From Lachnospiraceae bacterium (lineage in GTDB: Bacteria; Bacillota; Clostridia; Lachnospirales; Lachnospiraceae): a DNA stretch of 54,231 bases. The notes under the pieces are model-generated. The model was not told the DNA's origin and did no database searches. It saw nothing but the letters and a program-made list of their open reading frames with translations. The stretch lies in the NCBI GenBank assembly GCA_029068555.1, contig JAIECJ010000072.1, positions 1 to 54,231 of the forward strand. Direction: 5' to 3'. Shown here one piece after another: positions 1 through 54,231 of the stretch (position 1 is the first letter of the stretch; each line of letters opens with the position of its first letter). A program made the translations under genes and the position numbers.

Positions 1-119
1 CATAACACCAAAGTCTATGAAATCTTCTGGTAATAAATTACTGTAAATTTTCTATATATTATATCAAATGGCATGAAAATTTTATACAAAACGACGAATT
101 ATTCAAAAGGATGGAAGAA

Positions 120-1469
120 ATGTCCGCTGACAATACCATAACGAAAACGGTCTGGCAGTATAGCGAACCGCTGCCGGGGGAGACAATGGAGTTTTTAAAA
201 GGCATTGCCCTTGATTACTGCAAAGTCAAAAATTATGTTTATAGAAAGTATTCCGGGGTCAAAAATTTGAACAACCTGACACCGGTTTATGGTATTTTGA
301 ACGAGATGCGTCACTGTGGACTGCGGGAACAGTTAAATCTTCCGGCTGTATACTATGAGCTTGCGATAGCAGATGCTGTCACAAATATTAAATGCAGCTG
401 GGGGACTGTGAAGAATAAAATTGGTGAGTGCGTTGCGGCAAATGAAAACCTGAGTGATGATGACCGGAAATATTTGCGGACGGTTTTAAAGATGGGTGGC
501 GTATATGCTGCTGTTTTAAATCGTCAGGAATATGAGATGCCACGAAATGCAAGGGGACTTGATATAGATGTAAAACGTCTGAATAATCTATTATGCAGAC
601 TGACTAGGAGATATCTGACACAGCCCAAAACAGCGTGCACGGATTCTTTCCGTATATCGCCGAACGGCTATTCCTATAAGGATGGAGCGATACGTATTGT
701 TTGCAGGATTCCACGGAAGAGAGTCTCCATTCCGCTAAAAGATAACCGCATTTTTGACAGGCAGATTCAACTGCATATCAGGCAGAATGATGTCGTACTT
801 GCAGTGCCGGTTGAGACCAGGGTGAAGAAACATGAGGACTATACGGGCACGATTTATGTGCATATTGGGAATCAAAATATGTTTACGCTTTCGAATGGAC
901 ACATATATGGAGCGTTGCTGGAAGAACTGACAAATCCGGAAACGGAGCGTCTTGCAAGGAAAAACCGTGAACGCCGCAGAATGTATACTGCGTATATACA
1001 GAGCGCTGAAAGCGGAGATACGCATAAGGCGGAAAAGATAACAGTCAACAACCTTGGAAAGTCCAAGTATGACAGGCAGAAGGAAAAAGAAAAGGTCAAG
1101 ACGATAACATTTATTAACACCGAAATCAACAGGATGATAAAAGAGGAAAAGCCTGCCCGAATTGTGATAACAAAACCAGTTACGAATAATAAGTCTAAAA
1201 TATATGTGAAATCAGTCAACAGAAAATTGACGCGCAATTTTCATGGTTATATCAGACAAAGGCTTGCATACAAATGCAGGATCCATTCCGTTGAACTTGT
1301 TGAGATTAGCGCAAACCAGACAGGTAAAATCTGTTCTGTGTGTGGTGCGGAAGGGAAAAGGCAGGGAAGGGAATTTGTGTGTGAAAGTTGTGGGCTGCAT
1401 ACAACAATAGCCCAGAATACGGCAAAAAACATACAACAGAAATGTGCAGCAGAAGCATTGGATGAATAA
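120..1469 (+). CDS. Nuclease-dead TnpB-family protein (TldR-like)
   Basis: The protein (449 aa) has a TnpB/IS605 OrfB C-terminal half: a RuvC-I strand followed by a TLSNG turn, a RuvC-II strand, a zinc ribbon (C405, C408, C421, C424) and a terminal NTAKNI helix. In active TnpB the catalytic triad is D-E-D. Here the aligned positions are H248 (context VHIGNQ), T351 (context IVITKP) and A431 (six residues after the ribbon's last CG, two before N433), so all three acidic residues are gone. The frame is intact and the rest of the fold is conserved, so this is not simple decay. By analogy with TldR proteins it is expected to bind a guide RNA and DNA without cutting. No tnpA is visible, but only 119 bases lie upstream. 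ATG 120 is preferred over ATG 111 because the AAAAGG ribosome site at 105-110 abuts 111. A structured non-coding stretch follows directly. A degenerate transposon relic is the alternative. Confidence 0.85.
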   Translation: MSADNTITKTVWQYSEPLPGETMEFLKGIALDYCKVKNYVYRKYSGVKNLNNLTPVYGILNEMRHCGLREQLNLPAVYYELAIADAVTNIKCSWGTVKNKIGECVAANENLSDDDRKYLRTVLKMGGVYAAVLNRQEYEMPRNARGLDIDVKRLNNLLCRLTRRYLTQPKTACTDSFRISPNGYSYKDGAIRIVCRIPRKRVSIPLKDNRIFDRQIQLHIRQNDVVLAVPVETRVKKHEDYTGTIYVHIGNQNMFTLSNGHIYGALLEELTNPETERLARKNRERRRMYTAYIQSAESGDTHKAEKITVNNLGKSKYDRQKEKEKVKTITFINTEINRMIKEEKPARIVITKPVTNNKSKIYVKSVNRKLTRNFHGYIRQRLAYKCRIHSVELVEISANQTGKICSVCGAEGKRQGREFVCESCGLHTTIAQNTAKNIQQKCAAEALDE

Positions 1470-1509
1470 ACAAGCAGAAATGGTTAATATGTATAAATCT
1501 GAGAATAAA

Positions 1510-1802
1510 TGATCGGATGATGATTTTACCGCGAAGCGGATCACAGAGAATATACATTGACATAGAGAATCCGGCGAGCCGGATTTCTGCACCGGAGTGT
1601 GCAGAAAAGCAAAAAGTCGGCATTGGCTAAGCTGGCATGTCAGGTTACGACATGTGACGCTTTCGGGTATGCCAGGACCGCAGCTTATGCGGAGCGAAGC
1701 AGATTTTGTGCCTATGCATAAAGTCTACAGACAGAAATGTCCCGATAATGCGTATGATAATAAACTGAAAAGTTTCAGTTAGAAGAACGGATCGCCGTTC
1801 TT
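1510..1802 (+). ncRNA. Hairpin-dense candidate structured RNA (guide scaffold or operon leader)
   Basis: The roughly 370 bases between the dead TnpB gene and the first glycan gene have no credible ORF but contain many compact inverted repeats. These are CCGC/GCGG at 1529-1539, a 7-bp stem at 1568-1585, a 7-bp stem at 1586-1605, CTGGCAT (1632-1638) with ATGCCAG (1669-1675) alternating with CATGTC (1636-1641) and GACATG (1649-1654), CCGCA/TGCGG at 1678-1692, an 8-bp stem at 1763-1780 and an 8-bp stem at 1783-1802. Loops are short (CGAG, ATCG, GAA). No U-tract follows the last hairpin, so it is not an ordinary terminator, and transcription could run into the gene at 1844. TnpB and TldR guide RNAs are encoded at and beyond the 3' end of the protein gene, which fits the position. 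The true 5' and 3' ends and any guide segment cannot be fixed by eye. Confidence 0.65.
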
Positions 1803-1843
1803 GGCAGAAGATGATTGATTGAAATATGGAATTGAGGAAATCT

Positions 1844-4402
1844 ATGAGAAAGGCACAGAGGCAGCAGGCGGAAGAACTGATCAGACAGATGGAAGAAGCA
1901 CATGATCAGATAAAAAAGTTCATAGAACAAGGCAGTACTCTTTCTGCGGCGGAGCTTTTGGAGGAGTGCCAGAACGGTGGGATTACCATAGGGACGCTGA
2001 TTGAGATGACAGAAGGCGACGGACATCCTACCGTATTATTGTTGGAAGAATACTGTGAACTGACATATCAGATTCATGAGAAACTCACAAGTGGCTGTGA
2101 TGAAGAAATTAATATCAATAAAATATATAAATTATTAAGGCAGAAATTAATTAAGGCGGAAAATAGTTTAAAAAATGACATACATATCAGAAATATAGCA
2201 GTGTTCCTACCGTATAAGGCGAGTATGTGGGACAGTCTGGAGAGTGTCTGGAAAGCGGCGGACGAGGATGAATATTGTGACACATATGTTATTCCTATAC
2301 CATATTTTGACAAAAATCCAGATGGAAGTTTTCGTGAGATGCACGATGAAAGCAGCCAGTACCCCGCGTATGTCCCTGTCACAAGATATGACACGTTTGA
2401 TTTTGGGAAACATCGTCCGGATATGATATTTATTCATAATCCATACGATAATGTTAATTTTGTCACGAGTGTCCATCCCTTCTTTTACTCGGAAAATTTG
2501 AAAAAGTTCACGGATTGTCTTGTCTACATTCCATATTATTCGACGACAGGTGGAATGGCAGAGGGGCAGTCGTTATGTCCGGCATATCTGAATGCAGACT
2601 ACATTGTTATTCAGTCTGAAATATACAGAAAATTTTTTGACAGCCAGATACCAGATGAGAAGTTTCTGGCACTGGGATCGCCCAAATTTGACAGCGTCAT
2701 ACATAAGTGCCAGAATCCGCCGGAAACACCTGACAGCTGGAAAGAGAAGATGACAGGCAGAAAAGTATATTTCTATAATACAAGTATTGGCGGCATGCTG
2801 GCAGACACGGATATGTTTCTCAAAAAAATGCGCTATGTGTTTGATACATTTAGGGGAAGGGATGATGTCTGCCTTTTGTGGCGCCCGCACCCACTTATGG
2901 ATTCGTCCTTTGATTCCATGAGACGGCACTATAAAGCGCAGTATGATGCACTAAAAAGTGAGTACATTGATAGCAATATAGGGATTTTAGATGAGACGCC
3001 GGATATAGAATGTTCTATAGCGTTGTCTGATGCATATATTGGTGATTCGGGGACAAGCGTTACATCATTGTTTGGAGTAGCCGGAAAGCCGCTTTTTATA
3101 TTGAACAATTACATCAATACCCTTCCGGGAAAAGATGACTGGCGCGGAGAGTGGTTGATTCCCCAGTTTGACATATGGGGAAATGATAAATACATGGTCA
3201 CAAAAAATAACCAGTTGTGGATATCTGAGAACTGTGATTATCATTACAGATTTTATATGGACTTGGGAAATGAATATTCCGGTGGGGCATATTATTTAAA
3301 GGCTGTGGAAATTAGCGGCAGGATATATGTGCTGCCGTGGAATGCCAGACATATTCTGGTGATAGAGAACAATAAAATCCGAAAGATTGATTTTGGGGGC
3401 GACTTTGCCAAGTCAGGTGCTTTCTATGATTACTATTATAGTGAAAAGTATATTTTTCTGCTTCCGTTTCGCTACCCACACCTTGTCAGATTTGATGTGG
3501 ATACAGAGCAGGTTTCTTATCTGACAGGAATCAGTCAGTTTAACGTCCGGAATGTGAATGGTGAATGGCTCAGGGGCGGTGTGGCGCCATATGGGAACGA
3601 ACTTGCCTTTGCTTCCCCGTCAGACAATCAGTTTGTGTTTGTGGATATGGAGACATTACAGGTGAGGGAGCTTGCGTGTAACATAAATCACAGCAGCGGG
3701 ACGTTCGTGGTTGTACCAGAGAACGATAACTTGTGGCTTTTGCCGATGAAAGGCATGGCTGTGACATGCTGGAATCCCAAGACTGGTGAAGCAGCCGAGT
3801 ACAGCAGTGTTCCGCAGGGGTTTAAGTCAGTAAGGTGGCCGGAGGAAATCGAGTGCGACGAAAAGCCGTTTAGCAACATATCATTTTCACAGGAGAGTGG
3901 AAAAGAGAATATAGTCATATCACCGAGCTGGGGCAATATGTATTTGTCTCTTGACAGGGTTTCCGGAATGATGGAAGAATGGAAAATTCCGATAGCAAGT
4001 GCAAAACGGGGGAGGAACGGCTATTTTGTGTCATCATACATGGGAGGCTTTGCGGATATGTACGCAGCGCAGGGGAAAGCGCATCATCTGATGTGGAATG
4101 ACCCGGAAAGAAGGCTCTATGATGTCAACATTGACACAAAGGAATACAAAGAAATAAATGTTGAAATGGACTATGATGATTTGGTATCGCATATGTTTGG
4201 CTTTGCAGTGGAATCTGAGTGGATGCAGTATTGCCTGAATGAGAGCGCGATCCATTCGCTAAAAGATTTTATTGAGAATAAGATAACAGGAAGTCCGTTT
4301 GACAAAGACAGACAGACAAGGGCATTTGAAAAAATAAATGCAAACATTGACGGAACATGCGGCAGGGCGGTTTATAACACCGTGAAAGGAAAAATAGTGT
4401 GA
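1844..4402 (+). CDS. CDP-glycerol phosphotransferase-like enzyme with beta-propeller-like C-terminus
   Basis: A predicted 852-aa protein. The N-terminus (about 1-100) is charged and helical, likely coiled coil. Residues about 115-430 resemble the GT-B fold of the CDP-glycerol:poly(glycerophosphate) transferase family, with LLWRPHP near 344 and GDSGTSVTSLF near 400, the usual phosphate- and CDP-binding motifs. From about 440 to 750 the sequence becomes repetitive beta-strand units with aromatic NLW, RIYVLPW and YIFLLPF blades, which suggests a beta-propeller. Expected chemistry is transfer of a polyol phosphate from a CDP-activated donor; the acceptor is unknown. It is the first gene of the long operon, just after the structured RNA. 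ATG 1844 has GAGGA at 1834-1838; ATG 1826 is an alternative with a poorer ribosome site. The propeller is much longer than the usual TagB/TagF architecture. Confidence 0.75.
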   Translation: MRKAQRQQAEELIRQMEEAHDQIKKFIEQGSTLSAAELLEECQNGGITIGTLIEMTEGDGHPTVLLLEEYCELTYQIHEKLTSGCDEEININKIYKLLRQKLIKAENSLKNDIHIRNIAVFLPYKASMWDSLESVWKAADEDEYCDTYVIPIPYFDKNPDGSFREMHDESSQYPAYVPVTRYDTFDFGKHRPDMIFIHNPYDNVNFVTSVHPFFYSENLKKFTDCLVYIPYYSTTGGMAEGQSLCPAYLNADYIVIQSEIYRKFFDSQIPDEKFLALGSPKFDSVIHKCQNPPETPDSWKEKMTGRKVYFYNTSIGGMLADTDMFLKKMRYVFDTFRGRDDVCLLWRPHPLMDSSFDSMRRHYKAQYDALKSEYIDSNIGILDETPDIECSIALSDAYIGDSGTSVTSLFGVAGKPLFILNNYINTLPGKDDWRGEWLIPQFDIWGNDKYMVTKNNQLWISENCDYHYRFYMDLGNEYSGGAYYLKAVEISGRIYVLPWNARHILVIENNKIRKIDFGGDFAKSGAFYDYYYSEKYIFLLPFRYPHLVRFDVDTEQVSYLTGISQFNVRNVNGEWLRGGVAPYGNELAFASPSDNQFVFVDMETLQVRELACNINHSSGTFVVVPENDNLWLLPMKGMAVTCWNPKTGEAAEYSSVPQGFKSVRWPEEIECDEKPFSNISFSQESGKENIVISPSWGNMYLSLDRVSGMMEEWKIPIASAKRGRNGYFVSSYMGGFADMYAAQGKAHHLMWNDPERRLYDVNIDTKEYKEINVEMDYDDLVSHMFGFAVESEWMQYCLNESAIHSLKDFIENKITGSPFDKDRQTRAFEKINANIDGTCGRAVYNTVKGKIV

Positions 4403-4411
4403 AATCGGAGA

Positions 4412-4432
4412 TTTGGCTATTGCATGGAGGTT
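4412..4432 (+). repeat. Near-direct repeat, copy 1 (translation-leader type)
   Basis: This 21-base stretch matches 5858-5878 at 19 positions. Each copy contains a GGAGG ribosome site. Here the site is followed by GTG and an immediate stop, which looks like an orphaned start region. The two copies bracket the gene at 4466-5803. Confidence 0.4.
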
Positions 4433-4465
4433 CGTGTGAAAAATTGTTAAGAATGGGGAGTTTTA

Positions 4466-5803
4466 ATGGTTAAAGTAATTACATATGGAACATTTGACCT
4501 CCTTCATGAAGGGCATTACAGGCTGCTGCAGAGGGCAAAAGCACTTGGCGATTACCTGATTGTCGGCGTGACAACAGAAAAGTATGACATGGAAAGAGGA
4601 AAGCTGAATGTGGTAGATTCGCTTATGACGCGCATTGAAAATGTGAAAAAGACCGGATTTGTGGATGAAGTTATTATTGAAGAGACAAGTGGTCAAAAAA
4701 TAAGCGACGTCCAGAAATATCATGTGGATATTTTTACAGTCGGTTCGGACTGGGTGGGTACCTTCGACTATATGTCCGATTATTGCAAGGTTGTTTACCT
4801 TGAGCGCACCAAAAATATATCAAGCACCATGCTCCGGGAGAAGAACAGACGGATTCAGAAAATCGGCGTCATAGGGACAGGGAGGATTGCCGAGCGCTTT
4901 ATGCCGGAGGCGAAGCTTGTGAGCGGAATCAGCGCGCAGGGCGTATACAACCCACATCTTGAGAGTGCCAGACAGTTTGCGCAAAAGTGGGAAATTACTT
5001 CCTATGCAGATATCGAATCGTTTTATGATGATGTGGATGCAGTTTATGTGGCATCACCACACCAGACACACTACCACTACATTATGGAAGCGTTTGCACA
5101 TGGAAAACATGTCCTGTGTGAGAAGCCAATGGTACTCAAAAGGCAGCAGGCGGAGGAAGCTTATGCATATGCAAAAGCGCATCACCTGATACTGTTTGAG
5201 GGAATAAAGACAGCTTACTGTCCGGGATTTGAGAAACTGCTTGGAATTGCGTGCAGTGGAACTATTGGACATATACGGTATATTGACGCATGTTTTACGA
5301 AGCTTGAGGCAAAGGACAAACGGGAACGGACAGATAAAAAATATGGGGGAAGCTTTACGGAGCTTGGAAGCTATTGCCTGCTTCCCATTATCAAATTATT
5401 TGGAACAAAATATAGCGATATTCATTTTGACACCATACAGGACGAGAATCGACTAGATGTTTTTACAAAGGCTTCCCTGACCTTTTCAAGAGGAATCGCG
5501 ACTGCTACATGCGGGCTGGGCGTGAAGTCGGAAGGGCGCCTGCTGATAGCAGGGACAAAGGGGTATATCGTAGCAGAGGCGCCATGGTGGAAGACCACCT
5601 ATTTTGAAGTTCATTATGAGAATCCGGGTCAGGTTGAAAAATATTCGGAACGTTTTTTGGGTGACGGACTTCGCTATGAGATAAAAGATTTTTTAAATAT
5701 GATGAATGGAAATGATAAGAGCGCATTTAAACTGACAAGGAGTGAATCCATTGCAGCTGCAGATATTATGGAGAAATTCCTGGAATATGAAAATAGGGGG
5801 TAA
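4466..5803 (+). CDS. Cytidylyltransferase-Gfo/Idh/MocA oxidoreductase fusion
   Basis: Two enzymes in one chain of 445 aa. Residues 1-128 form a TagD-type nucleotidyltransferase: GTFDLLHEGH with the HxGH motif at 14-17 and ISSTMLR at 118-124, the signature of glycerol-3-phosphate or related cytidylyltransferases. Residues 132-445 form a Gfo/Idh/MocA dehydrogenase: a GTGRIA nucleotide loop at 137-142 and the EKP motif at 219-221, followed by the typical alpha/beta substrate domain. The combination suggests that a sugar or polyol phosphate is oxidised or reduced and activated as a CDP derivative by the same protein. It probably supplies the CDP-glycerol-transferase-like enzymes at 1844 and 10922. 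The ribosome site is GGGGAG shortly before ATG 4466. The substrate is not identifiable. Confidence 0.85.
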   Translation: MVKVITYGTFDLLHEGHYRLLQRAKALGDYLIVGVTTEKYDMERGKLNVVDSLMTRIENVKKTGFVDEVIIEETSGQKISDVQKYHVDIFTVGSDWVGTFDYMSDYCKVVYLERTKNISSTMLREKNRRIQKIGVIGTGRIAERFMPEAKLVSGISAQGVYNPHLESARQFAQKWEITSYADIESFYDDVDAVYVASPHQTHYHYIMEAFAHGKHVLCEKPMVLKRQQAEEAYAYAKAHHLILFEGIKTAYCPGFEKLLGIACSGTIGHIRYIDACFTKLEAKDKRERTDKKYGGSFTELGSYCLLPIIKLFGTKYSDIHFDTIQDENRLDVFTKASLTFSRGIATATCGLGVKSEGRLLIAGTKGYIVAEAPWWKTTYFEVHYENPGQVEKYSERFLGDGLRYEIKDFLNMMNGNDKSAFKLTRSESIAAADIMEKFLEYENRG

Positions 5804-5857
5804 GGTCTGTTAAAGCAGGCAGAAGGGCGTTAGCATAAAATTAGAAATTTGCAGGTG

Positions 5858-5878
5858 TTTGGCTATTACGTGGAGGTT
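5858..5878 (+). repeat. Near-direct repeat, copy 2
   Basis: This is the second copy of the 21-base sequence at 4412-4432, with two mismatches. Here its GGAGG is the functional ribosome site for ATG 5882. The pair could mark insertion of the intervening fusion gene or a duplicated leader. Confidence 0.4.
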
Positions 5879-5881
5879 GAC

Positions 5882-6610
5882 ATGAGACTATGGGCACACA
5901 GAGGATGCAGTCAGAGATATCCTGAAAACACGCTGCTTGCCTTTGAGAAAGCAGCAGCAGTAAAGAATCTGACAGGAATAGAGCTGGACATTCAGTTCAC
6001 AAAGGATGGAGAACTGGTTGTCATACATGATGAACGGGTGGACAGGACGACGGAGGGATTTGGTTTTGTCAAAGACTATACGCTTGCAGAAATAAAAGCG
6101 CTGCACATCTATGCAGGCAGCAATCCGACACAGTCGGTTCCGACAATGGATGAGGTGTTTGATTTGTTAGAACAGCGGCTGAAAACGGGAATGAAGCTCA
6201 ACATTGAGTTAAAGAACAGTATTTTTCCATATCCAGGTATGGAAAGCAAAATCGTAGAACTGGTACATAAGCGTGGATTACAGGATGCAGTTGTCTATTC
6301 GTCGTTCTATGCCAAATCGCTTGAGCAATTACAAAAGCTTGACCCAGAGGCAGAGCTTGGCATATTGGACAGCAAGGTTTCAGACTGTCTGTATAAATCA
6401 AAGGGAGAGTGTGGAGCGAAGGCGCTTCATCCGTATTGGAAAGAGATTGATCTTACAGCGGAGCAGCTGCAAGGGTATACGGTGCGGGCGTGGATGGGGG
6501 GACACCTCTATCCGGAGAAACCGACAGGCACAAAGCTTGATTTTGCACCGCTCGAGGCACAGGGTGTTACAGATTTGATACTGAATGAACCAGAAGCCTA
6601 CCTTGATTGA
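5882..6610 (+). CDS. Glycerophosphodiester phosphodiesterase family protein
   Basis: A GDPD TIM-barrel enzyme of 242 aa that hydrolyses glycerophosphodiesters to sn-glycerol-3-phosphate and an alcohol. The diagnostic N-terminus is present: HRG at 6-8, PENT at 14-17, an acidic IELDI strand near 37 and the VVIHDE loop near 54, which together make the metal and phosphate site. There is no signal peptide, so it is cytoplasmic. In this operon it may release or trim glycerol-phosphate (or another polyol phosphate) used by the neighbouring cytidylyltransferase and transferases. ATG 5882 is chosen because GGAGG sits five bases upstream; an in-frame TTG at 5849 lacks such a site. The substrate in this locus is inferred, the family is clear. 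Confidence 0.9.
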   Translation: MRLWAHRGCSQRYPENTLLAFEKAAAVKNLTGIELDIQFTKDGELVVIHDERVDRTTEGFGFVKDYTLAEIKALHIYAGSNPTQSVPTMDEVFDLLEQRLKTGMKLNIELKNSIFPYPGMESKIVELVHKRGLQDAVVYSSFYAKSLEQLQKLDPEAELGILDSKVSDCLYKSKGECGAKALHPYWKEIDLTAEQLQGYTVRAWMGGHLYPEKPTGTKLDFAPLEAQGVTDLILNEPEAYLD

Positions 6611-6653
6611 CGATGATGATTAGGTACCTGGTGCGCGAGTAAGGAGAACAAGT

Positions 6654-7544
6654 ATGGATCAGTACATCAGTATGGACTCTCAACAATATTTTGCATTCAA
6701 TATATGGAGTATAGAATCTGCAAAAGCAGTGATTGACGCAGCGGCGCAGGAAAAACAAAATGTAATTCTTCAGACTTCCATGAAAGCATTTGCAGAGTTG
6801 GATATAGAAGAAATGGCGGCGTATGTGAGAAGCTATGGAAAAAAGAAAAATGTCAGGGCATATCTGCATTTGGATCATTGCCGGAAAATAGAATATGTAC
6901 GTCAGGCAGCAGCATGCGGATGGGATTCTGTGATGATAGATGCCTCGGACAAGACACTTGAAGAGAACATTGAGATAACAAACGAAGTGACTGGAATAGT
7001 TAAAGGGAAAGGAATACTGGTTGAGGCGGAAGTAGGACAGATATGCGGACAGGAGGACGGGCTGGCGTCTGTTACGTCAGGTCTGGCGGCGATGGAAGAC
7101 ATTGAAAAATTTTTAAGAAACACAGATATTGACATGATTGCAGCAGCAGTCGGAACCGTGCATGGATTGTACAAAGGAACGCCGCATATTCACTATGACA
7201 TGATAAGCGACATTGCTGGGATAACAAATATTCCTTTCGTGGTTCACGGCGGGACAGGACTTACGGACGAAATACTGTTACAGCTGTTAATGCATAAGAA
7301 TGTTAAAAAAATAAATATTTCAACAGATGTAAAGCTTGCATACAGACGCGGAATTGAAGCATGTATGCACACAGGAAAAATGGATAAAGAGGGATTTAAT
7401 CCGTTAGATATACAGAAGTCAATCCACGATTCAATACGGGATATGGCGGCAGGAAAGATGAGACTGACAGGAAGGACTGACAAAGGTGAAGACAATACTT
7501 GTACTGAATATGGGAATGAAAAGCATACGAAGTATTCTGTTTGA
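6654..7544 (+). CDS. Class II (zinc) aldolase family protein
   Basis: 296 aa, resembling the class II fructose-/tagatose-bisphosphate aldolase family (Fba, GatY, KbaY). Visible motifs are HLDHC near residue 73 (the first zinc ligand region), VEAEVG near 123, AVGTVHG near 164 with the second zinc histidine, VVHGGTG near 198 and NISTDVK near 222 for phosphate binding. The reaction should be reversible aldol cleavage or condensation of dihydroxyacetone phosphate with an aldehyde. The gene downstream starts inside its last 59 bases, so the two are translationally coupled. With the FGGY kinase and Fe-ADH that follow, it suggests a route between a phosphorylated ketose, DHAP and a reduced C2-C4 product. 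The natural sugar is unknown. Confidence 0.88.
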   Translation: MDQYISMDSQQYFAFNIWSIESAKAVIDAAAQEKQNVILQTSMKAFAELDIEEMAAYVRSYGKKKNVRAYLHLDHCRKIEYVRQAAACGWDSVMIDASDKTLEENIEITNEVTGIVKGKGILVEAEVGQICGQEDGLASVTSGLAAMEDIEKFLRNTDIDMIAAAVGTVHGLYKGTPHIHYDMISDIAGITNIPFVVHGGTGLTDEILLQLLMHKNVKKINISTDVKLAYRRGIEACMHTGKMDKEGFNPLDIQKSIHDSIRDMAAGKMRLTGRTDKGEDNTCTEYGNEKHTKYSV

Positions 7545-9018
7545 CTCCCAAGGCAATAAGCTTGCATCGGCAGCCTTACCGATTGAGACATCGCTGAAAG
7601 GGGAGACAGTGACCCAGTTTCCGTCTGAATGGTGGGAAAAAGCCTGCCGTGTGGTAAGGGAGACTGTGGCAGATGCCGTAAATACGCAAGTTGATTATCT
7701 TACAGTGACATCCTCGTCATCGTGCCTTGTATGTGTGGACGAAAACTGTGAAGCCCTAATGCCCTGTATGATGGTTTCTGACAAGCGGGCAAAGGAGGAA
7801 AGCAGTTTTATCAGAGGTCTTGCTGCATTCAAGGAGACAAAACGGCAGATAGGACTAAATATGGATGCTTCGTTGATGCTTCCGAAGGCATTGTGGGTTA
7901 AAAACCACGAGGGAGAAATATTTGAGAAAACATACAAGTTTCTGGCGCCAAATGACTATCTGATTGCCAAATTGACAGGAAAATATGTGACAGACTATAT
8001 GAATGCCCATAAATGGCACTATGACACAGAAAGGTCTCAGTACCCGACAAGGCTGCTGCGCGAAATCGGAATTGCAGAGTCATTGCTTCCAGAGGTGGCT
8101 GCACCAGGGAAATACATAGGAAATATAGAGAAAAGTGCAGCGGTTCAGACAGGGCTTACATGTGACACAAATGTCATTATATCTACATATGACGCCATAT
8201 GTTCCTTTGTGGGAAGCGGCGCCATGAATGATGGAGAGGCAAGTGATGTGTCAGGAACGGTTACGGTGTTTCGGGCTGCGGCGTCAAAAAAGGTGGACAT
8301 TACAGAAAATAAAATACAGCAAATTCCCTATTATGAGGGGGGTATTCACATTGTGGGCGGCTCGAACAATATGGGCGGCGGCCTGATAGAGTGGGTCAAA
8401 CAATGCTACTATCAGAATGAAAACCTTCCATATGAACGGATGGAAAAAGACGCGGGCGAGGCATCCCTTGGCGCGGGTGGGCTAATCTTCCTGCCATATC
8501 TTCTTGGGGAACGTGCGCCTATATGGGACAGTGATGCCAGAGGCGTTTTTTTCGGGCTGGAACGGGTGCACACAAGAAAGGAAATGACGCGTGCAGTTTT
8601 TGAGAGCACAGGCTTTATAGATCTTGATATGATTGCCGCAATTGAGGAGACAGGGCTTACAGTCAATTCGATTCGTCTGTCCGGAGGGCTTGCAAGAATC
8701 AATCTGATATCACAGATTAAAGCAGATATTACAGGAAGAAGCGTGCAGGTGCTTTCCGAGTTTGAGACAACAGCGACTGGTGCCGCGATGATGGCACTTT
8801 ATGGACAGGGAGTCTATGCGACACTGGACGAAGCAGCAGAAAATTTTGTCAGAGTGCGTATGGTCATATGTCCGGACAGGAAGAATCATGAAAAGTATAA
8901 AGAGCTTTATAAGCTTTATAAGGAGACATACCATACGCTAAAGCCGTTGTTTCAAAAAAGAATTGCCATTACAGAAAAACTTTACAGTAAAAAGAGGATT
9001 AAGATAGAAAATCTATAG
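7486..9018 (+). CDS. FGGY-family carbohydrate kinase
   Basis: 510 aa with the two actin-like ATPase domains of the FGGY family (xylulokinase, fuculokinase, rhamnulokinase, glycerol kinase). The N-terminal strand ILVLNMGMKS is degenerate compared with the usual GTTS-type motif. The central GGSNNMGGG and the C-terminal LSGGLA and TGAAMMA segments fit the ATP-binding half. It starts at GTG 7486 inside the 3' end of the aldolase gene, with an AGGAAGG ribosome site. It probably phosphorylates a ketose or polyol for the adjacent aldolase. Which sugar cannot be read from the sequence. Confidence 0.85.
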   Translation: MKTILVLNMGMKSIRSILFDSQGNKLASAALPIETSLKGETVTQFPSEWWEKACRVVRETVADAVNTQVDYLTVTSSSSCLVCVDENCEALMPCMMVSDKRAKEESSFIRGLAAFKETKRQIGLNMDASLMLPKALWVKNHEGEIFEKTYKFLAPNDYLIAKLTGKYVTDYMNAHKWHYDTERSQYPTRLLREIGIAESLLPEVAAPGKYIGNIEKSAAVQTGLTCDTNVIISTYDAICSFVGSGAMNDGEASDVSGTVTVFRAAASKKVDITENKIQQIPYYEGGIHIVGGSNNMGGGLIEWVKQCYYQNENLPYERMEKDAGEASLGAGGLIFLPYLLGERAPIWDSDARGVFFGLERVHTRKEMTRAVFESTGFIDLDMIAAIEETGLTVNSIRLSGGLARINLISQIKADITGRSVQVLSEFETTATGAAMMALYGQGVYATLDEAAENFVRVRMVICPDRKNHEKYKELYKLYKETYHTLKPLFQKRIAITEKLYSKKRIKIENL

Positions 9019-9027
9019 GAGTATGAG

Positions 9028-10176
9028 ATGAAACCGCATCAGATAAATATTCCTGCAAAAATATATTTTGGCAGAGATATATGGGAAGAATCAATAAAAG
9101 ATATAGAAGCGCTGCTAAGCGGAAACGTAATGATCGTGACAACAGGACGTTCACTGACACGGCTGGGGTATCTTGAAAGGCTGAAAGAACAGCTGTCACA
9201 GTGTGCATTGACAAAAATGGTCACAGTATTTGATAAGGTCAGTGCAAATCCAAGGCTGTCAGAAGTTAGAGAGGGCATCGAACTTGCGAAAGAAAGCAGC
9301 ACGGATGTGGTGGTCGGGTTTGGCGGAGGAAGCGCGATAGATATGGCAAAGGCTGTTGCGGCTGGGGCAGGAGCCTATGGGAACATAGACGAATATTTTT
9401 ATAATGGCAAAGAGCCAGTGGATAACGTGCTGCCCATCATTGCAATTCCCACAACAGCAGGAACAGGCAGTGAGTTGAGCAAGGCAGCCATTATCACAGA
9501 TGATGTGCGCAAAATCAAAAGCGGAATCAGGGGAGTAAAGTTATATCCAAAAGCGGCGATTGTAGATTCTGTTTTTACAGAGTCTGTTCCATTCCATATT
9601 ACGATGGAGACAGGGTTTGATGTGTTTGCACATGCCATGGAGAGTTATCTCTCGAAAGCTGCGTCACCGTTTACACAGATGCAGTCAGAACATGCGGCGC
9701 GGATTGTAGGTGAAATGCTGCCGAGACTGGTATTGGATATGCAGGATATTGAGGCAAGAAAATATATGAGTTATGCCAGCATGATTATGGGAATCAATTT
9801 GGGAAATGCCAGTACAGGACTGCCGCACAGACTGCAATATCCGCTTGGGGCAGCTACAGACACGAGCCATGGAAAAGGACTGGCAGCATTATATACGGCA
9901 TGGGTTCACTATGAATATCTGTACAGCGAACAAAAGACAGAAAAACTGATGCGCATACTAATGGGAAAGGATATCCGTGGCAGGGAAGAATGTACAAGTG
10001 CAATGCACGCTTTTATCACATCTTTAAAATTGCCGACATCCCTTCGGGATTTTAACATAAAAGAAGAACAGATGGATGATATGGCAAGGGCAGTGTCAGG
10101 AAGCCTGTTCAATGACCCTGCCGCTCAGGAACCTGATATTATAAGAAAAATTTACCGCAAGGCATGGGAGGGATAG
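9028..10176 (+). CDS. Iron-containing alcohol dehydrogenase
   Basis: 382 aa, type III (iron-activated) alcohol dehydrogenase. The nucleotide-binding segment GFGGGSAIDMAK is near residue 97 and the PTTAGTGSE motif near 146. Metal-ligand histidines occur in FAHAMES, GLPHRLQYP and TDTSHGKG, matching the FucO/lactaldehyde reductase/1,3-propanediol dehydrogenase group. It should interconvert an aldehyde or ketone and an alcohol with NAD(P)H. Lying between an FGGY kinase and a LicC-like nucleotidyltransferase, it may produce a small polyol or alcohol that is then activated. The start ATG 9028 follows the upstream stop by 9 bases, with a TAGGAG ribosome site. Confidence 0.9.
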   Translation: MKPHQINIPAKIYFGRDIWEESIKDIEALLSGNVMIVTTGRSLTRLGYLERLKEQLSQCALTKMVTVFDKVSANPRLSEVREGIELAKESSTDVVVGFGGGSAIDMAKAVAAGAGAYGNIDEYFYNGKEPVDNVLPIIAIPTTAGTGSELSKAAIITDDVRKIKSGIRGVKLYPKAAIVDSVFTESVPFHITMETGFDVFAHAMESYLSKAASPFTQMQSEHAARIVGEMLPRLVLDMQDIEARKYMSYASMIMGINLGNASTGLPHRLQYPLGAATDTSHGKGLAALYTAWVHYEYLYSEQKTEKLMRILMGKDIRGREECTSAMHAFITSLKLPTSLRDFNIKEEQMDDMARAVSGSLFNDPAAQEPDIIRKIYRKAWEG

Positions 10177-10178
10177 GA

Positions 10179-10907
10179 ATGCAGGCAATCATTATGGCAG
10201 CCGGAAAAGGCAGCAGACTCGGGAGCCTGACAGGAGGAAAACCAAAAGCATTTGCTGAAATCAATGGAAAAAGGCTGATTGACTATAATTTAAAACTCCT
10301 TGAAAAATATAAAATGGATGAGATTATCATTGTGACGGGCTATCAGTGTGAGGCGTTTGAGCAACTGGCAGCAGACAACAAAAGGATAAAAATTGCATAC
10401 AACCCGTTTTATGAGATGGTGAATGTACTGGGTTCCTTTTATATGGGGATGAATCTGCTTCATGATGATTTTATTTATCTGCATGCAGATACAATATGTG
10501 AGCCGCAGATATTTGAGAAGCTGGTGAAGATGGAGTCGGATATTACGCTGCCGGTTGATTATAAAGAGTGTGATGACGAGGCGATGAAGGTCCGAAGTGA
10601 GAACGGGAAAATTGTGCAGATTACAAAAAATATGCCCAATGGGCTGTCAGATGGTGAATTTATAGGAATGGCTTCTTTCAGAAAAAGCGTCATTCCCGCA
10701 CTTTGGGAAAAGACAAAGCAGCTTCTTATGGAAAAGGAATTTTCGGCTTATTTTGAGAGTGCCATACAGCGGCTGATAGATGAGACAGATTTTGTTATAA
10801 AGGAAGTGTCTACAGACGGGGCATTTTGGGCTGAAATTGATTTTATGGAAGACTATGAAAATGCTGCAAAGAGGATACCAAAAAGCCTGACAGAATTATT
10901 TGTGTAA
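10179..10907 (+). CDS. LicC-like nucleotidyltransferase
   Basis: 242 aa with the sugar-nucleotidyltransferase fold: AIIMAAGKGSRLG at 3-15 is the NTP-binding loop, KPKAFAEING follows, and a YLHADT acidic strand near 98 binds metal. Size and sequence resemble phosphocholine cytidylyltransferase LicC and related CDP-alcohol-forming enzymes more than the large GlmU type. It probably makes a CDP- or other NDP-activated alcohol for one of the CDP-glycerol-type transferases. ATG 10179 is preferred over ATG 10164 because the GGGAGGGA ribosome site lies at 10166-10173. It follows the Fe-ADH stop directly. Confidence 0.85.
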   Translation: MQAIIMAAGKGSRLGSLTGGKPKAFAEINGKRLIDYNLKLLEKYKMDEIIIVTGYQCEAFEQLAADNKRIKIAYNPFYEMVNVLGSFYMGMNLLHDDFIYLHADTICEPQIFEKLVKMESDITLPVDYKECDDEAMKVRSENGKIVQITKNMPNGLSDGEFIGMASFRKSVIPALWEKTKQLLMEKEFSAYFESAIQRLIDETDFVIKEVSTDGAFWAEIDFMEDYENAAKRIPKSLTELFV

Positions 10908-10921
10908 AGGAATGTATAGGG

Positions 10922-12208
10922 ATGGGGGACAATCGGAAAAGCGATTTATCAGAGAAAGTATATATTTTTAAAAGGACAATTCAGGCGTTTGCCCACAGTC
11001 TGGTATTTTGTGTGTGCCGCATATTTCCGGTTGATGACAGCAAGGTTGTCATGTGGGCGTTTGAGGGCAATGGAGGTTATGGATGCAGTCCTAAGTATGT
11101 CGCAGAGGAGCTGCTGGAGCGAAACAGAAGGGCAGGCACAGATTACAAGATTGTATGGCTTGTCAATGATACGCATAAGAAGTTTCCCAAGGAGATTACG
11201 AAAGCAAAAAGTACCCTGTGGAGTAGGGCATATCATTTGTCAACAGCCGGAACCTGGGTGAGCAATACGAGAACTTTTTATGGCACAAGGAAAAGGAAAG
11301 GGCAGTGCTATATCCAGACATGGCATGCTACAATCTGTATCAAGCCAATTGGGTTATACCGTGGATCGTTGTTTCCGAAAATGGCGCGTATTGTCAGCGC
11401 ATATGATTCCAAGATGATTGACTATGTATTGTCCGGTTCAAAATGGTGTGACCATATGTATCGAAAGGGACTGCTCTATCGGGGCAGAATCATAAAGACA
11501 GGTACGCCGCGCTGTGATGTGCTTTTGAATCAAAGGAAAGAAAAATATAAACAGATAAGGAAAGAATACAACATTACTTCCGATGCGAAGATTATGCTTT
11601 ATGCTCCGACGTTTCGGGGAGGAAGCCAGAATACAAGACGTACGGTCAACACAGACGAAGTGACAATTGATTTTGGACGGCTGGTCACTGCGCTTGAAAA
11701 AAGATTTGGGGGCACATGGTATGTACTTTTAAGACTTCATCCCCAGCTTGCTGCCAAGATGAAGAAGGTTAGGACATATCAGGTATCGGACAGACTGATG
11801 GATGTCAGCCAGAGACCTGATATGAATGAATTAATTGCTGCATCGGACGCATTTTTGACAGATTACTCAAGCGCTGTTTTTGAGGCAAATATCATAGGTA
11901 TCCCATCATTTATCTATGCGGACGATTTGCAGGCTTATGTAGCAGACAGGGGCGATTTGTTTTTTGACATGTACAAGCTCCCGTTTCCGGTGGCACTGAA
12001 TAATGACGAGCTGGTGGAATGCATAGAACAGTTTGATGAGAAAACATATCGGCAGAAAACAAAAGCCTTTATGCGGGAGACAGGAATTTTTGAGGATGGC
12101 AAGGCAAGCAGGAGAGTTGCAGATTTAATAGAGAGAAGAAATCAAAATGAACAATACGTACATAAATCAACTTGTAGAGATACTGGAACAGACAAAAATT
12201 TATATTAA
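10922..12208 (+). CDS. CDP-glycerol glycerophosphotransferase family protein
   Basis: 428 aa, TagB/TagF-like GT-B transferase. After a short hydrophobic N-terminal segment (about 18-35, possibly membrane-associating) come VVMWAFEGN, YIQTWHATI near 127 (the catalytic-type HG/HA loop), KTGTPRCDVLL near 183, a YAPTFRGG strand, LLRLHPQL near 265 and ASDAFLTDYSSAVFEA near 299. The last two are the phosphate and CDP-binding motifs of teichoic-acid polymerases. The likely reaction is transfer of polyol phosphate from a CDP donor to a glycan acceptor at the inner membrane face. Its 3' end overlaps the next gene by 62 bases. Confidence 0.9.
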   Translation: MGDNRKSDLSEKVYIFKRTIQAFAHSLVFCVCRIFPVDDSKVVMWAFEGNGGYGCSPKYVAEELLERNRRAGTDYKIVWLVNDTHKKFPKEITKAKSTLWSRAYHLSTAGTWVSNTRTFYGTRKRKGQCYIQTWHATICIKPIGLYRGSLFPKMARIVSAYDSKMIDYVLSGSKWCDHMYRKGLLYRGRIIKTGTPRCDVLLNQRKEKYKQIRKEYNITSDAKIMLYAPTFRGGSQNTRRTVNTDEVTIDFGRLVTALEKRFGGTWYVLLRLHPQLAAKMKKVRTYQVSDRLMDVSQRPDMNELIAASDAFLTDYSSAVFEANIIGIPSFIYADDLQAYVADRGDLFFDMYKLPFPVALNNDELVECIEQFDEKTYRQKTKAFMRETGIFEDGKASRRVADLIERRNQNEQYVHKSTCRDTGTDKNLY

Positions 12209-12722
12209 AACAAATACAGAGCTTGGGTATGATGCTGGAATGCAGGAATTAGTCGCGTGTTTCACGAGACATAAGCTGGAAAAATCGCAGATATTTTTCA
12301 TCGGAAACGGCGGCAGTTCGGCTATCGCAAGCCACATGACTGCTGATTTTATGAAAAATGGCGGTATGAGGACGTACAGCTTGTATGATAATGCGGTAAC
12401 GACCTGCATGGGAAATGACTATGGCTATGCGTATGTATTTTCCAGACCGCTTGAGTTCCTTGGACAGGAAAATGATTTGCTCGTTGCAATCAGCAGCTCC
12501 GGCAACTCGCAGAATATTGTAAATGCCATCCATGTGGCAAAGACGAAAAAGATGGAGATAATAACGTTTACAGGTTTTCAGGCAGATAATCAGTCAAAAC
12601 AGCTGGGGGATTTCAATATATATGTGCCATCGGAAAAGTATGGAATTGTGGAGTCCATACATAACCTGATGCTACAGCAGGCAGTGGATTTGATTATGGA
12701 GAGAGATGGCGTATCGTTATAA
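12147..12722 (+). CDS. SIS-domain sugar isomerase (GmhA-like)
   Basis: 191 aa, a single SIS domain with the GmhA-like pattern: GNGGSSAIASHM near residue 53, where serines bind the sugar phosphate, and ISSSGNSQN near 115. Phosphoheptose isomerase converts sedoheptulose 7-phosphate to heptose 7-phosphate. Two genes downstream lies an HldE-like bifunctional kinase-cytidylyltransferase, so a heptose-activation branch is plausible. DnaA-initiator-associating (DiaA) type SIS proteins are a less likely alternative. The start overlaps the 3' end of the CDP-glycerol transferase gene. The specific substrate is inference. Confidence 0.82.
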   Translation: MNNTYINQLVEILEQTKIYIKTNTELGYDAGMQELVACFTRHKLEKSQIFFIGNGGSSAIASHMTADFMKNGGMRTYSLYDNAVTTCMGNDYGYAYVFSRPLEFLGQENDLLVAISSSGNSQNIVNAIHVAKTKKMEIITFTGFQADNQSKQLGDFNIYVPSEKYGIVESIHNLMLQQAVDLIMERDGVSL

Positions 12723-12803
12723 AACGAATGTAATCGAGAAAAGTATAAAAAATTAGTGCTGACACTTCAATTTACAAGTGGTTGGCGGTATGGAGGATTT
12801 AAA

Positions 12804-13790
12804 ATGGTTTCATTAGTGACAGGCGGTTGCGGGTTTATAGGTTCTCATATGGTAGACAGGCTGCTGGCAGAGGGGCACCAGGTAAGGGTGATAGACAACT
12901 GGACAACAGGCAGACCAGAAAACCTTGCGCATCAGGACGGCAATAAAGACCTTACAATTTATCATATGGACATCAGGAATAAAGAGGTGATAGAGCCGAT
13001 ATTTCAGGGTGTCGATTACATCTTTCATTTTGCGGCGCTTGCAGACATTGTGCCTTCCATACAGAGACCCTATGACTATTATTCATCCAATGTGCTTGGA
13101 ACGTTTAATGTCGTGGAGTGTGCCAAAGATGCCGGAATAAAAAAGCTTGTATATGCGGCGTCTTCGTCGTGTTATGGTATTCCCGATGAATATCCGACAA
13201 AGGAAACAGCAGAGATAAGACCGCAATATCCTTATGCGCTGACAAAGAGGCTTGGCGAGGAGACGGTGCTTCACTGGGGACAGGTATATGGACTGCCAGT
13301 GGTGACACTCAGATTATTTAATGTATATGGTACGCGCTCAAGGACATCAGGAACTTACGGGGCGGTTTTTGGCGTGTTTCTTGCACAGAAACTTGCAGGG
13401 AAACCATTTACCGTTGTAGGTGATGGAAAACAGACAAGGGATTTTACCTATGTGACGGATATTGCAGACGCATTTTATACAGCGGCAATGTCGGATGTGG
13501 TTCAGGAAACATTTAATGTGGGAAGCGGCGGCACCTATTCAGTGAATAGGCTGTGTGAGCTGCTTGGGGGAGAAATCACGCACATTCCAAAGAGACCAGG
13601 AGAACCCGACTGTACTTTTGCTGATATCGCGAAAATAGAAAAAGAGCTCGGCTGGAAGGCAAAAGTTACCTTTGAGGAAGGCGTGCAGAAGGTGCTTGAT
13701 AACATTGACTATTGGCGGGAAGCGCCAGTCTGGACACCGGATAGCATCGGAGAAGCGACACAGGACTGGTTTAAATATCTGGGAAAATAG
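12804..13790 (+). CDS. NAD-dependent sugar epimerase/dehydratase (extended SDR)
   Basis: 328 aa. The Rossmann start VTGGCGFIGSHM gives the GxxGxxG motif, DNWTTG is the GalE/RmlB-type loop, SSSCYG holds the catalytic serine and YPYALTK the YxxxK pair. Such enzymes epimerise, dehydrate or reduce nucleotide sugars using bound NAD. The position between a GmhA-like isomerase and an HldE-like enzyme suggests action on an activated heptose or on another nucleotide sugar of the locus. ATG 12804 is chosen because GGAGG lies at 12791-12795; an in-frame GTG at 12756 lacks a site. Confidence 0.88.
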   Translation: MVSLVTGGCGFIGSHMVDRLLAEGHQVRVIDNWTTGRPENLAHQDGNKDLTIYHMDIRNKEVIEPIFQGVDYIFHFAALADIVPSIQRPYDYYSSNVLGTFNVVECAKDAGIKKLVYAASSSCYGIPDEYPTKETAEIRPQYPYALTKRLGEETVLHWGQVYGLPVVTLRLFNVYGTRSRTSGTYGAVFGVFLAQKLAGKPFTVVGDGKQTRDFTYVTDIADAFYTAAMSDVVQETFNVGSGGTYSVNRLCELLGGEITHIPKRPGEPDCTFADIAKIEKELGWKAKVTFEEGVQKVLDNIDYWREAPVWTPDSIGEATQDWFKYLGK

Positions 13791-13810
13791 TGTGAAATTA
13801 AAATTTCACA
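13791..13810. repeat. 9-bp perfect inverted repeat
   Basis: TGTGAAATT (13791-13799) is complementary to AATTTCACA (13802-13810) with a 2-base centre, immediately after the epimerase stop codon. No T-tract follows, so it is not a standard terminator. It could be an operator or an RNA-processing hairpin inside the operon. Confidence 0.5.
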
Positions 13811-13923
13811 CATTCTGATTTGAGTGCCCACTGAAGCTGGCAAATGGGTGTTAGTGTGGAAAAGCATTTCGCAGGGTAGATATAATAAATCAAAAAATCT
13901 GATAAAGGGATTGGCTTGGAATA

Positions 13924-15456
13924 ATGGGAAAAATAGTTGATAAAGCGATATTCAGGGAAGAAATAAGACCAAAGTTAAAAAAAGAAGGGAAAACAATTGC
14001 GCTCTGTCATGGTGTTTTTGACTTAGTACATCCAGGACATATTATACATTTGCAGCAGGCAAAAGCAATGGCAGACATACTTGTAGCATCTGTTACGGCG
14101 GCCGAATATGTCCGTAAGGGACCCGGGAGGCCATATTTTAATGACGAGATGCGTCTAAAGGTGTTGGAAGCGCTGGAATACACAGATTATGTCATGCTTT
14201 CAGAAGGTTATACCGTGGATGATATTGTCGAAAATGTGGAGCCGGACTTATACATAAAGGGCGAGGAATATGCGCGGGAAAGTGATGATGTCACCGGAAA
14301 AATAACTGCCGAGCGGGAGCTTGTAGAACAACATGGCGGAAAAGTGGCATATACTACGGGACAGGTATTTAGTTCCACCAAACTCATAAATACCGCGTTG
14401 GCAGCACTTCCTGATGATGTTGTGAAATATATGGAAAGCTTCATAACAAAGTACTCCATGACGGATATCAAAAAATATGCCCAGAAAGCAGAAATGCTAA
14501 AGGTACTCGTGATAGGCGATGTGATAATAGACAAATACACATACTGTGAAGTACAGGGATTGATGAGCAAGGACACAGGGTATTCATCGAGGCTGGATTA
14601 CTCAGAGGAATATCTTGGCGGAGCTGTGGCAGTTGCAAGGCATCTGAGCAGCTTTACGGAAAATGTGACACTCATGTCAATTGTAGGAAATGAGGAAGAC
14701 ATACGGCTCAAGTTTCTTGACGAGACCGCGGATAAGATGCGGTTAAAGCTTACATACAGTACAGATTTTCCGACAATTATCAAGCACCGTTACCTGACGA
14801 GAAACGCCAGGAGAGAGGAGTACAGGAAGATTTTTTCCGTCAATAATATTCCCGACCCGGCAGTGTATGAGGAGAGAGCGAGAGAGGAATTTTTCAAAGG
14901 ACTTGCAGAAAAAATAGACGAGTTCGATGTTGTATTCCTATGTGATTTTGGACATGGTCTGATTGATGAAAAGGTGAGAGGATTCATACAGGAGAAGGCG
15001 AAATTTCTTGTGCTAAACTGCCAGACGAACTCGACAAACTATGGATTGAATATTATCACAAAATACAGCAGGGCAGATGTATTTACGCTGGATCAGAAGG
15101 AGTTAAAGCTTGCCTGGCCGATAGAGACGGCGGACGAGAACATTGCGCTTGAAAAGTTAAGCACACATCTTGGATGCAGCGGATGGCTCACAAGAGGATC
15201 GGATGGGGCATATGGCATAAATGACGGGCAAATTCATGAGTGTCCTGCATTTACCCTGACCGTTAAAGACACTGTGGGCGCGGGGGATGCGTTTTATTCG
15301 ATAGCCGGATTGTACGCGGCGGTCGGAGCGCCGACAGAGCTGGGAACCTTTATGGGGAATATTGCAGGGGCGCTCGGAGCGAATATCGTGGGTAATAAAG
15401 AGGCAGTGGAGAAAGTCAATGTGCTCAAGTACGCAGGAACGCTGCTGAATATATAG
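13924..15456 (+). CDS. HldE-like cytidylyltransferase-PfkB kinase fusion, reversed domain order
   Basis: 510 aa. Residues about 20-160 are an RfaE/HldE-type nucleotidyltransferase (CHGVFDLVHPGH, HxGH at 36-39; SSTKLIN later). Residues about 190-510 are a PfkB/ribokinase-family kinase with GDVIIDKY at the start and the catalytic GAGDAF at 452-457. In HldE the kinase precedes the nucleotidyltransferase; here the order is swapped. The protein should phosphorylate C1 of a sugar (heptose 7-phosphate in HldE) and then attach a nucleotide. With the GmhA-like protein at 12147 it makes a near-complete activated-heptose branch, although no GmhB-type phosphatase is visible. The true sugar and nucleotide are unknown. 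Confidence 0.88.
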   Translation: MGKIVDKAIFREEIRPKLKKEGKTIALCHGVFDLVHPGHIIHLQQAKAMADILVASVTAAEYVRKGPGRPYFNDEMRLKVLEALEYTDYVMLSEGYTVDDIVENVEPDLYIKGEEYARESDDVTGKITAERELVEQHGGKVAYTTGQVFSSTKLINTALAALPDDVVKYMESFITKYSMTDIKKYAQKAEMLKVLVIGDVIIDKYTYCEVQGLMSKDTGYSSRLDYSEEYLGGAVAVARHLSSFTENVTLMSIVGNEEDIRLKFLDETADKMRLKLTYSTDFPTIIKHRYLTRNARREEYRKIFSVNNIPDPAVYEERAREEFFKGLAEKIDEFDVVFLCDFGHGLIDEKVRGFIQEKAKFLVLNCQTNSTNYGLNIITKYSRADVFTLDQKELKLAWPIETADENIALEKLSTHLGCSGWLTRGSDGAYGINDGQIHECPAFTLTVKDTVGAGDAFYSIAGLYAAVGAPTELGTFMGNIAGALGANIVGNKEAVEKVNVLKYAGTLLNI

Positions 15457-15490
15457 TGGCGAATGGGAGTTAGATGAAAGGAAATCAGAT

Positions 15491-16552
15491 ATGGCAGAAA
15501 ACATCAGAATGGACTCACACAAGTTAATATATCATCCGGAAACCGTGTCGCGGTGGCTAAAGGGCGAGAATATTTACCCGGTTGAGATTGAAATATCACC
15601 GAGTGGTGCATGTAATCACAGATGTGTATTCTGTGCGGTGGATTACATAGGATATCAGCCGGATTTTCTGAAAAAGGAGACAATACTGCGGGATATTAGT
15701 CATATGGAAAAAAAAGGACTACGGAGTGTTATCTGTTCCGGTGAGGGGGAGCCGCTGCTAAATAAGGACATGCCCGATATTGCAAACGGCATCAAAGCCT
15801 GCGGCGTGGATGTGGCAATGAGCACAAATGGCGTACTTTTTACATCAGATAAGGTAAAGGAATGTCTCGCGTCATTTAGCTGGGTACGGTACAGTATTGC
15901 CAGTGCGGAGCAGGATTCCTACGATAAAATTCAGCGTGGAAAAGCAGGAGATTTAGAAAAGGTAAAAGAGAATCTAGGCGAGGCGGTACGCTTAAAAAGG
16001 GACAAAGGATTGGAAACAACGCTGGGCGTCCAGTGTCTGCTGCTTCCGGATAATGCAGGACAGCTGCCTTATATGGCAAAGACGCTGCGGGAGATTGGCG
16101 TGGATTATTTGACGATAAAACCATATTCCCAACACATGTACAGTAAGAACCAATTTGTAATTGACTACGAAGAAATGCTTGATTTGGAAAAGCAGCTAAA
16201 GGAGTATACAACAGATGAATTTGCAGTATATTTCAGGGCATCCGCAATGAGAAAAATGCATCATGAGAAATGTTATAAACAGTGTTATGGGCTGCCTTTT
16301 ATGACACATATAGATGCAAGAGGGAATGTATGGCCGTGCGTGGCACATATCGGAAATGAACAGCTTTGTTATGGAAATATCAACGAGCAGCCGTTTGAAC
16401 AGATATGGGAAGGGGCAAAGCGGCAAAAAGTCAATGAACAGTTAAACCGGATGGATATCAACAAGGTGTGCAGGGAAGCATGCAGGCTGGATGAAATCAA
16501 CAAGTATCTGGATGAATTGAAGCATCCGGGACGGCATGTGAACTTTATATAA
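15491..16552 (+). CDS. Radical SAM protein with SPASM-like C-terminus (1)
   Basis: 353 aa. The CxxxCxxC cluster motif is C41, C45 and C48 (CNHRCVFC), followed by GEGEPLL near 91, the SAM-binding GGE-type strand. The C-terminal quarter has a cysteine set (CYKQCYG, WPCVAH, CREACR) consistent with a SPASM or twitch domain binding extra FeS clusters. Such proteins perform radical chemistry on peptides or on small sugar or alcohol substrates. A related radical SAM gene follows 18 bases downstream, so they may act together. In a glycan locus the likeliest role is oxidation, epimerisation or C-C chemistry on a sugar intermediate. This is inference. Confidence 0.87.
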   Translation: MAENIRMDSHKLIYHPETVSRWLKGENIYPVEIEISPSGACNHRCVFCAVDYIGYQPDFLKKETILRDISHMEKKGLRSVICSGEGEPLLNKDMPDIANGIKACGVDVAMSTNGVLFTSDKVKECLASFSWVRYSIASAEQDSYDKIQRGKAGDLEKVKENLGEAVRLKRDKGLETTLGVQCLLLPDNAGQLPYMAKTLREIGVDYLTIKPYSQHMYSKNQFVIDYEEMLDLEKQLKEYTTDEFAVYFRASAMRKMHHEKCYKQCYGLPFMTHIDARGNVWPCVAHIGNEQLCYGNINEQPFEQIWEGAKRQKVNEQLNRMDINKVCREACRLDEINKYLDELKHPGRHVNFI

Positions 16553-16570
16553 AACAGGGGAGACAGAAAG

Positions 16571-17644
16571 ATGGATACAAAAGCAACACCATACAGCAAT
16601 TTAAAAATATTTGCACATGCGGAAAAACTAAATCAGGTTCATAAGGGGGAGCGCATGGCACCAATCTATGTCAGGCTGAAACCGACGAACTACTGCAATC
16701 ATCACTGTTATTATTGCTCTTATGCAGACAGTGAACTGGGACTGCGGGACATCGTGAACCGGCAGGATCAGATACCATGGGAGAAAATGCAGGAGATTAT
16801 CAGGGACTTTGCAGACATGGGAGTAAAAGCTGTAACGTTCAGCGGAGGCGGGGAACCGCTTGTTTACCCATACATCATAGAAACAATTGATGGCATGAAA
16901 AAGGCAGGCGTGGAAACTTCCATTATCACAAACGGACAGCTTTTAAGTGGCGATAGGGCAGACGCCTTGCGGGATGCCAAGTGGGTCAGGATATCCTGCG
17001 ATTCTGCAGATGCAGCGACATACGCAAAAGTCAGGAAAATACCAGAAAACGCATATGACGAAGTGTGCAGCAATATAGAAAACTTTGCGAAAATGAAAGA
17101 CAAAAGCTGTGAGCTGGGTATTAACTTTGTAATTAATGATGAGAATGCCAGACAGGTTTATGACATGGCGGCTTTCATGAAAAAGTTAGGTGCAAACCAT
17201 ATAAAATTTTCGGCAAGGATTACAAAAGATTTGTTTGCATACCACGCACCGTTCAAGGAAAAGGTCGTTGAGCAGCTACACAGGGCGCAGGCAGAGCTGG
17301 AGGATAATTCATTTAAAGTAATTAATAAATATGAGGGCGATTTTGATACAGCAATGGTGTTTGCGCGTCAGTACCATAAATGTTACATTAGCAATTTGGT
17401 AACTACGATTGCAGCGGACTGCAAGGTATATTTCTGCCATGATAAGGCATATGTGAGCAGTGGCATTGTCGGGGATTTAAAAGAGAAATCCTTTCAGGAA
17501 TTGTGGTTTTCGGATGAAGTAGTCAGGCGGTATCAGGAGTTTGACGCGGCAAAAGAGTGTCAGCACCACTGTGTATATGATGACAGAAACATCCTGTTGA
17601 ATACGCTGTATGGACTTGATGAAAACCAGATAAATTTTATATAG
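16571..17644 (+). CDS. Radical SAM protein with SPASM-like C-terminus (2)
   Basis: 357 aa. The CxxxCxxC motif is C42, C46 and C49 (CNHHCYYC), with FSGGGEPL near 95. C-terminal cysteines (CYISN, DCKVYFCHD, CQHHC) again look like a SPASM or twitch region. It resembles the preceding gene in architecture, suggesting paralogues or partners. The distinct CNHHCYYC motif and SYADSELG loop set it apart. It is followed by two adjacent inverted repeats and then the split transketolase genes. The substrate is unknown. Confidence 0.87.
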   Translation: MDTKATPYSNLKIFAHAEKLNQVHKGERMAPIYVRLKPTNYCNHHCYYCSYADSELGLRDIVNRQDQIPWEKMQEIIRDFADMGVKAVTFSGGGEPLVYPYIIETIDGMKKAGVETSIITNGQLLSGDRADALRDAKWVRISCDSADAATYAKVRKIPENAYDEVCSNIENFAKMKDKSCELGINFVINDENARQVYDMAAFMKKLGANHIKFSARITKDLFAYHAPFKEKVVEQLHRAQAELEDNSFKVINKYEGDFDTAMVFARQYHKCYISNLVTTIAADCKVYFCHDKAYVSSGIVGDLKEKSFQELWFSDEVVRRYQEFDAAKECQHHCVYDDRNILLNTLYGLDENQINFI

Positions 17645-17653
17645 AGGGTATAG

Positions 17654-17703
17654 CATGAAATCTTAGATTTCATGTGGCAAATTTATGAAAAGGCATAAAT
17701 TTG
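17654..17703. repeat. Two adjacent inverted repeats between operon genes
   Basis: CATGAAATCT (17654-17663) mirrors AGATTTCATG (17665-17674), and CAAATTTATG (17678-17687) mirrors CATAAATTTG (17694-17703). Both arms are 10 bases and perfect, separated by only 3 bases. No T-tract follows. The pair sits between the second radical SAM gene and the transketolase genes and could be an RNA-processing site, an operator or a small mobile repeat remnant. Confidence 0.6.
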
Positions 17704-17730
17704 TGGTATTTGACAGAAATGGGGGATTGT

Positions 17731-18570
17731 ATGGCAAGCTTACAGCAGACGGCAAAGGATATCAGAAAAACAATTTATAAGATAGCTCATTATGCGGGGG
17801 GCGGTCATATGGGAGCTTCGCTTTCCATGGCGGATATTATCAGTGTGTTATATTTTGATGATGTTTTAAGGTACGATGCATCGAATCCGGAGTGGGAGGA
17901 CAGGGATAAATTTATCCTGAGCAAGGGGCATGCGTGCTATGCGCTCTATGCGGTTCTTGCAAAGGCGGGATATTTCCCGAAGGAGGAGCTATGGAATGTT
18001 GGAAAGCCGGGTTCAACGTTTGGGGGACATCCCAAACTGCATGAAATTCCCGGTGTGGAGGCATCGACGGGCGCACTGGGACATGGTTTATCTTTTGCTA
18101 TTGGGATAGCGTATGCAAACAAAGTGGATTGCAGAGACAGCCATGTGTATGTGGTGCTTGGAGACGGTGAGTGCCAGGAAGGATCCATATGGGAGGGGGC
18201 ATTGTCGGCATCCACATTGGAGCTGGATAATCTGACAGTAATCGTTGATCACAACAAACTACAGGCAATGGATGATTTGGAAAACATTGTACATATGAAG
18301 CCGTTTGCAGACAAATGGAAAGCCTTTGGATGGAATGTTGTGGAGATTGACGGACATAATCATACAGAAATAAAGGATACACTGCTCACGAGGCAGGAGA
18401 GAAAACCGACATTGGTAGTGGCAAATACTATCAAAGGAAAAGGCGTTTCCTTTATGGAAAATGTTCCAATATGGCATTACAGGATGCCGAATGAGGAGGA
18501 ACTTCAAGTGCTTTTTGAGGACTTGGAATTTACAGAGGAAGAACAAAAAGAAATACTCTTAGTTAGGTAA
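17731..18570 (+). CDS. Transketolase, N-terminal (ThDP-binding) subunit
   Basis: 279 aa, corresponding to the N-terminal half of transketolase. The GGHMGASLS segment near 25 and the SKGHACYALYA strand near 67 are typical, and GDGECQEGSIWE with the following DHN is the thiamine-diphosphate/Mg2+ motif near 145-180. The partner subunit is at 18741. Together they transfer two-carbon ketol units; in this locus they could supply sedoheptulose 7-phosphate for a heptose branch, or add a C2 unit to a sugar. ATG 17731 is preferred (GGGGGATT upstream); the upstream TTG 17701 lies inside an inverted repeat. Confidence 0.9.
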   Translation: MASLQQTAKDIRKTIYKIAHYAGGGHMGASLSMADIISVLYFDDVLRYDASNPEWEDRDKFILSKGHACYALYAVLAKAGYFPKEELWNVGKPGSTFGGHPKLHEIPGVEASTGALGHGLSFAIGIAYANKVDCRDSHVYVVLGDGECQEGSIWEGALSASTLELDNLTVIVDHNKLQAMDDLENIVHMKPFADKWKAFGWNVVEIDGHNHTEIKDTLLTRQERKPTLVVANTIKGKGVSFMENVPIWHYRMPNEEELQVLFEDLEFTEEEQKEILLVR

Positions 18571-18740
18571 AGAGTGCAAAATTGAAAACTTGTGTCAGTA
18601 CGTCTGATGAATCATTTGATGAATTGATTAGTGAAAGGGACAGATTGGAGAATGGAGGAAAATATGTGTACTTGGTGGAAGCGATAATAATGGAGGTGCA
18701 TTAGAAACAAAATACTTCATAAGAAAGGTAAACGACATAA

Positions 18741-19661
18741 ATGAGAACATCATATTTAGATACATTATATGAACTTGCGCAAAAAGACAAAAGGGTATAT
18801 GCACTGATTTCAGACAATGGGGCAATTGTATATGATAAGTACCGCAGGGATTTGCCAGAACAATACTTGAACCTGGGAATTTCCGAGGCAAATATGATTG
18901 GGATGGCGGCAGGCATGGCAAGCTGTGGAAAGATTCCATTTGCATACACAATCGGCGCATTTCTTGCGTACCGTGCATTTGAATTTATAAGGAATGATGT
19001 ATGTTTGCAAAAACAGAATGTGAAGATAGTAGGAACCGGTGCGGGGCAAGTATACAGCGCACTTGGACCAACACACCATTCTACGGAAGATTTGGGTGGA
19101 TTGCGTGCATTGCCGAACCTGACAATCTTATGCCCGGCAAGTCCCTTAGAGGTAAAGAAATCAGTTAAAGCGGCGTATGAGTATGAGGGACCTGTTTACT
19201 TAAGACTTGGAACAAACAGAGAACCAGAAGTATATGGGGAGGATTATGTATTTCAGATTGGGAAAGCCGTTACGCTAAGGGATGGAAATGACATAACACT
19301 GATTGGTTCAGGGAGTATCCTCAAGGATGTTTTGGATGCGGCTGGACAGTTACAGGGCGAAGGAATCCATGCGAGGGTGATTGACATGCATACGATAAAG
19401 CCGATCGACAAAGAAACCATTATTAAGGCAGTTGAGGAAACTGGGAAAATTGTTACTGTAGAAGATCATAATGTTATAGGCGGACTTGGGAGTGCAGTGG
19501 CAGAGGCAATAGCGGAATATGGGAAAGCAGTCAAATTGAAAAGACTTGGATTGCATGACTTTTCAAAGGGCTATGGAACGTATGATGAAGTAAAGAAAAA
19601 TAATGGAGTAGGCATCAGTAATATCTGCCAGTGTATAAGAGAAGCCGTCGGTTATGAATAG
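18741..19661 (+). CDS. Transketolase, C-terminal subunit
   Basis: 306 aa, the pyrimidine-binding and C-terminal half of transketolase. It has LGISEANMIGMAAGMA near 49, where the conserved glutamate activates ThDP, then GPTHHSTEDLGGLRALPN and a C-terminal domain with DMHTIKPID and VEDHNVIGGLGSA. It pairs with 17731-18570. The genes are separated by 170 bases without a clear gene, which is unusual for coupled subunits. Split transketolases are common in Clostridia and archaea and also occur as accessory enzymes in branched or extended sugar pathways. Confidence 0.9.
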   Translation: MRTSYLDTLYELAQKDKRVYALISDNGAIVYDKYRRDLPEQYLNLGISEANMIGMAAGMASCGKIPFAYTIGAFLAYRAFEFIRNDVCLQKQNVKIVGTGAGQVYSALGPTHHSTEDLGGLRALPNLTILCPASPLEVKKSVKAAYEYEGPVYLRLGTNREPEVYGEDYVFQIGKAVTLRDGNDITLIGSGSILKDVLDAAGQLQGEGIHARVIDMHTIKPIDKETIIKAVEETGKIVTVEDHNVIGGLGSAVAEAIAEYGKAVKLKRLGLHDFSKGYGTYDEVKKNNGVGISNICQCIREAVGYE

Positions 19662-19721
19662 GGACAGGCATTCAGCAATGCGTATGAAGCAGGCGAATAC
19701 AAAATGATAATGGGGGATAGG

Positions 19722-20849
19722 ATGAATAAAATACTTGACTTTTATAGAGAACATGGAATATCACCAGTACATCAGGATATATCAGATTTTAATTATCATT
19801 GTGCACGGAGGGAAAAGCTTTACAGACAGTTGGGAATGCCGACTGTTTTATTTCATAAGGCAGAGGTATTGGAAGTTGGGACAGGAGGGGGATATAACTC
19901 CGCAGTGTTGGCACAATGGGGCTGCCATTTGAGTATGGTGGAACCAAACGAGACTGCACAGAATGAAATAATAAAATTGTTTAGTGAAAAAAAGATTGAG
20001 GATTATGTACTCTATAAAGAAACCGTTGAGCAGCACAATGGGAAAGAATACGACATTGTTATCGCAGAAGGATTTTTGCCCACAATTGAAAACCGGACTG
20101 AGGTGCTGGACAAATTAAAAAGCCTTGTAAAGGAAAATGGAATTCTTGTAATCACCTGTCAGGATGAAATGGGAATGTTTGTAGAGCGGATGAAGCGGCT
20201 GGTTGGGCATATGGCAGTGCAAAATATATTTTTATATCAGGATAAAGTGAAGAAACTGGCGGAAATATTTGAACCACAATTAAAACTTTGTCATGGTGCG
20301 AGCAGACCAGCAGAGGACTGGGTTCAGGATCAGCTTTTATGCGAGGATTTTAATTGTGATGATATTTTGGACTTACAAAAAGCAATACGGGGAATTGGTG
20401 ACAAATGGGATGTGCTGGGATGTTCTTCCCCTTGTTTCTTTTCTGACTATTCATGGTATAAAGATGTGGGGTATGACTACAAAAAATCGTATTGTGAACA
20501 GTATGTTAAGAAATCATATAATCTTATTCTTGCGGGAAGAGAGGAAATAGATACATCAGATATAGATGTATATACGGTCAGGAAGATGGTGGAGAGAATC
20601 CGAGAGATCGAAATTGCATATGAGAACCTGGATCATAAAGAAGAAAAAGTAATTCATGAAATTATACATGAATTACAGAAATTATATGAACTTCTGAAAG
20701 AAAGTGATAAGGAACTGGCTGCATTTTTAAGTGAGACGATAGATATCCTGACCAGCGGACCTGATAGAATGGATTTAAATGATTATCCGAATTTTTGTAA
20801 GTGTTTTGGACGTTCGCAGCAGTACATAAGCTTTGTAAAAACGGAATAA
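19722..20849 (+). CDS. SAM-dependent methyltransferase-like protein with C-terminal extension
   Basis: 375 aa. The LEVGTGGGYNSAVLAQWG strand-loop near 48 is a class I SAM-binding motif I, and IVIAEGFLP with a following acidic strand fits motifs II and III. The methyltransferase core ends near residue 200. The remainder, about 170 residues, is charged and helical (for example the IREIEIAYENLDHKEE region) and unrecognised. ATG 19722 is chosen because GGGGGATAG precedes it. It begins the more AT-rich half of the operon. The acceptor is unknown but probably a sugar or lipid-linked glycan. Confidence 0.75.
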   Translation: MNKILDFYREHGISPVHQDISDFNYHCARREKLYRQLGMPTVLFHKAEVLEVGTGGGYNSAVLAQWGCHLSMVEPNETAQNEIIKLFSEKKIEDYVLYKETVEQHNGKEYDIVIAEGFLPTIENRTEVLDKLKSLVKENGILVITCQDEMGMFVERMKRLVGHMAVQNIFLYQDKVKKLAEIFEPQLKLCHGASRPAEDWVQDQLLCEDFNCDDILDLQKAIRGIGDKWDVLGCSSPCFFSDYSWYKDVGYDYKKSYCEQYVKKSYNLILAGREEIDTSDIDVYTVRKMVERIREIEIAYENLDHKEEKVIHEIIHELQKLYELLKESDKELAAFLSETIDILTSGPDRMDLNDYPNFCKCFGRSQQYISFVKTE

Positions 20850-20867
20850 TTAAGGAAGTAAGGAAAA

Positions 20868-21992
20868 ATGGGGAAATTATTTTTGCATGAGCTAAACAGG
20901 ATGCAGAGAATAAGTGATAAAAAATTCATTATAGTTGGTGAAGGGAAAATCGGAAAAATACTGAATGATTTTTTAGCTTTGGATGAAAATGATTATCGGA
21001 TAGAGGCATTTCTTGTAGATGACGGATTCAGAAAGCAGAAATCATACCGGAATCTGCCTGTATATGAAATGACAGAGTTTCTACAAAAAGAGAACACAGA
21101 AGATTATATTTTTTTGAACACAGTTACAAGCAGGGACAGTGGAAATTATAAGGAGGAGCTGGTTCGAAAAGGAATTAAGAATATTTTGGATTTTAATGAT
21201 GCAGATATGGCACTGGAAATGGCGTCAGAGTACTGGTTGAAATATTTTGAAAGCAAAGACATAGAGACATCAGATGAAATACTGAAAATAGGGAAGTTTA
21301 CTTTCCCCAATCCGTTCCTGGATACAGTTGCGAAAGATGTTCGGTATGCCTTTTTGACAGATGTCAAGGATCTTGTGATTCCAGTGTGGATGGGTGATTA
21401 TGGCAGCTGTGAGGAGGGACCGTATGAAACGGAACATGTCAGGATAGACAGCGGAGATGTCGTGCTTGACTGTGGTGCAAATATTGGTATTAGCACAGCC
21501 AATGCAATAGCCCGAAACTGTGAAAAAGTTTATTCAATAGAGCCGGTTTTAAATGATTCTCTTTTGAAGTGTCAAAAACTCTTTGGGGAAAGAATGTCTC
21601 TGCATTTATTGGCGCTTAGTAATTATAAAGGTACTGCGGATATATATATCAATCCGGATGCGAGCAACGATAATTCAATTTACTATATTCAGAATACGCT
21701 CAAAGAAAGAAAAACCGTGGATATTACTACCATAGATGATTTTTGCAGAGATGAAAAGATTGGAAAGGTAGACTATATAAAGCTTTATATTGATGACCCG
21801 GAATGTAGAATGCTGTTGGGGGCAAAAGAAACTATTATTCAGCATTCCCCTAAAATAGCAATTTTTCCATCTCTGCCGCATAATGTCAATGCGCTTAAAC
21901 AAAAATTGGAAAGTATTATTGAAAGTTTTAATGCGGATTATATTGTTAGATATGCATGGAACAAAATGTTTGCCTATATCAGTACGGTGTAG
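20868..21992 (+). CDS. FkbM-family methyltransferase with N-terminal Rossmann-like domain
   Basis: 374 aa. Residues about 18-115 form the shared Rossmann-like domain (IIVGEGKIGKIL start). Residues about 190-374 form an FkbM-type methyltransferase with VLDCGANIGIST near 198, SIEPV and VDYIKLYIDDPE, where a usual KIDVEG is altered. FkbM enzymes O-methylate sugars or polyketides. The altered acidic motif (KLYIDDPE) suggests a divergent active site. The same N-terminal domain recurs in eleven other proteins of the window. Confidence 0.83.
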   Translation: MGKLFLHELNRMQRISDKKFIIVGEGKIGKILNDFLALDENDYRIEAFLVDDGFRKQKSYRNLPVYEMTEFLQKENTEDYIFLNTVTSRDSGNYKEELVRKGIKNILDFNDADMALEMASEYWLKYFESKDIETSDEILKIGKFTFPNPFLDTVAKDVRYAFLTDVKDLVIPVWMGDYGSCEEGPYETEHVRIDSGDVVLDCGANIGISTANAIARNCEKVYSIEPVLNDSLLKCQKLFGERMSLHLLALSNYKGTADIYINPDASNDNSIYYIQNTLKERKTVDITTIDDFCRDEKIGKVDYIKLYIDDPECRMLLGAKETIIQHSPKIAIFPSLPHNVNALKQKLESIIESFNADYIVRYAWNKMFAYISTV

Positions 21993-22036
21993 AGACTGTT
22001 TAGGGTGAGTAGAAACAGAAAAAGGAGATAAAGAAG

Positions 22037-23191
22037 ATGATACCATACGGAAAGCATTGTATTGAACAGGATGACATAGATGCCGTGGTCGCTGCTCTTC
22101 AACAGGATTATATAGCTACAGGACCAGGAATAGGAAAATTTGAAAATGAATTTGCGAGATATGTCGGGACAAAATATGCAGTTGCAGTTTCGAGTGGTAC
22201 TGCGGCCTTACATGCATGCTGTTTTGCGATAGGTATAAAAACAGGAGATGAGGTAATAACAACACCGTTTACGTTTGCAGCGTCAGCTAATTGTGTACTG
22301 TATTGTGGTGGCACTCCGGTTTTTGCAGATATAGATGAAAAAACTTACAACATTGACCCGGTGGAAATAGAGAAGAAAATTACGCCAAAAACAAAAGCAG
22401 TTATTCCTGTTCACTTTGCAGGGCAGCCCTGCGATATGGATGCGATACACCATGTGGCAGATAAATATGGATTATGGGTAATCGAGGATGCTGCACATGC
22501 AAGTGGGGCAGATTATTTTGGTAAGAAAATAGGATCGCTGTCGGATATGACCATATTTAGTTTTCATCCTGTGAAGCATATGACAACATGCGAGGGCGGG
22601 ATGATAACAACAAACAACGAGGAATTGTATAAGAAATTAAAGGGATTCAGGGCGTACTGTCTGACGAAAGACCCAGAGCAGCTTATAGATAAGGAAGATG
22701 GACCGTGGCATTACGAAATTCAGGGGTTGGGATACAATTATAGAATTTCAGATGTGATGTGCGCACTTGGGAGAAATCAGTTAAAGAAACTGGACAGATT
22801 TGTGGAGAAAAGAAGAGAAGTTGCGGTCAGATATAATGAGGAATTAAAAGATGTGGGAGGAATCATTCTGCCATATCAGAAGGACGGCTGCAACAGCAGC
22901 TGGCACTTGTATACAATACAGATCGAAAATGGGAGAAGAAAAGAAGTTTATACGAAAATGAAAGAAGCGGGAATCGGTGTGGATGTACATTATCTTCCTG
23001 TATACAAACATCCGTATTATCAGGAGAATGGTTATATGAATGAGTGTTGTCCGAACGCAGAAAAAGTATACAGCCAGATACTGAGTATACCAATATTTTA
23101 TAAACTGTCCTATGAACAACAGACATATGTAATAGATACAATTAGGAATATTATTGGTAGCGTGCATGGGTCAGATAGGGAGAGCAGGTAA
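22037..23191 (+). CDS. DegT/DnrJ/EryC1/StrS sugar aminotransferase (PseC-like)
   Basis: 384 aa, PLP-dependent sugar aminotransferase. SSGTAALHACCFA near 54, EDAAHASGA near 154 (the aspartate that contacts PLP nitrogen) and FHPVKHMTTCEGG with the Schiff-base lysine K180 are all present. The N-terminus IPYGKHCIEQDD and ATGPGIGKFE resemble PseC, which aminates a 4-keto-6-deoxy UDP-sugar on the way to pseudaminic acid. No PseB, PseH, PseG, PseI or PseF is in the window, so another amino sugar is equally possible. It overlaps the next gene by one base (TAATG). Confidence 0.9.
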   Translation: MIPYGKHCIEQDDIDAVVAALQQDYIATGPGIGKFENEFARYVGTKYAVAVSSGTAALHACCFAIGIKTGDEVITTPFTFAASANCVLYCGGTPVFADIDEKTYNIDPVEIEKKITPKTKAVIPVHFAGQPCDMDAIHHVADKYGLWVIEDAAHASGADYFGKKIGSLSDMTIFSFHPVKHMTTCEGGMITTNNEELYKKLKGFRAYCLTKDPEQLIDKEDGPWHYEIQGLGYNYRISDVMCALGRNQLKKLDRFVEKRREVAVRYNEELKDVGGIILPYQKDGCNSSWHLYTIQIENGRRKEVYTKMKEAGIGVDVHYLPVYKHPYYQENGYMNECCPNAEKVYSQILSIPIFYKLSYEQQTYVIDTIRNIIGSVHGSDRESR

Positions 23192-23853
23192 TGTCATATA
23201 TAGATTTTGTTTCAGAGGTACATAAAGCAACAAAACGTGATTATGTTGGGCGTGTAACAAGTTCCAATAAAGCGGAGTGCGCAGTGATTGCAAAACAGTA
23301 TGGATATGATTATTGGGACGGTGACCGTAAATATGGTTATGGCGGTTATCATTATGATGGCAGATGGCAGAGTGTTGCACAGAAAATGGCAGAATATTAT
23401 CATTTGAAAGCCGGTCAGAAAGTGCTTGATGTTGGATGTGGTATGGCACATTTACTGTATGAATTTACTCAGGTTGTTCCCGGACTGGAAGTCTGGGGGA
23501 TAGACATATCAGAATATGCGCTTGAACACGCAAAGGAAGAAGTGAGGGACAAGCTTCAATATGGGAAGGCGCAGGAAATACCTTTTTCCGACAACGAATT
23601 TGATTTGGTAATTTCCCTGACGACATTGCATAATCTAAAAATTTATGACTTGAAAAAGGCAGTTCAGGAAATAGGGCGTGTCAGTAAAGGAAATAGCTAT
23701 ATCATGGTAGAATCTTTCCGCAATGATGAGGAAGAAGTGAACATGCTGTATTGGCAGCTTACGTGTGCAAGTTATTATTCTGTTGACGAATGGGAATGGC
23801 TGTATAAGGAGTGGGGATACGCGGGCGATTACAGCTTCATTTTCTTTGAATAG
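23191..23853 (+). CDS. Class I SAM-dependent methyltransferase
   Basis: 220 aa. VLDVGCGMAHLLYEF near 84 is SAM motif I, GIDISEYAL motif II and FDLVISLTTLHNL motif III, all in standard order. The first 60 residues are rich in Tyr, Gly and Asp (YDYWDGDRKYGYGGY), a pattern seen in sugar-modifying methyltransferases. It is translationally coupled to the aminotransferase, suggesting N- or C-methylation of the aminated sugar. No attached Rossmann module is present. Confidence 0.85.
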   Translation: MSYIDFVSEVHKATKRDYVGRVTSSNKAECAVIAKQYGYDYWDGDRKYGYGGYHYDGRWQSVAQKMAEYYHLKAGQKVLDVGCGMAHLLYEFTQVVPGLEVWGIDISEYALEHAKEEVRDKLQYGKAQEIPFSDNEFDLVISLTTLHNLKIYDLKKAVQEIGRVSKGNSYIMVESFRNDEEEVNMLYWQLTCASYYSVDEWEWLYKEWGYAGDYSFIFFE

Positions 23854-23891
23854 GTGGATTCTGGTTCTGAATACTAAAATATAGGTGAAAG

Positions 23892-24416
23892 ATGAAAAAC
23901 AAAAAAAAGAGAGAAAAAGGTAATGTGGTTTTTTGGAAGGATGAAAAATTAGTAATATCATCTAAAATATTGAAAGAAATGAGATTCAATGCCTTACATA
24001 ATGGAACGGATAAGTTCCGTTATTGCTTTCATAAGAATGAAAATTCGCTCATACATGAAATGCTTTTCACAAATACGAAGAATGCATATTTTAGGCCGCA
24101 TTGTCATGATGATGATGAGCTGCAGGTTGTGATATCAGGGAAAATGTATGTAATTTTTTTTGATGACAAGGGAAATATTATAGACAAATTTAAGGCATCC
24201 AATAAGAAAAACAGAATTTATAGGATAAATAAAGGACAATGGCATATGAATCTGCCGATATCCAGGACAATCACTATATTTGAAGTAAAGCAAGGACCTT
24301 TTAATCAAGGTAGTAACCATTATCCAGCTTGGGCTCCGGATGGTGTGGAGAAGAAAGCAGTAAAAAAGTTTTTAATAAGGATCAGAAGGAGAATAAATGA
24401 GGAAACAACTTGTTAA
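23892..24416 (+). CDS. WbuC-family cupin metalloprotein
   Basis: 174 aa. The central cupin has RPHCHDDDELQVVISGKMY with metal-type histidines, IFFDDKGNI, and a second half with GQWHMNLPIS and FEVKQGPFN followed by WAPDG. This spacing and the FRYCFHKNEN start match the WbuC family from O-antigen clusters. The function of WbuC is not established; a sugar isomerase or binding role is usually guessed. The last 20 bases overlap the next gene. A basic tail (KKFLIRIRRRIN) is additional. Confidence 0.85.
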   Translation: MKNKKKREKGNVVFWKDEKLVISSKILKEMRFNALHNGTDKFRYCFHKNENSLIHEMLFTNTKNAYFRPHCHDDDELQVVISGKMYVIFFDDKGNIIDKFKASNKKNRIYRINKGQWHMNLPISRTITIFEVKQGPFNQGSNHYPAWAPDGVEKKAVKKFLIRIRRRINEETTC

Positions 24417-25959
24417 AGACAAAAAAATTGTTTTATATGGTGCAGGACAGAAAAGCCATAGCACCTATAGCGCATTACGCATGAGTGGATATAAAATTGC
24501 ATACTGTGTGGTTTCAAGTGATTGCATTGAAGAAACTGATTTTGAGGATGTAAAAGTGTATTCATTTTCCCAAAAGAAGAATGATATCATTGAGCTTGGA
24601 TATCAGCTTGTAATAGCCTGCGCACAAAAATCGGAAGCAGATATTGCAGAAAATATCGAAAGAAACGGAATAAAGGAGTATTGGAAAACAAACGAAATGC
24701 CGTGGAGCGTTGATTATGAATGCTATAGAAATCTCGATTCACAAGGATATATGGAGATTATCAGGGAAAAATATTATTCAAATATAGATGAGTATGGGGG
24801 TGATGAGACTGTTAGGCGTTTTATAGAAGGAAATACTCATCGTGAAGCCAATAGAAAAAAGATTATGTTTTTATTGACGAATGCTGCACCGCGGGCATAC
24901 AAGATTATAGATGCACTGCACCGTAAAGGATATGATGTTGAACTGATTATTTGGATAAATGCTATGTATTTGACATCAGAAAAATGCAAAGAATTTTTAG
25001 AAATATCTAATCGGTGTAGGATATGCATTGATGCGGAAGAAGTGATGCTGTATTGTGCGGCAACAGATGCAAGAATATTACATATTTTTTCGGACGCAAA
25101 TTCAGATATTGAGTTGCCACAGATATTGATTCATTGCAAAAATATTTTTCCCAAGATTGTATTTGACGAGTATGATGTAATGACGGAAATGCGCAGGGAT
25201 ATACCTCAGAGAACTGTCGATGCAGAAATATTTTGTCTAAAGTATGCAGATGGGTTATGCAATAGGTATATGTGCATGGAATATTTGGAAGAAAAGGGAT
25301 ATGAATTATGTAAACAGAGAATTTATTTCATAGATTGCTGCAATGACTTTACGAATTATGAATCTCCACAAAAGCGGGAAAGTGATGCGCTGCATTTAGT
25401 ATTTGCTGGAACATTATTTTCAGACAAAGAATATAAGACAAGTAAAGACGGCAGATTTTTGGAACTCGGGGTATTATGTGAGGCAAATGAAGTACATCTT
25501 CATTTATATCCGGTATCGTATGATGCAGCTAAACTGCATGAATATATTGATATGGAAAGATTAAATCCTTATTTTCATCTACATCATCCTGTATCGGCGC
25601 GCGCACTCGCACAGGAGCTAAGTCAATATGATTATGGGGTAACGAGTGTACAGAATGACATTTTGACGTATTCTGAGAGCGAGGGAAGCTGGATGCGGGA
25701 AGGCATCATTTATTGCTGGGCCAATAAACTGTATGATTATTTGGATGCCGGATTGCCAATTGTTACTACAGTGCCCGTTAAGCAGACCCAAATACTTGAA
25801 AGAGATGGTGTGCTTTTAAGAATGTTTGACGAAGAAATCAATTTCGATGAATTGCGTAAAAGGAGAAATGAATTAAAAAAGCGAGTAATTCAGGTACGGG
25901 AAAAATATAGGGTTTCTAACCAATTACCGGCATTGATAGAATTTTATGACAGTCTATAG
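24397..25959 (+). CDS. GT-B glycosyltransferase with N-terminal Rossmann-like domain
   Basis: 520 aa. Residues about 8-110 are the shared Rossmann-like module (IVLYGAGQKSHSTY). From about 145 a GT-B glycosyltransferase-like chain follows: KIMFLLTNAAPRAYKIIDALHRKGYDVELI at the first fold, HLVFAGTLF near 340, and a C-terminal nucleotide-binding region with WANKLYDYLDAGLPIV near 447. The donor and acceptor are unknown. The family assignment is weaker than for GT4 genes downstream. It overlaps the WbuC gene by 20 bases, so the two are probably co-translated. Confidence 0.75.
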   Translation: MRKQLVKDKKIVLYGAGQKSHSTYSALRMSGYKIAYCVVSSDCIEETDFEDVKVYSFSQKKNDIIELGYQLVIACAQKSEADIAENIERNGIKEYWKTNEMPWSVDYECYRNLDSQGYMEIIREKYYSNIDEYGGDETVRRFIEGNTHREANRKKIMFLLTNAAPRAYKIIDALHRKGYDVELIIWINAMYLTSEKCKEFLEISNRCRICIDAEEVMLYCAATDARILHIFSDANSDIELPQILIHCKNIFPKIVFDEYDVMTEMRRDIPQRTVDAEIFCLKYADGLCNRYMCMEYLEEKGYELCKQRIYFIDCCNDFTNYESPQKRESDALHLVFAGTLFSDKEYKTSKDGRFLELGVLCEANEVHLHLYPVSYDAAKLHEYIDMERLNPYFHLHHPVSARALAQELSQYDYGVTSVQNDILTYSESEGSWMREGIIYCWANKLYDYLDAGLPIVTTVPVKQTQILERDGVLLRMFDEEINFDELRKRRNELKKRVIQVREKYRVSNQLPALIEFYDSL

Positions 25960-25973
25960 AGGAGTGTTTTAGT

Positions 25974-27320
25974 ATGAGTGAACCACTGATATCAGTCATA
26001 GTTCCGGTTTATAATAAAGAATTATATGTTGAGGAATGCATTAAAAGCATTTTGAATCAATCGTTTAATGATTTTGAAATAATCTGTGTAGACGACCATT
26101 CACCAGATAGATGTGGGGAAATATTGAAACGATTGGCAGATGAGGATTCACGTATTTATATTATTACGAATGAAGTCAATAAAGGCGCTGGGATTAGTAG
26201 AAATATCGGTTTGCAGAGAGCTCTGGGAAAATATGTATTGTTTCTTGATGCGGATGATTTTTGTGAAACTGGATTCATGGAAACTGCATACAGATGCTGT
26301 GAAATGAGACAACTGGACATTTTAATATATGATTATTGGACATATGACAATAACTCCGGAGAAAAAGTGAAGCGCCATATGCCAATGGTATTTCAACAAA
26401 TACTGGGGAGTAAAGAAATTTTTTCGGATGAAGATAAGCACAAATTTTCATTTCAAATTTGCACTTCAAGTTCATGGATAAAAATGTATAATAGGCAGTT
26501 TATTGTTGAAAATCATATAACTTTTCAGGATATAAGCAGTGCAAATGATGTTTTTTTTAATCAATTGGCAGGTATGTGTGCCAAAAGGATTGGATATTCA
26601 AATTGTTGTTGGATGAATTATAGATTTGGAACAACAGAACAAATAACAAGTGCAGTGGCAGCGGAACATGCATTAAATGATGTAAAAGCCGGTATTGCTT
26701 TGAAAAATGAGATGATGAAAAGGGGATTATATGAGATTTACAGACGAAGTTTTCATACTTGGATATACACAGCAATAGCATCGGATATGGTGTCCATGGA
26801 TCCGAATACATGGGAGACAGATTACTTACAGATTAAAAAAGGTATAAAAACGATTATTGGGAACTGCCAAGATTCTTTTTTGGCGTCCTATTTTGACTAT
26901 TGGTACAAAGATTTAATGAATCTCACGAGCTATGATGAGATGATAAGTGAAAGTATTAGTAATGAATATCTGTATATTTTTAAGTATGAGAAAGAAAAAA
27001 TAATGAAGATTAAAAAATATGCAGATAAATTGGACTATAAGATTGTATTGTGGGGATATGGGAAAAATGGAAGGAAATTTTATCAGGCATGTGAAAAATG
27101 TGACTTTTCAATAGATTGTATTGTTGATAAAAGCTTTAGCGATGGTCATGTTTTGTCACCTGACGTCTTAAGAGATGAAAAATGTATAATCTTAGTGACA
27201 AGCGCGCCTTTGGCTGCAGATATTTTAAATCAGACAAGAAAATTAAGTGAGGATAGTAAGGTTGTTGATATTCAATCTTATTTGTCCTATGGCATAGAGT
27301 TTCAAAAATGTATATTTTAA
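25974..27320 (+). CDS. GT2 glycosyltransferase with C-terminal Rossmann-like domain
   Basis: 448 aa. Residues 5-220 form a GT-A family 2 transferase: ISVIVPVYNKE at 6-16, the VDDHSPD loop at 39-45 and the metal-binding DADD at 92-95. Residues about 345-448 are the shared Rossmann-like module (IVLWGYGKNGRKF near 356). Here the module is C-terminal, whereas in the neighbouring fucosyltransferase it is N-terminal. There is no transmembrane segment. It probably adds one sugar to the growing glycan at the cytoplasmic membrane. Confidence 0.88.
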   Translation: MSEPLISVIVPVYNKELYVEECIKSILNQSFNDFEIICVDDHSPDRCGEILKRLADEDSRIYIITNEVNKGAGISRNIGLQRALGKYVLFLDADDFCETGFMETAYRCCEMRQLDILIYDYWTYDNNSGEKVKRHMPMVFQQILGSKEIFSDEDKHKFSFQICTSSSWIKMYNRQFIVENHITFQDISSANDVFFNQLAGMCAKRIGYSNCCWMNYRFGTTEQITSAVAAEHALNDVKAGIALKNEMMKRGLYEIYRRSFHTWIYTAIASDMVSMDPNTWETDYLQIKKGIKTIIGNCQDSFLASYFDYWYKDLMNLTSYDEMISESISNEYLYIFKYEKEKIMKIKKYADKLDYKIVLWGYGKNGRKFYQACEKCDFSIDCIVDKSFSDGHVLSPDVLRDEKCIILVTSAPLAADILNQTRKLSEDSKVVDIQSYLSYGIEFQKCIF

Positions 27321-27373
27321 ATAATAAAGGAAAGATGTTATTTAGCTATTTATAAATATCATGTGGGATAATT

Positions 27374-28540
27374 ATGGAAAGTAAACTTTTTGTTTTTGGT
27401 GCAGGTGCATGGGGGGAAATGGCGTATCACTATTATAAGGACAAGTGCCTGATAGCGGGATTCCTTGATAATTCGTCAGACATGTGGGGAAAAAGTATAA
27501 ATGGTATTCAGATATATAATCCTAAAATATTAGGAAAAATGAATCTGGATAATATTCGGATAGTGATTGCCAATAAATGGCGAGGTAAAGAAATTTTTAA
27601 ACAATTGCATGATCAATTTGGAATCTCACAGTGCATTTTTTTTAGCGTGCAGACAACTGTAGAAGAGTATACAGTCTCCAATGAAGAAGGTGTGGGGGAT
27701 GAATGTATTGTGAAATATATAGGAGGTTTAGGGAACCAAATGTTTCAGTATGCACTGGCAAAGTGTTTGATGTCAGATGGTGTTCATGTAACAGGGGATT
27801 TATCCGGATATTATGCGGAAGAAGATCGGAACTTTGCATTGCAGGATACTTTTCCAAGAGTGATGATTGAAAAGTGTAACGGAACGCTCAGGAAGCAATA
27901 TAAGGAAGGAAAAGGTTCGTACATATTGGAATTGAGGGATATTCTGGTAAGTGATGAAAAGCCGGCAGATTTGGATGTTTTAAAACTGAAACGGGGATAC
28001 ATGGAAGGATATTGGCAAACTAGCAAATATGTAGAATTAGCTGAAAAGGAGTTGAGGCGTGAATTCCAATTTGCGCATAAGGAAGATCAAAAGCTTAATC
28101 AAATAGTAGAAGAAGCGACGGCGATGGAAAATACAGTTTCTATACATATTCGCCGGGGCGATTACTTAGCGGAACACATACAGCGTAGTTTTGGGAATAT
28201 ATGTACAGATGATTATTATTTGAAAGCAATTCATTATATTCAGAGAAATATCGAAAGTCCAGTTTTTTATTTTTTTTCAAATGATATTGAATGGGTAAAG
28301 GAAAGGTATGAAAAATACAATGCCACATATATATCTGAGGAGATGTTTGACGATTATGAGGATTGGTATGATATGTACCTTATGAGCCGTTGCAAGCATA
28401 ATATCATAGCAAATAGTACATTTAGCTGGTGGGGAGCATGGTTAAATCAGAATTCGCAGAAGATTGTTATAGCGCCAAAAAAATGGATGAATATACCCTA
28501 TTATACGGATATATGTCCTAAGACATGGATAAGGATATAA
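27374..28540 (+). CDS. GT11 alpha-1,2-fucosyltransferase-like enzyme with N-terminal Rossmann-like domain
   Basis: 388 aa. Residues 4-95 are the shared module (LFVFGAGAWGEMA). The catalytic part shows every GT11 hallmark: GGLGNQMFQYA at 117-127, HIRRGDY at 258-264, FFSNDIEW and NSTFSWWGAWL. Family members transfer fucose (or galactose in some) from a GDP donor in alpha-1,2 linkage. Plain GT11 enzymes are about 280-300 aa, so the added 105 residues are clearly an extension. No GDP-fucose synthesis genes are in the window. Confidence 0.9.
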   Translation: MESKLFVFGAGAWGEMAYHYYKDKCLIAGFLDNSSDMWGKSINGIQIYNPKILGKMNLDNIRIVIANKWRGKEIFKQLHDQFGISQCIFFSVQTTVEEYTVSNEEGVGDECIVKYIGGLGNQMFQYALAKCLMSDGVHVTGDLSGYYAEEDRNFALQDTFPRVMIEKCNGTLRKQYKEGKGSYILELRDILVSDEKPADLDVLKLKRGYMEGYWQTSKYVELAEKELRREFQFAHKEDQKLNQIVEEATAMENTVSIHIRRGDYLAEHIQRSFGNICTDDYYLKAIHYIQRNIESPVFYFFSNDIEWVKERYEKYNATYISEEMFDDYEDWYDMYLMSRCKHNIIANSTFSWWGAWLNQNSQKIVIAPKKWMNIPYYTDICPKTWIRI

Positions 28541-28611
28541 AAAGAGGGATGTACTGGGTGATGCCTTAGTAATTCGGTAATTGAGTATTTGGCAGGAGAA
28601 ATAATATAAAT

Positions 28612-30492
28612 ATGTGTGGAATTTGTGGGTTTTATTCTAAAAGGGAAATAAGTCTTAATAACTTGATTCAGATGAACAAGACTATGATCCATAGGGGACC
28701 GGATGATCATGGTGAAGAAATACTTGAAATTCGTCATTCTTATAGTGTGGGACTGGCACATCGTCGATTATCCATTATGGATTTATCTGCATTGGGACAT
28801 CAGCCTATGGTATCAAGTGATAGTCGGGTTAGCGTAGTGTTTAATGGTGAAATTTATAACTTTCTGGAATTAAGGAAGGAACTTAAAGGGTATACGTTTT
28901 TGTCGAACTGTGATACAGAGGTGATCATAGCGGCATATTTAAAATGGGGAATTTCCTGCATTGATCGCTTTAACGGAATGTTTGCTATTGCAATTTTTGA
29001 TCGAGAGGATGACAGCTTATATTTAGTTCGCGACAGAATAGGGAAAAAGCCTTTGTATTACTATTTGGAATCTGGCAATTTGTCTTTTGCGTCGGAATTA
29101 AAACCATTGATGGAGATGAGTGGTTTTAAGAAAGAGATTGAAACGGATATTTTGGGAAATTATCTGAACCACTGGTGTGTCCCCGCACCGTATAGTATTT
29201 TTAAGAATGTTTATAAATTGGAACCGGGAAGTATTTTACAATTTCAATATGGAAATATAACAAAAAGCAGATATTGGGATGTGAACGATAAATATCACGA
29301 AATGTTTCAAAATCCAGTATGGGATTTTGAGGCGGCAAAAGCCGGTTTAAAGAATAAATTATTGGATGCGGTAAAAGTAAGAATGAAAGCCGACGTCCCT
29401 GTGGGCGTTTTTTTGAGCGGTGGATACGATTCGAGCTTAGTCTGTGCAATGGCGCAGGACTTATCAGACCAACCAGTTAAAACATATTGCATTGGTTTTG
29501 AGCAGGCGGATTATAATGAAGCTCCTTTTGCAAAGAAGGTAGCGGAGCATTTGGGAACTGATCATACAGAGTTATATATATCAGATGCGGATATGTATAA
29601 AATGGTAGAAGAATTGCCGCATTGTTATGATGAACCATTTGCGGATAATTCACAGATAGCAACAATGCTGGTATCAAAACTGGCGAAACAGGATGTCAGT
29701 GTGGTTTTAACAGGAGACGGCGGAGATGAATTCTTTGGCGGATATAATGTTTATTCGAAATTACAACGGGCGCAAAAGATAGATTGGATTGGCGCCATGA
29801 TTTATTATGCAAAAAAAATACCACTGATTGATAAGAAATGTTTTAAGGATATGCCATTGCTGTTAAGAATGGTTTCTGACGAACGGAATCGGGAAATAAA
29901 AACGCAGGTTGGAATCAATACTTATATTTGTGCAATAGGTGAAATGCTTTTAAATAAGGGGAAAGAGAGTTATTATTTCCCATTTGAATCAAAGTATGCT
30001 GTAAAGGAGTGGGATGTCAGAAGAATGCTTTTGGATATGGAAACATATCTTCCAAATGAGATTTTGTGCAAGGTTGACAGAGCGTCCATGAAATATTCAT
30101 TGGAGTGCCGATGTCCAATCTTGGATAAGAATGTAATGGAGTATTCATATCGTCTGCCGCAAAAAATGAAGGATGATAATGGCAATCAGAAGAAGATATT
30201 GAAAAGTATCGTACATGATTATATTCCAAGGGAACTGATGGAGAGACCCAAGACGGGGTTCGGGGTGCCGATAAATGACTGGCTTATGCATCAATTGAGA
30301 GGGCAGCTAGAGGATTATATTGACAGCGGCTACTTAAAAAGACAGGGAATATTCGATGCAGAAAATACAAGGCAGTTGGTTTTATCCTATTTAGATAGTG
30401 GCGATAAGGGGAAAGACAGTGGCGCTAATTATTCTAAGATTGTCTGGCCGTTTTTTGTGTTTCAGCAGTGGTATGAGCAATATATCGTTTAG
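28612..30492 (+). CDS. asnB: Asparagine synthase-type glutamine amidotransferase
   Basis: 626 aa with the Ntn glutaminase domain starting at the nucleophile C2 (MCGICGFYS, requiring Met removal), MIHRGPDDHG and VVFNGEIYN, and the synthetase domain with SGGYDSS near 267 and GDGGDEFFGGY near 372. It transfers glutamine-derived ammonia to a carboxylate activated by ATP. In glycan loci such enzymes commonly amidate uronic acids; a housekeeping asparagine role is the alternative. The location inside the glycosyltransferase block favours a glycan role. The symbol indicates family only. Confidence 0.9.
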   Translation: MCGICGFYSKREISLNNLIQMNKTMIHRGPDDHGEEILEIRHSYSVGLAHRRLSIMDLSALGHQPMVSSDSRVSVVFNGEIYNFLELRKELKGYTFLSNCDTEVIIAAYLKWGISCIDRFNGMFAIAIFDREDDSLYLVRDRIGKKPLYYYLESGNLSFASELKPLMEMSGFKKEIETDILGNYLNHWCVPAPYSIFKNVYKLEPGSILQFQYGNITKSRYWDVNDKYHEMFQNPVWDFEAAKAGLKNKLLDAVKVRMKADVPVGVFLSGGYDSSLVCAMAQDLSDQPVKTYCIGFEQADYNEAPFAKKVAEHLGTDHTELYISDADMYKMVEELPHCYDEPFADNSQIATMLVSKLAKQDVSVVLTGDGGDEFFGGYNVYSKLQRAQKIDWIGAMIYYAKKIPLIDKKCFKDMPLLLRMVSDERNREIKTQVGINTYICAIGEMLLNKGKESYYFPFESKYAVKEWDVRRMLLDMETYLPNEILCKVDRASMKYSLECRCPILDKNVMEYSYRLPQKMKDDNGNQKKILKSIVHDYIPRELMERPKTGFGVPINDWLMHQLRGQLEDYIDSGYLKRQGIFDAENTRQLVLSYLDSGDKGKDSGANYSKIVWPFFVFQQWYEQYIV

Positions 30493-30532
30493 AGCTGCCA
30501 TAATTTACAAATTGCAAACGGAGGAGTAGTAA

Positions 30533-31633
30533 ATGGATAAGGTAATTATTTTTGGTATGGGAAAAATGTTTAAGTGGCATTATCAGGAGATAAAGGAAAA
30601 AGTAGAGATTGTAGCTGTCACTGACAATAATTTGAAATTACAGGATACGCTTGCTTCTGAATCGTATGTAAAGCCGGAAAAAATAAAAGAAAGACAATAT
30701 GATTATGTTTTAATATGCTGTAGTGCAATAGACGATATAACGAATCAGTTGTACGGTTATGGAATTAAAAAATCAAAAATTAAAACATTAAAGGATTTTT
30801 TGAGCGAACAGTATCATCTGTCAAGATATAAAGTAGTGGAGGATAGGAGGACAAGCATGTGTGATCTATTGGACTATCCGGCCTTTTGTCTGGCAGCCGC
30901 GCAAGACCAGAGTATTTTTAAACAGTTTAGAAGGTGTGGTATATATACTAGTGTAGTAGAGGGAATGACATGTGAGGAAGGGCAGGCTCAACTGGATGAA
31001 ATTAAAAAAAGAAGCAGTATTGTACAATTTAGCATGGATGACTGGGATAGGTTTCGGAAAAATGATTGTTATGGGGATCCGATAATGTATGATTATCTGA
31101 TACAGCCAGACAGGAAGATATTATTGTCGCCTGTGACAGTGCGTTATGTAAAAATACTTCAGGATATTGTATGTTTATTTGCGTATAAAGATATAAGCGT
31201 AATTGCAGAAATAGGTGTCGGATTTGGCGGACAGGCCAGATTAATAGCAGAGTACCTTTCTATACAGAAATATTATTTAATTGATATTCCCGAGGCAATT
31301 AAATTGGTGGAAGTATTTTTAGGTCAATTTGGAAAGACGGACAGGTTTATTTTGTGTGACGGAACGAAACCGCTTGATAAGAGAAACTATGATTTGGTAA
31401 TAAGTAATTATGCATTTTCTGAACTGACAAAAGAGGTTCAGGATATTTATTTAAATTCTGTGATTTTAAACAGTCATGCGGGTTATATGATTTGGAACGA
31501 TCTTGGAGAGGAATCATTGGGTGCATACTCTGTTGAAGAACTACTGGAGATAATTCCAGATTCAAAAGTTATGGAAGAAGTTCCCCTGACAGCACCGAAT
31601 AATAAACTGATCGTGTGGGGGACAAAATGCTGA
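30533..31633 (+). CDS. Putative sugar O-methyltransferase with N-terminal Rossmann-like domain
   Basis: 366 aa. Residues 1-105 are the shared module (VIIFGMGKMF). The remainder looks like the family annotated as putative sugar O-methyltransferase: EIGVGFGGQARLIAEYL near 225 as the SAM loop, YLIDIPEAI after the second strand and DLVISNYAFSEL. The acceptor is probably a glycan hydroxyl. GGAGGAG precedes the ATG. The assignment relies on motif memory, not a search. Confidence 0.75.
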   Translation: MDKVIIFGMGKMFKWHYQEIKEKVEIVAVTDNNLKLQDTLASESYVKPEKIKERQYDYVLICCSAIDDITNQLYGYGIKKSKIKTLKDFLSEQYHLSRYKVVEDRRTSMCDLLDYPAFCLAAAQDQSIFKQFRRCGIYTSVVEGMTCEEGQAQLDEIKKRSSIVQFSMDDWDRFRKNDCYGDPIMYDYLIQPDRKILLSPVTVRYVKILQDIVCLFAYKDISVIAEIGVGFGGQARLIAEYLSIQKYYLIDIPEAIKLVEVFLGQFGKTDRFILCDGTKPLDKRNYDLVISNYAFSELTKEVQDIYLNSVILNSHAGYMIWNDLGEESLGAYSVEELLEIIPDSKVMEEVPLTAPNNKLIVWGTKC

Positions 31634-31691
31634 AAAGCGCCTGTAAATGTAAGTGGTCATTATCCTGTTTATTGAGATTCAGAGGTATTTA

Positions 31692-33101
31692 ATGTGTAAT
31701 AAAAAAATTCAATTAATAATATTTGGTGTCGGTGCACATTATAGACAAATAAAAATAGAACTGAGCGAAATTGAGAGTATACAGATAAATGCTTTCTTTG
31801 ACAATAAGGAGCATTTGAGGGGAACTTTTTTGGATGGAATAATGATTCATTCACCGGAAGATTATAAAAAAATACAGTTTGACTATATTATACTGACGAG
31901 CAGATTTGCTGCAGATATGTATGAACAACTTATAATGCTGGGAGTCGACAAACAGAAAATCCTATTCTGGGGAAAATTTAAAGCACAGTTTTCAAAAAGA
32001 CAGAAAGTATATTACAAATGTAAAGAAAGTAATGGCGGACAAAAAAACAAAATATTGATTATATCAGGTATTGACCATACTGGCGGGGCAATGTCAGCGA
32101 TTTATGCGGCAAGATGTCTGAGGTCAGAAAAGTATGAGGTGGACTTGTGTGCACCTAGTGCAGATTATGAATTGATTCAGGAAATAAATAAATATGGGAT
32201 TGATGTTATCATTTATGATGTAATTCCATACATTCAGGAGGAAGAATGGATTAAAAAATATAGGATAGTTATTGTCAATACGTTCCAAAATATACAATGT
32301 GCGTTTGAAATCAGTAAGTATAGGCCCGTTTTGTGGTGGATTCATGAACCAGAGTATGTTTATAATCTGTGTCTAATGGAGTTTTCTGAATATGCGAATA
32401 CAGAGCATATTCAGAATATAAATGTATACGCAGTCAGTGATATTGCATGGAGAAACTTTAGCGCTCATTTTCAAGGTATTGAAAGGAGAGTATTGTTATA
32501 TGGAATACCAGATATGTGGAATATGAGCGTACATGCAGGAGAAAAGATTATTTTTGCTGTTATAGGGGGCGTTGCTGAAAATAAGGCACAAGATATTTTT
32601 TTGAAAGCTGTAAATAAAATGCGGTCAGAAAGCCAGGCAGAATTTTGGCTGATTGGTTCCATGAATGAAAGTGATTATGGATGCCAGATTATAGACATGG
32701 CAGAAAAAAAATCAAATGTCATAATAAAAGGATTATTAACGCGTGAAGAAATGTACAATATTTTTCCGCAGATAGATGTAGTAGTCTGCCCTTCAAGAGA
32801 AGAAACGATGTCTATTGCAATCAATGAAGGGATGATGTTTGGAAAAGTATGCATTACAACTGATAATACTGGTGTAGCAGACTATATCCGGGATGGCATA
32901 AATGGATTTGTAGTACCTGTGGGGGACGATGGGGAACTTAGTAAAAGAATGCAATGGATTATGGATAATAGAAATCAGATGAAAAGAATTGGGGAGAACG
33001 CAAGGAAAACATTTGAGGAATACTTCGCTATGGGCGTTTTTGAGGAAAAAATAAATAAAGCAGTACAGGAAACGATAGAACGATGGGAAAGGAGAGATTA
33101 G
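31692..33101 (+). CDS. GT4 glycosyltransferase with N-terminal Rossmann-like domain
   Basis: 469 aa. Residues about 8-100 are the shared module (LIIFGVGAHYRQI). From about 125 a GT4-type GT-B enzyme follows, with ISGIDHTGGAMSAIYAARCL as the first fold and PSREETMSIAINEGMMFGK near 370 as the conserved donor-binding E-x7-E segment. ATG 31692 is chosen since AGAGGT lies just upstream; the in-frame GTG at 31653 has no site. The sugar is unknown. Its end overlaps the preferred upstream alternative start of the next gene. Confidence 0.87.
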   Translation: MCNKKIQLIIFGVGAHYRQIKIELSEIESIQINAFFDNKEHLRGTFLDGIMIHSPEDYKKIQFDYIILTSRFAADMYEQLIMLGVDKQKILFWGKFKAQFSKRQKVYYKCKESNGGQKNKILIISGIDHTGGAMSAIYAARCLRSEKYEVDLCAPSADYELIQEINKYGIDVIIYDVIPYIQEEEWIKKYRIVIVNTFQNIQCAFEISKYRPVLWWIHEPEYVYNLCLMEFSEYANTEHIQNINVYAVSDIAWRNFSAHFQGIERRVLLYGIPDMWNMSVHAGEKIIFAVIGGVAENKAQDIFLKAVNKMRSESQAEFWLIGSMNESDYGCQIIDMAEKKSNVIIKGLLTREEMYNIFPQIDVVVCPSREETMSIAINEGMMFGKVCITTDNTGVADYIRDGINGFVVPVGDDGELSKRMQWIMDNRNQMKRIGENARKTFEEYFAMGVFEEKINKAVQETIERWERRD

Positions 33102-33106
33102 AAATT

Positions 33107-34177
33107 ATGCATGTGTACATTTGGGGAACCGGAAAGATGGCAACAGGATATTTAGAGCAGAACGAACTGAAGATGGAAGAAATTTTAGGCTTTATAGAGA
33201 CAAAAAAAAGTAAGAATATGTATATGGGTAAAAAAGTATTTGAACCAGACGAAATAGTACAAAGAAATGATTATGACTATATAATAGTGTGTGTGTACTA
33301 TTATGGAAAAGAAATTTATAACATATGCAGAAAACTTGGCATTGATACAAGAAAACTCGTACTGGTTGATAATTGGGAATGGGTGGACGCTACGCCTACA
33401 AAAGCATTGATGAGGGGCGTTTGCAGGGAAATAAACGAAGACAATATTGATATAGAAAAAGTTTTACCCAAATTATATGAAACATATTCAAAAGAAATTG
33501 ATATACAGTCAGGACGTTATATTATTGTTTCACGCAATGGATATGATTTATGCGACAATGGCGCGCTTATATTAAGTGATGATTTTCAGGGAATGGAGTA
33601 TCAGATAGATTATTTCAGGTATCGCACATTTGAATTGATGGCAAATGAGATAATCAGAAAAAAAGTCGAAGGGAATGTAGCTGAGGTAGGGGTTTTTAGA
33701 GGTACATTTTCCAAAATGATTAGTGCAAAATTTTCAGATAAGAAATTGTATTTATTTGATACATTTGATTCATTTGATGAGGATGAATTTCAAGAAGAAT
33801 TAACACAGGGCAGATGTCCTGAGTACTTTTTGGATGGATTTAAAAATACAAATGTGGAGAATGTTCTTTCAATCATGCCGAATCCAGATAAGTGTATTGT
33901 CAAAAAAGGATTGTTTCCAGACACGACAGAGGGGATTGAAAGCGAAAGGTATGCTTTTGTGTCCATAGATGTTGACTTTGAAAAATCTATTTTAGCAGGG
34001 CTTAGATATTTTTATCCAAGACTAAGTGAAGGTGGTGCAATATTCCTTCATGATTATAACAATAGATTTTTAGAAGGCGTGAAAAAAGCAGTACATACAT
34101 ATGAACAAGAAATAGCAAACAGGTTATTAACGGTTCCATTGGCTGATGAGGGTGGAACACTAGTTGTGGTAAAATAA
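33107..34177 (+). CDS. TylF/macrocin-type O-methyltransferase with N-terminal Rossmann-like domain
   Basis: 356 aa. Residues 1-90 are the shared module (VYIWGTGKMATGY). The catalytic domain resembles TylF (macrocin O-methyltransferase): AEVGVFRGTFSKMI near 191, LFDTFDSFDED, VSIDVDFEKS and FLHDYN, the last two supplying metal ligands. Such enzymes methylate sugar hydroxyls using SAM and Mg2+. ATG 33107 with AAAGGAGAG ten bases upstream is preferred to ATG 33083, which lies inside the previous gene. Confidence 0.83.
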   Translation: MHVYIWGTGKMATGYLEQNELKMEEILGFIETKKSKNMYMGKKVFEPDEIVQRNDYDYIIVCVYYYGKEIYNICRKLGIDTRKLVLVDNWEWVDATPTKALMRGVCREINEDNIDIEKVLPKLYETYSKEIDIQSGRYIIVSRNGYDLCDNGALILSDDFQGMEYQIDYFRYRTFELMANEIIRKKVEGNVAEVGVFRGTFSKMISAKFSDKKLYLFDTFDSFDEDEFQEELTQGRCPEYFLDGFKNTNVENVLSIMPNPDKCIVKKGLFPDTTEGIESERYAFVSIDVDFEKSILAGLRYFYPRLSEGGAIFLHDYNNRFLEGVKKAVHTYEQEIANRLLTVPLADEGGTLVVVK

Positions 34178-34178
34178 A

Positions 34179-35360
34179 ATGAATATATTGTTTGTAACAC
34201 CGGGTTACCCCAAACGAGGAGAGCCAACAACAGGTTTCCCCAATTACCTATACAGGGCAGCCCTATCCCTGATTCAGCTAGGGCATAAGCCTATTATTTT
34301 GACGGCAGGTGACTGGGATGGACATAGGGTTGAACAGGGCATTGAAATTTGGACAGTGAGAGTGCCAGCATATTATAATTTTAGATCTCAGATGATCACA
34401 TACGTATTTGATGTAATTAGGACAAGTTACGCATTAAACTGCAAAATAAAGCAATTGCTGCAGAAAACACATATTGATATCATTCAATTTACTTCATTAT
34501 ATGGAACTGCATTACTTTACTGTGAAAAGGTACCAGCAGTTTTAAGGTTATCGTCATATGCCAAAACTGCTTTTTCATCATATCAGACACACTCTCCGGC
34601 AGTTGTCAAAACCATGGCATTTTTTGAAGTATTATCATCATACAGGTGCAATGCAGTTTTTTCGCCATGCAAAAATAACGCAATTGCATTTGGCAGGGAC
34701 TGTAGGAGAAATGTAAAAGTAATTGAAACGCCTTTTATAAATGATGTGCAGGAATATGACAGTCAATTCTATGACAGCTGCCTAAAAGGAAAAAAGTATG
34801 TATTGTTTTTTGGCTCACTGTATGCGGAAAAAGGAATACTTGTCATTGCAGAAATACTCGAAAAATTTTTGGGGAATAATCCTGATTATTATTTTGTATT
34901 TATTGGAAATGCTGGCAGCATAAAAGGCGAAAGCGCAACGAAGATATTGCAAAATAAAGCAGGAAAATATAGTGATAGAATAATAATATCAAATGCACTG
35001 GGACATAAACAGTTATATCCGGTGATTGACAAAGCGGATTTTGTTGTATTGCCGTCACTGATGGAAAATTTATCAAATGCATGTATTGAGGCAATGTATT
35101 TTGAACGTATCGTCATCGGAACGGATGGCGCAAGTTTTGAACAGCTGATTACGCATGGCAAAAATGGATTTCTTTGCCGGATAGGTGATTCACAGGACTT
35201 ATTGGAAAAAATGCAGATGGCAGTGTTGACAGGTGAAGACCAGAAAAAGGAAATGGGAATACTTGCCAGAAAACGCATAGATAAATTGAAACCGGAATAT
35301 GCGGTTCGGAGATTAACGAAGCTGTATAAGTATGTAATAACGAACAGCAAACGAAAATAA
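34179..35360 (+). CDS. GT4 glycosyltransferase without accessory domain
   Basis: 393 aa GT-B enzyme. ILFVTPGYPKRGEPTTGFPNY opens the first fold, VLFFGSLYAEKG near 208 and LPSLMENLSNACIEAMYF near 290 form the second fold, with the E-x7-E motif typical of GT4. It begins one base after the previous stop. Unlike most neighbours it carries no Rossmann-like extension, although the next gene encodes that domain as a separate protein, which could serve it in trans. Confidence 0.88.
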   Translation: MNILFVTPGYPKRGEPTTGFPNYLYRAALSLIQLGHKPIILTAGDWDGHRVEQGIEIWTVRVPAYYNFRSQMITYVFDVIRTSYALNCKIKQLLQKTHIDIIQFTSLYGTALLYCEKVPAVLRLSSYAKTAFSSYQTHSPAVVKTMAFFEVLSSYRCNAVFSPCKNNAIAFGRDCRRNVKVIETPFINDVQEYDSQFYDSCLKGKKYVLFFGSLYAEKGILVIAEILEKFLGNNPDYYFVFIGNAGSIKGESATKILQNKAGKYSDRIIISNALGHKQLYPVIDKADFVVLPSLMENLSNACIEAMYFERIVIGTDGASFEQLITHGKNGFLCRIGDSQDLLEKMQMAVLTGEDQKKEMGILARKRIDKLKPEYAVRRLTKLYKYVITNSKRK

Positions 35361-35376
35361 TGGGAGAAACAGTTAT

Positions 35377-35853
35377 ATGAATAAGGGAACCATTTCAGTG
35401 CTATCAATGTTAACAGGAGCCGTGGCAGGTGCCTGGGCTGTGGGGAAAATGGAACGAGGTATGCGGAAGAAGGCAGAACTGACATCGGCAAAATTTTCAG
35501 AACTATTTCATGTGATGAACCAATGGGTAAAGGTGAAACAGGATGGGAATAACTTGGCATCATATTTTGAAAAAAACGGATATCAGAGAATTGCTGTTTA
35601 TGGAATGAGCTATGTGGGAGAGGCGCTCTTACAGGAGCTGCAGGGGACAGGAATAGAAGTAGTGTATGGAATTGATAAGAGGGCATGTTCTACACAGAAT
35701 GGAATTGCCATCGTTTCGCCGGAGGAGTCTTTGGGTAAGGTGGATGCTGTTGTAGTGACGGCAGTTAGTTTTTATGATGAAATTGTTGAAAAACTCAAAG
35801 ACAAGGTGAAATGTCCCATTCTTTCCATAGAGGATATTTTATTTGAAATTTAG
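35377..35853 (+). CDS. Stand-alone membrane-anchored Rossmann-like module
   Basis: 158 aa. Residues about 5-24 are a hydrophobic Ala/Gly-rich segment (VLSMLTGAVAGAWAVG), then a helical linker (FHVMNQWVKVKQDGNNLASYF) and then the shared module from 68 (RIAVYGMSYVGEALL) to the end. The linker resembles the one before the C-terminal module of the next protein (LEKWMLLHEKGGSVKQYF). No catalytic domain is attached. It may tether partners to the membrane or bind a ligand. It is the clearest isolated copy of the domain in the locus. Confidence 0.75.
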   Translation: MNKGTISVLSMLTGAVAGAWAVGKMERGMRKKAELTSAKFSELFHVMNQWVKVKQDGNNLASYFEKNGYQRIAVYGMSYVGEALLQELQGTGIEVVYGIDKRACSTQNGIAIVSPEESLGKVDAVVVTAVSFYDEIVEKLKDKVKCPILSIEDILFEI

Positions 35854-35880
35854 CAATAATCTTTTAGTTTTGGGGGGTAT

Positions 35881-37491
35881 ATGCAAAATATTGCACTTAT
35901 AATAAATACATTACAGGGAGGCGGCGCTGAGAGGTGTGCAGCCGATTTGAGCTTAATTTTTGCACAAAGAGGTTTTCGGGTGTTTTTATTTACAGATCTT
36001 TCAATAAAGACTGCGTACGAGTATGCGGGAACACTTGTAGACTATGATTTCGCTTTATCTATAACCAAATTCAAACAGGGTATAAACTCCTTACAGGAAA
36101 AAGTAAACGAATTGAAGAATTTAAAAAATAAGTACAATATTGATATTGCAATCAGTTTTATGCAGCAGGCAAATTACCTTAATATATTGTCCAAGAATCA
36201 GGAAAAGGTAATTCTGACAACACACAGTGTAAACTCTGAGTATGCAAAATATGATAAATCTGTATTTTGGTCAGATGAAACTTTCAGGGATTTATATCAG
36301 TATGCGGATTTCATTACATTTCCATCTGATTTTTGCAGGAATGACTGGTTAGCACATTATGGGGATAAAAATAATATAACAAGAACGATATACAATCCGG
36401 TTCATAGGATGCCCGTCAAGAAGAATGATAAGAAAGAAAATATCGTTATTGCAATCGGCAGAATGCACAGTATTAAGAGACAATGGCATCTAATCAAGGC
36501 GTTTAAGCTGGTGAAAGAAATGTGTCCTGACAGCAGGCTGATTATATTGGGCGATGGAGAATTAAGACCTGAATTGGAATCAGTCATTTCACGGCTTCAT
36601 TTAGAAAACGATGTAGAAATGCCTGGAAATGTTAAGGATGTTTCGTTTTATCTGGAGAAAGCAAAGGTTTTTGCCATGACATCGAGATGTGAGGCAATGC
36701 CGTGTTCTGTACTTGAGGCGCTAAGCGCAGGTGTTCCAGTGGTCTCCTGTGACAGCCCCGGAGGTATCAGGGAAGAACTTGGAATTTCAGCAGTACAGAA
36801 AAATATTTTGGAACCCTTAATCGGTGAATGCGGGATAATAACTCCTTATATAAGCGAAAACAGTGCAAATGATATATCGCGGGAGGAAGAAATTTTAGCA
36901 GAAGAAATAGTACATTTACTGAAGGATGATCGTTTACGGATCAAAATGGCGCAGGCAGCATGTGCGATGGCTCAGAAGTTTTCTCCAGATGTGATAGGCT
37001 CTGTCTGGACTGATGAAGTTTTTAGCGACAATTTAAGACGGGAAGCGGATACGGAAGCGTTTGAGAGAACAAAGAAGAAGCATATTGAAAGTTATCAGGA
37101 GCCGGAGGCAGCAGATGTAAAGCTGTATGTTTCCTATTACAGGTTATTAGAAAAGTGGATGCTGCTGCATGAAAAGGGAGGCTCGGTAAAGCAGTATTTC
37201 ATGATGCGTGAGATGAAAAATATAATCATATATGGTCTTGGGAAAATGGCAAATCATTTGTTGGAAGACATCAAGGAGAGTAATATCAATGTTGTCTGTG
37301 CAATAGATATAGGCGCCATAAACAAATACAGTTATTTTCCGGTAATTACGTTGGAGGAAGATATACCAGGCGCAGACTGCATCATAATTACCCCTGTTCA
37401 CGAGACGGAATCTATCATGCAAAACCTAAAAGATAGGACATCTGTTCCGCTTATATCATTATCAGATATTGTTGATGAATGTTTGCATTGA
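35881..37491 (+). CDS. GT4 glycosyltransferase with C-terminal Rossmann-like domain
   Basis: 536 aa. IALIINTLQGGGAERCAADL opens a GT4 enzyme (GGGAER is the usual glycine loop), VIAIGRMHSIKRQ near 190 and SRCEAMPCSVLEALSAGVP near 268 follow. After a helical linker the shared module starts near 444 (IIIYGLGKMANHL) and runs to the C-terminus. Linker and module resemble the separate 158-aa protein just upstream. GGGGGG precedes the ATG. The donor sugar is unknown. Confidence 0.88.
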   Translation: MQNIALIINTLQGGGAERCAADLSLIFAQRGFRVFLFTDLSIKTAYEYAGTLVDYDFALSITKFKQGINSLQEKVNELKNLKNKYNIDIAISFMQQANYLNILSKNQEKVILTTHSVNSEYAKYDKSVFWSDETFRDLYQYADFITFPSDFCRNDWLAHYGDKNNITRTIYNPVHRMPVKKNDKKENIVIAIGRMHSIKRQWHLIKAFKLVKEMCPDSRLIILGDGELRPELESVISRLHLENDVEMPGNVKDVSFYLEKAKVFAMTSRCEAMPCSVLEALSAGVPVVSCDSPGGIREELGISAVQKNILEPLIGECGIITPYISENSANDISREEEILAEEIVHLLKDDRLRIKMAQAACAMAQKFSPDVIGSVWTDEVFSDNLRREADTEAFERTKKKHIESYQEPEAADVKLYVSYYRLLEKWMLLHEKGGSVKQYFMMREMKNIIIYGLGKMANHLLEDIKESNINVVCAIDIGAINKYSYFPVITLEEDIPGADCIIITPVHETESIMQNLKDRTSVPLISLSDIVDECLH

Positions 37492-37531
37492 GCATTATAA
37501 ATGAAACAAAAAACAAAGAGGGTTGTATTTT

Positions 37532-38863
37532 ATGACTGAAATTTCAATTTTGGTGCCTGTGTATAATGTTGAAAAGTATCTTAGCGCCTGCATTGACAGC
37601 ATATTGGCACAGACATTTACGGATTTTGAGGTAATCTGTATGGATGATGGCTCCACGGATAGATCAGGAGCTATATTGGATGCGTATGCGCTAAAGGACA
37701 GCAGAATAAAGGTGATACATAAAGAAAATTCAGGTTATGGAAAAACAATGAATATGGCATTGTCCAAGGCTGAAGGTAGATATATAGGTATTGTTGAAAG
37801 TGATGATACAATCGAAATGGATATGTATCAAAACCTGTATAAAGCAGTTGCAGAGTATGATTTGGATTTTGTAAAAGCAGATTTTTATGCAGTGTGGGAT
37901 AACGAAGATGGCACAGTACAAAAACAATATTTTAATCTGACAGATGATTTAACCATGTATAACAGAGTGCTTAATCCCAATTTAGAGTTGGATTCATATT
38001 TACTTAAAAAATTCACATGGAATGCATTATACAGGAAAGAGCTGCTATTAGAACATAACATTAGGTACAATGAAACACCAGGAGCGTCTTTTCAGGATAA
38101 TGGATTCTGGTTCCAGACATTTTATTGGGCAAAACGGGCTATGTTTTTAGATAAGGCAGTGTATAACTATAGGCAGGATAATATGCTGTCTTCAGTGCAT
38201 GACAGGAAAAAAGTGTACGCCATGAAAAATGAGTTTGATTTTATCAGGAGTTTTATGATTAAGCATAGTGATACGCCAGAAGGGTTATATCCGATATGTT
38301 TTCATTTGCGTATGCTTGCATATATAGGGACGCTGCAGAGAATTGACCTTTCATTAAAAAAGGAATTTGCAAAGGTAATAGCAAAAGAGCGTGATTTTTA
38401 TCAGGAACAAAATGAGGCATGTTATGATTACATGACCAGGGAGCAGATTTCCATAATAAAGAATCCAATAGGCTATGTAGAGGATGTCTTGATTCAGTAC
38501 AGGGAGATAACGGGAGATGTCATTTCAGGCTATAGCAATGTTATTGTATATGGTGCAGGTGTGCATGGGGAAAGAATTGTTTACAGAGTAAAGGAAGCAA
38601 AGGCAGATAATCAGACAATAAAGGTTGCGGTTACAAGTCTGAATGGCAGGAATATTGTATGTCAGGGGGAAACTGTGTGTGAAATATCAGATTGTGTTGA
38701 CGATAAAGGCAGCAGTTTAGTCATATTGGCTGTAAAGGAAAACTCGGATGCCTTTTATGAGATGCTGGATTGTCTTAAGAAATATATGTTTCCGCATATC
38801 ATATCGGAATCGGCAAAAAGATTAGCGGGGGATGAAAATGGAACGGGCACAGGAATTAATTAA
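37532..38863 (+). CDS. GT2 glycosyltransferase with C-terminal Rossmann-like domain
   Basis: 443 aa. EISILVPVYNVEKYL at 3-17, MDDGSTD at 37-43 and ESDD at 89-92 define a GT2 enzyme. The shared module lies at about 334-435 (VIVYGAGVHGERIV). It is similar in design to 25974-27320 but diverged. ATG 37532 has AGAGGG nine bases upstream; the in-frame TTG at 37523 is less likely. Its last 26 bases overlap the next gene. Confidence 0.87.
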   Translation: MTEISILVPVYNVEKYLSACIDSILAQTFTDFEVICMDDGSTDRSGAILDAYALKDSRIKVIHKENSGYGKTMNMALSKAEGRYIGIVESDDTIEMDMYQNLYKAVAEYDLDFVKADFYAVWDNEDGTVQKQYFNLTDDLTMYNRVLNPNLELDSYLLKKFTWNALYRKELLLEHNIRYNETPGASFQDNGFWFQTFYWAKRAMFLDKAVYNYRQDNMLSSVHDRKKVYAMKNEFDFIRSFMIKHSDTPEGLYPICFHLRMLAYIGTLQRIDLSLKKEFAKVIAKERDFYQEQNEACYDYMTREQISIIKNPIGYVEDVLIQYREITGDVISGYSNVIVYGAGVHGERIVYRVKEAKADNQTIKVAVTSLNGRNIVCQGETVCEISDCVDDKGSSLVILAVKENSDAFYEMLDCLKKYMFPHIISESAKRLAGDENGTGTGIN

Positions 38864-41072
38864 CGGAATACAAAAAGGACTTTTACAATGGTATGATTTT
38901 AAGAGTGAAAGCAGGGTGCTTTTTATTGGAAATGAGAATACTCCTTTGGCACATATGCTGTCTGAGAAAAAGCTTAAGGCGACCTGCGTGCTGCTGGATA
39001 TGCTGCCTGATGAGGAATGGCAGCAGGAACACGACAGATATTTTGACTATATCATATGCATACAGGCTCTTGAATTGCAAAAAAATCCGACCGAATATTT
39101 GGAAATATTTTACAGGCTGATTAAAATAGATGGTACTATGATTCTTGGCATGAACAACCGCATGGGCATCCGGTATTTCTGCGGTGACAGGGATATTTAC
39201 ACAAACAGATGCTTTGATAGTGTCGAAGGCTACTGCCGTGCCTACTCCAAAAAAGAAGATGCGTTTCAGGGCAGAAGCTATGACCAGGCAGAAATAAAAA
39301 GAATGCTTAAAATGGCAGGGTGGGAGCAGTTTTGCTTTTATTCTGTTTTTTCTGATTTAAGAAATCCGACACTAATCTATTCGGAAAATTATCTGCCAAA
39401 TGAGGATTTGGCTAATCGTTTGCTGCCGTTTTACAATTATCCGCATACTGTTTTTCTAAATGAAAGAATGCTTTATGAAGACTTGGTGGATAATGGCATG
39501 TTTCATCAGATGGCGAACGCATATTTGGTTGAGTGTACAATAAATGGTAAGTTGTCAGATATTGACCATGTAACCTGTTCGATGGACAGGGGAAGGGAGC
39601 GGGCGCTTTTTACGGTTATCCGCCATACAGGAACTGTGGAGAAGAGGGCAGCATACCCAGAGGGCAGAAAGCGGTTATCGCTTTTTATTGAACATGGGCG
39701 TGACTTGAAAGCGCATGGTATTTCTGTTGTCGATGCGCGAATAGAAAATGACACATATGTCATGCCGTATGTGAAGGGCGAGGTTGCACAGCTGTATCTG
39801 AAACGTCTTATCAGGACGGACACGTGCAAGTTTTTACAGGAGATGGATCACTTCCGGGATCTGATATTACAATCGTCTGATATCGTCAAGGAGGATATAG
39901 GCAATGGGGAGGGCGCTGTTTTGCGCAGGGGATATCTCGACATGGTCCCGCTGAACAGTTTTTATATAGATGGTACGTTTGTGTTTTATGATCAGGAATT
40001 TTGTGAGGAGAATTATCCTGCGAATGCCATCATTACAAGGATGATTACTACATTCTATAGTGGGAACTGGGAATTGGACAAAATCATTCCAATAGAAGAA
40101 TTGTTTGCAAGATATCATTTAACACCCAGAATATCTCACTGGCAGGAAATGGAAAGTATATTTTTGTCAAAGCTTTTAAATGCGGAGCAGCTTGGAATTT
40201 ATTATGGAAAACATCGGATTGGTGACGAAAATATTCATTCAAACCGTCAGCGCATTAACTGTTCGGATTCCGAATACAGAAAAATTTTTATTGATATTTT
40301 CAAAGAGACGGATACCCGTAAGCTTATCCTTTTTGGCTCGGGATATTTTGCCAAGAAGTTTTTAACCTTGTATGAAAAAGATTATCCTGTGTATGCCATT
40401 ATAGATAATAATACGGACAGGTGGGGCGAAAAGATGAATGGCATTGCAATACAGTCCCCGGAAATTTTGAAGCAGTTACAAGGTGATGAATATAAGGTGA
40501 TCGTATGCATCAAAAATTATGCATCGGTTATCAGTCAGCTGGAAAGTATGGGGGTAACAGAATACAGCATATATGATGCCAATATAGGATATGGGAGAAA
40601 ACAAAAGGTACATATTGCACAGAAAAGTGAGAAGGCAGCACCCAAAAAGTATCATGTGGGGTATATCTCAGGTGTATTTGACCTGTTTCATATAGGGCAT
40701 CTGAATATGTTCAAACGGGCTAAAGAGCAGTGTGACTATCTGATTGTAGGTGTTGTGACGGACGAGGGAGTGCGCAGTATCAAGAGGGTTGAGCCGTTTG
40801 TACCTTTTGAGGAGCGGATTGAGATGGTTCGTTCCTGCCGTTATGTGGACGAGGCAGTTGAGATACCACTGGAGTATAATGATACAAGGGAGGCATACAA
40901 GCTGTATCATTTTGACTGCCAGTTTTCGGGAAGTGATTATATAGACAGACCATCATGGATAAACAATAAAGAATTTTTGGAACAGAACGGGTCAACAATG
41001 GTTTTTTTCCCATATACAGAGAGTACAAGCTCCAGCAAAATAAAAGCATTGATTGAGAAGAAACTAATGTAA
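38838..41072 (+). CDS. Four-part protein: methyltransferase-like, kinase-like, Rossmann-like, cytidylyltransferase
   Basis: 744 aa. Residues about 1-190 resemble a SAM methyltransferase (VLFIGNENTP, YDFKSES) with a degenerate glycine loop. Residues about 240-420 look like a protein-kinase/APH-type fold, with YLDMVPLNSF near 366 as a catalytic-loop-like motif and FYDQEF near 383. Residues about 493-590 are the shared module (LILFGSGYFAKKF). Residues about 605-744 are a TagD-type cytidylyltransferase (GVFDLFHIGH, HxGH at about 617-620; ESTSSSKI at the end). It could phosphorylate and CDP-activate a polyol. ATG 38832 is a near-equal start. It is the last gene before the operon terminator. Confidence 0.75.
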   Translation: MERAQELINGIQKGLLQWYDFKSESRVLFIGNENTPLAHMLSEKKLKATCVLLDMLPDEEWQQEHDRYFDYIICIQALELQKNPTEYLEIFYRLIKIDGTMILGMNNRMGIRYFCGDRDIYTNRCFDSVEGYCRAYSKKEDAFQGRSYDQAEIKRMLKMAGWEQFCFYSVFSDLRNPTLIYSENYLPNEDLANRLLPFYNYPHTVFLNERMLYEDLVDNGMFHQMANAYLVECTINGKLSDIDHVTCSMDRGRERALFTVIRHTGTVEKRAAYPEGRKRLSLFIEHGRDLKAHGISVVDARIENDTYVMPYVKGEVAQLYLKRLIRTDTCKFLQEMDHFRDLILQSSDIVKEDIGNGEGAVLRRGYLDMVPLNSFYIDGTFVFYDQEFCEENYPANAIITRMITTFYSGNWELDKIIPIEELFARYHLTPRISHWQEMESIFLSKLLNAEQLGIYYGKHRIGDENIHSNRQRINCSDSEYRKIFIDIFKETDTRKLILFGSGYFAKKFLTLYEKDYPVYAIIDNNTDRWGEKMNGIAIQSPEILKQLQGDEYKVIVCIKNYASVISQLESMGVTEYSIYDANIGYGRKQKVHIAQKSEKAAPKKYHVGYISGVFDLFHIGHLNMFKRAKEQCDYLIVGVVTDEGVRSIKRVEPFVPFEERIEMVRSCRYVDEAVEIPLEYNDTREAYKLYHFDCQFSGSDYIDRPSWINNKEFLEQNGSTMVFFPYTESTSSSKIKALIEKKLM

Positions 41073-41128
41073 GAAGTACTTTGAAAGAGGAGATTATACG
41101 TTGGCTGTCGTTTAGAAACTTAATTTAG

Positions 41129-41160
41129 AAAAGCTGTTCATTTTGAACAGCTTTTGTGTT
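41129..41160 (+). terminator. Rho-independent terminator of the glycan operon
   Basis: A 12-bp perfect stem AAAAGCTGTTCA (41129-41140) and TGAACAGCTTTT (41144-41155) with a TTT loop is followed by a T-rich tail. It is 57 bases after the stop at 41072 and is the only convincing terminator seen between 1844 and this point. Confidence 0.88.
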
Positions 41161-41211
41161 ATTATGGAACCAATACGACAGTAAACAATTAATCGCGCAC
41201 AGGAGAGGTGA

Positions 41212-41616
41212 GTGGATAATCCGTCCAGAAGGGAACCTGAACGGTTTTATCATGGTTTTGTATTAGAGCGTGTTGATATTTGCGCCAAATTCAGTCAACA
41301 TAAGGCATTGCCCTTTATGCCTTTGACCCCTATGCCTCCTTGTGGATCTGCGTGAAAGTATATGGTCACGTCCAACCGTGAAAGCGGCTATGGGCGCTAT
41401 GATATCATGCTTGAGCCGCGCAGTAAGCAGGATGTTGCGATTATAATGGAATTTAAGGTTCGAGATGAGGATGACGAAAAAACGTTAGCGGATGCGGTAA
41501 AGGCAGCCCTTGGCCAGATTCAGGAAAAAGCGTATGCGCAGGCATTAATCAGCAGGGGGGGCCGGCGGATAATATCCGCAGCTATGGATTTGCATTTCAA
41601 GGGAAAAGGGTTTTAA
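41212..41616 (+). pseudogene. Broken DUF1703-type PD-(D/E)XK/AAA protein remnant
   Basis: Only the end of a larger gene survives. GTG 41212, preceded by AGGAGAGGTG, begins a frame reading REPERFYHGFVLE (41230-41268), typical of these proteins. That frame then enters unrelated sequence and stops at 41353-41355. The homologous sequence resumes at 41362-41616 (84 aa: VTSNRESGYGRYDIMLEP, then IIMEFKV). The D and E-x-K of the PD-(D/E)XK nuclease motif are in this 3' part. The AAA domain is absent. About 90 bases (41269-41358) replace the usual short link, and contain AAGGCAT/ATGCCTT arms. It is probably a degenerate gene with an inserted small repeat. Confidence 0.7.
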
Positions 41617-41643
41617 TCGGATAAAAAGCAGGAGGACAAGAAT

Positions 41644-42888
41644 TTGAACATAATTTGTGCACCGGCGGGAATTGTCGGCAGGGAGAATCCGCGACAGGGA
41701 GTGACGGATATTTCGGCTGCCGGATTTCGTGACATGTTACTGGATATGTCACTGTACTGCACACCGGCGAAATTGGAGAAAGGCGAGAAAGAATCGTTAG
41801 AAGGAAATCAGGAATTGGCAGCTTTGCTGAATCATTGCAGCAAAAATAACATTTGTACGCACGTGGCATATGCGCCGTATTTGATGCGGCACACGAAACA
41901 CAATAACACAAGTATGATTATGACACAGGTGTCAGAAATGGGTATAAAGACAGCCGCGCAGAGCGGATGTCAGTATATTGTGATAAGACCATTATTTGCA
42001 GGCATACCAGATAAGGATTTGTGGAAAGCCAATCATGAATACTATCTGCGGCTGGCAGATACGGCAAAGGAAAATGACATGATGATACTACTCGAAAATC
42101 AGTGCAAAAATAAAAACGGACACCTGCTGCGCGGCGCCTGTTCTGATGCAGTCAGCGCCGCAGAGTGGGTAGACCAGCTGAACAGGGAAGTCGGCGGGGA
42201 GCGTTTCGGATTCTGTATGGATGCCGGAGTATGCAGTATTTGCGGTCAGAATATGTATGACTTTATTCATGCGCTGGGGGACAGGTTAAAAACTGTCATT
42301 CTGCGTGACTGTGACGGAAGCCATGAAAGCGCCTTGCTTCCGTTCACCTGTGCAAATCAGGGGCGGCCGCAGACGGATTGGCTGAATCTGATACGCGGGC
42401 TGCGTGAAATCTTTTTTGACGGCCAGCTGATACTGAATATAAAAGATACGGCGACATCGTTCCCGCCAGTACTGCGGAGCGGGCTGCTGGCGATGGTAAA
42501 GTCGGTGGCAGATTATTTCGAGTGGCAGATTGAGATAGAGCGTGTTTTGAGAAAATATCCGTCACGTGTTCTTTTTGGCGCAGGAAATATGTGCCGCAAT
42601 TATATGAAATGCTATGGGGAAACGTATCCGCCGCTTTACACATGTGACAATAACAAGGGGCTGTGGGGAGAGATGTTTTGCGGTCTTGAGGTGAAAAATC
42701 CAGAGAGTCTGAGGGATTTGGATAGGGACTGCGCAGTTATTATCTGTAATATTTATTACAAAGAAATTGAGGCGCAGCTCAGACAGATGAATATCAAAAA
42801 CCCAATAGAGTATTTTAATGATGAGCATATGCCGTCGTTTTATTTTGACAGGATAAAGCGCGATGTGTGGAATGGGGGACAGAGATGA
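41644..42888 (+). CDS. Xylose-isomerase-like TIM-barrel protein with C-terminal Rossmann-like domain
   Basis: 414 aa. Residues about 1-290 resemble the sugar phosphate isomerase/epimerase family (xylose isomerase-like TIM barrel): CTHVAYAPYLM near 78, ILLENQCKN near 149 (glutamate metal ligand), FGFCMDAGV near 186 and VILRDCDG near 218. The shared module is at about 306-405 (VLFGAGNMCRNY). The start is TTG 41644 with AGGAGG eight bases upstream. It lies beyond the operon terminator, in a separate transcription unit, yet carries the same module as the glycan enzymes. A function in polyol or keto-sugar isomerisation is likely. Confidence 0.8.
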   Translation: MNIICAPAGIVGRENPRQGVTDISAAGFRDMLLDMSLYCTPAKLEKGEKESLEGNQELAALLNHCSKNNICTHVAYAPYLMRHTKHNNTSMIMTQVSEMGIKTAAQSGCQYIVIRPLFAGIPDKDLWKANHEYYLRLADTAKENDMMILLENQCKNKNGHLLRGACSDAVSAAEWVDQLNREVGGERFGFCMDAGVCSICGQNMYDFIHALGDRLKTVILRDCDGSHESALLPFTCANQGRPQTDWLNLIRGLREIFFDGQLILNIKDTATSFPPVLRSGLLAMVKSVADYFEWQIEIERVLRKYPSRVLFGAGNMCRNYMKCYGETYPPLYTCDNNKGLWGEMFCGLEVKNPESLRDLDRDCAVIICNIYYKEIEAQLRQMNIKNPIEYFNDEHMPSFYFDRIKRDVWNGGQR

Positions 42889-43856
42889 AAATAGGTGTAC
42901 AGACCCAGAATATAATTGCTGATACAAATCCGTCAGAGGGATTTGAGACACTTTCCCGGATTGGGTTTTCCTGTGCAGATTTCAGTCTGAACAGTTATCT
43001 AAAAAACACATCCATTTACGAGTCGGAGCTGAACGATTTTTTCACCCAGCCATTATCTTCGCTTGAGCAGTTTTTTGCACCGCATAAGCTGGGGGCTGAA
43101 AAGGCAGGGATAGCCGTAAACCAGATGCATATGCCATATCCCGTCTATGTTCCCATGGGCAGCAGTCCGCTGAATGAATACTTACAAAAAGAAGTGGCGC
43201 CCAAAAGCATGGAAATCTGTCATTATTTTGGCTGTCCATATATTGTGATTCATGGATTTAAACTGACCCATTATCTGGGTACGGAGCAGGCGGAATGGGA
43301 ACAGACACAGCAGTTTATTGATTCGATTGCCCCGATGGCTAAGGAAATGGGTATCACGATATGCATTGAAAATCTGTACGATAGCGTGGCGGGGCATCTG
43401 GTTGAAGGACCGTGCTGCGATGTCAGGAAAGCGGTGGAGCGCATAGACCGCATCAATGAAAAATACCATGCGGAAGTGCTGGGATTCTGTTTTGACACAG
43501 GACATGCAAATCTTGTTGGGATAGATTATGAATCGTTTATCACTGCGCTTGATTATCGGCTGAAGGTGCTCCATATTCACGATAACGATGGAATAGATGA
43601 CCTGCACCAGATTCCTTTTACCTTTACAAGGACAAGGGAAAATAAGTCCTCCACGGACTGGGATGGTTTTCTGCAGGGTCTTCGGAACATTCATTTTGAC
43701 AAGACACTCAGTTTTGAAACGGCGCCTGTTATAAATGCTTTTCCGGAGCAGCTGAAACTGGATGCGCTGTCATTTATCTTCAAAATCGGAGCGTATTTTT
43801 CCCATTCTGTGCAAATGGGTATAGGGGCGGATATAGAAGGTACCAGTACGGAGTAA
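42885..43856 (+). CDS. Xylose-isomerase-like TIM-barrel sugar epimerase
   Basis: 323 aa. VNQMHMPYPVY near 80, ICIENLYDSVAGH near 164, GFCFDTGHANL near 206 and VLHIHDNDG near 238 give the metal-binding Glu, Asp/His and His of the sugar phosphate isomerase/epimerase family. It is a paralogue of the previous gene without the Rossmann-like tail. ATG 42885 overlaps the previous stop (ATGA) and has GGGGGACA upstream. The previous protein lacks the HxHDND histidines that are present here, so this copy is the better candidate for activity. Confidence 0.85.
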   Translation: MKIGVQTQNIIADTNPSEGFETLSRIGFSCADFSLNSYLKNTSIYESELNDFFTQPLSSLEQFFAPHKLGAEKAGIAVNQMHMPYPVYVPMGSSPLNEYLQKEVAPKSMEICHYFGCPYIVIHGFKLTHYLGTEQAEWEQTQQFIDSIAPMAKEMGITICIENLYDSVAGHLVEGPCCDVRKAVERIDRINEKYHAEVLGFCFDTGHANLVGIDYESFITALDYRLKVLHIHDNDGIDDLHQIPFTFTRTRENKSSTDWDGFLQGLRNIHFDKTLSFETAPVINAFPEQLKLDALSFIFKIGAYFSHSVQMGIGADIEGTSTE

Positions 43857-43897
43857 ACAACAACGAGTAAAAAATGTACATGGGGAGAAAAAGAATT

Positions 43898-44560
43898 ATG
43901 GATGAGAGAATGCTGACATTTATACACTCTTTTGACTGCGAAAAACCGCCTTATTTACATGCGCTTGAAAAATATTCCAAGGAGACAAATGTGCCGATTA
44001 TCAGACCGCAGATGCAGAGTCTGCTGCGTCTTCTCATCACGTGGGGACGGCCGATGCACATTCTTGAAGTCGGTACGGCGATTGGTTTTTCGGCATTGCT
44101 GATGAGTGAGTATGCGCCAGCGGGATGCCGTATTACAACCATTGAAAAATATGAGAAACGCATACCGCTTGCAAGGGAAAACTTTGAAAAAGCGGGAAAA
44201 TCGGACTGCATCACGCTTCTCGAGGGAGATGCCGCAGAGCTTTTGGCGTCTTTAAAGGACGATGGTATGTATGACCTGATATTTATGGATGCGGCAAAAG
44301 GACAATATATCAATTTCCTGCCAGATATTCTGCGCCTTCTGTCGCCCACCGGACTTTTGGTTTCTGACAATGTTTTGCAGGAGGGCGAGCTGATTGAGTC
44401 AAAGTACGCAGTAATCCGCAGAAACCGTACTATCCACAACAGAATGCGCGAATATTTATATCAGCTGACACACTGTGAGGAGCTGGAAACAACGATACTG
44501 CCCATAGCGGACGGGGTGACGCTCTCTGCAAGACGAAAACAAAACGAAAAGAAAAGATAA
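43898..44560 (+). CDS. trmR: tRNA 5-hydroxyuridine methyltransferase TrmR-like (YrrM)
   Basis: 220 aa, a catechol-O-methyltransferase-like fold: LEVGTAIGFSALLMSEY near 56 (SAM motif), TTIEKYEKR, YDLIFMDAAKGQY near 129 and SDNVLQEG near 161 for the metal site. This is the YrrM/TrmR family, which methylates 5-hydroxyuridine at tRNA position 34 to 5-methoxyuridine. The next gene is a U32 peptidase-like protein as in the Bacillus yrrMNO cluster, where TrhP makes the 5-hydroxyuridine. ATG 43898 has GGGGAGA nine bases upstream. Confidence 0.85.
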   Translation: MDERMLTFIHSFDCEKPPYLHALEKYSKETNVPIIRPQMQSLLRLLITWGRPMHILEVGTAIGFSALLMSEYAPAGCRITTIEKYEKRIPLARENFEKAGKSDCITLLEGDAAELLASLKDDGMYDLIFMDAAKGQYINFLPDILRLLSPTGLLVSDNVLQEGELIESKYAVIRRNRTIHNRMREYLYQLTHCEELETTILPIADGVTLSARRKQNEKKR

Positions 44561-44574
44561 ATTGGAGGAGTAGA

Positions 44575-45834
44575 ATGAACAATAAAAGACAAGGAAAGCC
44601 AGAGCTTTTGGTTCCGGCGAGCAGTCTGGAAGTTTTAAAGACGGCGGTTATATTTGGAGCGGATGCCGTATACATCGGCGGCGAGGCATTTGGACTGCGC
44701 GCCAAGGCAAAAAACTTTTCTAGTCAGGAGATGGCGGAGGGAATCCGTTTTGCGCATGCGCATGGCGTAAAAGTGTATGTGACGGCAAATATACTTGCGC
44801 ATAACGACGACCTTGATGGCGCTAGAAAGTATTTCGGGGAACTAAGGGAGATAAAGCCTGACGCGCTGATTATATCGGATCCCGGAATGTTTATGATTGC
44901 GAAAGAGGTCTGTCCCGAAATAGATATCCACATATCAACACAGGCAAACAACACAAATTACCAGACATACCGTTTCTGGTGGCAGCAGGGCGCGCGCCGT
45001 GTCGTTTCGGCGAGGGAGCTTTCGCTGGCAGAAATCAGGCAGATTCGAGACAATATACCAGAGGCGATGGAAATCGAGAGTTTTATACACGGCGCAATGT
45101 GCATTTCTTATTCTGGCAGATGCCTGTTGTCAAATTACTTTACAGGACGGGATGCCAATCAGGGTGCGTGTACGCATCCCTGCCGCTGGAAGTATGCGGT
45201 GGTTGAGGAGACGCGCCCGGGGGAATACCTGCCGGTGTATGAGAACGAGCGTGGAACCTACATTTTTAATTCTAAAGATTTGTGCATGATTGAGTATATT
45301 CCTGAGATTGTTCGTGCGGGAATAGACAGTCTGAAGATAGAGGGGCGCATGAAAACGGCGCTCTATGTGGCGTGTGTGGCGCGCACTTACAGAAAGGCGA
45401 TTGACGATTACTTTGCGTCGGAGGAAAAATATCGTCAAAATATGGACTGGTACAGAGCAGAGATTGCAAAATGTACGTACCGTCAGTTTACGACCGGATT
45501 TTATTTTGGAAAGCCAGATGAAAATACGCAGATTTACGACAGCAATACGTATGTCAACGAATATGTATACCTAGGCATCGTAGCGTCTGTGGATGGACGC
45601 GGGTATGCGAAGTTTGAGCAGAAAAACAAATTCTGTGTGGGTGATACCATAGAGATTATGAAGCCGGACGGCAGCAATATCATCACAAAGGTGCTTTCCA
45701 TGTACAATGAAGATGGAGAGAAGGTGGAGAGCTGCCCGCATTCGAGACAGGTATTATATGTGGAGCTTGCATATAAGCCGGAGCCTTATGATATCATGCG
45801 TGTTGAGACAGCAAAGCCACAAGCTGTGGGATAG
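44575..45834 (+). CDS. trhP: U32-family tRNA hydroxylation protein TrhP-like
   Basis: 419 aa. PELLVPASSLEVLKTAV, DAVYIGGEAFGLRA and the cysteine-bearing core FIHGAMCISYSGRCLLSNY (near 176) with QGACTHPCRW are typical of U32 peptidase-like proteins that bind prephenate and perform tRNA U34 hydroxylation. Together with trmR upstream it should give 5-methoxyuridine in tRNA. Bacillus has two such proteins (YrrN, YrrO); here there is one longer chain, resembling the YrrO type. GGAGGAG precedes ATG 44575. Confidence 0.88.
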   Translation: MNNKRQGKPELLVPASSLEVLKTAVIFGADAVYIGGEAFGLRAKAKNFSSQEMAEGIRFAHAHGVKVYVTANILAHNDDLDGARKYFGELREIKPDALIISDPGMFMIAKEVCPEIDIHISTQANNTNYQTYRFWWQQGARRVVSARELSLAEIRQIRDNIPEAMEIESFIHGAMCISYSGRCLLSNYFTGRDANQGACTHPCRWKYAVVEETRPGEYLPVYENERGTYIFNSKDLCMIEYIPEIVRAGIDSLKIEGRMKTALYVACVARTYRKAIDDYFASEEKYRQNMDWYRAEIAKCTYRQFTTGFYFGKPDENTQIYDSNTYVNEYVYLGIVASVDGRGYAKFEQKNKFCVGDTIEIMKPDGSNIITKVLSMYNEDGEKVESCPHSRQVLYVELAYKPEPYDIMRVETAKPQAVG

Positions 45835-46120
45835 TCGTAACAGTCTGTTTTTTGTTTTCCTTACAGGCATCAATCCATGCAGAACCATTTGGGCTCTTGG
45901 GAAGTTATGCGTGGTGTAAATTAACGAAAAACAGGCTGCAACGAAAAATTGAACTATGCAAAATGCAGAAAAGAGAAAAAACATTGGAAATTTTACAAGA
46001 AAGCCTTGATTTTTTGCCGCGGATGTATTATCGTATAAAAAGTAAAAGAAATCAGTCAGCGCTGATTCTTTGATAGAATTTAAATTCAAAACTTTATATC
46101 ATGATATCGTGAACAAAGGT
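45835..46120 (+). other. Intergenic stretch with a 73-codon open frame of uncertain meaning
   Basis: After trhP a frame stays open from at least 45852 to 46073. It reads a lysine/arginine-rich peptide (WCKLTKNRLQRKIELCK, then KREKTLEILQESLDFLPR). It has no ribosome site and starts only with TTG, so it is probably a gene remnant or chance frame. No other gene is seen before the terminator at 46121. Confidence 0.3.
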
Positions 46121-46164
46121 GTTCCAAAGAAGAATAATCTCTTTTTTTTGGAACTCTTTTTTTA
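46121..46164 (+). terminator. Rho-independent terminator upstream of glnN
   Basis: GTTCCAAAGAAGA (46121-46133) pairs with TCTTT...TTGGAAC (46140-46154), followed by TCTTTTTTTA. It terminates the trmR-trhP unit, and its 3' arm overlaps the putative -35 of the glnN promoter. Confidence 0.7.
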
Positions 46165-46188
46165 TACAATATAATATACTATATTGTA
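46148..46188 (+). promoter_or_regulatory. Putative glnN promoter with overlapping palindrome
   Basis: TTGGAA (46148-46153), a 16-base spacer and TATAAT (46170-46175) form a good vegetative promoter. The -10 lies inside a perfect 9-bp palindrome, TACAATATA (46165-46173) and TATATTGTA (46180-46188), separated by six bases, which could be a repressor operator. It does not fit the GlnR consensus I know. Confidence 0.5.
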
Positions 46189-46266
46189 CAAAACATGCGC
46201 CATATCATACAAAAGCATCATTATGAATCATTTACCGTGATTTTAATAGAAAGTGAGGAAATCAAT

Positions 46267-48378
46267 ATGAGCGAAGCATTAAACGTGGAAAAAATCTTTG
46301 GGGAGAAAGTCTTTACGCTTGAGAAGATGAAGGAAAGACTGACAAGAAAAGTATTTCTGGAAGTAAAGCGGGTAATGGATCATGGCGGCGAGCTTTCCAT
46401 GACGACTGCGGATGTCGTAGCAAAGGCTATGAAGGACTGGGCTGTCGAAAACGGTGCGACACATTATACACACTGGTTCCAGCCGCTTACGGGCATTACG
46501 GCGGAGAAGCATGATTCCTTTGTGTCCCATCCTGACGCAGAGGGAAAAATGCTGATGGAGTTCTCAGGCAAAGAGCTGATTAAGGGTGAGCCAGATGCTT
46601 CCTCATTTCCGTCAGGTGGTCTTCGCGCTACTTTTGAGGCGAGGGGATATACGGCATGGGATATCACATCACCTGCATTTTTAAAAGAATCCGGATGCGG
46701 AGTTACACTCTGTATTCCGACTGCATTCTGCTCATACACAGGTGAAGCGCTAGACAAAAAGACACCGCTTTTGCGCTCGATGGAGGCGCTGAGCGAGCAG
46801 GCGCTTCGTATCGTAAAGCTTTTTGGCAACAAAGGCGCTACAAAAGTTACCGCATCTGTAGGACCTGAGCAGGAGTATTTCCTTGTAGATAAAGATCTTT
46901 ATATGCAGAGAAAGGATTTGATGTTTGCCGGACGCACACTTTTTGGCGCGCCTGCTCCGAAGGGACAGGAGATGGAGGATCATTACTTTGGTGTCATTAA
47001 AGAGCGTGTCGGTGCATACATGAAAGATTTGAACGAGGAGCTTTGGAAGCTGGGTGTTACAGCGAAGACACAGCATAACGAAGTTGCTCCGGCGCAGCAT
47101 GAGCTTGCCCCGATTTACGAGACGGCAAATATTGCGGTCGACCACAACCAGCTGGTAATGGAAGCTATGAAGCGTGTTGCTTACAAACATGATTTGAGAT
47201 GTCTGCTTCACGAGAAGCCCTATGCGGGAGTTAACGGCTCTGGCAAGCACAATAACTGGTCTATCACGACAGATAACGGCGAAAATCTTCTTGATCCGGG
47301 TGATACGCCAAACAAAAATATCCAGTTTCTGCTGGTACTTGCCTGCATTATGAGGGCAGTGGACATTCATGCAGATTTGCTTCGCCAGTCTGCTTCCGAT
47401 GTGGGAAATGATCACAGACTTGGTGCGAACGAGGCGCCGCCGGCAATTATCTCTATCTTCCTCGGTGACCAGCTTGAGGATGTTGTGCGGCAGCTTGTGG
47501 AGACAGGGGATGCAGCAAAGGTAAAACAGGGTGGAAAGCTTGAGACGGGTGTATCAACGCTTCCTGATTTTGAGAAGGATGCCACAGACAGAAACAGAAC
47601 TTCACCGTTTGCCTTTACAGGAAACAAGTTTGAGTTCCGTATGGTTGGATCGGCGGATTCAATTGCCAGCCCCAATACAACATTGAATGCGATTGTTGCC
47701 GAGGCATTTTGCGAGGCGGCAGACAGACTTGAGAAAGCCGCGGATTTTGACTTGGAGGTTCATGATATCATCAAGGAATATATGACAAAGCATCAGAGAA
47801 TCGTATTTAACGGTGATGGTTACTCGGATGAGTGGGTGGTAGAGGCGCAGCGTCGCGGACTGCCCAACATCAAATCCATGATCGAGGCAGCATCTACTAT
47901 CACAACAGACAAGGCTGTTGCTTTGTTTGAGAAGTTTGGCATTTTTACAAGAGTTGAACTGGAGTCCCGCGAGGAGATTATCTACGAGACCTACGCAAAG
48001 ACCATTAATATCGAGGCGCTTACCATGATTGACATGGCTGGTAAGGATATTATTCCGGCAGTCGCTTCTTATGCAGGAGAACTGGCAAATTCGGTTATTG
48101 CTATTAAGGAGGCTGGCGCGACAGCGGAGGCACAGATGGAGATGCTCGAGGAGGTAGACGGACTTCTGGCGGAGGCTAAGAAGGCACTCAACACGCTGAA
48201 AGATGTGGAGGCTGGCGCTTCCAAAATATCCGATGCAAAGAAACTGGCGTTCTACTACAAGGATACTGTAAAAGCGGCAATGGAAGCGCTGCGCGCTCCG
48301 ATTGATAAGCTTGAGATGGTAGTCGACAGCACAATATGGCCGATTCCTACATATGGAGACTTGATGTTTGAAGTATAG
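46267..48378 (+). CDS. glnN: Glutamine synthetase type III
   Basis: 703 aa, matching the large GSIII class (about 700 aa; GSI is near 450). [54 protein letters not shown] and [20 protein letters not shown] are GSIII-specific stretches that build the metal, glutamate and ATP sites. It condenses ammonia and glutamate with ATP hydrolysis and is the main ammonium-assimilation enzyme in many anaerobes. ATG 46267 is chosen with a GTGAGGA site upstream; the frame is open from 46195 but that extension lacks a site. A weak hairpin follows at 48406-48436. Confidence 0.95.
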
Positions 48379-48405
48379 ATTGAAGTATAGAAATAAGAAA
48401 GTAAT

Positions 48406-48436
48406 GAAAGGCGGACCGTTTTCGGGTTCGCCTTTC
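48406..48436 (+). terminator. Hairpin after glnN, weak terminator
   Basis: GAAAGGCGGACC (48406-48417) pairs with GGTTCGCCTTTC (48425-48436). The stem is strong but only GTGT follows, not a T-tract, so termination efficiency is doubtful. Confidence 0.45.
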
Positions 48437-48557
48437 GTGTCAGCAGCATGTACGGAAACTGCATTTTTACATGGCTTGTTGATATAGTGAAACTGTGATA
48501 GAATAAAATATAAAAGTCAGGTCATGCCTGAAATACGAGGAAGGAGAGACATATATA

Positions 48558-49643
48558 ATGAGTGAACCCGAAATTTTGCTTGAGGAGTGGTCTCCGGTTT
48601 GCAATATTCATGCTTTTGTGGAGAAGACGGACACTTGCTGCTACTTTTATTTATGGATCAATCCAGGAGCTGAAAATACTGCAGTGAAGAGCTGCTGGAT
48701 TTGCAACACTGCTGCGGCGCCAAAGGAACTTGATGTGGAAGCGATGAAACAGGGGATGGCGCCTGCCATGCCGGAAGCGTTTGTGCTGCATGATTTGAAG
48801 GGAATGGAGCTGGATGCGGAGAATTTGCGGATTGTGTGGTTTGAGGAGGGAAATGCGGCGGCACTGCTTTTGGAAGATGAGATTATATGTGTGATTCCTT
48901 GTTGGAGCGGGTTTGAGGGATTTCATGGTTACTCCAGATATGCAAAGGGTGTGACGCCCTGTGCATGGGGACTGGCAGATGCATCGGAGAAAATGGGGGA
49001 ACGGGTGGAGCGCAGCCGGGATTTCTGGGACTGGTTTGAATTTGAGCCGGATTACTGGAAAATCACGCAGAAGATGCACATGGATGCCCTCGAAAAGTTT
49101 TTCGGGCGCTGTGAGAATTATTATGCGATAGACGGCGAACAGTTCCCGCCGAAAGCATTAATCAGGGGCACGAGGGACGGCGTGATTTATGGCATTACAG
49201 CAGGTGTCAGCCTGATTCCGATGCCGGGTATCGAGCTTTATGATCCCGATGAATATTGGGAGGATCGTAGAATGGAGCTTGGATTTGCTGTTACAGCAGG
49301 GCATGAAGATCTGTGCAGCCAGATGTACGCTTATGTGTCTGCAATGGCAGCATATCCGTGGAAGGAGGACACTTTTCTGGCACATGGGCATACGATTCCA
49401 TACCAGCGGATTGAGGGGTATGCGGCGGTGATCCTTGTCAATCCGAAGATGGTTCCAGGGCTGGAAACACCGGAATATGAACCTTGCAGGGGTGAGCCTG
49501 TCAACTTACTGTGGCTTGTTCCTATTACTGGTGAGGAGTATCAATTTGCGCAGGAGCATGATATTGATGAGACGCTGCGTCATGTTGGCGGCGATATTAC
49601 AAAAATACACATCTTTGACGGAATGCATAAGTTTATCATATAA
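48558..49643 (+). CDS. Suppressor-of-fused (SUFU)-domain protein
   Basis: 361 aa, soluble. The N-terminal 180 residues are Trp/Glu-rich with a cysteine cluster (SCWICNTAAAP) and are not recognised. The C-terminal half resembles the SUFU domain: VIYGITAGVSLIPMPGIE, RMELGFAVTAG, EDTFLAHGHTIPY and NLLWLVPITGEEYQFAQEHD. Bacterial SUFU proteins are frequently predicted immunity proteins against polymorphic toxins, but no toxin gene is adjacent. GGAAGGAGAG precedes ATG. The real function is unknown. Confidence 0.75.
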   Translation: MSEPEILLEEWSPVCNIHAFVEKTDTCCYFYLWINPGAENTAVKSCWICNTAAAPKELDVEAMKQGMAPAMPEAFVLHDLKGMELDAENLRIVWFEEGNAAALLLEDEIICVIPCWSGFEGFHGYSRYAKGVTPCAWGLADASEKMGERVERSRDFWDWFEFEPDYWKITQKMHMDALEKFFGRCENYYAIDGEQFPPKALIRGTRDGVIYGITAGVSLIPMPGIELYDPDEYWEDRRMELGFAVTAGHEDLCSQMYAYVSAMAAYPWKEDTFLAHGHTIPYQRIEGYAAVILVNPKMVPGLETPEYEPCRGEPVNLLWLVPITGEEYQFAQEHDIDETLRHVGGDITKIHIFDGMHKFII

Positions 49644-49735
49644 TGTCTGAATTAGATGTTTTCTATCATTCAGACAATGCATAAAAGCTGATAAAAATAG
49701 GATTGGAATGATAGTGGAATGACGGAGGAGAAATC

Positions 49736-50512
49736 GTGCATATTGTAATAAAGCTGTTTGTATGTTTTATCGCCGGCATGGGAGCCGGACTTGGAACCGG
49801 ATTTGCCGGAATGAGTGCGGCAGCAGTGATTAGCCCGATGCTGATAACGTTTTTGGATCTGCCTGCATATGAAGCTGTTGGAATTGCCCTTGCAAGTGAT
49901 GTGCTGGCGAGCGCGGTCAGCGCCTATACATACGGAAAGAATAAAAATCTGGATATTAAAAATGGTTTGGTCATGATGATATCGGTTCTGATATTTACGC
50001 TGGCCGGAAGCTTTGCGGCAAGCAAGGTGCCGAACGCGACAATGGGCAGTTTTTCGACAGTTATGACGCTTTTGGTCGGCATCAAGTTCATTGTCCGTCC
50101 GGTTATGACAACAAAGGAGAAGATGGCAGCTGTCAGTCCGCGGCAGCGTTTTGTCCAGTCAGTGATTAGCGGTATGGCAGTGGGATTTATCTGTGGATTT
50201 ATCGGTGCAGGCGGTGGAATGATGATGCTTTTGATTTTGACAAGCGTGCTTGGTTATGAGCTGAAAACAGCAGTGGGCACAAGCGTCTTCATTATGACGT
50301 TTACTGCATTGACAGGGGCTGGAAGCCATTTTGTGATAGGGGGTATGCCCGAAATGCTGCCGTTGATTCTGTGTATTGCATTTACTCTTTTGTGGGCGCG
50401 CATTGCTGCACGATTTGCGAACAAGGCAAGCGCTGCAACGCTTAACCGTGCCACGGGAGTTGTGCTGGCAGCTTTGGGAGCTGCGATCTTTGCGGTGAAT
50501 ATTTTTGTTTAA
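49736..50512 (+). CDS. TauE/SafE-family permease
   Basis: 258 aa with about seven to eight hydrophobic segments in two halves, each containing a conserved repeat: GAGLGTGFAGMSAAAVISP near 16-34 and FICGFIGAGGGMMMLLIL near 143-160. This is the TauE/SafE (sulfite or organosulfonate exporter) fold. The start is GTG 49736 with GGAGGAG. The substrate is unknown. It ends before a strong terminator. Confidence 0.9.
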   Translation: MHIVIKLFVCFIAGMGAGLGTGFAGMSAAAVISPMLITFLDLPAYEAVGIALASDVLASAVSAYTYGKNKNLDIKNGLVMMISVLIFTLAGSFAASKVPNATMGSFSTVMTLLVGIKFIVRPVMTTKEKMAAVSPRQRFVQSVISGMAVGFICGFIGAGGGMMMLLILTSVLGYELKTAVGTSVFIMTFTALTGAGSHFVIGGMPEMLPLILCIAFTLLWARIAARFANKASAATLNRATGVVLAALGAAIFAVNIFV

Positions 50513-50523
50513 ATAATGACGGT

Positions 50524-50566
50524 AAAAACCTGCATTGCCAGTGGACATGAGCAATGCAGGTTTTTT
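50524..50566 (+). terminator. Rho-independent terminator after the TauE/SafE gene
   Basis: AAAAACCTGCATTGC (50524-50538) pairs with GCAATGCAGGTTTTTT (50551-50566), a strong stem with a T run. It separates the permease from the PerR-rubrerythrin unit. Confidence 0.88.
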
Positions 50567-50646
50567 GATGCAAAAATGCTGCAATATTTATTTATAATGG
50601 TACTACTGAGATACTTTTTGGGCTCGGCTTCTTTTTCAATTTTCTG

Positions 50647-50694
50647 TTGACAAAGAATTTCGGACAGATATAATAAGAATTAGAATAATTCTAT
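50647..50694 (+). promoter_or_regulatory. SigA-type promoter with PerR-box-like operator
   Basis: TTGACA (50647-50652), a 16-base spacer and TATAAT (50669-50674) are consensus. TTAGAATAATTCTAT (50680-50694) overlaps the expected transcription start and matches the Per box TTATAATNATTATAA at 12 or more positions. This implies autoregulation of the PerR gene and co-regulation of rubrerythrin. Confidence 0.75.
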
Positions 50695-50729
50695 TTTTAT
50701 CATTTTTTTATCATTTAGAGAGGAACGTT

Positions 50730-51113
50730 ATGACCAAAAATGCTGAACAAATTTTAGCGATTGTGAACGATTCTAAAGAGCACTTATCTGCTGAACAGAT
50801 TTTTCTGTGTTTAAAGGAGACGCACAAAGGTGTCGCACTGGCTACCGTGTACAATAATTTATCCTTTTTGTGCAAGGAGGGGCTCATCAGGAAAATTTCT
50901 GTTGAGGGGTGTCCCGACCGTTATGACAAGGTCAACCGGCATGACCACCTTGTGTGCAGACGCTGTGGGAAATTATCGGATGTCCAGCTGGAGGATTTGA
51001 CAGATATGCTGCAAAAGCAGGTGAAGGTTCCGGTGCTTTCCTACGATTTGAAGATGAACTATCTGTGCGAGGAATGTTTAAAAATAGAAAATTTAAAAGA
51101 AAAGTTTATATAA
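50730..51113 (+). CDS. perR: Fur-family peroxide regulator (PerR-like)
   Basis: 127 aa. The winged-helix has [13 protein letters not shown] near 35-47, metal-sensing residues lie at H32, D63 and D66 (DRYD), H71 and H73, and two CxxC pairs (C76/C79, C113/C116) hold the structural zinc. This matches PerR rather than Fur or Zur in spacing. It sits under a Per-box promoter and 11 bases ahead of rubrerythrin, the classical clostridial peroxide-defence pair. PerR should repress both genes until oxidised. Confidence 0.88.
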
Positions 51114-51124
51114 GGAGAGGCATT

Positions 51125-51667
51125 ATGAAAACAAACAAATATGCGGGAACGCAGACAGAGAAGAATCTTGAGGCGGCATTTGCCGGAGAATCACAGGCGA
51201 GGAACAAGTATACCTACTTTGCATCGGTTGCCAAAAAAGAGGGCATGGAGCAGATATCATCCCTGTTTCTCAAAACAGCCGACAATGAGAAGGAACATGC
51301 CAAAATGTGGTTCAAGGAATTGAACGGAATCGGGAACACTGCGGAGAATCTCAGTGCGGCTGCTGACGGGGAAAACCACGAGTGGACGGACATGTATGAA
51401 GAGTTTGCAAAGACTGCTGAGACAGAGGGCTTCCCGGAGCTGGCAGCAAAATTCCGTATGGTTGGGGCAATCGAGAAGCATCACGAGGAACGTTACCGTG
51501 CACTTTTGAAGAATATTGAAACGGCATCCGTATTTGAAAAGAGCGAGGTCAAGGTATGGGAGTGCCGCAACTGCGGACACATTGTCGTGGGGACAAAAGC
51601 GCCGGAAATCTGCCCTGTATGTAACCATCCGCAGAGTTATTTCGAAATCAGCGCAGAGAATTACTAA
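51125..51667 (+). CDS. rbr: Rubrerythrin
   Basis: 180 aa. The ferritin-like N-terminal domain has GESQARNKY near 21 and [10 protein letters not shown] near 54 with diiron Glu/His ligands, EKHHEERY near 121 completes the site, and the C-terminal rubredoxin domain has CRNCG and CPVCNH. It reduces hydrogen peroxide in anaerobes. ATG 51125 with AAGGAGAG is the natural start; an upstream in-frame extension overlaps perR and is spurious. It is co-transcribed with perR. Confidence 0.95.
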
Positions 51668-51768
51668 TATTTCTGGCAGAAGCCCGTTTCCTATAACTGC
51701 CGGCACAGATGCGCTTTCGCGCATTGCAATATTTATAAAGAATATCTATATGCAAAGGATAATGCGCA

Positions 51769-53223
51769 ATGAAAATCAGAAAAAAATCATACAATACAGC
51801 ACTTGACTCTGTTTCAAGACTTGCAGAAATGGAGTATATGCCGCAGTATCAGGAGCTGAATGACATTCATCAGCGTCTGATAAGGGGACGCAGGGAGTTT
51901 GAGCAGGTCGCGACAAAGACGATGGATGCAGTTATCCACATGAGTGCCATGGATCTGACGTTAGAAACCAACGCTGAGGCTATAGAGCAGATTAATGCTT
52001 CGATGGGAGTGGCGGTTGACGGTATCAGCGGGTCAGCGGGTTCCACGGCAGAGATTGCATCTGATGTCTCAAAGGCACAAGAAAATTTGACCACTACCAT
52101 CATCGAGGTCTCTGACGAATCGGGCAGAATCATGGAGGATATCCGCAGCTGTGAAAGTGAACTTACGTCTATCACAGGTCTGTCCGCTTCTGCGATCTCC
52201 AATGCGCAGGGAATGAAGGCGGACATTAATGGATTAATTGATACAATCCGTGACATGACGGAAGCCATTGCCGCGATTAATTCCATCTCTGCCCAGACAA
52301 ACCTTCTGGCGCTGAATGCTTCCATAGAAGCTGCGCGCGCCGGGGATGCCGGCAGGGGGTTCTCGGTTGTGGCGGAAGAAATCCGCAGTCTTGCGGAGGA
52401 GGCAAAATCGCTGACGGGACGCATGGGGGCGTTTGTAGCCAACATTCAGGAGGCTTCCCGTAAGAGTTCCGACAGCGTGGACACCACTGTTGCCGAATTG
52501 GAACATATCAATGAGAATATTCAGAATGTGTGGAAGCTTACCGGACAAAACCGCAAGGGCATGGATCACATTGCCGATTCCGTATCTTCACTGGCTGCCG
52601 TCAGCGAGGAAATCAGCAGTTCCATGCATGAGCTGGACAATCAGATGCAGCACATTAACGAGGAGTGTCTCGAGCTGCGGGGCAGCATGGATTCCCTGGC
52701 GGTATCGAGCAGATCGATTGCAGATCTTGCAGCGCCTTCAAAAATGATTGAAAAGCACCTTGAGGAATCGACCCAGATAATGGGTGCCATGGTGCAGGAT
52801 GCATTCTACATGCTGGATAATCGGGTTCTGCTCAATTGTCTGAACAGCGCGGTGGACGCACACCGCAACTGGCTGAACACACTGAAGGAAATGGCGCAGA
52901 CAGGTACATTAAAGGTTTTGCAGACCGACTGCACCAAGTGCGGGCTTGGTCATTTTTACTATGCTTTTAAACCAGTCAACCCTCAGATAATTGATATTTG
53001 GAATGGCCTTGAGGCAAAGCATAAAACATTCCATTCGTATGGAACGGAGATGATTGGCGCTATCCAGACCGGACGCAGCGACGAGCTGCAGCACATTTAC
53101 GAGAAAGCGGAGGATTGTTCCAAGGAGTTAATTGCTGATTTTCAGTCAATGATTCGCATTATTGAATCCCTGACCAAAGGCGGTATCCGTATTTTTGAGC
53201 AGGAAGGAACAGTACAGAGGTAG
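51769..53223 (+). CDS. Soluble methyl-accepting chemotaxis protein with CZB domain
   Basis: 484 aa with no transmembrane segment. Residues about 60-330 are a coiled-coil signalling domain with the hairpin tip [21 protein letters not shown] near 180 and [13 protein letters not shown]. Residues about 345-480 form a CZB (chemoreceptor zinc-binding) domain: [18 protein letters not shown] and KHKTFHSYG supply the 3-His/1-Cys zinc site. CZB receptors sense zinc or HOCl/redox state in the cytoplasm. This implies a chemotactic organism and fits the adjacent redox genes. Confidence 0.92.
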
Positions 53224-53401
53224 AGCTGCGTAGGTTTGCTTCAAACACGCTCCAGACAAATACATAGGGCGCACTGCGCCGTGGCACTGGCACAGGGCGG
53301 TGGAGCTTTTTATATGGAAAGCGGCGAGCCGGAATATGAGACGCCAGCCGGAAGAATCTTGTTTCCGGCTACTGTTCGGCAAGAAAAGAGGAGGTATACA
53401 T

Positions 53402-54001
53402 ATGGAACCCAACAAGGAGATCGCAGAGCAGGCACTGCGCGAAGCGGAACAATCCAATCCGGGAGTGTGGGCGGACCATTCCCGTTATGTCGCGCAGGCG
53501 TGTAGAAATATTGCGCAGCGATGTAAACATCTATCTGCGGAGCGGGCTTATGTGCTGGGGCTGCTGCATGATATCGGACGCTATGCAGGTGTGAGCGGGG
53601 AAAAGCATCTGACAGACGGCTACCATTACTGCGCGGAACGCGGCTGGGAAAAAGCAGCGCAGATCTGTATTTCCCACGCGTTTATGATACAGGATATCAA
53701 TACGTCTGTTGCAGCGTTTGACATGAGCGAGGCTGATTATCTGTTTATGAAAGAATTTGTTGCCAAGGCAGTGTATGATGACTATGACCGTCTCGTGCAG
53801 CTTTGTGACGCACTGGCGCTGCCCACGGGATTCTGCATTTTGGAAAAGCGGTTTGTGGATGTGACAATCCGCTATGGGGTGCACGAGGCGACAGTGGACA
53901 GATGGAAGAAAATTCTGGAAATCAAGGCGTATTTTGAAAAGGAGATCGGCTGCTCCATTTACAGCGTACTGCCGGGGGTTGAAGCGAACAGTATTTTGTG
54001 A
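53402..54001 (+). CDS. HD-domain phosphohydrolase family protein
   Basis: 199 aa. H26 (ADHSRYV) and the H56-D57 pair (LLHDIGRY) with a later aspartate (VQLCDALALP) make the HD metal site. Small HD proteins of this type hydrolyse phosphate esters or nucleotides; the substrate is unknown. ATG 53402 has a near-perfect AGGAGGT at 53390-53396; an open frame upstream from 53300 is not credible. It is downstream of the chemoreceptor with 178 bases between. Confidence 0.85.
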   Translation: MEPNKEIAEQALREAEQSNPGVWADHSRYVAQACRNIAQRCKHLSAERAYVLGLLHDIGRYAGVSGEKHLTDGYHYCAERGWEKAAQICISHAFMIQDINTSVAAFDMSEADYLFMKEFVAKAVYDDYDRLVQLCDALALPTGFCILEKRFVDVTIRYGVHEATVDRWKKILEIKAYFEKEIGCSIYSVLPGVEANSIL

Positions 54002-54023
54002 AATGTATTATGAATAGGGACAT

Positions 54024-54057
54024 AGGGGCAGGGAGTGCGCCGATGTTCCTGTTTTTT
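54024..54057 (+). terminator. Probable terminator after the HD gene
   Basis: CAGGGA (54029-54034) can pair with TTCCTG (54046-54051), with one G-U pair, followed by TTTTTT (54052-54057). The short stem makes this moderate. Confidence 0.5.
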
Positions 54058-54129
54058 ATGTAGTGAAGTGTAAAAAATAATCTTGTATTTTCCAATGCTG
54101 AACGATTTGTAAGTGGTAAAAGGTTACTG

Positions 54130-54219
54130 TTCACACCTATGCCAAAGTAGTGGCAATCATGCGCCAAAATGCTTGCCTTTTAGCATTTTGTGTGCAAAAT
54201 CTGTTATAATTCACACCTC
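54130..54219. repeat. Palindromic/direct repeat-rich tail
   Basis: TTCACACCT occurs at 54130-54138 and 54211-54219. Between them CAAAATGCT (54165-54173) and AGCATTTTG (54182-54190) form a 9-bp hairpin. TGTTATAAT may be a -10. No gene is visible in the last 230 bases; the end of the window cuts the region. Confidence 0.4.
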
Positions 54220-54231
54220 AATAACTTATAA

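What the first reader, a model, noticed from the sequence alone, without database searches (positions are those of the whole stretch)
120..1469. TnpB homologue with all three RuvC catalytic acids replaced: a TldR-like nuclease-dead protein
Seen: the RuvC-I strand reads VHIGNQNMFTLSNG with His (codon 861-863) at the Asp position; RuvC-II reads IVITKP with Thr (codon 1170-1172) at the Glu position; RuvC-III reads TIAQNTAKNI with Ala (codon 1410-1412) at the Asp position. The frame, zinc ribbon and surrounding conserved residues are intact. Known: TldR proteins are TnpB descendants with lost nuclease activity that act as RNA-guided repressors, reported near fliC and oppF genes. Inference: selection kept the fold but removed cutting, so this is an independently domesticated RNA-guided regulator at the head of a glycan locus.
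Basis: partly seen in the sequence, partly recalled or inferred. Interest (0 to 1): 0.92.

Follow-up and report, generated by a model that had tools for sequence, protein, structure and literature searches.

The report
RNA-guided silencer of rival glycan locus
A gut bacterium carries a relative of a gene-cutting enzyme that has lost its cutting residues and sits beside a guide RNA whose tail matches a sugar-coat gene elsewhere in the genome, which suggests an RNA-guided switch that silences one surface coat when another is made.

Summary
Gene 120-1469 is a TnpB homologue with His/Thr/Ala at the RuvC D/E/D positions. No relative whose motifs were read keeps D/E/D (two sister clades, A and B, in Lachnospiraceae), and close pairs show purifying selection. 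Just downstream (about 1498-1761) lies a conserved guide-RNA-like RNA. Its 16-nt tail (1746-1761) looks like the guide: its best other match in the genome (15 of 16) lies in codons for IHNAYDN of a glycan gene ('c1', GT-B fold) in a second glycan locus on contig C109. The window's own c1 has 3 mismatches there.

In 23 genomes, for 34 of 35 clade-A guides this site is the unique best match within a tldR-less c1. Of 32 guides with a neighbouring c1, 31 match the tldR-less copy better and 1 ties. Inverted repeats lie upstream of 27 of 40 tldR loci, 1 of 34 tldR-less c1 genes and 0 of 67 controls; a tyrosine recombinase is near 19 of 52 loci.

Best reading: a TldR-type repressor in a phase-variable glycan locus that silences the rival locus and spares its own. 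Binding and repression are inferred. TldR is a known kind; I found no report of this target or circuit.

The parts
120..1469 (+). tldR-like gene: TnpB homologue with dead RuvC (clade A)
861..863 (+). RuvC-I Asp position: His codon
1170..1172 (+). RuvC-II Glu position: Thr codon
1410..1412 (+). RuvC-III Asp position: Ala codon
1498..1761 (+). guide-RNA-like RNA (scaffold plus guide); 5' end estimated from where sequence conservation begins
   Evidence: covariation tested for 1616-1761; no Rfam match at gathering score in the window
1746..1761 (+). 16-nt guide TAATGCGTATGATAAT; best other genomic match is C109:16425-16440 (15 of 16), in a c1 paralogue
1826..4402 (+). own c1 gene (858 aa; no Pfam or NCBIfam family; homologue on C109 models as GT-B fold)
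2437..2452 (+). site in own c1 equivalent to the target: 3 mismatches to the guide, and ATTCA instead of ATACA 5' of it
4466..41072 (+). downstream sugar/glycan genes (14 products from here to 42885 scanned; cytidylyltransferases, GDPD, NTP transferase, Glyphos_transf, SIS, epimerase, aminotransferase, GT11 and others)
1..119 (+). truncated upstream region at the contig end; no inverted repeat seen here

Best explanation
A TldR-type RNA-guided transcriptional repressor built into a phase-variable glycan operon. Invertible DNA upstream turns the operon on (inferred from relatives; not visible in this truncated contig). The transcript yields the dead TnpB and, just after its stop codon, a guide RNA with a 16-nt guide. 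The complex recognises ATACA (inferred TAM) followed by TAAT[C/G]CNTATGATAAT inside the coding sequence of c1, an early glycan gene, in a rival locus without tldR, and blocks its transcription. The neighbouring c1 has mismatches in guide-matching codons and often lacks the TAM-like bases, so it escapes. The guide has the same sense as the c1 mRNA and so cannot pair with it; it can pair only with the template DNA strand. Net effect: switching on this glycan locus switches off another one. Shown computationally: dead residues, selection, conserved folded RNA, guide-target match, self-mismatch, inverted repeats upstream of tldR loci in relatives. Inferred: RNA binding, DNA binding, TAM, repression, direction of the switch.
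For: Fold: AF2 model, pLDDT 84.4, pTM 0.59; best PDB matches are Cas12f, TnpB and Cas12m complexes (ISFba1 TnpB 8iaz E=2.2e-10, TMt 0.61; ISDra2 8h1j E=2.7e-10, TMt 0.60). RNA: 21 pairs, 14 with changes on both sides (shuffled mean 8.1); 94.7% of cells paired against 83.7% shuffled and 27.6-45.2% when slid; the guide tail lies outside the helices. Own genome: pattern of the guide plus the preceding A, up to 2 mismatches, gives C109 c1 at 1 mismatch and four unrelated places at 2; own c1 3, third c1 (C228) 7. Relatives: one clade-A consensus (17 nt) searched in 32 whole genomes gave 46 hits at up to 1 mismatch against 2 for the reversed pattern: 24 in c1, 10 in guide-RNA tails, 12 elsewhere; the 13 perfect hits are 8 in c1 and 5 in guide RNAs. 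34 of 35 guides have the site as unique best match over the whole tldR-less c1 gene, both strands; mismatches 1.9 (tldR-less) against 4.1 (own), 31 of 32 lower, 1 tie (sign p=9e-10); 21 of 21 genomes. The target string ATACATAAT[CG]CNTATGATAA is in 24 of 38 tldR-less c1 genes, 1 of 32 c1 beside clade-A tldR and 2 of 14 beside clade B; Ile=ATA at 26 of 34 such sites against 31% in the same genes. Genomes with a clade-A tldR carry the site 20 of 23, without 4 of 11, p=0.005. Inverted repeats: 27 of 40 against 1 of 34 and 0 of 67.
Against: No expression, binding or repression data. Only 3 of 35 guides match their best tldR-less c1 perfectly; 26 of 35 have at most 2 mismatches and 3 have 4. The target lies about 600 nt inside the gene, so repression needs a roadblock to elongation. 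In 5 of 35 guides a c1 beside another tldR matches better than the tldR-less one, and in 2 equally, so targets are not only tldR-less loci. Three genomes with clade-A tldR lack the full target string and four without it have it. The guide/target codon covariation (Fisher 1.6e-6) rests on only 2-3 independent changes on the tree. 'tldR-less' is uncertain for 5 of 38 c1 genes with under 1 kb of contig upstream; without them the string is in 21 of 33. The window's own inverted repeats are not seen. The guide register and length were set after seeing the matches.
Confidence: 0.75

Rival explanations
1. Cis-acting leader: the dead TnpB binds the folded RNA in its own operon transcript and helps long glycan transcripts to be completed or translated (like antitermination); the tail match to c1 is incidental.
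For: The RNA always lies between tldR and the next gene in the loci read, inside the presumed operon leader, and the next gene can start within about 40 nt of the guide (L008, L009).
Against: The tail's best genome-wide matches are c1 genes in other loci, the own c1 is the mismatched one, and the site in tldR-less genes favours particular synonymous codons; a cis model predicts none of these.
Confidence: 0.1
2. Fossil: an ancestral TnpB transposon sat in a c1 gene, and the tail is the old flank, kept by descent rather than use.
For: In TnpB elements the guide is the flanking DNA (recalled); tldR and c1 are neighbours in 44 of 52 loci.
Against: dN/dS 0.045-0.13 in 9 of 10 pairs, scaffold covariation, a tail kept while c1 proteins fell to 39-45% identity, better match to the distant copy than the neighbour, and a second site of the same gene matched by clade B.
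Confidence: 0.07
3. RNA-guided binding is real but the outcome is not simple silencing of the rival: for example activation, fine tuning of several c1 copies, or a role in DNA inversion or gene conversion between glycan loci.
For: Several guides match c1 genes of other tldR loci as well as or better than tldR-less ones (7 of 35); one tldR-less c1 (G002:C1) has a second guide match in its leader, 167 nt upstream of the aligned c1 start.
Against: Known TldRs repress (PMC13418256, sections 3 and 11), and a roadblock inside an ORF fits repression; no sign of activation was found here (not tested).
Confidence: 0.08

Closest known systems
TldR (TnpB-like nuclease-dead repressors), fliC-associated, phage-encoded
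   Same: Dead TnpB plus adjacent guide RNA; the locus carries its own version of the gene whose host version is targeted (as described in PMC13418256, section 3).
   Different: Target here is the coding sequence of a glycan gene, not a flagellin promoter; chromosomal, behind invertible DNA in relatives; no match of P0001 in the phage collection.
csrA-associated TldR of Oscillibacter/Flavonifractor
   Same: Chromosomal in gut Bacillota, several loci in one genome, targets inside ORFs, a DNA invertase gene (hin) and inversions upstream, predicted cross-targeting among paralogues (PMC13418256, section 11).
   Different: Targets flagellin; motif scans of 127 sequences (window and loci) found no CsrA-like or flagellin-like start here (motifs recalled, sensitivity not tested). 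The recombinase here is of tyrosine type (XerA/C/D-like in 2 examples), not Hin.
TnpB (IS200/IS605, IS607) with omega RNA
   Same: Fold, zinc ribbon, RNA downstream of the gene.
   Different: Catalytic residues lost in all members read; conserved partner c1; no convincing TnpA found by a recalled motif scan of 127 sequences (3 regex matches that do not look like TnpA).
Bacteroides UpxY/UpxZ capsule cross-regulation
   Same: Regulator encoded at the head of phase-variable polysaccharide operons; UpxZ represses non-adjacent capsule operons (PMC7315117, passages).
   Different: UpxZ is a protein that acts on UpxY antiterminators; here the specificity would come from a guide RNA.

Membership tests
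TldR | TnpB homology and fold | tested here: met
   (below the NCBIfam cut-off)
TldR | RuvC D/E/D lost, frame and selection kept | tested here: met
TldR | Adjacent guide RNA with conserved scaffold | tested here: met
   sequence and covariation only:
TldR | Guide matches a conserved genomic target of a linked gene family | tested here: met
   clade A; clade B weaker:
TldR | Target flanked by a TAM | tested here: inconclusive
   ATACA precedes 26 of 38 tldR-less sites but also 9 of 32 and 6 of 14 sites beside tldR; not measured
TldR | Binds the guide RNA and the target DNA, represses without cutting | not testable with these tools
   needs RIP-seq, ChIP-seq, expression and cleavage assays
TldR | Descent relative to published TldRs | not tested
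csrA-associated TldR | csrA and flagellin gene close by | tested here: not met
   0 of each in 127 sequences by recalled motifs; a profile search was not made
active IS200/IS605 TnpB | Intact RuvC triad | tested here: not met

The most novel reading that the evidence does not exclude
A natural RNA-guided allelic-exclusion switch for bacterial surface polysaccharides: invertible DNA turns on a glycan operon whose first products, a dead TnpB and its guide RNA, silence the rival glycan operon by reading 16 nt of codons for a conserved enzyme motif, while the operon's own copy of that gene escapes through mismatches and loss of TAM-like bases. Two sister clades of repressors aim at two sites 88 nt apart in the same gene.
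Probability: 0.6. Interest if true: 0.93.

Novelty: new variant of a known kind. Interest (0 to 1): 0.87.

Why it matters
It would extend RNA-guided transcription factors from flagellin to the surface glycans of gut bacteria, and give a mechanism by which a cell could make one coat at a time, a question studied in Bacteroides (UpxY/UpxZ) with no RNA-guided answer that I know of. It makes testable predictions down to single codons: which gene is silenced in which genome, and why the neighbouring copy is spared. It also offers natural short-guide, non-cutting repressors that read coding sequence.

Tried and rejected
Sequence after TATGATAAT as the guide (window 1763 on): rejected. A 20-nt pattern spanning it (AATAAACTGAAAAGTTTCAG, up to 3 mismatches) found only itself and one 3-mismatch place in the own genome, and the local scan pointed to the conserved tail instead.

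Clade B2 guides: in the register-free scan none of 10 guides had site B as a unique best match in a tldR-less c1; with a register chosen by eye they rank high, so I treat B2 as a lead only. Clade B1: 4 of 7 guide/tldR-less pairs had site B as unique best match, each at 4 of 16 mismatches.

Guide/target codon covariation: Fisher p=1.6e-6 but only 2-3 independent changes, so it is not counted as strong evidence.

Linking own contig C97 (tyrosine recombinase, repeat TTCGCAGA...TCTGCGAA) to the window's start: no shared 14-mer with window 1-119, so the window's own inverton stays unseen.

Rfam scan of the window: no match. Phage collection: no match; plasmids: one weak 27% match, annotated transposase. 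Pattern: no match, and a poor pattern.

Rows left out: 27 of 33 distinct guide-RNA stretches went into A1 (6 dropped: 5 for long inserts, 1 near-copy). One search leaves out c1 pieces under 150 residues or starting after residue 130, and one piece lacking the site. One search used only loci with at least 400 nt upstream (40 tldR, 34 tldR-less).

Full report
What is there. Intact TnpBs of the same genus show D/E/D in those columns. It is the only match to the protein in its genome. The window is a whole contig and begins 119 nt before the gene.

The family. A scan of species genomes gave 37 loci. In a search of 194 genomes, own included, 33 had a match; of these 28 are of the same genus (27 of 37 other same-genus genomes, and the own) and two in other families are weak. 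In 299 Lachnospiraceae genomes drawn evenly, 9 have it. Of 53 distinct relatives aligned none keeps any of the three acids (two lack the third motif, one fragment lacks all). They form two sister clades, A and B, far from the intact TnpBs used as outgroup (support 97 and 85 by SH-aLRT; the tool warned of long branches). dN/dS is 0.045-0.13 in 9 of 10 pairs. The AF2 model matches Cas12f, TnpB and Cas12m structures best.

Surroundings. In 52 loci examined, 44 have a gene of one family, c1, near tldR and 19 a tyrosine recombinase (recombinase type from 2 examples). c1 has no Pfam or NCBIfam family and no PDB sequence match; its model (first row: the C109 copy) is closest to UDP-GlcNAc 2-epimerases and to the teichoic acid polymerase TagF, that is a GT-B fold. 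Sugar and glycan genes follow in the window. Inverted repeats (score 18 or more) lie within 1.8 kb upstream of 27 of 40 tldR genes, 1 of 34 tldR-less c1 genes and 0 of 67 downstream control stretches. Most enclose about 100-340 bp or about 1.4 kb. A promoter-like string appears in forward orientation before two tldR-less c1 genes, and before five tldR genes in either orientation: forward in one, reverse in three, both in one (a loose expression of mine, most loci did not match it, and further matches in four loci look like chance). This fits invertible promoters, as in other phase-variable loci. In 9 of 37 loci the contig ends within 500 nt upstream of the gene, as in the window, which is what assembly does at repeats or inversions (inference).

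The RNA. Between the tldR stop and the next gene lies a strongly conserved stretch in both clades. In 27 clade-A sequences four helices hold 21 pairs; 14 pairs show changes on both sides, 94.7% of cells pair (83.7% after shuffling, at most 45.2% when slid). The last 16 nt are conserved yet lie outside the helices. Two near-identical paralogues of one genome, L025 and L026, share the RNA and then diverge just after this tail.

The guide and its target. A scan of the tail against its own locus matched codons of c1 in several relatives. In the window's genome the 17-nt tail has, besides itself, one place at 1 mismatch: a c1 homologue on contig C109, at the codons for IHNAYDN, preceded by ATACA; four other places at 2 mismatches lie in unrelated sequence. 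Around the C109 c1 are glycosyltransferase, FkbM methyltransferase and DegT aminotransferase genes, so it is a second glycan locus. The window's own c1 has 3 mismatches and a third c1 (C228) has 7. In 32 other genomes one clade-A consensus gave 46 hits at up to 1 mismatch against 2 for the reversed pattern; 24 lie in c1, 10 in guide-RNA tails and 12 elsewhere; all 13 perfect hits lie in c1 (8, of which 2 beside a tldR) or guide RNAs (5).

Per guide: 52 tldR loci gave 35 clade-A, 7 B1 and 10 B2 tails. For 34 of 35 clade-A guides the IHN[P/A]YDN site is the unique best match over the whole best-matching tldR-less c1, both strands. Mean mismatches are 1.9 there and 4.1 in the neighbouring c1; 31 of 32 lower, 1 equal, none higher; 21 of 21 genomes. 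The string ATACATAAT[CG]CNTATGATAA is in 24 of 38 tldR-less c1, 1 of 32 beside clade A and 2 of 14 beside clade B. At the site Ile is ATA in 26 of 34 against 31% in the same genes. So the target keeps particular synonymous codons where it should be read, and the neighbour copy does not. Results against a simple scheme: 5 guides match a c1 of another tldR locus better, 2 equally; 3 genomes with clade-A tldR lack the full string and 4 without have it; 5 of 38 'tldR-less' genes have under 1 kb upstream sequence. Clade B tails resemble codons for Y-[IV]-P-Y 88 nt further on: 4 of 7 B1 pairs are unique best matches without a preset register; B2 is weak.

Mechanism. The guide has the sense of the c1 mRNA, so it cannot pair with that mRNA; it would pair with the template DNA strand. 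With no catalytic residues the likely result is a roadblock, as in known TldRs, which repress flagellin genes by guide RNA and in one clade bind inside fliC ORFs (PMC13418256: abstract, sections 3, 11, 33 and passages seen). The circuit resembles Bacteroides capsule loci, where UpxZ, encoded at the head of an operon, represses non-adjacent ones (PMC7315117: passages seen), but with RNA as the address. Steps shown: residues, selection, RNA conservation and covariation, matches, self-mismatch, inverted repeats in relatives. Steps inferred: RNA and DNA binding, TAM, repression, phase variation in this strain.

Novelty. TldR is a known kind. The target (a glycan gene), the codon-reading site, self-escape and the link with tyrosine-recombinase invertible DNA were not found in the papers I could search; the 2024 TldR paper itself is not held, so it may mention such loci. 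Hence 'new variant of a known kind'.

Noticed in passing
window 1763-1810: Two hairpins directly after the guide (AACTGAAAAGTTTCAGTT; AAGAACGGATCGCCGTTCTT); similar paired hairpins follow the guide in several other loci, role unknown.
   Followed up: no
L121 (G002:C1), about 167 nt upstream of the aligned c1 start: A second guide match (TAATCCTTATGATAAA, 1 mismatch to that genome's guide) in the leader of a tldR-less c1, just after a promoter-like string.
   Followed up: partly
L208 (G000:C97): Another tyrosine recombinase with a TTCGCAGA...TCTGCGAA repeat upstream and glycan-like coding sequence downstream in the own genome; the match bears one TAG.
   Followed up: partly
L081 (G000:C228:724-2070): Third c1 homologue in the own genome, not matched by the guide (7 mismatches).
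   Followed up: partly
L090, L091, L094, L096, L097, L116, L118, L119, L085, L147: Clade B2 RNAs have a different core (GGCGTTGGGGATATACAAAAACAGGTACGCC) and tails GGTTCC[CT]TATTTATCC whose target is not settled.
   Followed up: partly
L025 and L026: A whole module (recombinase, c1, tldR, RNA) duplicated in one genome with different genes after the RNA tail, as if the module moves between glycan loci.
   Followed up: no
G016: One same-genus genome has 19 matches to the TnpB family model, intact and decayed, beside its clade B tldR.
   Followed up: no
G013, G018 and window c1 genes: c1 exists in a short form (about 460 aa) and a long form (about 850 aa); the window's copy is the long form, the C109 copy the short one.
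   Followed up: no
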